Source: a virus. From it: DNA of 37,243 nucleotides. The translations under genes were made by a program, and so were the position numbers. Positions 1 through 37,243 of the stretch are shown here, in pieces. The stretch covers positions 1 to 37,243 of IMG/VR virus record IMGVR_UViG_3300010233_001477. The stretch is one strand, 5' to 3'. The notes below the pieces were generated by a model. It had not been told where the DNA came from. It searched no databases and was given only the letters and a program-made list of their open reading frames with translations. Every line of letters begins with the position of its first letter. Position 1 is the stretch's first letter.

Positions 1-108
1 AATGATTACGTGCAAATTTATCCAAAAGATATCCATATGCTTTCTAAAATGATGGCTGAAACTATCGAGAGCAATAAGAATATCAGTTTCAAATTCGACA
101 GTGGATAG
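1..108 (+). CDS. C-terminal end of a possible plus-strand gene cut by the window edge
   Basis: Frame 1 is open from the first base to a TAG at 106-108 and encodes 35 residues of balanced, mostly polar composition (begins NDYVQIYPKD, ends SFKFDSG). No start is visible, so this would be the tail of a gene entering from the left. It would overlap the convergent metallopeptidase gene by 20 bases. The same codons read antisense are also open and could be a frameshifted continuation of that metallopeptidase, so only one of the two readings is likely to be real. Function is not recognisable. Confidence 0.35.
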   Translation, partial: NDYVQIYPKDIHMLSKMMAETIESNKNISFKFDSG

Positions 109-532
109 AGGAGTAATAAGCCCTACGCTCATACTTCATTCGAAAATAAGATGGAATGGGTAGTAAAAATAAGATAATAACTGGTAACGCAAGCTTCCAG
201 CTAATTAGAAAGAGTAGTAGTGCCGGTAGAGCGAAAATCTGTGGCATCATATAAGATAGTTGAAACCAGAAGGATCCAATTCTCTTGTGATCATAGAGAT
301 GAACTAGTTCGTGTAGGAAAACGACGGCACCTGAAATAGGGCGTAACTTAATGTAATTTTCAGTAGGAATGTAGACTGTATCACCAATGGTAGTGGTGTA
401 ATCGGTCATAAAGCTTTTATTGAAGAATAGTAAGAAGCCTAGGAACTTCATGAAGGCTGATTGATTTTTGTATTTGATCTGTAAACTTGGGAAGTACTTT
501 TGGGCTGCGGTTAATAATTCTTGAAATGGCAT
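89..532 (-). CDS. membrane-associated HExxH metallopeptidase-like protein
   Basis: A 147-residue protein with a HELVHLYD motif near residues 74-81. This matches the HExxH zinc-binding and catalytic signature of gluzincin-type metallopeptidases. Two strongly hydrophobic stretches follow (about residues 90-110 and 112-127), so it probably sits in the inner membrane. A further acidic zinc ligand may be the Glu of the ERRAYY segment. The ATG has a G-rich ribosome binding site (GGGGG) about 7 bases upstream. The protein stops about 12 residues after ERRAY, which seems early. The antisense frame to its left stays open to the window edge, so a frameshift or natural truncation is possible. The substrate is unknown. 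Zinc-protease assignment rests on the motif alone. Confidence 0.7.
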   Translation of the reverse strand: MPFQELLTAAQKYFPSLQIKYKNQSAFMKFLGFLLFFNKSFMTDYTTTIGDTVYIPTENYIKLRPISGAVVFLHELVHLYDHKRIGSFWFQLSYMMPQIFALPALLLFLISWKLALPVIILFLLPIPSYFRMKYERRAYYSSIHCRI

Positions 533-569
533 GACGTACCCCCGTTAATTTTACATAGTTGTCTACCTT

Positions 570-950
570 TTAGGCTGCAAAATTTGCGATGCTGACAGTA
601 ACTGGATTATCTACAACTAGACCCGATCCTTTAAGAGCGCTAGACATTTTAGGAGCATAAGTTCGATCAAGCACTGCGGCTAAGCTGTTAGCCGAAGCAT
701 GAGCTGGTGTAGCTGCTACATGGAATTTGACATTCATGTTTTTATCAACTACTGCCCTAATGTCTAGCGAAACATTATCGGGGACTTTAGCTGTGTTGAG
801 CAGCGGAGCAATATCGTTGCTGGATGGTCTGGCGCCGGCTCGGGACAGAGCATTATCAATGTCTCCTGGTTGAGCAGTTTGCGCCTGAGCTAAGGCAATT
901 TTCTCAGCAAAACGGGCAGCAAGTTTTAGCAGTTTGTCAGCAGAAGTCAT
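570..950 (-). CDS. hypothetical protein
   Basis: A 126-residue protein with no recognised domain. It begins with a Lys/Ala-rich amphipathic helix (SADKLLKLAARFAEKIA) and then has an Ala/Ser/Val-rich remainder predicted to be mixed alpha/beta. There is no membrane segment or Cys pair. AGGA lies about 6 bases before the ATG, a good ribosome binding site. It lies in the fibre and structural region, so a minor virion or assembly role is possible, but this is inference from position only. Confidence 0.75.
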   Translation of the reverse strand: MTSADKLLKLAARFAEKIALAQAQTAQPGDIDNALSRAGARPSSNDIAPLLNTAKVPDNVSLDIRAVVDKNMNVKFHVAATPAHASANSLAAVLDRTYAPKMSSALKGSGLVVDNPVTVSIANFAA

Positions 951-1007
951 AATGATCCTCGAACGTTGTGTTTTATATACCTTGAGAGTAATAGTTCGCC
1001 GCTACAA

Positions 1008-1232
1008 TTAACTGTATACCAACCAAAAATCACCCAGGTAAGATACGATAATTTGAGAGCCGCTTAACTTATACCACTTGGTTTGTAGTAGTCCGCTGTT
1101 GAATAACGGAACATCACCACCCACAATAGCTAACTTCATAACTGAGTGAAAATCTTCGGGTAGATTGATGGCGTAACCATCAGAGATGATGTAGCCGTCA
1201 ACTGTTTTAAAAAGGAAATTTTTGTTAACCAT
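1008..1232 (-). CDS. small hypothetical protein
   Basis: A 74-residue protein rich in aromatic and beta-branched residues, probably a small all-beta domain (for example WYKLSGSQIIVSYLGDFWLVY at the C-terminus). GAGGT is placed well before the ATG. It begins only 8 bases after the stop of the large fibre gene 1241-2878, so the two are probably cotranscribed. A fibre-associated chaperone or tip protein would fit this position, but nothing in the sequence proves it. Confidence 0.7.
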   Translation of the reverse strand: MVNKNFLFKTVDGYIISDGYAINLPEDFHSVMKLAIVGGDVPLFNSGLLQTKWYKLSGSQIIVSYLGDFWLVYS

Positions 1233-1240
1233 CAGTTACC

Positions 1241-2878
1241 TCATCGCACATTTATTAGGAACCAAGTATCTCCTGCAGCGTTATACATCCAGGCTGCGGA
1301 AATCCAGTTATCGGAGCTTGCACTAAAAGTAAGGGTTGTACTAAAGGTGGCACCAGTTGGATCTCTCGGATCTTGCAATCCGCCTGGTGCTCCAAATGCT
1401 CCAGCAGCAGTAGTACTAACCACAATATTATTGGTGCTCACAGCACCATTGGTATCTTTTACACCAATCCATTTACCATCATCCGGAGATGAAAATCCTG
1501 GAGTCACGGTTGGAAAGATAACATGTGTTGTGCCAGAACTGAGATTAGTAAATATCGTATACCAAGTACCAGCTACCGCAGGATTAAACGTAAACCCAGC
1601 GGGGGCAGGAGCATCTACATAGATAGCTGGAACGAGAGGAGCCAACCATTCAGCCTGATTAGATGCGCTCTTGGTTAGAACAGTTCCATTAGCGGCGCCA
1701 CTGAATGGGTTGACGTTACCAGAGAAATTTCCACTCTCGAAAACAGTAGTTACAGTGTTACCTGGTTGTGTGCTGATACAAGAAGCAGTAATACCATTAA
1801 TAGAAATATTAAGTACACCAACTCCGGTAACAACTAGAGTAGTACTAGCGATAATGGTACTATCATTAAGTATAAGCTGACAGGTGGCGGCAAGAACCCC
1901 ACCCATAATTGTGCCAGTAACAAATCCGGATGTTCCATTTAGTGTAATAGCGATTGCTGCGGCTGCATCAATAACTGGTGAGACTCCAGAGTTAAGAAAC
2001 ATAGTGTTATAGCAATCAAAATATAAGCTGGTGGAAAGATTGCCCGCACTAATGCATGGTAAAATATTGTTACCGCCCAATATAGCAATATCCTTAAAAT
2101 AAACTGGGTTAAGTAATTGAGCATCACTGCCGCCCACATTGACAATGGCTAAATTAGTAGAATTAGAAGATCCAACTGTACCGTAATTATTACCTACGAT
2201 AGCGGTATTATTAGTCAAATCCCAAACACCAGCATCGATGAAGGGCTTCGTAACAATACTATCATCAATCACTATGGTGGCGGGACCTTTAATAAGGGCA
2301 CGAGCTGCCATTAGTGCGGTCCAACTAGTATATACATTTTTTGCAGCTACACCACCCATTTGATAGACCAGAACATTTCCGCCAGCAGAGGCAGCTACCG
2401 TAGCGGGGCTCCACTGAGTTCCGTTATAAATTAAAGCTTGTCCCGTGGTTGGGGTGGTGGAGGCAACTGGAACATCCTGAATTCCAACAACCGTTTGATC
2501 GGTAGGGTTACTTTGCAAATCTCCACTTAAAGAAGTTGGAACCCAGGCAATACCATTCCAGGCAATATATTGCCCCGGAAAAGCGGCTGTATCGGCTAGC
2601 GGTCTGCCTTGGAGCCCTACTACCAGTGGACTAGCTGGTGTTCCACCTAAATCCTCCGCGATTTGAATAATAGGGTTGTTGGCGACTATGCCCTCTATAT
2701 TGGTCAGCCTAGCAGCAACATTAGTGTATAATCCATTGGGCTGAACTCCCAGTGCAGATTCCACGGCAAGTATCGCGCCTCTCAACGCATTAAAAACAGA
2801 TCCCTGGACAGGAGTTAAGTTATCAACAGCCTGCGGTAAACTAATTGAATTATCTATTTGGGCGGGGTAGTTTGACAT
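1241..2878 (-). CDS. tail-fibre / receptor-binding protein
   Basis: A 545-residue modular virion protein. Residues 1-70 form an attachment-type N-terminus (MSNYPAQIDNS..., then an AVESALGVQPNGLYTNV segment) that recurs at the start of several fibres here. Short linker modules follow, with the 'GxP(L/V)A(D/S)T...TGQ...WNG..W.P' pattern typical of phage fibre repeats. Residues about 170-370 are rich in Gly, Asn and aliphatic residues and look like a beta-helical shaft. The C-terminal 130 residues form another beta-rich domain ending in WFLINVR. It is probably a trimeric fibre that contacts the host surface. It is divergent from gene 2952-5480, whose N-terminus is related (NYPxxID...LP), and 73 bases containing a palindrome separate them. 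GGAA precedes the ATG. Confidence 0.85.
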   Translation of the reverse strand: MSNYPAQIDNSISLPQAVDNLTPVQGSVFNALRGAILAVESALGVQPNGLYTNVAARLTNIEGIVANNPIIQIAEDLGGTPASPLVVGLQGRPLADTAAFPGQYIAWNGIAWVPTSLSGDLQSNPTDQTVVGIQDVPVASTTPTTGQALIYNGTQWSPATVAASAGGNVLVYQMGGVAAKNVYTSWTALMAARALIKGPATIVIDDSIVTKPFIDAGVWDLTNNTAIVGNNYGTVGSSNSTNLAIVNVGGSDAQLLNPVYFKDIAILGGNNILPCISAGNLSTSLYFDCYNTMFLNSGVSPVIDAAAAIAITLNGTSGFVTGTIMGGVLAATCQLILNDSTIIASTTLVVTGVGVLNISINGITASCISTQPGNTVTTVFESGNFSGNVNPFSGAANGTVLTKSASNQAEWLAPLVPAIYVDAPAPAGFTFNPAVAGTWYTIFTNLSSGTTHVIFPTVTPGFSSPDDGKWIGVKDTNGAVSTNNIVVSTTAAGAFGAPGGLQDPRDPTGATFSTTLTFSASSDNWISAAWMYNAAGDTWFLINVR

Positions 2879-2903
2879 CTAGCATTCCTTATAAATCCAA
2901 CTA

Positions 2904-2923
2904 TATACTAAAATTTTAGTATA
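2904..2923. promoter_or_regulatory. perfect 20-bp palindrome between divergent fibre genes
   Basis: The sequence TATACTAAAATTTTAGTATA is its own reverse complement without a mismatch. It lies in the 73-base space between the start codons at 2878 (minus) and 2952 (plus). A symmetric AT-rich site between divergent genes suits an operator, a bidirectional promoter core or a bidirectional transcript-end hairpin. There are no GC-rich stem bases and no separate U-run. A partial match (attttagta) occurs near 10202-10210 beside another fibre start. Confidence 0.5.
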
Positions 2924-2951
2924 ACTCTGAAGTATTCATTCTAGGAAAACT

Positions 2952-5480
2952 ATGACTAATTACCCCGATGGAATAGATGACAGCAGTACGCTTCCTCCTG
3001 TAGTTGTACAGCAAGAGGGACCCATTACTGGTCCACCAGGTCCGCCAGGTCCACCAGGTCCCAGAGGTATTCCTGGTCCAGCAGGCGGTCCTCCAGGACC
3101 CCCAGGTCCACCGGGAATTACCACTTTGACTGGTGATGTTACCGGTGTGGCAACTTCCAATACGGTTGTTAAAATTAATGGCACTTCTGTTCCTGCTACC
3201 CCTATAGCTAATCAGGTCTTGGTGGCAACCTCCGGCACTGCCGCTACTTGGCAACAAATTGCTGACGCCGAAGTATCTGGCACGGCTGCTATTGCTGTTA
3301 GTAAATTAGCGGCTGGTACCTCTGGTCAGATATTACAAAATAATGGCACCCCTACCCCAACATGGACCACAGTATCAGGGGACGTTAGCATTACTAGTGC
3401 TGGGGTGACAACTGTTTTAGATATTCATGGTGCCTCTGTTCCCGTAGCAGGTTCTTTAACTACCGGAAATGTTTTACAGGTGTCAGGATCCTCTGCACTT
3501 TCTTATGCACCAGTCAACTTGGCAGGCGGAACTAATTTCGTTACCGGCGCTTTACCTGTAGTTAACTTAGCTCCTGGAACTTCAGCCCAAGTGTTAATGA
3601 GTAATGGTACTCCAGCTACTACCTGGACTACCATTTCCGGTGACGTATCTATTACTTCGTCAGGTGCCACCACCGTTACGGCTCTACAAGGTGCCGCTCT
3701 TTCTGCTACTCCTCCTGCTAGTAATCAGGTGTTAGAGTACAATGGCACCAATTGGGCTCCTGTCACCTTAAATATTGGTTGGGTAACTGGACTTGATGTA
3801 GATTTTACTGCTCAAACTACCGTCAATCCGGTAGTAGATGGTAACTATGTTTTTACTGGTGTAGGCAGTATTCCAGGTGGCACTTTTCAAGCCATTAATT
3901 CCGTCAACATTGATGGTGCTAATGTCTCCTTTTTAATTAATAACGTAGGTTGGCAAACGACCCCAACCAACAGTGGTAGCGGACGAAGCGGAACCTATGG
4001 TGGACATACTTGTCCAGCTTTTAGAATTCCTCTAACCAATATTAGTGCAAATATCACTCAAAGCACACCTCTTCGTATTTGGTTGTACGCTGCTGGAGAA
4101 ACACAATTAATACAGTCAAACGGTGGTAATGGCGAGGGACAAATCATCGCCATCGATGACTGGAATAATTCTACCTATTCTTGGTCATTATTTGGTAATC
4201 GATCAGCGAACGGTTCAAGTTTTGCCTACAACGTCGGATACAATAGCGGTAACGGCACCGGCACTTCCACACAGAACTCTAATACGCCGTTTATACCGGC
4301 GCCCGCCGTAATGATGCTTTACTTGCCTCACGGGACCGGAGGACGCATAGCACATTTGTATAAAAATTCTCAGCCTCTTGCCGGCGGTACAATAGTACTT
4401 ACCGGAACATTTCAGGTGACAGATGGTGGCAATAGCGTTACGGCCTCTACCTCTCAAACCGGACTACTTTTCCCTAATGAGCTGATCAGTTTTGCCTCTC
4501 AGCCCGGCTTTAATTACACAGTTTCTACTGTGTCAGGAACTGCTATCACTTTGACTGCCAATTTTAGTGGTACCAGTAATGGAGCAACTACCGCTACAGC
4601 TACTGCCACTTTCAATGTTAACAGTGCTAATGGCGTTAGTATACCTACTTCTAGATCGATGGTCGGAAGTTTAGCTATTGGTCAGCACATCGTCTTTACC
4701 GCTCAAAGCAGCATTTACTATGTTATTGATGGAGTCATCAGTTCAGGCATTTCCTTGACATCTTCGTATACTGGTGGTACTTCTACTAACTCTTCTGCTT
4801 TCACAAGAAGTGCGCCAACTAGTTTGTCTGGAACTTTTAGCGTGACTAATAATAGTACCAGCGTAAGCACTACTACTTCACAAGTGGGAATTGTAAATCC
4901 AGGCGATCAGATTATCTTTAATAGCCACTCTAACGGTACTAGCGGAACTTTTAACGTACAGAATGGTAATGCTAGCGTGACTGCCACAAATTCACAAACT
5001 AGTGTGCTCGGACCTGGTGTGCAAATCACTTTTGATGCTGGCGCCAGTTACTGGACCATTGCTACCGTTTCTGGTGTTAATATAACTTTAACTACCACTT
5101 ACGGTGGTACAACTAATGCCACAGCGGGCGCAACGTATCTAACTCCTACAGGCGGGCAATATCAATTTATGGTGCAGTCGGTTACTTCGAGCACTATTAC
5201 CTTATCGACAGAAACCCCTTACAAGGGAACTACTATTAGCGGTATAACTGCTATTTCTACGCCCAAACTTACTAATTGGCCAGCCCTAACCGCCATGGTT
5301 CCGATATCTGCCGCAGATGCCGGTGGTCTTTCATTCAATAGTACAACATTTTTTGAATATCAGCCCCCATCTAACCAGTATATCTTCTTTGGTACTGGAG
5401 GCGTTCCGGGCACAGGCGGATTTAATGGATACATATCAACTATTTCACGTATAAGATTAGACTACGTGAGTGGACAATAA
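2952..5480 (+). CDS. collagen-like tail-fibre protein with nested beta-repeat insertion
   Basis: An 842-residue fibre and the only convincing complete plus-strand gene here. Order: attachment N-terminus (MTNYPDGIDD..., 1-22); Gly-X-Y collagen repeats (27-55), expected to trimerise; phage linker repeats with 'LTGDVTG', 'KINGTSVPATP' and 'TWTTxSGD' (57-275), strongly matching the minus-strand fibre 8235-10160; a beta-rich domain starting LDVDFTAQTT (about 280-475); an insertion of four to five repeats built on 'F.V..G..SVTA..SQT....PG..I.F....Y.V.TVSG..ITLT..Y.GTT' (about 478-768); and the resumed domain ending 'FFGTGG...GGF.GYISTISRIRLDY'. The flanking domain matches the separate protein 5487-6233, which lacks the insertion. 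AGGA precedes the ATG. It meets gene 5487-6233 tail to tail with 6 bases between the stops. Confidence 0.9.
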   Translation: MTNYPDGIDDSSTLPPVVVQQEGPITGPPGPPGPPGPRGIPGPAGGPPGPPGPPGITTLTGDVTGVATSNTVVKINGTSVPATPIANQVLVATSGTAATWQQIADAEVSGTAAIAVSKLAAGTSGQILQNNGTPTPTWTTVSGDVSITSAGVTTVLDIHGASVPVAGSLTTGNVLQVSGSSALSYAPVNLAGGTNFVTGALPVVNLAPGTSAQVLMSNGTPATTWTTISGDVSITSSGATTVTALQGAALSATPPASNQVLEYNGTNWAPVTLNIGWVTGLDVDFTAQTTVNPVVDGNYVFTGVGSIPGGTFQAINSVNIDGANVSFLINNVGWQTTPTNSGSGRSGTYGGHTCPAFRIPLTNISANITQSTPLRIWLYAAGETQLIQSNGGNGEGQIIAIDDWNNSTYSWSLFGNRSANGSSFAYNVGYNSGNGTGTSTQNSNTPFIPAPAVMMLYLPHGTGGRIAHLYKNSQPLAGGTIVLTGTFQVTDGGNSVTASTSQTGLLFPNELISFASQPGFNYTVSTVSGTAITLTANFSGTSNGATTATATATFNVNSANGVSIPTSRSMVGSLAIGQHIVFTAQSSIYYVIDGVISSGISLTSSYTGGTSTNSSAFTRSAPTSLSGTFSVTNNSTSVSTTTSQVGIVNPGDQIIFNSHSNGTSGTFNVQNGNASVTATNSQTSVLGPGVQITFDAGASYWTIATVSGVNITLTTTYGGTTNATAGATYLTPTGGQYQFMVQSVTSSTITLSTETPYKGTTISGITAISTPKLTNWPALTAMVPISAADAGGLSFNSTTFFEYQPPSNQYIFFGTGGVPGTGGFNGYISTISRIRLDYVSGQ
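3030..3116 (+). repeat. collagen-like Gly-Pro-Pro codon repeats
   Basis: This in-frame segment encodes nine to ten Gly-X-Y triplets (GPPGPPGPPGPRGIPGPAG, then GPPGPPGPPG) with one break at GlyGly. Triplets like this form triple helices in phage fibres. The DNA is a run of near-identical 'ccaggtcc' units, GC-rich against its surroundings and prone to slippage. The antisense frame is also open here and is only a shadow. Confidence 0.85.
3171..3392 (+). repeat. fibre module A, plus-strand copy (inverted partner at 9021-9242)
   Basis: This 74-codon block (starts KINGTSVPATP, ends TWTTVSGDVSI) aligns without gaps to the equally long block at 9021-9242 on the minus strand (KVNGTSVPATP to TWTTISGDATI). 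Most residues are identical and the DNA is visibly similar. The two copies form a long imperfect inverted repeat about 5.6 kb apart. Confidence 0.8.
3450..3557 (+). repeat. fibre module B, plus-strand copy (inverted partner at 9330-9437)
   Basis: This 36-codon block (starts GSLTTGNVLQVSG, ends NFVTGALP) matches 9330-9437 on the minus strand and includes the 17-base identical run GGAACTAATTTCGTTAC. In this gene module B follows module A. In gene 8235-10160 module B comes before module A, so the modules have been permuted as well as inverted. Confidence 0.8.
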
Positions 5481-5486
5481 TTTCTA

Positions 5487-6233
5487 TTAGAGATGATAAT
5501 CCACACGGAGACGGGCAATGGTTGAAACAAAACCCCCATGTGTGGGAGTCATTGCTCCGAAAAAGATGCCCATGGCACCTGGAGTAACGGCATTTCCAGC
5601 AAAACCATCGGTCTGCTGACCGGTACTATCAGCCCATGAGTTCATTGGTTTGACATAACTAGGCCATGGCGGAACAGTTGCTGTTGTTAAATTACCGTGC
5701 ATCACGGGTCCCCATAATGAATCGACAGTGATAGATTGTACTTGAAAGGCAGAGCTGCTCGCACTTGCACCATAAACGCCAGATGTGCCTGTTGAACCAT
5801 TGATCGTTCGACGCGTCCAGAGACCGTTGGTACTATTGAATCCACGAAGCGTAGCATAGTACCAATCGGTGCTATCGTTACCAACTGCCAAGATACTATT
5901 GTCAAAGTTTGCGGTCGGAGTAGTTGCAGTTATGTACGCCCAGACTCTAATTCCCGTTTCCCAATCAAGGCTTGGTATATTCAATTGTGAAAATGGAAGA
6001 AATAACAGAGGGAAACTGCGTGTGCTGCTTACAAGATCGCCCGTAGAGTTTGGTTGAAAAACGATTCCGGTTCCATTTGTCAAAACGGTGTTGGATGATT
6101 CGTTGGTGGAATTATGTTTTGTAAATGATAAGCCACCAATCGTATAAGTAGCATCTCCCGAAAGAGTCTGGGTTGTTTGGGCCGTAAAATCTAGATCAAG
6201 AATTGTTTTCCAGTTGCGATTTGTATATGTCAT
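5487..6233 (-). CDS. fibre-tip / adhesin-like protein, stand-alone paralogue of the domain in 2952-5480
   Basis: A 248-residue beta-rich protein. Its N-terminus (LDLDFTAQTT), a middle segment (GIRVWAYITATT) and its C-terminus (GIFFG...HGGFVSTIARLRVDY) line up with LDVDFTAQTT, LRIWLYAAGET and YIFFG...GGFNGYISTISRIRLDY in the collagen fibre at 2952-5480. The two are paralogous domains, one free and one at a fibre tip with about 290 extra residues inserted. The fold is probably a lectin-like beta-sandwich, which I infer from composition and virion context. AAGGAA lies upstream of the ATG. Its stop is 6 bases from the stop of the convergent plus-strand gene. Confidence 0.75.
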   Translation of the reverse strand: MTYTNRNWKTILDLDFTAQTTQTLSGDATYTIGGLSFTKHNSTNESSNTVLTNGTGIVFQPNSTGDLVSSTRSFPLLFLPFSQLNIPSLDWETGIRVWAYITATTPTANFDNSILAVGNDSTDWYYATLRGFNSTNGLWTRRTINGSTGTSGVYGASASSSAFQVQSITVDSLWGPVMHGNLTTATVPPWPSYVKPMNSWADSTGQQTDGFAGNAVTPGAMGIFFGAMTPTHGGFVSTIARLRVDYHL

Positions 6234-6252
6234 AATAATTATTCCTTGGGTA

Positions 6253-7161
6253 TCATCTAGAAATGCACGTGACCGTTCCTGTCGCAGCCGTGTAGGTTCC
6301 GTTACCAGTCGTGTTGAGAAGCTGGAACGTGGTGAGGGTCAGGACGTTTATTGTGAAATTGCCCGAGTTGTTGTTCCCAGAGCCGGAGTTGGCGTTAGTG
6401 TTCCCGCCGACCCCGTGAATTGCCACAAGATCCCCTGTCAAGAGGTTATGGTTGCTGGATGTCGTGATAACGATGGGGCTCGCATTTGTAGCATTTGAGA
6501 CGCTGACTTGAGGAACGTTGAGGGTTGTTGAGTATTTATTTCGGTAGACAAGCGCACTACCCTGACCAGTTCCACCTGACCCGGCACCATTACCCATCAT
6601 GAATCCGTAATATGCGAGGCTAGCGGGAGTAGATGCTGAATACCAGTCGGTCCAGAAATAACCGTCCGCGCCAAATTGGTAATGCAAAATACTGCCATCG
6701 TTGATCAATCGAAAGCGCAATATTCCCATATCCAAACCAAGACCAGTGCTGCTTTGCTCATTGTTGATACTAATTCTAGTAGAACTGGGGTGAAACGTTT
6801 CCATATGCCAGCCATAACTCGTACCGTTCCAATAACGTTCCATCGCATATGCTGTGTCCCCACTTGTAGTACCAGTAGCAACGCAAACTCCTACTTCTGG
6901 ATACTGAACGTTCCAAACATACGTAGCATCATTACAGGCAAAATCCACAAACCATGGAGTAGCTTGAGGTAAAGAGGCGGAAATAAGCGCCGTTTTAGAA
7001 TTATTCGTAGCAGTATCTCCACACGTAGCTAAGAGAACGTTGGGTCCCGCCTGATTGACTCCAAAAAATTGTCCACTAAGTGTGTATGCAGATGCTAGAG
7101 GGGTATTTAGACTATTCCATACTCCAGGTCCGGAGCCACCATTGTTAGTGATATATGACAT
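6253..7161 (-). CDS. phage adhesin-like protein with E1-FCCH-type C-terminal module
   Basis: A 302-residue protein. Residues about 1-215 are Gly/Ser/aromatic-rich and probably a beta-sandwich (for example YGWHMETFHP, LRFRLINDGS, FWTDWYSAS). Residues about 220-302 carry the pattern 'ASPIVITTSSNHNLLTGDLVAIHGVGGNTNAN...FTINVLTLTTFQLLNTTGNGTYT'. This resembles the repeat in phage structural proteins that databases label as the ubiquitin-activating enzyme E1 FCCH domain. In phages it is a structural beta module and does not imply ubiquitin chemistry. AGGAG is about 10 bases before the ATG. The DNA encoding the C-terminal module (6253-6510) is clearly more GC-rich than its neighbours, suggesting recent acquisition. 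Confidence 0.7.
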   Translation of the reverse strand: MSYITNNGGSGPGVWNSLNTPLASAYTLSGQFFGVNQAGPNVLLATCGDTATNNSKTALISASLPQATPWFVDFACNDATYVWNVQYPEVGVCVATGTTSGDTAYAMERYWNGTSYGWHMETFHPSSTRISINNEQSSTGLGLDMGILRFRLINDGSILHYQFGADGYFWTDWYSASTPASLAYYGFMMGNGAGSGGTGQGSALVYRNKYSTTLNVPQVSVSNATNASPIVITTSSNHNLLTGDLVAIHGVGGNTNANSGSGNNNSGNFTINVLTLTTFQLLNTTGNGTYTAATGTVTCISR

Positions 7162-7176
7162 AAAATTATTCTCCTA

Positions 7177-8235
7177 TTAGATAATTGACCAGTTAGTACC
7201 ATTATAAACAACAGTTATAGAGTTGTAGGCGCCACTGATGCTATAAGTAGAAGACCCAACAATATTTTTACCATTACCACTAACTGTGATATTATGGGTA
7301 ACAGCGGCGCCACTAATGTCCACAATAGTGTGCGACTCCCCGGTAACAGGAGATAATGGTAGAGTGATGGCTACAGCATTGCTTGTTGAATCAACGGGGA
7401 TAAATTGATCCGTAAATAGTGCCGTATAAGTAGTGGCAGTAATAGTGCTGGTAACAAAGTAAACGTTGCTAGAACTGCTTAGGAGTAAGTCCGTAAGACC
7501 AACACCTTGCTTATACATATTTTGCAAATAGGATTGAGGGCGAACTGTTGATTCAACTCTAACATCATCAATGATGGCATCAGAAGAAGCCCCGGTCGAG
7601 TTCGGATAATCTCCAACTCCATACGGTCCATTGGTTCCAAAGTCTATGGTTCCGCTTTGCACGGCAGTTCCTGCCAAGGCACCATTGATGTAGGCGGAAA
7701 GCGTAGTTCCATCGTAAGTTATAGCTAATAGAGTCCAGGTATTTTGCGGAATCTTGTAGTCTGAAGTGTTCATAGTAATAGCAACTTGAGAGCCGCTGAC
7801 GGCGATTCCGGCTTGCCACGTTCCATCGGCTGTTGTTAGCTGAGTTATTCCTAAAGCATTGTATGGGCTGTTATGAGTGCCATCGTTTCGATACTCTTTG
7901 TTGACGAGATTATTACCGGCAACTGCGAAATTTCTAATGAATACCCAACATGATAATGTCATGCTGGTTCCAGTTGGATTCACAGAAGTATTACCTGAAG
8001 AAAGTCCGGAATTACCGTTGAACCCGACAGCTTGGCTAAATAACCCCGTGAGATTAGTTGAAGGAGTTCCGAAGTTTACAGTTAGGTTGAGAGTTCCGCC
8101 TGTTCCTGTATTAGCAAATGGGGCTGCTGATTCATTGAGAGTCCAACACAAAAGAGTATTACTATCAGTAGCAACCCTACGAATTTGCTGTACTCCTAAT
8201 GTGAGTGCTTGTCCAGAAATAGCATTGTTAGTCAT
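7177..8235 (-). CDS. LamG/concanavalin-A-like lectin-domain fibre protein
   Basis: A 352-residue protein. Residues about 25-235 fit the LamG / concanavalin A-like jelly roll found in phage receptor-binding proteins: 'MTLSCWVFIRNF', 'WTLLAITYDGTTLSAYINGALAG' and 'IDDVRV' are the characteristic strands. The C-terminal 85 residues form a separate module (ITLPLSPVTGESHTI...ITVSGNGKNI...NGTNWSII). It is repeated at the end of the upstream fibre 8235-10160, so both proteins may share a tip or trimerisation element. The start codon overlaps the upstream stop (TAATG), with GGAG just before, which implies translational coupling. It probably binds host carbohydrate, by family analogy. Confidence 0.8.
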   Translation of the reverse strand: MTNNAISGQALTLGVQQIRRVATDSNTLLCWTLNESAAPFANTGTGGTLNLTVNFGTPSTNLTGLFSQAVGFNGNSGLSSGNTSVNPTGTSMTLSCWVFIRNFAVAGNNLVNKEYRNDGTHNSPYNALGITQLTTADGTWQAGIAVSGSQVAITMNTSDYKIPQNTWTLLAITYDGTTLSAYINGALAGTAVQSGTIDFGTNGPYGVGDYPNSTGASSDAIIDDVRVESTVRPQSYLQNMYKQGVGLTDLLLSSSSNVYFVTSTITATTYTALFTDQFIPVDSTSNAVAITLPLSPVTGESHTIVDISGAAVTHNITVSGNGKNIVGSSTYSISGAYNSITVVYNGTNWSII

Positions 8236-10160
8236 TACATTATACTCCAGTTAGTATTATTCCACTCTAAAGTCACGGAATCCCAATTTTGGTTTAATAA
8301 CAAACTAGTCATCAAGCTACCACCACCGAACTGTTCAATGTTATTGCCATTTCCACTAATGGTTAAGTTATTAGTACCGGCAAATCCCTTATAGTCTTTG
8401 ATAGTGTGCTTTTCTCCTAAAATTGGAGAAGCCGGAAGCGTTAGAGTAAAGGCACTGCTAGATAAATCACAGAAAATATCAGCATCGGTGGTAAGAATAG
8501 TATAGGTGCCACTTATGATCTGAGTGATTGTGTTGACGATACCGGTGATACCGCTCGGACGGAATGGCAGCACCAACCCAGTGGTAGTGGACAAAGCAAA
8601 TAGTAGTGGATTGGAATAGCTACTAACAGAAGTTGGTTGAGTGGAGGTCAAGAGACCGGATGTTGCATCTGAAACGAAATAATATTGTCCGGCCGTTAAT
8701 CCCGACAAACCAGTTAGGAGACCAGCTTGATATAGGTTGAAATTATTAGCATCGACAAAGGAAACAATTCCAATGCCCAAAGTGCCGGCAGAGTTAGCTT
8801 CAGCTAGAGCCCAAACTGAACCAGTATAATAAACAGCTTGTCCAGTAGTGAAACCGTGAGAAGTTTGATTAACTGCCATAAAGATGGCGCTGCCGCTTCC
8901 ACCGCCTCCCGCGCCCCAAGTATAGGCACCTGAATTGTAAGTAAGGACCGTGTTGGTGCCGGTAGGAGAAGGAACTGAAATGCCTCGCAGACCAGTATTG
9001 GTAATAGACCCAGCAGCGGAAATGGTGGCGTCTCCACTTATTGTTGTCCAGGTTGGAGTTGGTGTGGCGTTGTTGAGTAAGACTTGAGCGCTAGTGCCAG
9101 AAGCTAATTTGCTAACCGAAAGGGCGGCAGTATTAGACACTTGCGCATCTACAATTTGCTCCCAGGTAGCAGTAGTACCAGAAGTTGCCACCAACACCTG
9201 GTTAACAGAAGGAGTAGCAGGAACAGAGGTGCCATTAACCTTAACGACTGTCGTAGTGGTACTAGCTGTAGTGCCCGAACCAGTAGTATCTCCAATAAGA
9301 GTCAAACTTTGAGAGGCTTGATTGCCCGTTGGCAAGACACCAGTAACGAAATTAGTTCCACCCGCTAGATTAATTGCTCCATAAGATAAGGTAGAAACAC
9401 CACTAACTTGTAATACATTACCAGTCGTTAAAGAGCCAGAGATAGGAACAGAAGCTCCATTAATTTTAGCAACGGTATTGGCATTAGCGGCACCTGTGAC
9501 ATCTCCGGCTAAGGTAATATCTCCAGAGGGGGCTTGCCAAGAAGCCGCGATGGCAGAAGTAGCCTCCAACACATAGCCGGCTGCTGGGGTTCCCGAGATA
9601 ACCACACCTTGAATAGACGCAACTGTATTAGCTCCAATAGACCCAGTAACGTCACCGGCTAGTGTAGTGGTAAAGGTAGTGGGTGCCCAAGCAGAACCAT
9701 TCCATTCTAGAACTTGTCCGGTAGTTGGGACAGTGGCAGAAACAGGATGTCCCTGAATACCAATAACAGTTTGAGAAACGTTAGTTCCAGATAGGTCTCC
9801 ACCCGGAACTAAAGTAGCACTAACTAGACCCCAATTTCCACTTAAAAATTGGTAAAGTCCTTGATTGGTAGAGGCATCTTCACGAAGAAATAAGGAGGCG
9901 TTTTGGGGTGTTACAGCTACCACAACATTAGGATCGCCAACTCCAGCTTGGATGGTTACGCCAGTATTACCAATAAAAAATGGATTAAGAACATCGGGGG
10001 CGGGTGCATTTGGGTTATTAATGCGGGATTCAACAATATCTAGTCTAGCTCTGACGTTAGCATACACACCAGACGGAACAACGCCCAATTCTGTTTCGAT
10101 AGCTTCAACAGCCGCAATCAGATCATTGATTGTATACGCTTTATCATCAAAAAAAGACAT
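8235..10160 (-). CDS. long modular tail-fibre protein
   Basis: A 641-residue fibre. Residues about 8-50 form the attachment-type segment (AVEAIETELGVVPSGVYANVRARLD). They are followed by linker repeats of the 'LAGDVTG...NTVAKINGASVPISG', 'GNVLQVSG...NLAGGTNFVTG' and 'KVNGTSVPATP...TWTTISGD' types, shared with the plus-strand collagen fibre but in a different order. A Gly-rich hinge (GAGGGGSGS, about 410) leads to 'TSHGFTTGQAVYYTGSVW', a beta module common in phage fibres. The last 85 residues (LTLPASPILGEKHTI...LTISGNGNNI...NNTNWSIM) duplicate the C-terminus of 7177-8235. The start lacks a strong purine-rich ribosome binding site. Role: host contact or a fibre shaft. Confidence 0.85.
   Translation of the reverse strand: MSFFDDKAYTINDLIAAVEAIETELGVVPSGVYANVRARLDIVESRINNPNAPAPDVLNPFFIGNTGVTIQAGVGDPNVVVAVTPQNASLFLREDASTNQGLYQFLSGNWGLVSATLVPGGDLSGTNVSQTVIGIQGHPVSATVPTTGQVLEWNGSAWAPTTFTTTLAGDVTGSIGANTVASIQGVVISGTPAAGYVLEATSAIAASWQAPSGDITLAGDVTGAANANTVAKINGASVPISGSLTTGNVLQVSGVSTLSYGAINLAGGTNFVTGVLPTGNQASQSLTLIGDTTGSGTTASTTTTVVKVNGTSVPATPSVNQVLVATSGTTATWEQIVDAQVSNTAALSVSKLASGTSAQVLLNNATPTPTWTTISGDATISAAGSITNTGLRGISVPSPTGTNTVLTYNSGAYTWGAGGGGSGSAIFMAVNQTSHGFTTGQAVYYTGSVWALAEANSAGTLGIGIVSFVDANNFNLYQAGLLTGLSGLTAGQYYFVSDATSGLLTSTQPTSVSSYSNPLLFALSTTTGLVLPFRPSGITGIVNTITQIISGTYTILTTDADIFCDLSSSAFTLTLPASPILGEKHTIKDYKGFAGTNNLTISGNGNNIEQFGGGSLMTSLLLNQNWDSVTLEWNNTNWSIM
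9021..9242 (-). repeat. fibre module A, minus-strand copy
   Basis: This is a gap-free 74-codon counterpart of 3171-3392 in inverted orientation. It is the longer arm of the inverted homology that could support recombination between the two fibre genes. Confidence 0.8.
9330..9437 (-). repeat. fibre module B, minus-strand copy
   Basis: This is a 36-codon counterpart of 3450-3557 in inverted orientation, with a 17-base identical core. It precedes module A in its own reading direction, the reverse of the order in the plus-strand gene. Confidence 0.8.
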
Positions 10161-10217
10161 TGATTACCAACCCATATGCTATATTCTCTTGATATGCGAG
10201 AATTTTAGTATGGGGAG

Positions 10218-10469
10218 TTATTTTATACCCTTTGCTTTATTGATGGCTATAACGGCATCCGCCATAGTAAAACCAGGTAACAGTCCTGATTTTCCAAACC
10301 ATAATATTTCCATGGTGTTGGGTAGAGCAGCGAGGCGAACTAACTCTGCTTCCACGTCATTACAAACTAAAGCTTGACCATTCCAGTTAGGATTATTCTC
10401 AATGAACTTGAAATCACATGGATGACAATCTTCTATCTGGGCTCTGGTGATGATTATTTTAGTTGCCAT
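10218..10469 (-). CDS. small hypothetical protein in the fibre cluster
   Basis: An 83-residue protein beginning MATKIIITRAQIEDCHPCDF. The opening 'I-T-R-x-x-I/L...C' resembles a class of small phage proteins found next to structural genes, but I cannot name a family. Two Cys close together (residues 15 and 18) form a CxxC pair with no second pair, so zinc binding would need a partner. A strong AAGGAG lies 5 bases before the ATG. It sits between two large fibre genes and is probably cotranscribed with them. Confidence 0.75.
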   Translation of the reverse strand: MATKIIITRAQIEDCHPCDFKFIENNPNWNGQALVCNDVEAELVRLAALPNTMEILWFGKSGLLPGFTMADAVIAINKAKGIK

Positions 10470-10478
10470 GAATTCTCC

Positions 10479-12377
10479 TTAAACATAAAGAATATATAGA
10501 TATACTTGACCAATTAGCATAGTTGTGCCAGATGCCGCCGTGGCACGAACAGCATACTGACCTGATGGAGAAAGTTGTCCAGACGCACCTCCAAGTGTAA
10601 TTCCATTAGAAAAATGTTGGTTGAATTGATTTGAGAAACCGAACGAACTAGTGTGTACGGCAGATCCTGTCACCACAACCGAAAATCCGTTATCAAAGAG
10701 ATCTACTATACAATCATTACTAGGAGGAGAGGTGTCTTGACTTATAATTGCGGTTAACGATATAATTCTGTTCTTGGTTCCTATCGTTGCGGGATAATAA
10801 GCAGGATCAACTCCCCAGTTCGGAGATAGTGTAGAAAGTACTATTGGGCTGGTTGAAGTGGTCGAAATTGCTAAAGAGTCTGGAAGATGCATGATGGGGA
10901 GACGAGCTTCCAATATCTGAGCAGGTTGAATAAATGCCGAATCGATATACCATACATTTCTAGCTAAACTATATTTATAATGAAGACCATCTCCCAAAGC
11001 TCCAGTAGAGCCTAAATCGATAGAACTTCCTCCAGAGGCAAACGTACCAGGAGTGGTAGGTATTTCAATTCCAGCATTGGCTCCTGCCGCATTACTCACT
11101 AAACTGGCGTGGTTAAACGTTTCAGATTGAACTCCAACTTTGATAACAATCACGTCGCCATCGACAGGGGTGGGCGGAAATGTTATTGGAACATTAGATA
11201 CGTTAGCAATGACATTAATCCACTGCTCTGACATTTGCGATAGTGTAGTTGTACCACTTATTTCTGTCCAAGTAGGTTGAGATGCTCCCCCACTAGATTG
11301 TGGACTGGCGCCTAAACATACCCAAGTTGGAGCGGTGGCAGTACCAGGAGGCGTAACAAAGTACTCAAACTCGTATGTACCACCTACATGGATGGCTCCC
11401 GATGTATTCGTATTGGTAACTGTACCATCAGGCAACATGAGCTGATTGCCTGTATTCGGACGAACGTTCAGTGTGAAAGTTGATCCTGATCCTCCAGGAG
11501 CACTACTGAACACCAATAATCGAATGCGCTGACCATTGAATGCATCAGTCGATGTTGGAAAGAAAGGGGTATTGAACGTGCCACCCGCGGAAACATCGAC
11601 AGCAATAAACCAATTACCAACAGGTTGAACAACTCCCGAAGTGTATTGAGAATAATCTGCTTGTACTACACTCATTAAACGCCAACGAGTAGGTCCCAAC
11701 TCGTATTTGTAAGTTACACAATGTCCCTCTCCACTCATGAATTGTGTGTTCTGGGCATTACCATTAAAACCTTGACCAGGTAAAATAGGATCGTCAAGAA
11801 GATCGAAATTAAATGAATTTCCAATCAGCTCAGCTTTGACCGCTTTTCCGCCGAAGTCAACTCCAACTTGGCCAAACATGACGGTGACTTCATCACCGTC
11901 ATTAGCATTAGGAAATGTAAGTTGTAGGGTAGTGAATCCAGCAGTATTAGTATTTAAATTGATAAATTGTTTGGCGGCTTGAGAAAGAGTAATTGAACTA
12001 TTGACATCTACCCATGGAGGGTCGCCGCCGCTCGTAAGGGTGGCAACACTTCCTCCACTATTGACAGCAGTAGTTCCAACTAGATTTAGAGTTGTAAATG
12101 GACCTCCAGCTAAAGGAGTGCTAGCATTCTCAAGCTGTACCCCTCCACCCCCACCTCCAATTGACTGCCAGGAAGCGGCAACTGAACTGGTAGCCACTAT
12201 AGCTTGTCCGATAGATGGTATTCCGGTGACGGCAACGCCATTTACCTTGGCTACCCTAGGATTGGGATAAGTTCCTGCCAAATCTCCACCCGCTGGACCC
12301 GCTGAAGGGGCAGTATTGGTGAGTATGTACTTGGCTCCATCCCAAAACAAAAATCCTGGCTGTAATATACTACCCAT
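10479..12377 (-). CDS. tail-fibre / structural protein with internal repeats
   Basis: A 632-residue protein. The N-terminus has the phage fibre signature 'GGDLAGTYPNPRVAKVNGVAV' (about 29-49) and a Gly-rich hinge at about 74-79. Two domains repeat the same order of motifs: 'WVDVNSSITLSQAAKQFINL...LTFPNANDGDEV...YKYELGPTRWRL' (about 95-235) and 'WTEISGTTTLSQMSEQWINV...ITFPPTPVDGDVI...YKYSLARNVWYI' (about 370-485). A related segment may lie between them. The C-terminal 130 residues look like a jelly-roll tip (IISLTAIISQD..., ending QVYLYILYV). It is probably a receptor-contact or baseplate fibre. An SD (AGAGGA) lies just before the ATG, inside the 3' arm of a hairpin described separately. Confidence 0.85.
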   Translation of the reverse strand: MGSILQPGFLFWDGAKYILTNTAPSAGPAGGDLAGTYPNPRVAKVNGVAVTGIPSIGQAIVATSSVAASWQSIGGGGGGVQLENASTPLAGGPFTTLNLVGTTAVNSGGSVATLTSGGDPPWVDVNSSITLSQAAKQFINLNTNTAGFTTLQLTFPNANDGDEVTVMFGQVGVDFGGKAVKAELIGNSFNFDLLDDPILPGQGFNGNAQNTQFMSGEGHCVTYKYELGPTRWRLMSVVQADYSQYTSGVVQPVGNWFIAVDVSAGGTFNTPFFPTSTDAFNGQRIRLLVFSSAPGGSGSTFTLNVRPNTGNQLMLPDGTVTNTNTSGAIHVGGTYEFEYFVTPPGTATAPTWVCLGASPQSSGGASQPTWTEISGTTTLSQMSEQWINVIANVSNVPITFPPTPVDGDVIVIKVGVQSETFNHASLVSNAAGANAGIEIPTTPGTFASGGSSIDLGSTGALGDGLHYKYSLARNVWYIDSAFIQPAQILEARLPIMHLPDSLAISTTSTSPIVLSTLSPNWGVDPAYYPATIGTKNRIISLTAIISQDTSPPSNDCIVDLFDNGFSVVVTGSAVHTSSFGFSNQFNQHFSNGITLGGASGQLSPSGQYAVRATAASGTTMLIGQVYLYILYV

Positions 12378-12382
12378 GTATC

Positions 12383-12403
12383 CTCTTGAGTTATTCTCAA
12401 GAG
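12383..12403 (-). promoter_or_regulatory. hairpin covering the ribosome binding site of the 10479-12377 fibre gene
   Basis: On the minus strand CTCTTGAG and CTCAAGAG are perfectly complementary around a 5-base loop (AATAA). The 3' arm contains AAGAG of the Shine-Dalgarno stretch AAGAGGA, and the ATG follows a few bases later. The stem could mask the ribosome binding site. It could also mark the end of the upstream kinase transcript, but no U-run follows, so a classical terminator is unlikely. Confidence 0.45.
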
Positions 12404-12421
12404 AATATCAAATTAGTAGCA

Positions 12422-12970
12422 TTACAGTCGGCACAATACGTTATCTACGAGTCTAACTCGTTCTTGCATGTTATCAATATGAATTTGAAAATACTCCAAT
12501 TTCCACATTTCTAGCATGAATTTGATCATGGAATCGATAGCTACTACCCCATCCCAGACCGGGGTTTCCCTCACCCCGTCTGCTTTTAAGGTAGCTTTGG
12601 AAGGGCGCACGAAGAAAATATAGGATGTTGGGTTCTTCAAAACGGGTAGATGCTCTTGGATCTTGGCATCATTAAGCAGTTCTGGCAGAATTCTGGTGTG
12701 TTGGGCAGAATAAGCCAAACAGTCCAAGAAACTCCTGTCAGAAACAAAGCTGGGATATCGCTTTTCTTCTTCAATTTGTCTGTGGAAGATTTGTCGTTGG
12801 TAATCATCCACTTGGTCGAGGTCGTAACGTAAGGAATCCAGGTGCATTTCCTTTTCGGACAGCACCATGCGCGCCACTTCGGTAATCATGGGAACTTTAT
12901 ACTGTTGAGAAACGTACTTGGCTAGAGTAGTCTTACCTGTGCTATGCGCACCCACAAAGTATACTTTCAT
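12422..12970 (-). CDS. P-loop ATPase/kinase of the NadR-like AAA_28 type
   Basis: A 182-residue protein with a textbook Walker A at residues 7-15 (GAHSTGKTT). It then has SDRSFLDCLAYS (about 77-88), which resembles the acidic-Arg segment of nucleoside and nucleotide kinases, and FFVRPSKAT, a plausible lid or base-recognition segment. This pattern suits the 'predicted ATPase/kinase involved in NAD metabolism' group (NadR C-terminal-like) and deoxynucleoside kinase-like proteins. The substrate could be nicotinamide riboside, a nucleoside or something else, and the sequence does not decide. It would act in the cytoplasm. It starts only 3 bases after the stop of the upstream micro-gene at 12973-13149. 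Confidence 0.75.
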   Translation of the reverse strand: MKVYFVGAHSTGKTTLAKYVSQQYKVPMITEVARMVLSEKEMHLDSLRYDLDQVDDYQRQIFHRQIEEEKRYPSFVSDRSFLDCLAYSAQHTRILPELLNDAKIQEHLPVLKNPTSYIFFVRPSKATLKADGVRETPVWDGVVAIDSMIKFMLEMWKLEYFQIHIDNMQERVRLVDNVLCRL

Positions 12971-12972
12971 CT

Positions 12973-13149
12973 TTACACCTGAACGTCGGAAATTAGCCGC
13001 TTAAACTCTTCGGCTGTCAGCTCGACAGCATTGGTAATCTTCTTGAGAGGATCAGATTGATCCTTGGCAGAGATAACCATGACAATTTTACCTGGATTGT
13101 TAGATTTGTAGCAATCAATATAGCTTTTATCCTCAAATACTATTTTCAT
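12973..13149 (-). CDS. 58-residue hypothetical protein
   Basis: The ORF runs from ATG at 13147-13149 to TAA at 12973-12975 and encodes 58 residues (starts MKIVFEDKSYIDCYKSNNPG, ends KRLISDVQV). Composition is normal, with a beta-like N-terminal half and a helical, acidic C-terminus (LTAEEFKRLISDV). Its ATG overlaps the upstream stop (ATGA) and its stop lies 2 bases from the kinase start, so it fills the gap exactly. That is good support for a real gene. Function is unknown. Confidence 0.75.
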   Translation of the reverse strand: MKIVFEDKSYIDCYKSNNPGKIVMVISAKDQSDPLKKITNAVELTAEEFKRLISDVQV

Positions 13150-13352
13150 ACAACTCTCTTAACTATAGGTTTGGGAGGCGGTGGAGCAGAAGCTCGATCA
13201 GCTTGAATAATTTGTGCTGCCTTGACTAGGAGAAATATCTCGTCTTCGGCGAAGCCAGCATTCAACATACCCTGATGAACCTCTTCCAGAGTATTGTTAC
13301 TTAAAAAGGTAGCCACATGAACAATTACTGTATCGATGTGCTCCGCATTCAT
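13146..13352 (-). CDS. small hypothetical helical protein
   Basis: A 68-residue protein with a helical body (TLEEVHQGMLNAGFAEDEIFLLVKAAQII) that resembles small helix-bundle or UBA-like folds. It has a Pro-rich basic tail (PPPPKPIVKRVV). It is joined to its neighbours by ATGA overlaps at both ends, directly downstream of the methionine aminopeptidase gene. Function is unknown. The UBA-like impression is weak and based only on the spacing of hydrophobic residues. Confidence 0.7.
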   Translation of the reverse strand: MNAEHIDTVIVHVATFLSNNTLEEVHQGMLNAGFAEDEIFLLVKAAQIIQADRASAPPPPKPIVKRVV

Positions 13353-14173
13353 AGTCTATCCCTGCTAGTAATAATCTCTACATGGTCTTCATGGACAAAG
13401 ACAGAGTGCTCGAAGTGAGCCCCAATTTCTTTGGTATACACCGTCCATCCGTCGCTGCCCGTAGTGGTAGCCGGGTCGGACCCGCATACCAGCATCGGCT
13501 CTATAGCAATGGATAATCCTGGCTGAATACGGATGCCCTCGTTGTCGGTCGATTTATTTGCCACAAAAGGGGAGGCGTGGGGGATGTTCCAATCTAAACC
13601 ATGCCCACCATAGTTATTGACCACGCAAGTATGTCCCGGTCCACGAGCTACTTTGTAAATAGCCTGTCCAATACAGCCTAAACGCTTACCTACTTGGATG
13701 GCTTTAATGCCTTCTTCCAAGGCATGCTTGGTTTTAACTACTACCATATGGTTATGTATAGAGGTAGCTTCGGGACCGCCATAGATACAGGTAATGGCAG
13801 TATCAGCAATAGCGCCCTCAATAGTCACGCCCAAATCAAAACTAACGATATCTCCATCCTTGAGTTTGTAGTCAGTAGGGACTCCATGCACCAACTGCTT
13901 ATTGATGGAAATACAAACGCCGGCGGGGAAAGGGTTGGATGCCTTGCCATATCCCTTGAAAGTAGGGAAGCCACCAGCTTTGGTGATAATCTCTTCTGCA
14001 TAAGCATTCAGCTCTAGCATAGATTTAGTGGTTTTGTTTTCAACCTCTTGCTCCAAAGCAATCAACGTATCGGAGGCAATACGCCCCGCGATACGTTGAT
14101 AATTAAGCCACTTGTCGTCCTTGAGGGACACAATCATATTGGAAGCAAAAGGGTTTTTGCTATCAGTTCTCAT
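13349..14173 (-). CDS. map: type I methionine aminopeptidase
   Basis: A 274-residue protein of the M24 'pita-bread' family that removes the initiator Met from new proteins. All five metal ligands are visible: Asp113 (SFDLG), Asp124 (ADTA), His191 (GGHGL), Glu225 (AIEPM) and Glu255 (HFEHS). His96 in LVHGVP matches the conserved His of the family. Length fits a type I enzyme with a short N-terminal extension. The GHGxxxxxHxxP segment is kept as HGLDWNIPHASP. It should work in the host cytoplasm on phage or host proteins. This function is usually left to the host, so a phage copy is notable. ATGA overlap with the next gene. Confidence 0.93.
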   Translation of the reverse strand: MRTDSKNPFASNMIVSLKDDKWLNYQRIAGRIASDTLIALEQEVENKTTKSMLELNAYAEEIITKAGGFPTFKGYGKASNPFPAGVCISINKQLVHGVPTDYKLKDGDIVSFDLGVTIEGAIADTAITCIYGGPEATSIHNHMVVVKTKHALEEGIKAIQVGKRLGCIGQAIYKVARGPGHTCVVNNYGGHGLDWNIPHASPFVANKSTDNEGIRIQPGLSIAIEPMLVCGSDPATTTGSDGWTVYTKEIGAHFEHSVFVHEDHVEIITSRDRL

Positions 14174-14194
14174 GCAACTTACCTTTATGAGAAA

Positions 14195-14443
14195 TTACTT
14201 TTTGTGAATGCCAGATCGGATATTAGTTACGCGAGCTACGTCTTCGATAGCTTTTCTCACATCAGCGTAACCAATGTATTCCTTGAAATCTTTGCCAGTT
14301 AGGATACTAGCAATTCTCTTGTCCAAGAGAATAAGAATGCCGTCCAAATCTCTAACGATTGCTCGCTCAAAGATAGGGTTAGCTACCGCGTTGACCACGT
14401 AGCTACGGATAGCAATCAAGTCTAGTAGCTCCTGAAAATCCAT
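14195..14443 (-). CDS. small hypothetical protein
   Basis: An 82-residue, mostly helical protein (MDFQELLDLIAIRSYVV...) with no Cys and no membrane segment. Its ATG overlaps the upstream stop (TAATG at 14443), so translation is probably coupled to the gene at 14443-14787. It lies between PhoH and methionine aminopeptidase genes. I recognise no family. Confidence 0.7.
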   Translation of the reverse strand: MDFQELLDLIAIRSYVVNAVANPIFERAIVRDLDGILILLDKRIASILTGKDFKEYIGYADVRKAIEDVARVTNIRSGIHKK

Positions 14444-14787
14444 TATTGACCCTGTGGTCTTTGTGGTGGTGGATTCTTAGCACCGCCGAGAATGATATCA
14501 CCAGACTCGCTGATGGCATCCTCATGAGTAAGACCATACTTCATGTATAGTTGCAGTACCAGGTACTTATAGGTTAGCTCGGCGTTTTCGTTGTTCGCCA
14601 AGGCGGTCTTAGCTTCAGCCAAAGCGGTTTGACGCTTGGTTCTAGCTAGGTCCAAACTCAATCTATCTACATCAGCCAGTCTTGCTGGTCCGGCAGATAA
14701 AACTGGTGCTGGTGGGGCGGCTGGAGTTGGGGCAACCTCGATGGGCGCCTCAGACACAGCAGCTTGAACTTTCTTTTCTTTACTCAT
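14443..14787 (-). CDS. hypothetical protein with Ala/Pro-rich N-terminus
   Basis: A 114-residue protein. Residues about 8-35 are a low-complexity Ala/Pro/Val linker. Residues 38-90 form a probable long helix or coiled coil (DLARTKRQTALAEAKTALAN...) ending in YLVLQLYMKYGL. The tail is short and Pro/Gln-rich. It may be an assembly or scaffold-type adaptor, but this is only suggested by composition. Its start lies 9 bases after the PhoH stop. Confidence 0.7.
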   Translation of the reverse strand: MSKEKKVQAAVSEAPIEVAPTPAAPPAPVLSAGPARLADVDRLSLDLARTKRQTALAEAKTALANNENAELTYKYLVLQLYMKYGLTHEDAISESGDIILGGAKNPPPQRPQGQ

Positions 14788-14796
14788 AAGAACTCC

Positions 14797-16101
14797 TTAC
14801 AAAATCTCGGCTGCCTGGGAAGCAAGCTTGCTACGCTCGCCTTGGGTGAAGGTAATATGACCAGCCAAATCCGAGTCTTTGAACTTCTCGATAACATGGG
14901 TCAATCCGTTGCTGGTAGCATCCAACACCGAATTGTCAATTTGCTCTATATCACCAGTTAGAATGATTTTTGTATTCTCACCGGCACGGGTAAGGATAGT
15001 CTTTACTTCATCTTTGCTGAGGTTTTGACACTCATCAATTAGAATGATAGCGTTTGGAATACTACGACCACGAATATAGGTAATAGCTTCCATTTCAATT
15101 CTGCCCTTCTTTTGGTACATTTCTAACTCTCTTCTCCAATCACCACCATTCTTGGTAGCGAAGAGCATTTCAAAATTGTCCATAACAGCTTGGAACCAGG
15201 GGGCTAGTTTCTCTTCCATAGTGCCGGGCAAATAACCAATATCATTTCCCACTGGTTGAATTGGGCGGTAGATAATAAATTTGTCATACTCTCTCTTATT
15301 GAGAACTAACTCAAGAGCGGTAGCTAATACGATCAAACTTTTACCAGTACCAGCGCGACCAATTAGGGTAACCAAATCTACACTACGATCCATGATAAGA
15401 TCGATAGCGAAAGTTTGTTCCTTGTTACGGGCTGCGATGTTCCATGGATAAAACTTCTTGACTAACTTAAGTTTGTCGGGGGCGATCTTACGACCCATAG
15501 CGATACCATCGCCATTTTCAGATTGAAACATAACGCACTCATGTGGATTGAGTTTCATTCCATAGCAACGAGGATCAATATAGCCTTGTTGTTGTAAATC
15601 TAGTCCAGCTTCTTCGTCCACAACAACTTGAGCGCCGGAATACAAATCTGTCAGAGAGAACTTGGTACCTTGGTGCGCCTCGGCATCAATACCACGAGAC
15701 TTGGCTTTGACACGTAGGTTGATATCATTACTAACCAGTACGGTTTCATGATCATTCAGCCAATAAGAATAGGCACAAGCTAAAATTTGTGTATCGCCGT
15801 AGGTTGGATCACCAAAAGTACGGAAACTAATATCACTTAGATCCACGTAGTTGGCATCCACCTTCAGCATAACGTTGTCATCGAGTAGAATGCCCGTGCT
15901 AATATCGCCGCGCTCACAAATTTCGTCGAGCAGTCTAATCGATACCCTAGCATTACGGGCAGCTTCTGAAGAGCCCTTCTTTAGATTGTCAAGTTCATTC
16001 AAAACAGCGATAGGAATAATTACGGTACTATCTGGGAACTGTTTATAAGCACATGGATCATAAACCAAAGTTGATGTATCCAAAATGTATTTTTTGTTCA
16101 T
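14797..16101 (-). CDS. phoH: PIN-PhoH protein (PhoH2-type RNase/ATPase)
   Basis: A 434-residue two-domain protein. The N-terminal PIN-type RNase domain (about 3-150) shows spaced acidic residues: Asp8 in ILDTSTLVYDP, Glu36 in LNELD, Asp103 in YGDTQILA and Asp126 in SNDINLR. The PhoH ATPase domain (about 215-434) has Walker A IGRAGTGKS (247-255) and Walker B IILIDECQN (about 352-360), then LTGDIEQID. This architecture matches PhoH2 proteins, which combine RNA unwinding with ribonuclease activity. PhoH-like genes are common in phages, though their role in infection is not settled. TAATG overlap with the gene upstream suggests coupled translation. Confidence 0.92.
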   Translation of the reverse strand: MNKKYILDTSTLVYDPCAYKQFPDSTVIIPIAVLNELDNLKKGSSEAARNARVSIRLLDEICERGDISTGILLDDNVMLKVDANYVDLSDISFRTFGDPTYGDTQILACAYSYWLNDHETVLVSNDINLRVKAKSRGIDAEAHQGTKFSLTDLYSGAQVVVDEEAGLDLQQQGYIDPRCYGMKLNPHECVMFQSENGDGIAMGRKIAPDKLKLVKKFYPWNIAARNKEQTFAIDLIMDRSVDLVTLIGRAGTGKSLIVLATALELVLNKREYDKFIIYRPIQPVGNDIGYLPGTMEEKLAPWFQAVMDNFEMLFATKNGGDWRRELEMYQKKGRIEMEAITYIRGRSIPNAIILIDECQNLSKDEVKTILTRAGENTKIILTGDIEQIDNSVLDATSNGLTHVIEKFKDSDLAGHITFTQGERSKLASQAAEIL

Positions 16102-16502
16102 TATGTCTCTTGTGTTTCTTCTGTAGATTCAAAGACTGACCAGCAATTAACTTCCATCTCCAAATAAAACTGTTTTCTGCGATCCAGTTGTGACACGTCT
16201 CGCTTCAATTTATATTTGCACTTGAACCATTCACCCACCACTTGACCATCCAAGTATATTTTCATATTGCCATCTAAATCGTCTATAACTTGGATGCCAT
16301 AAGTATTCATGAACTGTCGCATTTTTACTTTTTGCTCTGGTGTTAGGGTACCTTCTTCGAACCAAATTTCTGCAATTTTGGTCATAACTTCAGGAACTTC
16401 CTCGAACATTTGTTCCAGCAAGCCACGAAGGAATCGAGCCTTTTCCTCGTCTTCCACCAGGTGGGTATTATCAGAATGATTGAGAAGTATTGTGCCTTTC
16501 AT
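16101..16502 (-). CDS. hypothetical protein
   Basis: A 133-residue protein with a helical N-terminal half (FLRGLLEQMFEEVPEVMTKIAEIW) and a beta-rich C-terminal half (MKIYLDGQVVGEWFKCKYKLKRD...FYLEMEVNCWSVF). The halves are joined by LTPEQKVKMRQFMNTYGI. No catalytic motif or domain is recognised. It starts 28 bases after the ribonucleotide reductase gene and overlaps PhoH by TAATG, so it belongs to the same operon. Confidence 0.75.
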   Translation of the reverse strand: MKGTILLNHSDNTHLVEDEEKARFLRGLLEQMFEEVPEVMTKIAEIWFEEGTLTPEQKVKMRQFMNTYGIQVIDDLDGNMKIYLDGQVVGEWFKCKYKLKRDVSQLDRRKQFYLEMEVNCWSVFESTEETQET

Positions 16503-16530
16503 CTCATAACAAATGCTAGTCTATTGATAC

Positions 16531-19035
16531 TTAGCATTTACTCCATCCACAATTTGTACACGTTAGACATTTTTCTTGATAAGCAAAGGAATTCTCTTTA
16601 TTGCAAGAAGGGCATTTTCTTTCCGCTGTAGATTTAGTGCCATCTACAATATAGTTCTTTAATACTCTAGCTACTACTTTAGAAAAAGAAGTAATATCAG
16701 AGTGTTTGTCCTTCTGTAGTTGTTCCACTACATATTGAACGGGAGTGCCATGTCGCATAGCTAGGGAGATAGTTCTAGTGAAGGCTCCGAAGTTGCCATT
16801 CTCAAAAACGTTAGCAATGTCTTTGATTAGCATTTGGTCATCACCTTCGCCGAGAACTAAGTTATAAGTAGTAATGTCATCTACTTTACCATTCTTGGCA
16901 ATCTTCCCCATCTTGTATTTGTTGGGAATATCTACATACTTAGATAGTCCACCAAAGATTTCGTAAGGTTTACCATTAAACAAACCAACAAAGATTGTCC
17001 ACTGTTCGCCCTGAATCTTTGCCTTCCTAATATCACAAGGCAATTCGGTAGGACGCTTGGGAGCCATAGAGGCTTCAATCTCTACTGGACGACCATCATT
17101 TTTAGACTTGGGCGTATCTTTTTGAATGAGTACGCCATCACGGCACTTGTCACGGTACACGGTGAAACCCTTGCAACCCTTTTCCCAAGCACGCATGTAA
17201 ACTTGAGAAACAACTTCTCTGCTAACATTCTCAGGTAAATTGCAAGTCTTACTAATGCTATGATCAATAGATTCTTGAGCGGCAGCTTGTAGATCTACCG
17301 AAGCTACCCAGTCGATGTCATTGGAAGTCGCGCCATGATAAGGGGACTTGGCGATATCTGTCTCACCAGTAGCCTCCATCCACTTCTGTACACCATGATG
17401 ATAGACAGTAAACTCCTGCCATGAATCACCTAAGGCATCTACGAAATCTACACGCGCATTCTTATCAGAAGGGTTATGCTTCTTTCGACGCATGTAAGAC
17501 AAAGAATACACCGGCTCAATGCCAGAAGTAGTTTGAGTTTGTGAAGACACCGATCCTGTTGGAGCGGTAGTAGTTAGGGCGATGTTACGGCGACCTGAGG
17601 TCTTCCACATCTTCCGCACGGCTGGAGGGCAGTCTTGGAAAATACCATTAAGGTAGTCATGATCCTTTTCCAATTGGTAATCGAAAATAGGGAAGGCGCC
17701 CCTTTCCTTTGCCATGACGCAAGAGGAAGTATGAGCGGCTACGGCTAGGGCACGGTAAATCTTGCGGGTCGTTTCGATAGATTCTTTAGAACCATACTTG
17801 ATACCCAACATAGCCAGCGTATCACCTAGGGCAGTAATTCCCAAACCTGTACGACGACCGCTGATGTTCATTTCTCGGATCTTTTTCCACAGGTTTTGCT
17901 CAATCTGTTTGGCTTCCGGGGGCTCGGGGTCCGTCTTGACCTTGGCAATGATTCTGTCCACGCATTCAATTTCTAAATCAATGATGTCGTCCATGAGGCG
18001 CTGCGCCACCTGGGTGTGTTGGTTGAATTTCTTAAAATCAAAGGAAGCCTCCTTGGTGAAGGCGCCCTTGACGTAGGAGGATAGGTTCAACACTAAAAGA
18101 CGGCAGGCATCGTAAGCGGGCAATACAATCTCCCCGCAGGGATTAGTACAAATAGAACTATGACCGAATGCAGCGTATAAATCTGATGGAGTATTCTTCT
18201 TGACAGTATCCCAAAAGAGTAGCCCAGGTTCAGCCGAAGACCAAGCCGAATCAATTACTTGATTCCAAATCTCTTTAGCCTTAACTACTCTAGTTACTTT
18301 AGCCTCTTCCAATGGGACGTGAACTGGCCAACGAAGAGTGTACTCTTCATCATCTTTGACAGCCTTCATAAATTCATCATTGAATCGTATGGAGATGTTG
18401 GCACCAGTCACCTTCTTGGTGTCGCGCTTTATCTTAATGAAAGTTTCGATTTCTGGATGATTAACCGAAATGGTAATCATCAAAGCGCCGCGCCTGCCAT
18501 TTTGTGCAACTTCGCGGCAAGTGTTGGAGAACCTTTCCATAAAAACGCCAATGCCGTCAGTTGTTTTGGCGGCATTGTTAGTGATTACATCTTTGGGGCG
18601 GATACCGGAGATATCTAACCCTACGCCCCCACGGCGCTTCATGATTTGGGCGATCTCTTGATCCGCCAACATGATACCGCCATAGGAATCGAACTTATCA
18701 GTATGTACGCCTTGTACTACAAAGCAATTAGATAAACTCTGTAGTTGATAAGGATTACCAATAGCAGACATAGGACTGCCTTGGGGCACCACGAATTTGA
18801 AATGATCCAATAGGCAGAAGATGGCGTCTTCAGAAACTGGATTAGGATACTTGCTTTCCATGCGAGCAAATTCCTTTGCCAAACGACGATGCATGTCGAC
18901 TGGCGTCAGCTCCAAATAGTCACCCTGCGGGGTTTGCAAAGCATACTTGTCAACAAATACCTTCGCTGCAAACTCATCACCACTAAAGTATTCAATTGAC
19001 GCTTCGTAAACCTGAGAATAAGAGTATCCTGGCAT
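16531..19035 (-). CDS. nrdJ: adenosylcobalamin-dependent (class II) ribonucleotide reductase
   Basis: An 834-residue enzyme that reduces ribonucleotides to deoxyribonucleotides for phage DNA synthesis using B12. Key residues: Cys104 in LSNCFVV (first cysteine of the reducible pair), and Asn298, Cys300 and Glu302 in the diagnostic TNPCGE loop (thiyl-radical Cys and catalytic acid/base). RRGGVGLDISG (134-144) and QTTSGIEPVYSLSY are also typical. Residues about 675-750 (PCDIRKAKIQGEQWTIFVG...KPYEIFGG) resemble the TSCPD domain of class II enzymes. The C-terminus is a zinc-ribbon-like tail (CPSC...CTNCGWSKC) that may shuttle electrons. No small subunit or radical activase lies beside it, as expected for class II. 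No intein is seen. Confidence 0.93.
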   Translation of the reverse strand: MPGYSYSQVYEASIEYFSGDEFAAKVFVDKYALQTPQGDYLELTPVDMHRRLAKEFARMESKYPNPVSEDAIFCLLDHFKFVVPQGSPMSAIGNPYQLQSLSNCFVVQGVHTDKFDSYGGIMLADQEIAQIMKRRGGVGLDISGIRPKDVITNNAAKTTDGIGVFMERFSNTCREVAQNGRRGALMITISVNHPEIETFIKIKRDTKKVTGANISIRFNDEFMKAVKDDEEYTLRWPVHVPLEEAKVTRVVKAKEIWNQVIDSAWSSAEPGLLFWDTVKKNTPSDLYAAFGHSSICTNPCGEIVLPAYDACRLLVLNLSSYVKGAFTKEASFDFKKFNQHTQVAQRLMDDIIDLEIECVDRIIAKVKTDPEPPEAKQIEQNLWKKIREMNISGRRTGLGITALGDTLAMLGIKYGSKESIETTRKIYRALAVAAHTSSCVMAKERGAFPIFDYQLEKDHDYLNGIFQDCPPAVRKMWKTSGRRNIALTTTAPTGSVSSQTQTTSGIEPVYSLSYMRRKKHNPSDKNARVDFVDALGDSWQEFTVYHHGVQKWMEATGETDIAKSPYHGATSNDIDWVASVDLQAAAQESIDHSISKTCNLPENVSREVVSQVYMRAWEKGCKGFTVYRDKCRDGVLIQKDTPKSKNDGRPVEIEASMAPKRPTELPCDIRKAKIQGEQWTIFVGLFNGKPYEIFGGLSKYVDIPNKYKMGKIAKNGKVDDITTYNLVLGEGDDQMLIKDIANVFENGNFGAFTRTISLAMRHGTPVQYVVEQLQKDKHSDITSFSKVVARVLKNYIVDGTKSTAERKCPSCNKENSFAYQEKCLTCTNCGWSKC

Positions 19036-19089
19036 AATTCACCTTAAGAGAATTAAGTTAAAATCCAATCACATGTTTTGATCGGACAC

Positions 19090-19719
19090 TTATAGTTTGA
19101 TGTTCTCTTTCATCGTGGAAAGAGAGCTGTTGATCGTCTTGATACAGCTCAATCGGGATATGCCTAACTTCTTGCATATCTTGTTAATTGACATTGGTTT
19201 ATCACCATCGAAGCCGAATGCCAAATTGATTATCTCTTTCTGCTCATTAGAGAGAACAGAGAGGGCGTCTTGTACCGCGTGGGTAACTTGAGATTCCTCA
19301 AGCTCTTTATCAGGACAATAACGCTCCTCGATTAGCAAAGGCATTACCGACTCCTTGTGAGGAGTATTAGCCTTTGCTACCTTCAAAGGAAATCGAATAG
19401 TGGTATGCAAATTGGCGCTGCGTGAAATGCGAGTACCAATATAGTTATGCGCCCACGCAAAGAAAGAACCCTTGTTAGGTTTGAAGGTTTTCATTGCCTT
19501 AATGAGGGCTTCATGTCCTTCTTGGTTTAAATCTTCATAGTTGCTGAAAGCCTTATAGCGACCAGTCTTCATGGTTACTAGATAGCGAAATTTTTCTACG
19601 CACAATTTCTCGTGCTTTTCGAATTCTTTGACTAGCTTTGGCTCGTTGGAGGTCTTTAATTGACCTTTAAGATCGATCCATTTGTTCATCAATTCATTAG
19701 CTTCTTGTTCAGTTAGCAT
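19090..19719 (-). CDS. phage RNA polymerase sigma factor (sigma-70 family)
   Basis: A 209-residue protein with a region-2-like block (NYEDLNQEGHEALIKAMKTFKP...FFAWAHNYIGTRISR, about 62-115). This matches the 'dL.QeG..gl..A...fdp..g..F.tya...I' core-binding and -10 recognition signature. A region-4-like helix-turn-helix follows (LSNEQKEIINLAFGFDG..PMSINKICKKLGISRLSCIKTINSSL, about 153-200). It lacks region 1 and most of region 3, as in small alternative or phage late sigma factors such as T4 gp55. It likely steers host RNA polymerase to a phage promoter class. No consensus target could be fixed from the window. Confidence 0.85.
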   Translation of the reverse strand: MLTEQEANELMNKWIDLKGQLKTSNEPKLVKEFEKHEKLCVEKFRYLVTMKTGRYKAFSNYEDLNQEGHEALIKAMKTFKPNKGSFFAWAHNYIGTRISRSANLHTTIRFPLKVAKANTPHKESVMPLLIEERYCPDKELEESQVTHAVQDALSVLSNEQKEIINLAFGFDGDKPMSINKICKKLGISRLSCIKTINSSLSTMKENIKL

Positions 19720-19774
19720 GTTTCTCTTCTCACTTAAAACTATCCAGCTCGGTTCAAAGTAATGTAATACTCAA

Positions 19775-19936
19775 TTATTGATACTTGCCGATTTCTTCTT
19801 CTAATATTTCAATAATCGACTCGACGGTCGACTTTATAATCTCATGATCTTCAAGGGAAAGAGCGAACTTGAGCAGCTCTGCAATCTGCTCCAACTTGTA
19901 TTTATCAATGCCTCGTTTGTCGCTCTCTTTGGTCAT
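19775..19936 (-). CDS. small hypothetical helical protein
   Basis: A 53-residue acidic helical protein (MTKESDKRGIDKYKLEQIAE...). The frame extends back to a GTG at 19969, but that would overlap the upstream zinc-ribbon gene by 32 bases. The ATG at 19936 lies 1 base after the upstream stop (TAACATG), the arrangement used throughout this operon, so I chose it. The regularly spaced hydrophobics (LLKFALSL..., VESIIEILEEEI) suggest a two-helix hairpin. Function is unknown. Confidence 0.65.
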   Translation of the reverse strand: MTKESDKRGIDKYKLEQIAELLKFALSLEDHEIIKSTVESIIEILEEEIGKYQ

Positions 19937-19937
19937 G

Positions 19938-20129
19938 TTAATGGTAGTTATCTTTAGCCCACCCTCCACCGATTAGGATGAATCCCGTGCCCTTGGAGAT
20001 GAGTCTCTTAGGCTTATTTGCCGGGAGCCCCTCTTCTTTACACTTAGGACATTCTTGTAATTCCTCAGTGATGGAATGGCTCTCTTCAAATTCTCCGTGT
20101 GCTTCACATTCATACAAGTAAGTTGGCAT
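19938..20129 (-). CDS. FmdB-type zinc-ribbon protein, variant
   Basis: A 63-residue protein with the FmdB-family opening MPTYLYEC, a second knuckle CPKC (residues 28-31) and the conserved basic segment KPKRLISKGTGF. The usual first CxxC is changed to Cys-Glu-Ala-His (CEAH), so the site would be Cys3His. The family has been called 'putative regulatory protein', and its biochemical function is not well defined. A second, longer family member lies 0.7 kb upstream in the same operon. The start overlaps the previous stop (TAATG). Confidence 0.8.
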   Translation of the reverse strand: MPTYLYECEAHGEFEESHSITEELQECPKCKEEGLPANKPKRLISKGTGFILIGGGWAKDNYH

Positions 20130-20395
20130 TAGTCGTCTCCGAATTTACCACTCCAACTGGTTAACATAACGGCGTTGGGTTTCATGGTGGACACATCTTG
20201 TCCGTATACGGTAGTCAGATATTTTTGATCTCCTGACTCGATCCAGTCTTTTAGAACAAAGAACTTCTCTTTCTTTAGATAAGTTCCGGGATGAACGTAT
20301 CGAACAGCAAAGACTTTGAAAGTGCTCTCTGCGACTACGACATCTGCTTCGGGATCTAGCCCCGACAATTTTTTGATTAATTGTTTGACCTTCAT
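20129..20395 (-). CDS. conserved-looking small phage protein
   Basis: An 88-residue protein starting MKVKQLIKKLSGLDPEADVVVA, a layout (helix, 'L..ldP.a.V.v', strands) seen in many small phage proteins of unknown role. The remainder is beta-rich with several aromatics (FKVFAVRYVHPGTYLKKEKFFVL). There is no metal or nucleotide motif. TAATG overlaps at both ends place it in the same coupled operon. Confidence 0.75.
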   Translation of the reverse strand: MKVKQLIKKLSGLDPEADVVVAESTFKVFAVRYVHPGTYLKKEKFFVLKDWIESGDQKYLTTVYGQDVSTMKPNAVMLTSWSGKFGDD

Positions 20396-20628
20396 TAGTT
20401 TACTCGGTAGGCGTTCAGTAATGTAATCTCTCTTTTTATGCTGTCAATTTCATCGCCAACTTTATTCAATTCTTCTCGAATCTTTTTTATTTGCGAAAGT
20501 CTTTCTATTGCTGGGGTTTTCGTGTCCATCTCGATGCGCTTCAACTCCGCCATCAGTTCTTTGATAGATTGATAAGCTACAGAGAGTTTAGTTCCCAGAA
20601 CAGTTACGGTTGCCACACTCGATGCCAT
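20395..20628 (-). CDS. small coiled-coil protein
   Basis: A 77-residue protein that is almost entirely helical, with heptad-like spacing (IKELMAELKRIEM..., LSQIKKIREELNKVGDEIDSIKREI). This suggests a dimeric coiled coil. The ATG follows a GGGGAAAAT stretch. It overlaps the preceding small gene by 25 bases and the next by TAATG. Function is unknown, possibly an adaptor or small regulator by shape only. Confidence 0.7.
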   Translation of the reverse strand: MASSVATVTVLGTKLSVAYQSIKELMAELKRIEMDTKTPAIERLSQIKKIREELNKVGDEIDSIKREITLLNAYRVN

Positions 20629-20786
20629 ATTTTCCCCTGGTAGACATACGTCTCATTTGCATTGTTTTGACGACACAGAATTATTGTCTGTCCCGGCTCA
20701 GGATCGAAAGGCATGGCAAAAGTGATAGAACCATTCATAGCCCAGCAAACTTTACCGTTAGAATTGATGCGTAATTGATGCTTCAT
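20604..20786 (-). CDS. 60-residue protein with I-N-S-N-G-K N-terminal motif
   Basis: The protein starts MKHQLRINSNGKVCWAMNG and continues as a beta-rich small domain with two Cys and several Trp (ILCRQNNANETYVYQGKIWHRVW). Its opening matches that of four tandem micro-proteins at 34889-35520 (I-x-[SA]-[NS]-G-K). It overlaps the upstream zinc-ribbon gene by ATGA. The rest of the chain does not clearly align with the other members. Function is unknown. Confidence 0.65.
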   Translation of the reverse strand: MKHQLRINSNGKVCWAMNGSITFAMPFDPEPGQTIILCRQNNANETYVYQGKIWHRVWQP

Positions 20787-21109
20787 CGGCGACGGACTTT
20801 ACCTTCCTTCTTCTGATTATCCAATCTAGTCTGAAGGGCATGGTACTTATCGTCACCCAATAGGTTAGCATACACTTTCTCTTTTTGAGCCGCATCTGCC
20901 TGAATCTTTTTGGCATCGCCCTTCAGCTTGTCAATTAGATCTTGACCATACAACTCCACAGTTCCTTTGCCAGAGCCACCACTAATCAAACGGAGAGTTT
21001 GTCCCTTAACTTTACAGCTTGGGCACTCTTCGGGATCGGGGGCTTTGATGGACATGAAATCTTCCCATTCATGTTTGCATTCTTTGCATTGAAATTCATA
21101 GGTTGGCAT
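20783..21109 (-). CDS. FmdB-type zinc-ribbon protein with helical extension
   Basis: A 108-residue protein. Residues 1-45 are a standard FmdB zinc ribbon (MPTYEFQCKEC, then CPSC, then LRLISGGSGKG) with all four Cys. Residues 50-108 form a charged helical tail (LIDKLKGDAKKIQADAAQKEK...). The frame can be extended to 21145, but the ATG at 21109 lies 1 base after the upstream stop (TAATATG), with GGAAG in place, and begins exactly with the family's MPTY. It may bind nucleic acid or a protein partner. The family function is not established. Confidence 0.8.
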   Translation of the reverse strand: MPTYEFQCKECKHEWEDFMSIKAPDPEECPSCKVKGQTLRLISGGSGKGTVELYGQDLIDKLKGDAKKIQADAAQKEKVYANLLGDDKYHALQTRLDNQKKEGKVRRR

Positions 21110-21110
21110 A

Positions 21111-21314
21111 TTAGTCTTCCCATACGTTGTTGAACGAAACTTCATCTAACCATTTCTGTAGCTGAATGTAGCGCTCAGTTAGCTGTTGCTTCTCTTTAGG
21201 GTCAGTAGAGTTGATCATCTGGTGCCCGACGTCGTGAGATTCCTGAAGCAATTTTAGATAATAATCCGTCTCATCTTCGGGGAATTCATCATCTATATCA
21301 TTCTGGAATATCAT
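21111..21314 (-). CDS. small acidic hypothetical protein
   Basis: A 67-residue protein, very acidic at the start (DIDDEFPEDETDYYLK) and helical thereafter. It overlaps the upstream gene by ATGA and ends 1 base before the zinc-ribbon ATG. Small acidic phage proteins often target host proteins, but nothing specific is visible here. Confidence 0.7.
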   Translation of the reverse strand: MIFQNDIDDEFPEDETDYYLKLLQESHDVGHQMINSTDPKEKQQLTERYIQLQKWLDEVSFNNVWED

Positions 21315-21493
21315 TGATTCTCCTTCACCAAAAACTTATCTATCAATCTAAACTCAATATCCTTCGTCCAGCTTTTCTTGATATCTTGTTTATGCTTCTC
21401 GTCTCGAATTTCGAATACAATATATAACTTACCCGTTTGTTCTTCGTACTCTACGCGAACCGCTTCCCCAACTATTTGATCGGTCGAATTCAT
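21311..21493 (-). CDS. small hypothetical beta-rich protein
   Basis: A 60-residue protein (MNSTDQIVGEAVRVEYEEQTGKLYIVFEIRD...), probably a small beta-sheet followed by a basic and hydrophobic tail. The frame extends upstream to 21580, but that start would lie 91 bases inside the HNH gene. The ATG at 21493 overlaps the HNH stop as ATGA, as at other junctions here. Function is unknown. Confidence 0.65.
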   Translation of the reverse strand: MNSTDQIVGEAVRVEYEEQTGKLYIVFEIRDEKHKQDIKKSWTKDIEFRLIDKFLVKENQ

Positions 21494-22143
21494 TTTGTCC
21501 TGCCATGTCTTATACGCGAGGCACCATCCAACAAATTTTGTTTGGCGGATAGTGGTCGCAAATTGCTCAATACCCAACACTTTTTGAAATTATCATCTTC
21601 CATCGAAGTATAGGGTAAATCTACCTGTGGAATGATGTGATCCAATGTCCACGTCCAGGTTGCTGAATCATTGTCATCCCAGGCTTTTGGATCATACTTT
21701 TTATAGTTATTCCAATTCATCCACGGCTCAAATTGTTGTTCCAAATATTCTTTTAGTTGGATAAAAGAATATCCTAAATATTTGTTAATACTTCTAAACA
21801 ACTTCTTTGAACCAATTTCTTTTAAGGAGGTTCTAATTACGGTAGAAGCCATCTTTCTTAATTTGAAAACTGGATCGGTTGCCAACCTAATCCTTTCATA
21901 GCTCTTGTGGTTCCGCAAAATTGTTGATTTATTTACCTTGTAGTATGCTTTCTTTTGCTGTTTGATATACTCTTTGTTATTTTGATAATAGACATGTTGT
22001 AAATTCAACAAATCGATTTTATTTGACTGATAATGTGTATTTCTTTGTTGTTTTCGGCAACGCCCACATAACCTACCATGAAAGGTTTTAGGGCTACCCT
22101 TAAAACCACAACCTTTGCATGTTTTTACGCCACTATTCTCCAT
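21490..22143 (-). CDS. HNH endonuclease, free-standing homing-type
   Basis: A 217-residue protein. The N-terminus has a zinc-finger-like set of Cys (CKGCG at 9-13, CGRC at 26-29), then a Tyr/Lys/Asn-rich basic DNA-binding region. The C-terminal HNH core shows LDHIIPQ (about 165-171), then NFKKCWVLSNLRPLSAKQN (about 184-202), matching the His-Asn-His layout of phage HNH nucleases. It sits directly after the replicative helicase gene, a favoured place for homing endonucleases. It is more AT-rich and Lys/Tyr/Asn-rich than its neighbours, consistent with a mobile gene. It may cut cognate phage genomes lacking it. Confidence 0.87.
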   Translation of the reverse strand: MENSGVKTCKGCGFKGSPKTFHGRLCGRCRKQQRNTHYQSNKIDLLNLQHVYYQNNKEYIKQQKKAYYKVNKSTILRNHKSYERIRLATDPVFKLRKMASTVIRTSLKEIGSKKLFRSINKYLGYSFIQLKEYLEQQFEPWMNWNNYKKYDPKAWDDNDSATWTWTLDHIIPQVDLPYTSMEDDNFKKCWVLSNLRPLSAKQNLLDGASRIRHGRTK

Positions 22144-22145
22144 AC

Positions 22146-23555
22146 TTATATGTCTAATAATTCAATCTTTTCCGAAATATCATCGGGGTCACGCATCTCA
22201 AAAGTAGTCGGATCTTCTTCCACCTTATCATCAATCAAAGTACCGCAAGCCAGGTTCTTAATTAGTCTTCCCTTACCCAATTCACCATCACGATTTTTAA
22301 TAATATGATAGAACATATCGGGGTGATTCTTTTCGTTAGCACGACTCTCAATTTGGATGGCAATGTTGGCGTTAGTCATGATAAGTGCTGAACGACCAAT
22401 ACGATGCAGACCAATCTTGTCCTCTTCCTTGGCACCCTTAGTGCGATTGAGCTGTACGGCACTCAAAACGGTAACGCCATGGACACGGGCAAACTCGTGA
22501 ATCTTTTCTGCAATCTTACCTAGCTTGAGCCAGTCGTCTAAATCCTTGCCGCCTTCGTAATCCATCAAACCGAGATAGTCGATGACGATGATTTTGGGAT
22601 CGTACAAAACCTTGGCTTCCTCATATAACAGCTCCAGGCTTTCCATGGTAGCACCACGAGGGATGTCTACGATCTCGAATTGATGAGGATATTTATTGAT
22701 GAAGCGCAAGGACTGCTTCAATTTATCTGCTTCCAAAGGATTTAGTTTGGCACCACGAATCTTTTTGGTTGGATTGGTGGATAACCTACCTAACACACGA
22801 TTAAGGCAAGGTTTGAAGGGCATTTCCAAGGAGAAATATAGAACGTTTTGCCCAGGAGCAAAATTATCCGTCATCTCGACATTGTTGCCTTGCATCCACA
22901 TTTGGATCGCCATGTTCATGAGCAACATGGATTTACCAGCACCAGACTCACCACCGATGAGAATTAGTTCTCCAGGTCGAGTACCATCCGTCACGTAGTC
23001 TAGATAAGAATAGCCCGTTTTGATACCCGAGTCGAAGTTAGGATCTTCCAACTTGGCATTGTACTCTTCCCTAAAGATAGGGATGGCTTCCTTGAGAGTC
23101 TTGCGCTCGTAGGTGCGGACCTGATCCAAAGCCTTGATACTCTGGACGGTCTTCTGAAGCTCCAGCACTGCCTTATTGATATCGATACTGCCAGGCTCTA
23201 GCTTGGTCATAGAGCCACGAACGTCTAGTAATTGCTTTTCGGCGAAGCGTCTCTTGATCTTTTCTAGATCATGTTTATACTCTTTGTCGTTGATCTGTAC
23301 CCTATCAACTTGAGCCCAGACATTCTTGACTGAATCAATCAGCTTGTCGTTACTACCTTTAGCCAGCTTCTCAGTGAGAACGCGAAGGGTAGGCAGCTCT
23401 TTATGGATACGGATGTAGCCTACTACCAAATTGGCAAAGTTCCATACATCATTGGAGAAGATTTTGGGATCATGCTCGTTAGCAAAATCCAAGGCATGTT
23501 TCTTGTTGGAGATAATGCTCTTGAGGACCGCTAGGTCTAGTTCATCGTAACTCAT
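22146..23555 (-). CDS. DnaB-like replicative DNA helicase
   Basis: A 469-residue SF4 helicase. The N-terminal 150 residues form the helical primase/loader-interacting part and linker. The RecA-like motor has Walker A GGESGAGKS (201-209), Walker B IIVIDYLGLMDY (about 326-337) and SAVQLNR (about 370-376, the H3-like sensor). The final 60 residues contain an Arg/Lys-rich stretch. It should assemble as a hexamer and unwind the fork in front of the phage polymerase. The start overlaps the loader's stop by ATGA, and the loader and helicase are adjacent, the usual phage pairing. No primase domain is fused to it. Confidence 0.9.
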   Translation of the reverse strand: MSYDELDLAVLKSIISNKKHALDFANEHDPKIFSNDVWNFANLVVGYIRIHKELPTLRVLTEKLAKGSNDKLIDSVKNVWAQVDRVQINDKEYKHDLEKIKRRFAEKQLLDVRGSMTKLEPGSIDINKAVLELQKTVQSIKALDQVRTYERKTLKEAIPIFREEYNAKLEDPNFDSGIKTGYSYLDYVTDGTRPGELILIGGESGAGKSMLLMNMAIQMWMQGNNVEMTDNFAPGQNVLYFSLEMPFKPCLNRVLGRLSTNPTKKIRGAKLNPLEADKLKQSLRFINKYPHQFEIVDIPRGATMESLELLYEEAKVLYDPKIIVIDYLGLMDYEGGKDLDDWLKLGKIAEKIHEFARVHGVTVLSAVQLNRTKGAKEEDKIGLHRIGRSALIMTNANIAIQIESRANEKNHPDMFYHIIKNRDGELGKGRLIKNLACGTLIDDKVEEDPTTFEMRDPDDISEKIELLDI

Positions 23556-24259
23556 TGTGCCCTCTTCTTTCTCACATCTTCACCAAATACTGGGAATACC
23601 TTGAGGTATCCGCTGACCAAACTGCCGATACTTGCCTTGAGAGATCCATTGAAACTCTCCACTGGATTAGGGCTATTGGTGCACATTAAAGTGGGTAGCT
23701 TGTTTTGGCTGCGGGCTCTAAAGACACTTTCCAAACTTCTAGCATACAGATCGGCAGCATTGTCGGAGGGCATGAAGCGGGAATCGAATTCATCGATGAC
23801 CAAGAAGTCTACTAGGACCAACTCACGACGAGCTAGAAATTTGTCTTCTCCACTACCTGCGGTCAACACCGATACGATGTCGCTCAAATTAGTGTACAGA
23901 CAGGTATACCCCTTCTGACAGGCTTTCTTGAGAATGCAAGTTGCCGTCATGGTTTTACCTAAACCGTGACCGCCAGCAAAACAGATAGAAGCGCCACTAT
24001 TGTAGCTGACCTTTAGATCCTGTACATACTCATCGTATTTCTGCTTAAGGCGAGGGTCACCGATGAAATCTCGTTCCATTTTGAGCCCCCAATACTCAAT
24101 AGGAACATTGCTTTCTGCGTAACGGTTGATAGCCACTAGCTTGATAGTCTTGACATCAGCCGCATCCTGGCTATTCTCAACAGCAGCAATAGCTTCGGAC
24201 AGCTTCTTGCCGGGGATGTTATTTAGTGCTCGGCTTCTGGAGAAATCGGGGGTATCCAT
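23552..24259 (-). CDS. DnaC-like AAA+ helicase loader
   Basis: A 235-residue AAA+ ATPase with Walker A AGGHGLGKT (95-103), Walker B FLVIDEFDSRF (about 152-162), sensor-1-like LMCTNSP (about 191-197) and an Arg-rich C-terminus (DVRKKRAQ). This matches DnaC/IstB-type loaders that place DnaB rings on single-stranded DNA. The N-terminal 50 residues are probably the helicase-binding part. It is immediately upstream of the DnaB-like helicase with an ATGA overlap. It also overlaps the LSm-like gene by 41 bases. The ATG at 24259 has an AGAAGA ribosome binding site. Confidence 0.88.
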   Translation of the reverse strand: MDTPDFSRSRALNNIPGKKLSEAIAAVENSQDAADVKTIKLVAINRYAESNVPIEYWGLKMERDFIGDPRLKQKYDEYVQDLKVSYNSGASICFAGGHGLGKTMTATCILKKACQKGYTCLYTNLSDIVSVLTAGSGEDKFLARRELVLVDFLVIDEFDSRFMPSDNAADLYARSLESVFRARSQNKLPTLMCTNSPNPVESFNGSLKASIGSLVSGYLKVFPVFGEDVRKKRAQ

Positions 24260-24650
24260 AGGTCTTCTTTCTAGGTACTTGTGACTCGGGATAATGATCC
24301 TTCATCTTCTCAGCAACAACACGACGTTCTTGTTCAATTAACTCCACGTGTAATTGTGCTTTGGTCATAGCATTCAAAGATTGTTCATCAGGTTCGGGTT
24401 GCCCCTCTTCCATTGCTTTTTCTCTGATTTTGTCGGCTATTTCTTGCTCTCTCGACTTGGCGGGGACCGCCTCAGAGAGTAGTACCTTGGTCAGCATTAT
24501 ATCCTGCATAGGGTTGTGGATAATCATTTGGCTTGTGCCATCTAAAGTTTTTAATATGACTGGCGAGTCCCAAATCTCAACAATACCCTCCACTACACTA
24601 CCGTTGCGCAAAAAGCATTTGATATGTTGTCCTTCTTTTGGTGCTGTCAT
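24219..24650 (-). CDS. LSm/Hfq-like protein with helical extension
   Basis: A 143-residue protein. Residues 6-57 show an Sm-type pattern: 'IKCFLRNGSVVEGIVEIWDSPVILKTLDG' fits the Sm1 signature (hydrophobic, L-x-N-G, G-hydrophobic, D), and 'IIHNPMQDIMLTKV' could be the last two strands. The remainder is charged and helical, then Pro/Lys-rich. Sm folds form rings that bind RNA or protein. A phage version next to the helicase loader might act in RNA or fork metabolism, but this is inference. It is linked to the upstream unknown gene by ATGA. The Sm call rests on motif reading only. Confidence 0.6.
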   Translation of the reverse strand: MTAPKEGQHIKCFLRNGSVVEGIVEIWDSPVILKTLDGTSQMIIHNPMQDIMLTKVLLSEAVPAKSREQEIADKIREKAMEEGQPEPDEQSLNAMTKAQLHVELIEQERRVVAEKMKDHYPESQVPRKKTYGYPRFLQKPSTK

Positions 24651-25237
24651 ACGATCCTCTTTAGTACATCTGAATCAAAACCCATCTCTGACATTTCTTG
24701 TAAAGCTATTTTCATCTGGTCAGGCACTGGATCCATCTGCGATACAAATGATAATTCACCATAGGTAGAGAGCATGAACCCATATTTTTGCAAGACTTCC
24801 CTGTGCTGTGAAGGCAGTGGGGTGGAACGATCCACATTGAGATTTCTTTTACCACTCAATAGAACATTCATCTTGTAAGGAATAACAATCTCGTCGCTAG
24901 TCATAAAAGAGATAGAACGAAGCTTACTCTTCTTGGGGACGATATTGACAAAGACCCAATCGATATAGTCCTTCAGAATCTGGGGATTAGCCGACAGCTT
25001 GGCGACCAAAGTATTCATTTGCCAGACCTCGAAACATTTATTGGGGTTCTGGTTGTTGAATTTCCAATGATAGTCAGTGCTGTAAGCAACCTTCCATTTT
25101 TGGCAAAAATAGCCGAGGAGGTGAGCAACCTTCCATTGCGACACCTCCAGTGTATCTATCTCATTGAACTTGGCGAAGAACTTCTCGTACTTCTCATTGG
25201 GGACGGCAGTTAGTTCCCCTTCACTTTGTTTACTCAT
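24647..25237 (-). CDS. hypothetical protein of the replication block
   Basis: A 196-residue protein starting MSKQSEGELTAVPN. The frame runs back to 25285, but the ATG at 25237 overlaps the upstream stop (ATGA), so I chose it. The middle is rich in aromatic residues (WKVAHLLGYFCQKWKVAYSTDYHWKF). There follows LKDYIDWVF and SISFMTSDEIVIPYKMNVL, suggesting a helical domain with a winged-helix-like feel. No catalytic motif is seen. Its position just upstream of the LSm-like, loader and helicase genes suggests a replication role, such as an initiator or loader accessory. I do not recognise the family. Confidence 0.75.
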   Translation of the reverse strand: MSKQSEGELTAVPNEKYEKFFAKFNEIDTLEVSQWKVAHLLGYFCQKWKVAYSTDYHWKFNNQNPNKCFEVWQMNTLVAKLSANPQILKDYIDWVFVNIVPKKSKLRSISFMTSDEIVIPYKMNVLLSGKRNLNVDRSTPLPSQHREVLQKYGFMLSTYGELSFVSQMDPVPDQMKIALQEMSEMGFDSDVLKRIV

Positions 25238-25479
25238 TTTGACTTTCTCATCTTCAGGCAGCGCTTGCAAGTTACATGCTCCCATTTGATAGAACCATTA
25301 CCCCAATACTGTGGTAATCTCTTCCATCTTTTCTGGTAAACATGAAATGCTCTTACTTCTGATCCGCAACAAAGAGAGCGAAAACCCTGTTGTGCCCTTA
25401 CTTGAGAAGGGTGGATACTCCATCCCTCTACTGCCACAACTTGCCACCTAATCTTATGAATTATCTTCATTCTCTTCAT
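25234..25479 (-). CDS. small Cys-containing protein (CxxC mini-protein)
   Basis: An 81-residue basic protein (MKRMKIIHKIRWQVV...) with an early CysCys pair (SLCCGSEVR) and a C-terminal VTCKRCLKM. The latter CxxC pattern is common in small phage zinc-binding proteins. The start at 25479 follows AGGAAG and lies inside the helicase tail. An ATG at 25470 is an alternative, and the upstream extension to 25539 is unlikely. The stop overlaps the next gene by ATGA, supporting that it is real. The function may be nucleic-acid binding, unproven. Confidence 0.6.
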   Translation of the reverse strand: MKRMKIIHKIRWQVVAVEGWSIHPSQVRAQQGFRSLCCGSEVRAFHVYQKRWKRLPQYWGNGSIKWEHVTCKRCLKMRKSK

Positions 25480-26989
25480 GCTTTTTCTTCTTCCTAGTCT
25501 TCTTCTTTTCCTCGATGGGCCAATTGACATCGAAGCCATCTTCCGAGGTATAAATCTTGTGTCTAATGCGCGAATGGTTATCTAAATAAGTTACTTGGTC
25601 GCAAAAATCGATGATGACCGCAAACGTCTTGCCAGGATACTTCCTAATAACACGACCCACTCTTTGTAAGGCTTTGACCGTCGACTTGCCACCACAAGCA
25701 ATGACTAATCCTGATAGGCTGGGGATATCTACTCCGATGTCAAAAATCTTGGAAGCTAAAACACATTCAATCTTACGATCTTCTAGATCCTTCTTAACTT
25801 GTTGACGTTCATCTTTATTGTTGCTACCATCTAGAATGGCACACTTCATGTGCTGCTTAAACAGATCGTATAGAATCCTGCCATGCCTCAAGCTACTGAA
25901 TAGTACTAGTGTCTGATATCCTTTATCTACTAGTGCTTTGGCGGCATCCAAGATGAGACCATTACGGACATCATTCTCTACTACGTACTTTTTGTAAATG
26001 GAGGGGTAAGACTTCTCAATGTCGTAGGGATAGGGTGGCACCACACGGAATCGAATAACAGCTTTGGCTAGGTAGCCTTCTCTAATCAAACGAGAGGCAG
26101 GAATGTTAACGATGTATTTGCCCAGCACCGATTCAATCAGTAGGTCAGCACCATCATCACGCCACGGAGAACCACTCAAACCATACAGATACTCGGGTTT
26201 AGCACTCTTGAAAATCTGTTGGACAGTTTCGCAAGCTGACATATGACATTCATCAATGATGTGTACCTTGGCATCTTTCATCATCTTGACGATTTCAACA
26301 TACTTGTTCTTATGTAGTGCCTCTTCATCGTCGTCGGAGTCCAACAAGATTTCATTCTTCTTCATGCCAATAGCTTGACCTACCGTCCAGATGCTGGCAA
26401 TGTTGATGTCATGTATTTCGCACTGACCATCGCCAATCAGACCAATGGGTTCATCAAAGACTTGGGAGAAGAAGGTATGAAACTGATATAGTAAATCCTT
26501 TCCAATAACATAGATAATGGTCTTTTTGCCGAGTTTGGCGGTGACCAGGGCAGCAATAAGGGACTTTCCTCCACCCGTAGCTACCTTTATAATTCCTCGA
26601 TCATATTTGTCAATGACGTTTAAGATTTCTAATTGGTAAGGATAGGGTGGTTTTCCAAGTTTTTGTAAATTGTCTAGGATATGGCGCTCTTTCCCAACTG
26701 ATTTGGCGGGGCGACGATCTTCAATCTCTAATTGCTTACCGGCAGCTACATAGAAGTCTCTGACTCTATCGACTAATCCAGTAGCTAATTGTAGGGTCGG
26801 AGTCAATAGCTTCTTGAAGCCATCCCATTTGACATAATCGCCATCACGATTGACAAAACCACGATAGGCGGCGGTATGCTCTGCGCCTTGAACGAAAAAA
26901 GACAGATGTTTATCCAGGGCAAGAATATGCTCTACATCCGTCTCTTCGATGATCTGTGAGGTGTTACCCTTGATGACGAGTTTAGCCAT
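25454..26989 (-). CDS. SF2 DNA/RNA helicase, UvsW-like
   Basis: A 511-residue superfamily 2 helicase. Residues 1-105 form an N-terminal DNA-binding-type domain, with Q-motif-like PYPYQLEIL at 115-123. Motif I is VATGGGKS (136-143), motif II is IIDECH (about 244-249) and motif III-like is LSGSPWRDDG (about 272-281). The second RecA domain has LVLFSSLRHG (about 368-377), KIFDIGVDIPSL (about 417-428) and the Arg-finger motif ALQRVGRVIRKYPG (about 440-453). The C-terminus is Lys/Glu-rich. This resembles T4 UvsW, which remodels forks and R-loops and helps switch from origin- to recombination-dependent replication. It starts the replication block. A hairpin-like GGTT...AACC lies just before the ATG. 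Confidence 0.88.
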   Translation of the reverse strand: MAKLVIKGNTSQIIEETDVEHILALDKHLSFFVQGAEHTAAYRGFVNRDGDYVKWDGFKKLLTPTLQLATGLVDRVRDFYVAAGKQLEIEDRRPAKSVGKERHILDNLQKLGKPPYPYQLEILNVIDKYDRGIIKVATGGGKSLIAALVTAKLGKKTIIYVIGKDLLYQFHTFFSQVFDEPIGLIGDGQCEIHDINIASIWTVGQAIGMKKNEILLDSDDDEEALHKNKYVEIVKMMKDAKVHIIDECHMSACETVQQIFKSAKPEYLYGLSGSPWRDDGADLLIESVLGKYIVNIPASRLIREGYLAKAVIRFRVVPPYPYDIEKSYPSIYKKYVVENDVRNGLILDAAKALVDKGYQTLVLFSSLRHGRILYDLFKQHMKCAILDGSNNKDERQQVKKDLEDRKIECVLASKIFDIGVDIPSLSGLVIACGGKSTVKALQRVGRVIRKYPGKTFAVIIDFCDQVTYLDNHSRIRHKIYTSEDGFDVNWPIEEKKKTRKKKKHEENEDNS

Positions 26990-27035
26990 GCTGGTTTATA
27001 TATAACCGGCACCTTTTTCTCGACATTCTAATGGG

Positions 27036-27899
27036 TTACGACTTGGGAAATTCTTCCTTGAACATATTCAAAAGCGCACGTATTATACCCGCAACAATAC
27101 TGACGTCCTTCTTGATGGAAGGCGGGACGACAATCGCGTTTGGATCAGGTGCAGGCTGAACCGGCGGAGGAACTGGAACTGGAACTGGAACTGGCACTGG
27201 CGTCGGTGCGGGAGCTGGGTTTGGATCAATTGGAGGATCTGGTTGGTGGTCTGGTATTGGTTCATTGATTGGCGAGACCACTGTATCCCACAGGGAAAGG
27301 TCTTTTGCCAAATCAGTATCCACCGGGACGCCCGTAGTCGGTAGATGACCGCCTCCACCAGTATTCTGCCATAGTACCCAATCTCTCCATGGATGTGGAA
27401 TAGCTGGGTTGGCTGCATAACTGGCAATCCACAAAGGATATTGCGCAAATTGTTGTGCAAAACCAACGTTAGCAGCCCAGTTTGGATAAGTATAGATAAG
27501 CGGTTTATGACCACTAAGGCGCTCATACTCTTGTAGATAGGTTAACATCCACTGATTGAGTTGTCCGGCGCTACATCCCCACTTACCCCAATCTTGTGGT
27601 TCTGGCCATTCACAATCAATGCAGGCAATTTCGCCACCAGCCGCATTGTAGTGATATTGTGCTTGCTTGACCGGATCACGCAGTGGTTGTGATGCTAATG
27701 GTGGCAACGGATAGATAAAGTGGTAAGCAGCTACTTTTAGCCCAGCAGCCTTAGCTTTAACTACGTTTTGGGTGTAGAGTCTATCGATGCCGCCGTTTCC
27801 AACGCCACATCTGATAACAACAAATTGTACTCCGCTAGCAGCCAAAGCTGCAAAGTCTACTGCCCCTTGAATAATGGAGATATCTACGCCCTTAATCAT
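27036..27899 (-). CDS. GH25 (Chalaropsis-type) lysozyme, endolysin
   Basis: A 287-residue cell-wall hydrolase that should cut the N-acetylmuramic acid-N-acetylglucosamine bond. The GH25 catalytic domain (about 1-210) shows GVDIS with Asp6, VIRCGVG and the catalytic pair IDCEW (Asp95, Glu97). A Pro-rich linker (DPPIDPNPAPAPTPVPVPVPVPVPPP, about 222-250, split by repeats) leads to a final amphipathic helix (SIVAGIIRALLNMFKEEF) that could contact membrane. No signal peptide is seen, so release would depend on a holin or other lysis protein. None is obvious beside it. The linker is encoded by a hexanucleotide repeat. Confidence 0.9.
   Translation of the reverse strand: MIKGVDISIIQGAVDFAALAASGVQFVVIRCGVGNGGIDRLYTQNVVKAKAAGLKVAAYHFIYPLPPLASQPLRDPVKQAQYHYNAAGGEIACIDCEWPEPQDWGKWGCSAGQLNQWMLTYLQEYERLSGHKPLIYTYPNWAANVGFAQQFAQYPLWIASYAANPAIPHPWRDWVLWQNTGGGGHLPTTGVPVDTDLAKDLSLWDTVVSPINEPIPDHQPDPPIDPNPAPAPTPVPVPVPVPVPPPVQPAPDPNAIVVPPSIKKDVSIVAGIIRALLNMFKEEFPKS
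27169..27198 (-). repeat. hexanucleotide microsatellite in the endolysin linker
   Basis: GGAACT (plus strand) is repeated four times from 27169 to 27192, followed by GGCACT at 27193-27198. In the endolysin frame each unit adds a Pro-Val pair, giving the PVPVPV linker. Units of six keep the frame, so slippage would lengthen or shorten the linker without breaking the gene. Confidence 0.9.
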
Positions 27900-27909
27900 A
27901 ACTTAATCC

Positions 27910-28218
27910 TTACTTATGAACGAATCTATTGCCCGGATGACCCTGATGTGCTGCTTCAAAACCAGAACGAACTGGAGCTGGACCAGAAGGATCATTAGGA
28001 ACAGCAGTATTAGTTCCTGCTGGCATTCTTACTTGTCTGATAGCTTGAATAACTTCCATCTTGCAAGCGGTAGGACCATAATGGTCTTTGGCTAATCCAA
28101 TTGGAACTAGGGTAACAATGTTCTTAACAATAGGAAGTAGGTGTCCTTCGATCCAAACACCACCAACTAGAACTTCTACATCCATCTTAATGAAGTTTTT
28201 GAGAATATCAGCTTCCAT
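27910..28218 (-). CDS. small LSm-like beta protein
   Basis: A 102-residue protein. Residues 5-65 read as a small beta-barrel pattern (FIKMDVEVLVGGVWIEGHLLPIV, NIVTLVP, YGPTACK, VIQAIRQV). It matches the neighbouring 28221-28487 protein in layout: V-x-V, then G-h-L, a h-V-h-L-x-P strand, YG, and a closing I-x-A-I-R. This fits an Sm-type fold. The C-terminal 35 residues are Pro/Gly-rich and probably disordered. It starts 2 bases after the upstream stop and lies between the tubulin-like gene and the endolysin. An RNA-binding or ring-forming role is inferred only. Confidence 0.6.
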   Translation of the reverse strand: MEADILKNFIKMDVEVLVGGVWIEGHLLPIVKNIVTLVPIGLAKDHYGPTACKMEVIQAIRQVRMPAGTNTAVPNDPSGPAPVRSGFEAAHQGHPGNRFVHK

Positions 28219-28220
28219 GT

Positions 28221-28487
28221 TTAGCCTTTGCTTTCATCACAATCATTGCAATCATCTTCACCCTCATCCTTTTCAGAAACAGGACGTGGTTTTACTTCAC
28301 GAATGGCGGTGATATGATCTGCATCTATAACAAATGATCCATAACGTTTTCCAGTCCATTCATTAACAGGAGCTAATACTACCAAATGCCTTGGAACATC
28401 AAGCTTCAGAATGCCTGTGTGAGTATTTCTTACAGTATAGACATCTACCGTCTTACCTTCATATTCTTTGAGTATAGTGTAATGCAT
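28221..28487 (-). CDS. small LSm-like beta protein
   Basis: An 88-residue protein with an Sm-like strand pattern: EYEGKTVDVYTVRNTHTGILKLDV, HLVVLAPVNEW, YGSFVIDADHITAIREVKP. An acidic, Cys-containing tail follows (KDEGEDDCNDCDESKG). It appears to be a divergent relative of the protein encoded just downstream (27910-28218). It overlaps the tubulin-like gene stop at 28487, so translation is probably coupled, and it may work with the GTPase. No RNA-binding residues can be assigned with confidence. Confidence 0.6.
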   Translation of the reverse strand: MHYTILKEYEGKTVDVYTVRNTHTGILKLDVPRHLVVLAPVNEWTGKRYGSFVIDADHITAIREVKPRPVSEKDEGEDDCNDCDESKG

Positions 28488-29884
28488 TATGGCTTTCTCC
28501 TATCTACAACACCACCTACTAGTTTGCCGAAAGCAGATGCCTTTTGAGCCATCTTCTCCTTGACTTTTTGAGCGGCGGTAACAGTTTCATTAGTACCCGT
28601 TTCTAATTGTAGATTGAGATTGCGGGCTTCATCCTTGTTTTTAACAGCCGCGGTGTGCTCATGAGCTTCTTTCTTGAGCTGAGTGACGCGGGACTCGGGC
28701 AAACCCAGTCCACTGAACATGCTATACACCTTGACAACTGGGTCGGGAGATTCTACAGTGTAGATACCCTTGAAGACACCCTTTGGGGTACCACATTGGT
28801 CATTAATCATAGCCATAGCGTAAGTAATGCTAGAGCTGGGAATCTTCGCCCAAGTTTCCTTGTTAGCGGTGATGATTACACCAACGTATCTAGATTGCTT
28901 GAGGTCAAATCCACCAGCTAGCAAGTTGCCATTTAAGTTGCTAACAACTGCTTCGGCAATAGCGGTGTCTTCAGAAAAGTTCTCAACAGTTAACTCACCA
29001 TAAACAGTGAGACCTTCACCATCGGTGAATAGCTTTCCCCACTCCATTGGGTCCAGCCCTTTGACAGACGATGGCATAGAGGAAAGTGTATTAAAGATAT
29101 CGATAGGTTCTACGATAGCTTTATTAGCTACACCAAAGAACTCCATCTGGCTAACATTGTTATAGATAACTTCAAGTTTGGCATTATCAACTACAATTAG
29201 GTTATTGACCTTCTTGCTTTGAGCCATTCTAGCTAGCTTGGAAAGAGTCTCTAGAGCATTAGTCTTGGTTTGGGCATCTTCATTATCCATTGGGAGTACA
29301 GTGATGACCACTAGTGGCTTACCTGTACCAGATAGCACGTCTACCAAAGTTTCACAAGAACCTGCACCGGAACCACCGCCCAGACTGAGGCAGAGTAAGT
29401 TGATTTGGGAACCAGTCAACTTATCATTCAACATCTGAAGGATTTCGCCACGATGCGATTCAGCGGCGGCACGACCAATTTCGATTTCCTTAGCAGCCCC
29501 ACCTAATCCGTGCTCTAACAATAGTTTGTTGGCATCTGGAATATTAATGAACTTCAAATCTTGCATAGCAGTATTGATGGCTATGGCATCATAGCCTAAC
29601 TGATAGAAGGCTTCAGCTATTCTAGAACCAGCTTGACCCGATCCCACGACGCCGAGGGCGATGCTTCTTTCTTTCTTCGATACAATCTTGGCTGCCATCT
29701 TACTCTCCTGTTGTTTGGCTTGGCTTTGTGCCTTTAATGCCGCTAACTTGCTGGCGTCTATCTTATCTTCTGCCTTTACTTCTGTACTGGATACATCATC
29801 CACTACTTCTTCTGGCTTTCCTTGTTCCGTCACTGATGTTGCTGGCATTCTTGCTCCATTATTCGATAATACATATATAGGCAC
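28487..29884 (-). CDS. tubulin/FtsZ-superfamily GTPase
   Basis: A 465-residue protein with the tubulin-FtsZ GTPase core: N-terminal nucleotide loop GVVGSGQAGSRIAEAF (78-93), the signature loop LGGGSGAGS (168-176, compare GGGTGTG) and VVITVLPMDNEDA as the following strand. A GLDPMEWGKLF segment may act as the T7-like catalytic loop. Phage tubulins (for example PhuZ) build filaments that centre or move viral DNA and capsids, and this may do the same. The first 70 residues are acidic and helical, unlike FtsZ. The C-terminus is basic (VVDRRKP). The GTG at 29884 has AGGGGA, and an ATG at 29848 has GGAG, so the start is uncertain. An extended -10 lies just upstream. Confidence 0.82.
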   Translation of the reverse strand: MPIYVLSNNGARMPATSVTEQGKPEEVVDDVSSTEVKAEDKIDASKLAALKAQSQAKQQESKMAAKIVSKKERSIALGVVGSGQAGSRIAEAFYQLGYDAIAINTAMQDLKFINIPDANKLLLEHGLGGAAKEIEIGRAAAESHRGEILQMLNDKLTGSQINLLCLSLGGGSGAGSCETLVDVLSGTGKPLVVITVLPMDNEDAQTKTNALETLSKLARMAQSKKVNNLIVVDNAKLEVIYNNVSQMEFFGVANKAIVEPIDIFNTLSSMPSSVKGLDPMEWGKLFTDGEGLTVYGELTVENFSEDTAIAEAVVSNLNGNLLAGGFDLKQSRYVGVIITANKETWAKIPSSSITYAMAMINDQCGTPKGVFKGIYTVESPDPVVKVYSMFSGLGLPESRVTQLKKEAHEHTAAVKNKDEARNLNLQLETGTNETVTAAQKVKEKMAQKASAFGKLVGGVVDRRKP

Positions 29885-29903
29885 TGTGGTCCCCTTGCGT
29901 CCT

Positions 29904-29912
29904 ATTATATCA
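29904..29912 (-). promoter_or_regulatory. extended -10 promoter candidate for the tubulin-like operon
   Basis: Reading the minus strand, TGATATAAT matches the extended -10 consensus (TGnTATAAT) exactly. It overlaps the stop codon of the upstream dehydratase gene. No good -35 is visible, which extended -10 promoters do not need. A transcript from here would start about 13 bases before the GTG start. Confidence 0.45.
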
Positions 29913-30878
29913 CTTCAAAAACCATTGATTATCTTTGTACCATTGAACGGTTTCAACGATACCCTCTTTGAATTTATAGGATGGCTTCCACCCCAAAGCT
30001 TGTATCTTGGAGGTCTCGGTAGCGTAGCGATAATCATGACCCGGGCGCGGATCTTTGATGAAAGAAATGAGGTCGTGACCGCTACCCATAGCATTACAAA
30101 CCGCTTGGATGACTTCCACATTGATGAACTCTTGGTTGGCAGAGATGTTGTAGATTTCATTAGGCTCGCCCTTCTCTACAATGGTAGAGATAGCGCTACA
30201 ATTATCATCTACATAAGTCCAGTCTCGAATCTGTCGACCCTCTCCATAGATGGGGATTTTTTGACCCGTGAGGATGCACTTTATTGCCTTCGGGATGAGC
30301 TTCTCCGGTAGCTGGCGGGGTCCATAGTTGTTGGAGCTTCTGGTAATGTTATAAATTAACCCATGGCTGGCACAGGCTGCTTTGACCAGTAGCTCTCCAG
30401 CCGCTTTAGCGGCGGAATAGGGATTTCTAGGATTGAGTGGTTCGCGTTCGGACCAAGCCGGATCGTGGTCGCTGGTAAGCTGTCCATACACTTCATCAGT
30501 AGAGATGTAGATTAGCTTTTTGACCTTATGCTTTACGCAGGCATTGATAATAACCTGGGTTCCTAATACATTGGAAGTAACAAAGGAATTAGGGTCATTC
30601 AAAGAGGTATCAACAAAGGTTTCGGCGGCGCCATGAATAACAATATCTGGTTGCTCACGCTGGAAGATGATGTCGATAATATGGTTATCACGGATATCAG
30701 CCGGGTAGAAAGTATGGTTCCTGTTCCAATACATAGAGTTAAGGTTGTTAGCCGTTACCCTATCGATGCTGATAAAGGTGTCCCTATCAGCTTCTTTCTT
30801 TTGACTGTAGATGGCTTTGCGAACGTAATTACTAAAAATAAATCCACAGGAGCCCGTAACGAGAATTTTCTTGCTCAT
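29910..30878 (-). CDS. NAD-dependent sugar dehydratase/epimerase, dTDP-glucose 4,6-dehydratase-like
   Basis: A 322-residue extended short-chain dehydrogenase. The Rossmann loop is TGSCGFIFSN (8-17), a variant of TGGAGFIGS. The active site shows STDEVYG (127-133, with the Asp-Glu pair typical of RmlB-type dehydratases) and NPYSAAK (Tyr154, Lys158). NNYGPRQLPEKLIP and YGEGRQIRDWTYVDD are also characteristic. It would convert a nucleotide-glucose to the 4-keto-6-deoxy sugar. The frame extends back to 30953, but the ATG at 30878 lies 2 bases after the glycosyltransferase stop and begins MSKKILVTG, so I chose it. It likely serves the surrounding glycosyltransferases. Confidence 0.88.
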   Translation of the reverse strand: MSKKILVTGSCGFIFSNYVRKAIYSQKKEADRDTFISIDRVTANNLNSMYWNRNHTFYPADIRDNHIIDIIFQREQPDIVIHGAAETFVDTSLNDPNSFVTSNVLGTQVIINACVKHKVKKLIYISTDEVYGQLTSDHDPAWSEREPLNPRNPYSAAKAAGELLVKAACASHGLIYNITRSSNNYGPRQLPEKLIPKAIKCILTGQKIPIYGEGRQIRDWTYVDDNCSAISTIVEKGEPNEIYNISANQEFINVEVIQAVCNAMGSGHDLISFIKDPRPGHDYRYATETSKIQALGWKPSYKFKEGIVETVQWYKDNQWFLK

Positions 30879-30880
30879 AC

Positions 30881-31708
30881 TTACCCGCGATACAAATTGT
30901 GCCTTGTGTCGTGGGTGTATATATCTCCGTCTATCACATATGTCTTCTGCCATTTATCAAAAAGATACAAAAGATTATGGTTGAGAAAAAGCTTATTCGT
31001 CGGATTCTTTTTGAGTGAGGCGCTTTCCTCATGGAAGATATTGGTATTGCCACAATAGACAATCTTTCTCTTCTGCTTGTAATTGATGGAGAGACACAAA
31101 TCTACATCATCAAACGCCCAATGGAACTTTTCATCCATGCCTGGTAAGCCAGACTTATTGGTTTTACATACCTCACGATAGGCATGGGGACGAGTAATTA
31201 GTACGGCTCCCGTTACCACCTGAAACAATCTATTCTTTTCCGCAGCTTCATCAGACACCTGTTCTCTACGGAAGTGCATGGGGGTCTTATACTGTTTGTC
31301 AAAAACAACTCCAGCATGCTGAAGCTTGTTGGTACCAGTGTACAGTAATCTAGCTCCCACAGCACCTACAGATTGATCCTTTTGGATAATTTCTAGCATG
31401 TTATTGATTGATGTCGTATCATTAAAGATCACATCATTATTAAGTAGCATGATTAGATCATTATCGGGCGGACATACATTATGAAAGAGGTAATTCATAC
31501 CTTCAGCAAAATTATGCCTATTATCTTTATAGGCAATTACTCTGATATTACCTTCCCAAGATTTAACTGTTTCAACTGTATTGTCTTTAGATCCATTATC
31601 CTTGATATGCCAGGTGTAAGAAGTATGACCCAAGGCTGGAATTAAAGATTGGTACAATTTCGTCAGTTTATCTACACCATTCCAGGTGGGAGTAAGAATA
31701 TGTAGCAT
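30881..31708 (-). CDS. family 2 glycosyltransferase
   Basis: A 275-residue GT-A glycosyltransferase: MLHILTPTWNG at the start (nucleotide-sugar strand), KDNGSKDNT (about 36-44), LLNNDVIF (about 83-90, DxD-equivalent) and the acceptor-side GMDEKFHWAFDDVDLC (about 188-203), as in GT2 enzymes of the WbbL/rhamnosyl type. There is no membrane segment. The ATG at 31708 overlaps the upstream stop as TAATG with AGGTAGG before it, so the longer start at 31744 is rejected. With the adjacent dehydratase it may add a deoxy sugar to a virion protein or a host surface glycan. Confidence 0.85.
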   Translation of the reverse strand: MLHILTPTWNGVDKLTKLYQSLIPALGHTSYTWHIKDNGSKDNTVETVKSWEGNIRVIAYKDNRHNFAEGMNYLFHNVCPPDNDLIMLLNNDVIFNDTTSINNMLEIIQKDQSVGAVGARLLYTGTNKLQHAGVVFDKQYKTPMHFRREQVSDEAAEKNRLFQVVTGAVLITRPHAYREVCKTNKSGLPGMDEKFHWAFDDVDLCLSINYKQKRKIVYCGNTNIFHEESASLKKNPTNKLFLNHNLLYLFDKWQKTYVIDGDIYTHDTRHNLYRG

Positions 31709-32718
31709 TAGAAACCTACCTGGATACCACCGCCAACAGTCCAACTACCATCAGGGGCTACTGAAATAGACGGACCAACATATGTATTGTTCATGAGTGG
31801 CGAGAAGATGTTCCTACCAAAATTATAGCTAACAGGCTTGATAATCAGGGCTGGTCTCTGATTTTGGGTTTGATAACCAACACCCACGCCAAGAATGGAG
31901 AAATCTGGGGTAGTCTTGTACTGACCATAGGACATCAAACTAACATCCACATTTGGAGTGAATTCACCTTTGACATGGTTGATATTAACGCCACCATCAA
32001 ATCCTGCATGCAAACGAGGGTTCCACCAGCTAAACTTGGCTGTTGGATAGACTTGTTTAGTAGTAGAAGAGGTAACGGGCACTGTATAAGTTTTACCATC
32101 AGTTTTGATATTGACCTGATTGTACACGTAGTTTCTCTGATTCTCATCTGTACCGATGATGTTGTCAATAGTATACTGACGAGCCGGAATGCTAGCACTC
32201 CAAGGTTGTGCTTGGAAAGCGGAGAAACCTACCGTTCCAAAAGGTACTTTGACCTTGCCAAAGTCTTCGTTCAACTGGTAAGTCTGTTGGGCTTGCATGA
32301 ATCCGAAGGGATCCGGGCTAGGACAACCGGGTGGCACCACCGTTGTAGGAGGGGCGGGATTCTTTGGACCCGTACCCGTGCTTGCCTGACCAGTAACGTT
32401 CTGAGCCTGACTGTTGACCGTGACTACGTTAGCCGTGGTCATGGTTGCCTTAAGATCGCCCAGGTCACTCTGAATTGCTTTGAGGGCATCAGCGTTGACG
32501 CCATTGGCAGCTAATAGGTTAGCCACATCTTGCTGAGTTGCCCAGCTAGTTTGGCTGCGCACGATACCATCAATCAATTGACGTTGTGCTACCTGTTCAG
32601 TTTGGATAGCCGTCTGTTGTTTAGATAGCTGACTCTGGTTGTAGATAATAAATCCCAACGCTCCTAGTGTGAGGAATAGCCCCACTATAACTAAAATCTT
32701 TCCTAATGTCGTATTCAT
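31708..32718 (-). CDS. membrane-anchored beta-rich protein of unknown function
   Basis: A 336-residue protein with one hydrophobic N-terminal segment (about 8-27, either an uncleaved anchor or a signal peptide) and a helical region (about 30-95, QSQLSKQQTAIQTEQVAQRQL...). A Thr/Pro linker follows, then about 200 residues rich in strands. The last part (LGVGVGYQT..., NFGRNIFSPLMNNTYVGPSISV, GGGIQVGF) alternates hydrophobic residues and ends in Phe, like Gram-negative outer-membrane barrels. It may sit in the envelope and serve in superinfection exclusion or lysis, or be a virion protein. The ATG at 32718 follows AAGGTG, and the longer start at 32748 overlaps the glycosylase gene. Confidence 0.72.
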   Translation of the reverse strand: MNTTLGKILVIVGLFLTLGALGFIIYNQSQLSKQQTAIQTEQVAQRQLIDGIVRSQTSWATQQDVANLLAANGVNADALKAIQSDLGDLKATMTTANVVTVNSQAQNVTGQASTGTGPKNPAPPTTVVPPGCPSPDPFGFMQAQQTYQLNEDFGKVKVPFGTVGFSAFQAQPWSASIPARQYTIDNIIGTDENQRNYVYNQVNIKTDGKTYTVPVTSSTTKQVYPTAKFSWWNPRLHAGFDGGVNINHVKGEFTPNVDVSLMSYGQYKTTPDFSILGVGVGYQTQNQRPALIIKPVSYNFGRNIFSPLMNNTYVGPSISVAPDGSWTVGGGIQVGF

Positions 32719-32726
32719 CTTACACC

Positions 32727-33527
32727 TTAACTTTGTACTGCGGGACACCAGTGAATGGTTCGACCTTCTGGCGTCTCTTCCTTCTTAATTGGATTACCTA
32801 ATGGGTCTTGTTTTTGACCGTATACTTTGAACACACTGGAATACCTACCTTCTTCTCCATATGGAGTGGTGTAGGTCTGGATAGTGGCGCCCTGATGTCG
32901 GTATGACTCTTGCATCACATCGACAAGGGCTTTGCATAAAGATTCAGCGCCTTCTCTCGTGATGAGGGTGCCTGGACGCCAAGGAGAAATCTTGGCTTGA
33001 TAGAGAGCCTCTGCTCTGATGTAGTTGCCCACACCAGCAAAGACTTTTTGATCCATTAGGATCTGACCAATGGGTTTATTGGTAGCTAGAATAGTACCAG
33101 TCACGAATGGCTGATGCTTCTCTCTATCTTGGGTGAGAGGATCCCAGCCCAGTTCATATAGCTTCTTGCGAAGTTTATCCTCTCCCTTAACAAATTTGAT
33201 GGTACCGAAATGACGCGGATCATTGAAGTAGATTTCACTGCCATCAGTAAATTCGATTCCTAGGCAAGGATGTTTGCCCTTCTTTGGAGACCATTGACCA
33301 GTCATTCCAAAGGTGCAAAACATATACCAATCGTTCTCGAAAACCCAGTACATAAACTTGCCTTTGGTTTTCACATCTAGAACTTTGGACTTATCCTTAA
33401 ACTCATTCAATCCTTCTGGATTGGAGTTCTTGTACCTGCCGTGCATAGAAAATACGGCTACGGTCTTATCTACTACTAGCGGTCTAATCAACTCTGCGCT
33501 TAGTTTAACTTCTACGCCCTCCGGCAT
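32727..33527 (-). CDS. Fpg/Nei-family DNA glycosylase with degenerate zinc finger
   Basis: A 266-residue base-excision repair enzyme. The N-terminus MPEGVEVKL matches the PE-catalytic start (Pro after Met removal, Glu3). KTKGKFMYW carries the conserved Lys, and NDPRHFGTIKF and the helix-two-turn-helix DQKVFAGVGNYIRAEALY (about 157-174) are typical. The C-terminal beta-hairpin keeps VYG... and GRTIHWCP with the catalytic Arg, but only one of the four zinc Cys is left, as in 'zincless finger' enzymes such as NEIL1. It should remove oxidised bases and cut the strand. The preferred lesion cannot be read from sequence. Its start overlaps the upstream glycosyltransferase by 23 bases. Confidence 0.88.
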   Translation of the reverse strand: MPEGVEVKLSAELIRPLVVDKTVAVFSMHGRYKNSNPEGLNEFKDKSKVLDVKTKGKFMYWVFENDWYMFCTFGMTGQWSPKKGKHPCLGIEFTDGSEIYFNDPRHFGTIKFVKGEDKLRKKLYELGWDPLTQDREKHQPFVTGTILATNKPIGQILMDQKVFAGVGNYIRAEALYQAKISPWRPGTLITREGAESLCKALVDVMQESYRHQGATIQTYTTPYGEEGRYSSVFKVYGQKQDPLGNPIKKEETPEGRTIHWCPAVQS

Positions 33528-34308
33528 TATCCTTACTCCACTTCTTGACGAAGATTTGTCTTGCTTGTTTATACAATTGGTGTGTATTCAATTGGCGGCT
33601 TGTCTGCTTGCCAAAATGAACCACTGGTATCTCTATTACGTGCATAGCAATTCCCAAATTCCTAGCTCTAAATGAGAGATCCGTATCCTCAAAGTATGCC
33701 AAACCAAATTCTTCAGAGAATATCTGTGGAGGTGGAGTTCGATCGTAGAGTTCTATGGTATCTCGTCTATTATCCAGCTTGTCCCAAATTTCTTTGGAAG
33801 ATGCAAGGCACCAACCTGACATGTAAGATTTACCTGGGAGAGAACGATTTGCTTCTTGTACGAAGTTCAACTCGTTATCTAATTGTCCCATGGTGGGTCC
33901 TACTAACGCTTGTGGGCACCATTTGATCAGTTCTTGAGTCCAATCTTGATGATTGGATTTTACGCGAATATCGTTATTTAAAAATAGCACGTTGGGTGCT
34001 ATCGCCATACTATAACCTTGGTTGCAGGCTTTGGCAAACCCTAGGTTAACTTCATTCTTTTTGTAGGTTAATTTATAACGCAGTCCCGGCGTCTCGGCGA
34101 GTTTCATAATCTCGTCATTAGTCTCGTCGGTACTGCCGTTGTCGATGATAATAATCTGGTGGTCGTCTGTCAACCCACTCAGGTCGGTGAGGCAAGCTTT
34201 AGTAAAGTTCCATTTATTGAAAACTGGAATGACAATGCTAAGCACTTTCTTGTTAGCCTCTTCTTCTGGGGTCGTAATCCAAGAAGATGGTATGATTAAA
34301 TTACTCAT
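33505..34308 (-). CDS. family 2 glycosyltransferase
   Basis: A 267-residue GT-A glycosyltransferase: SIVIPVFNKW (about 23-32), IIIDNGSTDET (about 53-63), NLGFAKACNQGY (about 88-99) and VLFLNNDIRV (about 107-116, DxD-like). The acceptor-binding segment is FSEEFGLAYFEDTDLSFRAR (about 200-219), with VVHFGKQTS following. No membrane segment. The ATG at 34308 overlaps the end of the methyltransferase pseudogene, and a TTG one codon earlier is rejected. It is a second, divergent GT2 in this sugar-modification cluster. Confidence 0.87.
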   Translation of the reverse strand: MSNLIIPSSWITTPEEEANKKVLSIVIPVFNKWNFTKACLTDLSGLTDDHQIIIIDNGSTDETNDEIMKLAETPGLRYKLTYKKNEVNLGFAKACNQGYSMAIAPNVLFLNNDIRVKSNHQDWTQELIKWCPQALVGPTMGQLDNELNFVQEANRSLPGKSYMSGWCLASSKEIWDKLDNRRDTIELYDRTPPPQIFSEEFGLAYFEDTDLSFRARNLGIAMHVIEIPVVHFGKQTSRQLNTHQLYKQARQIFVKKWSKDNAGGRRS

Positions 34309-34902
34309 CAACTTTCAGCTCCCATATCATCTGATAGACCTCTCCACCCGGTCTAAACTTGAGGAAAGAGGCTATAGCTGGTGGCACTTTAGTGTAAGCA
34401 TCCTTAAACTCGGAGAGACTTACTTTGTTCTGTAAGTTGTGCTCGAACCCAATCTTGAATCCACACTTCTTGACCATCTTATCCAAAGAGTTCATGGTAA
34501 AGAAACGAAGATGGGTGCTATCTAATAAGCCAGTTTCACGGTAGGTAAATTGGTCATTGATCAGTTCAATAATGACGCCATTGTAAGCTACATTGGGAAT
34601 GGAGATCCAAACAGAGCCATCTTCCTTGAGTATCTTTTTGGTTTCGGTTAGAACTGTAGCTGGTTCAACTAGATGTTCCAATACATCAGCATAGATCACA
34701 TAATCGTAATCGCCCCACTCCGCCTTGATCATATCGAAAGCCATATGTTGCTCAATGTTACCGGAACGTCCGCCCACTTCCCTAGCATGCGACCGTGAGC
34801 TGGACCAATCTCCAGCACAGTTGACCCTGGTTTGATGTTCTCTAGAATAACAGACAGAGAGTTTTTGGACTTCATGTCCAGTGCGAAATCATATTTTGAC
34901 AT
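34301..34902 (-). pseudogene. broken class I SAM-dependent methyltransferase
   Basis: Two frames together make one methyltransferase. The upstream frame (34902-34729, from MSKYDFALDMKSKN) carries motif I VLEIGPAHGRML and then goes out of frame, ending with WLSI. The downstream frame (to 34301) carries YDYVIYADVLEHLVEP (motif IV), ILKEDGSVWISIPN (motif VI) and the C-terminal domain. The distance from motif I to motif IV is about 35 residues, where this family usually has 50-60, so the motif II region that contacts the SAM ribose seems to be lost along with the frame. This indicates a deletion plus frameshift, or an assembly error. The intact ancestor may have methylated a sugar or glycan, given the glycosyltransferase neighbours. 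Confidence 0.75.
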
Positions 34903-35035
34903 AGTAGTTCTTCTTATAGTAAGTTTCAAGCGCTTTATTCATGGTGGTTGCGCCTACCTGTCGTGGCTTCAGTATGATAGTTCTCTTTTTATTCTTAACA
35001 GCTTTGCCATTAGAGTTGATGATTAGTGCTCTCAT
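34889..35035 (-). CDS. 48-residue micro-protein, SNGK-motif family
   Basis: The ORF runs from ATG 35033-35035 to TGA 34889-34891. It starts MRALIINSNGKAVKNKKR and is basic throughout. Its start overlaps the upstream micro-gene stop as TAATG, and its end overlaps the methyltransferase ATG. The N-terminal I-I-N-S-N-G-K motif (probably a beta-turn-beta hairpin with an Asn-Gly turn) recurs in the three genes upstream and in 20604-20786. Function is unknown. Confidence 0.7.
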   Translation of the reverse strand: MRALIINSNGKAVKNKKRTIILKPRQVGATTMNKALETYYKKNYYVKI

Positions 35036-35166
35036 TAGAAATATACCTTCCCTGGTCTTTTACCCACTATGATTTCTTTAGTTATTCTAAAAGCCTCTGC
35101 CCCTATCTCACGCAGAGATTTCCTTCTTGCTTTACCACTAGCATCGATGATTAGGGTATGCCTCAT
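35035..35166 (-). CDS. 43-residue micro-protein, SNGK-motif family
   Basis: The ORF runs from ATG 35164-35166 to TAA 35035-35037. It starts MRHTLIIDASGKARRKSL and ends RPGKVYF. It is basic, with the family opening (I-I-D-A-S-G-K). It is coupled to its neighbours by ATGA and TAATG overlaps. Function is unknown. Confidence 0.7.
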   Translation of the reverse strand: MRHTLIIDASGKARRKSLREIGAEAFRITKEIIVGKRPGKVYF

Positions 35167-35336
35167 TCGCCTACTATTACAGACTTCTTACCTCTGGCAA
35201 CGCCACGTGGATTAACGACAGCTACGCCAATAAACTCTTTAACGGTCCATCCTAATATTATTCGACTACCTTTTCTGACAATCTTACCATTGGCGGTAAT
35301 ACGAAAATAACTATTGGCTTTACACGGATTACTCAT
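35163..35336 (-). CDS. 57-residue micro-protein, SNGK-motif family
   Basis: The ORF runs from ATG 35334-35336 to TGA 35163-35165. It starts MSNPCKANSYFRITANGKIV, with the family motif I-T-A-N-G-K shifted by a short N-terminal extension. It is basic and beta-rich (RIILGWTVKEFIGVAVV). It overlaps the upstream gene by 8 bases and the downstream gene by ATGA. Function is unknown. Confidence 0.7.
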   Translation of the reverse strand: MSNPCKANSYFRITANGKIVRKGSRIILGWTVKEFIGVAVVNPRGVARGKKSVIVGE

Positions 35337-35520
35337 GTTTTTTCTCGAATCCGTATAATTCAGCCCATTTATCCAAAGCCTTACTTGTAGGTTTTTCTAT
35401 CTCGAAATGGAGGGCGACATCATATAGTTGCTTTAGATGATCAAGGGTGAGTTTAAGCAATGTTTTATTCAAACGGTGATCATATCTACCTTTACCATTG
35501 GAATCAATAATCAGCGGCAT
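35329..35520 (-). CDS. 63-residue micro-protein, SNGK-motif family
   Basis: The protein starts MPLIIDSNGKGRYDHRLN and then continues as a helical segment (KTLLKLTLDHLKQLYDVALHF). It has the clearest copy of the family motif (L-I-I-D-S-N-G-K). Its start overlaps the GT4 gene stop by 10 bases, making it the first of four tandem members. The helical part differs from the others, so only the N-terminal element is shared. Function is unknown. Confidence 0.72.
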   Translation of the reverse strand: MPLIIDSNGKGRYDHRLNKTLLKLTLDHLKQLYDVALHFEIEKPTSKALDKWAELYGFEKKHE

Positions 35521-36647
35521 AGGGCAACGATTCTTTCTGCTGCTTTTCGCCAGGTTAATTCGGGCAATATCTCCCGCATTTTGGGGGAGAACTTCTTTAG
35601 GTAATCATCGTAGTTGTTTATTACCTCTCGTAGTTTGCTTGCACATTGATTGACATCTGGATCAAAAACTTTGGCATACGGGGAGGGCTCCCAATATTGC
35701 ATGCGATGGTCGGCTCTAATCTCTTTACCATCAATCAAGATAGAGTTGTCATCGTTCATGTATTCTAACTGACCACCATAGCGAGGAGCTACTACTATTT
35801 TGTTAGCAGCAAATGCTTCTAAACCGGGCATCCAAAAACATTCCGCATGTGCCATAGTCATTACCACGTCGCAAGAGTTATAAAGAGGCTCAATATCCAC
35901 AATGAACTTATCGATAAGTTCTACCTCACCATGGTTCTTGAATTCTTGTTGCCAACGATTGTAAATATCATTGAATGGAACATCAAAACCTGGTTGAGGA
36001 CTTTTACGTGATACTTTAAGAACCAAACACACATCATCAGTTTTATTGAATGCTAAACCATAAGCTCTCAATAGACCAGGGATGTTCTTTCTCAAATGGG
36101 GCTGGGCAATGTTGCACAGAATCTTATACTTCTTTTTAGTCTTGAGTGGGTATTTGCCCAGATTCTGAAATCTGTCCAGATAGATACCATGCGGTACTAC
36201 CACTTGTTTGTTCTCAGGCATTCCGTTGGCAGTAAAAATACTTTTAGAGAATTGAGAAGAGGGCAATACTTTATCAACGTAGACGAAAGCCTTACCAAAA
36301 GCTTTAGGAAGAACAGTGGTTTCATAATTCCAAATTCCAAATCTGTTTTTGTCACCACGAACAAAATACCTAGCGAAGTTGGGAAAAGCCGTATAGGACA
36401 GTTGCATGTCATAGGCGGCGCCCAATTTGGAGGCAACCAAATGAGCATACTCCTGAGCACTGACCTGTTGATTATCCTGGAGCGAACCTTTGAGATAAGG
36501 CTTCAAATCTTCAGGAAAATGTTCGGTGCCGTTGGTGGAAAACAAATCCACATCGTGTCCCATGGCGATCAGCTCTCGGGAGAGATTCTGTGCCACGATA
36601 GACCAACTGTGATTTTTGCCTAGAAAACCAAACCAACATACCTTCAT
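35511..36647 (-). CDS. GT-B glycosyltransferase (GT4-like)
   Basis: A 378-residue GT-B enzyme. The N-terminal domain opens MKVCWFGFLGKNHSW and has SRELIAMGHDVDLFST. The C-terminal nucleotide-sugar domain has VVVPHGIYLDRF (about 149-160), ILCNIAQPHLRKNIPGLLRAY (about 175-195) and AECFWMPGLEAFAANKIVVAP (about 268-288), the E-x7-E-type motif of retaining GT4 transferases. Length is normal for the family. It probably transfers a sugar to a virion protein, phage DNA base or host glycan; the acceptor is not visible. It lies next to a structural gene, favouring a virion or surface role. The DNA between it and the next gene upstream is only 41 bases. Confidence 0.85.
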   Translation of the reverse strand: MKVCWFGFLGKNHSWSIVAQNLSRELIAMGHDVDLFSTNGTEHFPEDLKPYLKGSLQDNQQVSAQEYAHLVASKLGAAYDMQLSYTAFPNFARYFVRGDKNRFGIWNYETTVLPKAFGKAFVYVDKVLPSSQFSKSIFTANGMPENKQVVVPHGIYLDRFQNLGKYPLKTKKKYKILCNIAQPHLRKNIPGLLRAYGLAFNKTDDVCLVLKVSRKSPQPGFDVPFNDIYNRWQQEFKNHGEVELIDKFIVDIEPLYNSCDVVMTMAHAECFWMPGLEAFAANKIVVAPRYGGQLEYMNDDNSILIDGKEIRADHRMQYWEPSPYAKVFDPDVNQCASKLREVINNYDDYLKKFSPKMREILPELTWRKAAERIVALCR

Positions 36648-36688
36648 GCTTCCACTCTATATCGTGGAATTGGCGGACAAGCAGCTAA

Positions 36689-37243
36689 TTATACGCCTAC
36701 AGGACCAGCAGTACCATTGGACACCGCCTTAGCAATACGATCTAGCGCTTGCTGTACCGTAGTAGGTAGCGGAAGTCCCCAGAAGGCAGTGTAGCCGGCG
36801 CCTGGAGTATATCCCACAGAGGCTGCAATAACGAACTGATAGCTTAATCCACTGCCCGTACTAGTAAGCACCGTTCCAACGGCACCCACAGCATTAAGTC
36901 CAGTACCGCCATGTAGGATAGGTAAGATACCAGTTACATCAAACCCTAAATCTACTAGAGCAGATGGTCCGCCATCATTGGCTCCACTGAAGACACTAAT
37001 CATACCCAACATATTCTGAACCTTGGTAGAATCTACGAATAGTGTTTGGTTGTTAAATCCGCCCTTCTTTAGGAAGACGTTAACTTGAATTTTAGTGCTC
37101 AAAGTTTGCAGAACCGGATCTTGGTACAAATTGCTGAAGTTCAATGTCAGTAGTCCAGTAGAGTAATCAATACTGACACCCATCTTACCATCAACAATGG
37201 CGCCATAGTAACCATCTGAACTATAGCCATCTATGTTAGGTGA
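36689..37243 (-). CDS. virion structural / tail-fibre-like protein, C-terminal part
   Basis: The frame is open from the right window edge to the stop at 36689 (184 residues visible). The real start lies outside the window, and an internal Met at 37183 should not be taken as the start. It has an N-terminal beta-rich part (GYYGAIVDGKMGVSIDYSTG, LSTKIQVNVFLKKGGF) and then GILPILHGGTGLNAVG...VLTSTGSGLSYQF. That 'LPxxxGGTG' linker occurs in many phage fibre and baseplate proteins. The C-terminus has TTVQQALDRIAKAV. It would be incorporated into the virion tail. Its exact role is unknown. Confidence 0.75.
   Translation of the reverse strand, partial: SPNIDGYSSDGYYGAIVDGKMGVSIDYSTGLLTLNFSNLYQDPVLQTLSTKIQVNVFLKKGGFNNQTLFVDSTKVQNMLGMISVFSGANDGGPSALVDLGFDVTGILPILHGGTGLNAVGAVGTVLTSTGSGLSYQFVIAASVGYTPGAGYTAFWGLPLPTTVQQALDRIAKAVSNGTAGPVGV

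Follow-up and report, generated by a model that had tools for sequence, protein, structure and literature searches.

Tandem phage microproteins joining a hairpin-like element to pieces of head proteins from the same phage, possible decoys for immune sensors

Several phage head proteins are known to trigger host immune sensors: TerL (terminase) and portal are triggers of Avs1-4 (PMC12931631), the capsid protein MCP triggers CapRel, and the Gol peptide of MCP triggers Lit (PMC9712102, PMC11087589). Sensors can also be blocked by phage products, as in the case of the phage protein DSAD1, which blocks DSR2 in competition with the tail tube protein (PMC11087589). A comparable class of small proteins is that of the MicroProteins of plants and animals, each of which resembles part of a larger protein and disturbs the complexes of that protein (PMC6003976). 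Here, we describe an array of phage micro-genes that combines a short element, denoted H, with fragments of head proteins encoded by the phage itself. Like MicroProteins, the products are small single-domain proteins related to part of a larger protein; they differ in being viral and tandem, in sharing a hairpin and in having several source proteins. The three best-matched sources of their tails are exactly the Avs1-4, CapRel and Lit triggers; however, triggers activate, whereas the phage microproteins are proposed to antagonise. DSAD1 acts on a sensor of a structural protein via an overlapping binding site, and the microproteins may work in the same way, although they are pieces of the presumed triggers, whereas, to our knowledge, DSAD1 has no sequence kinship with its trigger. 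In T4, the capsid-targeting sequence of the internal head proteins is a short segment that directs small proteins to the head, which makes it a model for one of the alternatives discussed below (docking to the head), but the microproteins carry head-protein fragments and we claim no similarity to the T4 proteins. Finally, the microproteins derived from the MCP C-terminus (MCP-C) stem from the last 30-75 residues of an MCP that is homologous to gp27 of phage G (PDB 6wkk), but they comprise 43-90 aa, are without the rest of the fold, and have a derived strand sequence. In the literature searched, we found no description of tandem microproteins assembled from a virus's own head-protein fragments.

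The window, that is, the complete stretch of DNA analysed, is a virus record of 37,243 bases, in which four micro-genes (P0001-P0004) occupy positions 34889-35520 and a fifth (P0005) lies apart, all on the minus strand (Table 1). The original prediction of four overlapping micro-genes encoding 63, 57, 43 and 48 aa, with a fifth 14 kb away, corresponds to ORFs at these positions. The head-to-tail overlaps from P0001 to P0004 are 8, 4 and 1 nt, P0001 shares 10 nt with the upstream glycosyltransferase gene, and P0004 overlaps the ATG of the downstream methyltransferase gene; such overlaps of a few bases, among the micro-genes and with their neighbours, are as in translated phage genes. An assembly artefact is unlikely because the array recurs on independent contigs, which come from different metagenomes. 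Across the six frames of the window, the motif x-x-I-x-[SA]-[NS]-G-K is found five times, always near the start of one of P0001-P0005 and nowhere else. In 300 Markov-simulated windows, the mean number of occurrences was 0.17 anywhere and 0.003 close to the beginning of ORFs of 40-70 aa, so the five N-terminal instances far exceed the frequency for random short ORFs, a comparison by which the prediction could have failed. All five ORFs carry the motif towards the N-terminus, as had been claimed, except that in the 57-aa P0002 it begins at residue 11 rather than at the very N-terminus. The methyltransferase gene that follows the array (34301-34929, minus strand) is in two frames, MSKYDFALDMKS...GPAHGRM and then ...GGRSGNIEQHMAFDM; the gene is carried in one frame in the related loci L093 and L103, and the split suggests a frameshift or a sequencing error.

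Table 1. Micro-genes and flanking glycosyltransferase genes of the window
Feature	Position	Strand	Content
P0001, 63 aa	35329..35520	-	LIIDSNGK hairpin (35491-35514) + tail
P0002, 57 aa	35163..35336	-	FRITANGK hairpin (35283-35306) + MCP C-terminus, residues 25-56 (35169-35264)
P0003, 43 aa	35035..35166	-	LIIDASGK hairpin (35131-35154) + basic tail
P0004, 48 aa	34889..35035	-	LIINSNGK hairpin (35003-35026) + TerL Walker A region, residues 14-41 (34913-34996)
P0005, 60 aa	20604..20786	-	LRINSNGK hairpin (20751-20774) + tail; between replicative helicase and zinc-ribbon genes
Group 1 glycosyltransferase, directly upstream of array	35511..36647	-	PF00534, E 1e-6; anchor gene for relatives
Family 2 glycosyltransferase, downstream	33505..34311	-	PF00535, E 4.8e-17

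H is a short beta-hairpin-like element with a consensus of about [H][DNE]x[IV]II x S N G K [IV]. It has no Pfam or PHROG match, in agreement with the earlier statement that no such family is described; the sole PHROG match among the microproteins is that of the P0002 tail, as MCP. A search for further instances in relatives found H-bearing micro-ORFs at the glycosyltransferase locus of related phages, where the orders H-tail, A-H-B and H-A-B all occur at the same locus, in support of the proposed recombining mini-module with a constant N-terminal element on variable tails. In some relatives, H precedes or separates the two MCP strands. Altogether, 25 H segments from micro-ORFs could be aligned, and a PSSM scan of ~2,000 short ORFs from the window and five relatives gave 28 matches (including the sequences from which the PSSM was made) vs. 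7 in shuffles; most of the strongest matches lie at the glycosyltransferase locus or at a helicase/zinc-ribbon hot spot. Overall, the scan recovered mainly ORFs of the glycosyltransferase locus and few elsewhere, P0005 being one of the latter. At 10-13 residues, H is too short to distinguish common descent from convergence on a stable xNGK turn. Its derivation from the MCP hairpin WG-D-I-VSKIVPPG is possible, given a gap-free alignment in L096, yet H alone scores -1.8 bits; a derivation from the MCP loop VVISSNGTG, which ranks 2nd to 11th among the proteins of each genome, is possible as well. The AlphaFold2 model of P0002 predicts only a hairpin, with low confidence (pLDDT 68, pTM 0.23), and that of MCP, on a shallow alignment, reached a pLDDT of 30.

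That the remainder of each microprotein differs, as originally noted, is right but incomplete, and the origin of the tails had been overlooked: two of the tails in the window are recognisable fragments of phage head proteins, and across the window and its relatives the recognisable sources are the MCP C-terminus, the MCP N-terminus, the Walker A region of TerL, the portal C-terminus, and the gene next to MCP on its upstream side. P0002 matches the major head protein family phrog_2522 (E 8.5e-4) and the MCP of relatives (72% identity over 29 aa), and its residues 25-56 align with positions 303-336 of the 337 in the MCP HMM (36 bits). Full-length MCPs of relatives terminate in FVGVMPIRQDIEVLPADEPKQLKLGWVVSEIIGIAIVNPRGVAAGRKSVVIGA and P0002 terminates in IILGWTVKEFIGVAVVNPRGVARGKKSVIVGE, that is, in the MCP terminus with its stop. 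A micro-ORF of L096 matches MCP 261-336 with 78 bits. As judged from these alignments, P0002-type tails are homologous to MCP (HK97-like, phage G gp27 family). The MCP-like microproteins contain only 20-75 MCP residues, not the complete capsid-forming fold (~290-340 aa), and a separate full-length MCP is present in most large relatives; therefore, they are MCP-derived fragments rather than MCPs. P0004 shows up to 69-71% identity to terminases over 24-27 aa around Walker A and aligns with the TerL HMM (27 bits) at positions 60-90 of 627 only, without the full ATPase and nuclease domains of TerL with Walker A and B (the identity of TerL was established from the gene L002:4719-6704). The Walker A motif of P0004 opens with a proline in place of the glycine; by its alignment, P0004 is a terminase fragment and not a terminase.

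Because the sampled loci were rich in MCP and terminase genes, we added a search of 1,074 proteins of four relatives, a set that represents every gene of these relatives equally: every match with iE<0.15 was to MCP, TerL, portal or the pre-MCP gene. HMM tests against head and non-head families revealed no origin for the tails of P0001, P0003, P0005 and L107. In particular, the P0001 tail had no match with iE<0.5 to the head-family HMMs or to the 1,074 proteins of the four relatives, and single-protein searches with P0001 and P0003 against 30 related records gave no convincing match. The resemblance of KPTSKALDKWAE in P0001 to portal 332-345 (3.4 bits) was equalled in 2 of 300 shuffles and was not accepted. 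The pre-MCP gene was considered as a decoration protein, given that its place is that of gp26 in phage G, but no sequence similarity to gp26 was found and it is therefore named only by its position.

Comparison of codon positions indicates how the MCP-C fragments evolve. Over the 20 codons of the MCP strand, micro-genes differed from one another by 0.37, 0.22 and 0.62 at codon positions 1, 2 and 3, and MCP genes by 0.10, 0.04 and 0.55; third positions are saturated but first and second positions are not, and the protein constraint on the MCP-C micro-genes is therefore real, but looser than that on MCP. Between P0004 and terminases, the corresponding values were 0.29, 0.35 and 0.62. At the protein level, MCP-C microproteins are about 24-57% identical to P0002, whereas the MCPs are 90-98% identical. 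Judging from these patterns, the MCP-C microproteins are under protein-level constraint while evolving far faster than MCP. Alternating residues of the strand (V, S, I/E in MCP) have mostly become T/K, K/R and T/K/V in the microproteins and the intervening V, E and I are retained, a pattern that fits a strand released from the capsid core yet still used. In a tree of the 31-residue MCP strand, which is too short to prove a single origin, the phage G outgroup falls inside the microproteins.

The retained face (V, E, I) could pack against MCP, and the tails are interaction-prone pieces of head proteins, as would suit microproteins that regulate assembly; the fragments would attach to MCP, portal or terminase partners of the same phage through exchange of strands or helices, and thereby delay or tune head assembly and packaging. 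In plants and animals, single-domain microProteins are well established as disturbing complex formation (PMC6003976). However, a regulator of a conserved, essential process is expected to be more constant than the micro-genes, which diverge to about 40% identity and are missing in more than half of the relatives even though the partner MCP is 90-98% identical, and we regard such regulation as quite unlikely. The fragments could also be dominant-negative weapons aimed at other phages, poisoning head assembly in relatives that co-infect the cell; the tails do match head proteins common to related co-infecting phages. With MCPs nearly identical across the lineage and an almost invariant MCP strand, such a poison would hit the phage itself as hard as its rivals, which makes this the least probable of the explanations considered, and a very improbable one.

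Through the upstream glycosyltransferase, we found 34 related loci (46-77% identity), many of them on 180-480 kb contigs. In these related jumbo phages (Bacillus phage G-like), the spot right behind the glycosyltransferase gene often holds 1-6 such ORFs. An MCP C-terminal fragment lies directly behind this gene, as a micro-ORF or a fusion, in 13 relatives (L085, L086/L087, L090, L095, L096, L099, L102, L103, L104, L106, L107, L108 and L117, with L086 and L087 apparently one virus), and a recognisable MCP-C micro-gene is absent from this spot in more than half of the relatives. Portal 506-555 tails occur at the same spot in L085 and L104, and, more weakly, in a second L104 ORF. The tails in L103 correspond to MCP residues 10-43 and to residues 76-100 of the pre-MCP protein, and an H-bearing ORF of L089 includes a degenerate remnant. 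Among 11,982 stop-to-stop segments of the glycosyltransferase loci, all matches to head HMMs with E<0.1 fell inside the array. In L086/L087 and L090, the MCP-derived strand is joined in frame to the N-terminus of the next (family 2) glycosyltransferase; these fusions (L086:5199 and L090:11134) are in two divergent viruses. In L106 (11153-12307), a zinc-ribbon ORF (DUF4379, treble clef), possibly an endonuclease, lies between the glycosyltransferase gene and the micro-genes, and ORFs of similar appearance occur at this locus in L108, L110 and L115. Other ORFs near glycosyltransferases end in KL.(I/A)F(T/I) and possibly form another small family. No Rfam families were found in the locus.

Similar fragments were also found at other loci. 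The helicase/zinc-ribbon neighbourhood of P0005 contains an H-bearing ORF in the relative G009 (L248:1973-2140) and, in G015, an ORF (L292:14408-14758) that resembles MCP 242-276 (16.9 bits, E 2e-3). A further MCP-C micro-ORF directly follows MCP in G035, and G033 has MCP-C micro-ORFs at two other places, with weaker support, one of them behind an IMP dehydrogenase-like gene. Stretches resembling MCP 186-277 lie behind recA-like genes in G012 and G015, with weak support. The portal 322-380 module is present twice within one 135-aa ORF of G009, and proteins of G033 (L380, 274 aa) and G043 (L381, 233 aa) consist of a conserved N-terminal domain, a portal 324-380 fragment and a charged tail. Otherwise, searches of the large records with portal and MCP profiles returned mainly genuine genes. 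The N-terminal domain of the L380 and L381 proteins resembles the ORF at 14195-14443 of the window. Three ORFs of 116-148 aa (L275:17285-17704, minus strand; L287:3111-3557; L292:14408-14758) share similarity to the MCP mid-region and end in K-x-A-F-W or similar.

The position of the main array, behind one glycosyltransferase gene and usually before a second, the in-frame fusions to that second enzyme, and the portal 324-380 fragment behind a conserved domain in 233-274 aa proteins would all suit fragments that serve as docking tags, carrying small proteins, or in two genomes the glycosyltransferase, to heads under assembly, where they would modify the capsid or be co-packaged. The targeting tag of the original prediction may suit the tails better than the N-terminus. 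Nevertheless, most of the microproteins are too small to hold a cargo domain, the Walker A region of terminase is no known docking surface, and similar fragments occur at loci without glycosyltransferases; docking, too, is rather improbable in our estimate.

The MCP of the relatives is homologous to gp27 of Bacillus phage G (E 1e-99, 53% identity), for which a structure is available (PDB 6wkk). The window encodes a tubulin/FtsZ-like protein with a TubZ-like C-terminal domain (28487-29884, minus strand; PF00091, PF22453), with gp138 of Bacillus phage G (24% identity) as its sole match in the phage collection. At 89-12377 and 36689-37183 lie large tail-fibre-like genes that are repetitive, GDVTG/SNxxxLVLP segments recurring in them; one of these genes is on the plus strand (2952-5480). 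The MCP genes of relatives (L368, L371, L363 and L082) contain apparent introns with endonuclease-like ORFs, close to residues 94 and 163 and also at other sites, and inteins or similar in-frame insertions are found at fixed sites, 188 and 197 in TerL and 309 and 350 in portal (e.g., L050, L080, L044 and L052), with two TerL inteins in L080. Breaks in head genes caused by introns, inteins or homing endonucleases could scatter pieces that are sometimes read as ORFs, such that the fragments would be by-products of recombination; besides these insertions, the intein site inside the portal 322-380 fragment and the zinc-ribbon ORF within the L106 array speak for this scenario. Yet the purifying codon-position pattern, the common derived strand sequence, the tight overlaps and the shared hairpin all point to selected proteins, and neither TerL Walker A (73) nor portal 506-555 coincides with an intein site. 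We therefore consider mere by-products unlikely, although recombination may explain how the fragments arise, whatever their present role. A reading of the fragments as remnants of homing endonucleases or inteins was rejected, given that, except for the portal 322-380 fragment, their boundaries lie off the insertion sites.

Because MCP, terminase and portal are known to trigger sensors (CapRel, Lit and Avs), antagonistic mimicry is the leading explanation: reasoning from the sequences and by analogy, we propose, tentatively, that the microproteins act in trans as head-protein mimics, most likely as decoys on host immune sensors. A fragment produced on its own, apart from the remainder of the head protein, would occupy the site at which an Avs-, CapRel- or Lit-like sensor recognises newly made terminase, portal or capsid protein, so that the sensor would stay off. 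With a variable host partner, gain, loss and diversification of fragments would be expected alongside an unchanging MCP in the phage itself; the fast-changing, patchy fragments of near-invariant proteins suggest such a variable partner, for example, host sensors, over the phage's own MCP. The more specific version, a modular decoy array in which the constant hairpin is combined with pieces of each sensed head protein, exchanged in an arms race, with contents indicating the sensors of the hosts, is more doubtful.

Several observations count against decoys. No head origin was detected for the tails of P0001, P0003 and P0005 or for those of several ORFs in relatives, and neither the pre-MCP protein nor the MCP N-terminus is known to be a trigger. 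The 27-aa Walker A piece might neither fold nor resemble the Avs target, and the predicted structure of P0002 is the low-confidence hairpin only. The fusions of the MCP strand to a glycosyltransferase in two genomes fit docking better than a free decoy, and the recognisable MCP-C micro-gene is lacking at the locus in the majority of relatives.

If the microproteins are antagonists of capsid, terminase or portal sensors, they would represent a general anti-defence strategy, pointing to undiscovered sensors of other head proteins. If they dock to the head, they would provide a natural tag set for giant capsids. Either way, unannotated mini-genes of giant phages gain a testable meaning.
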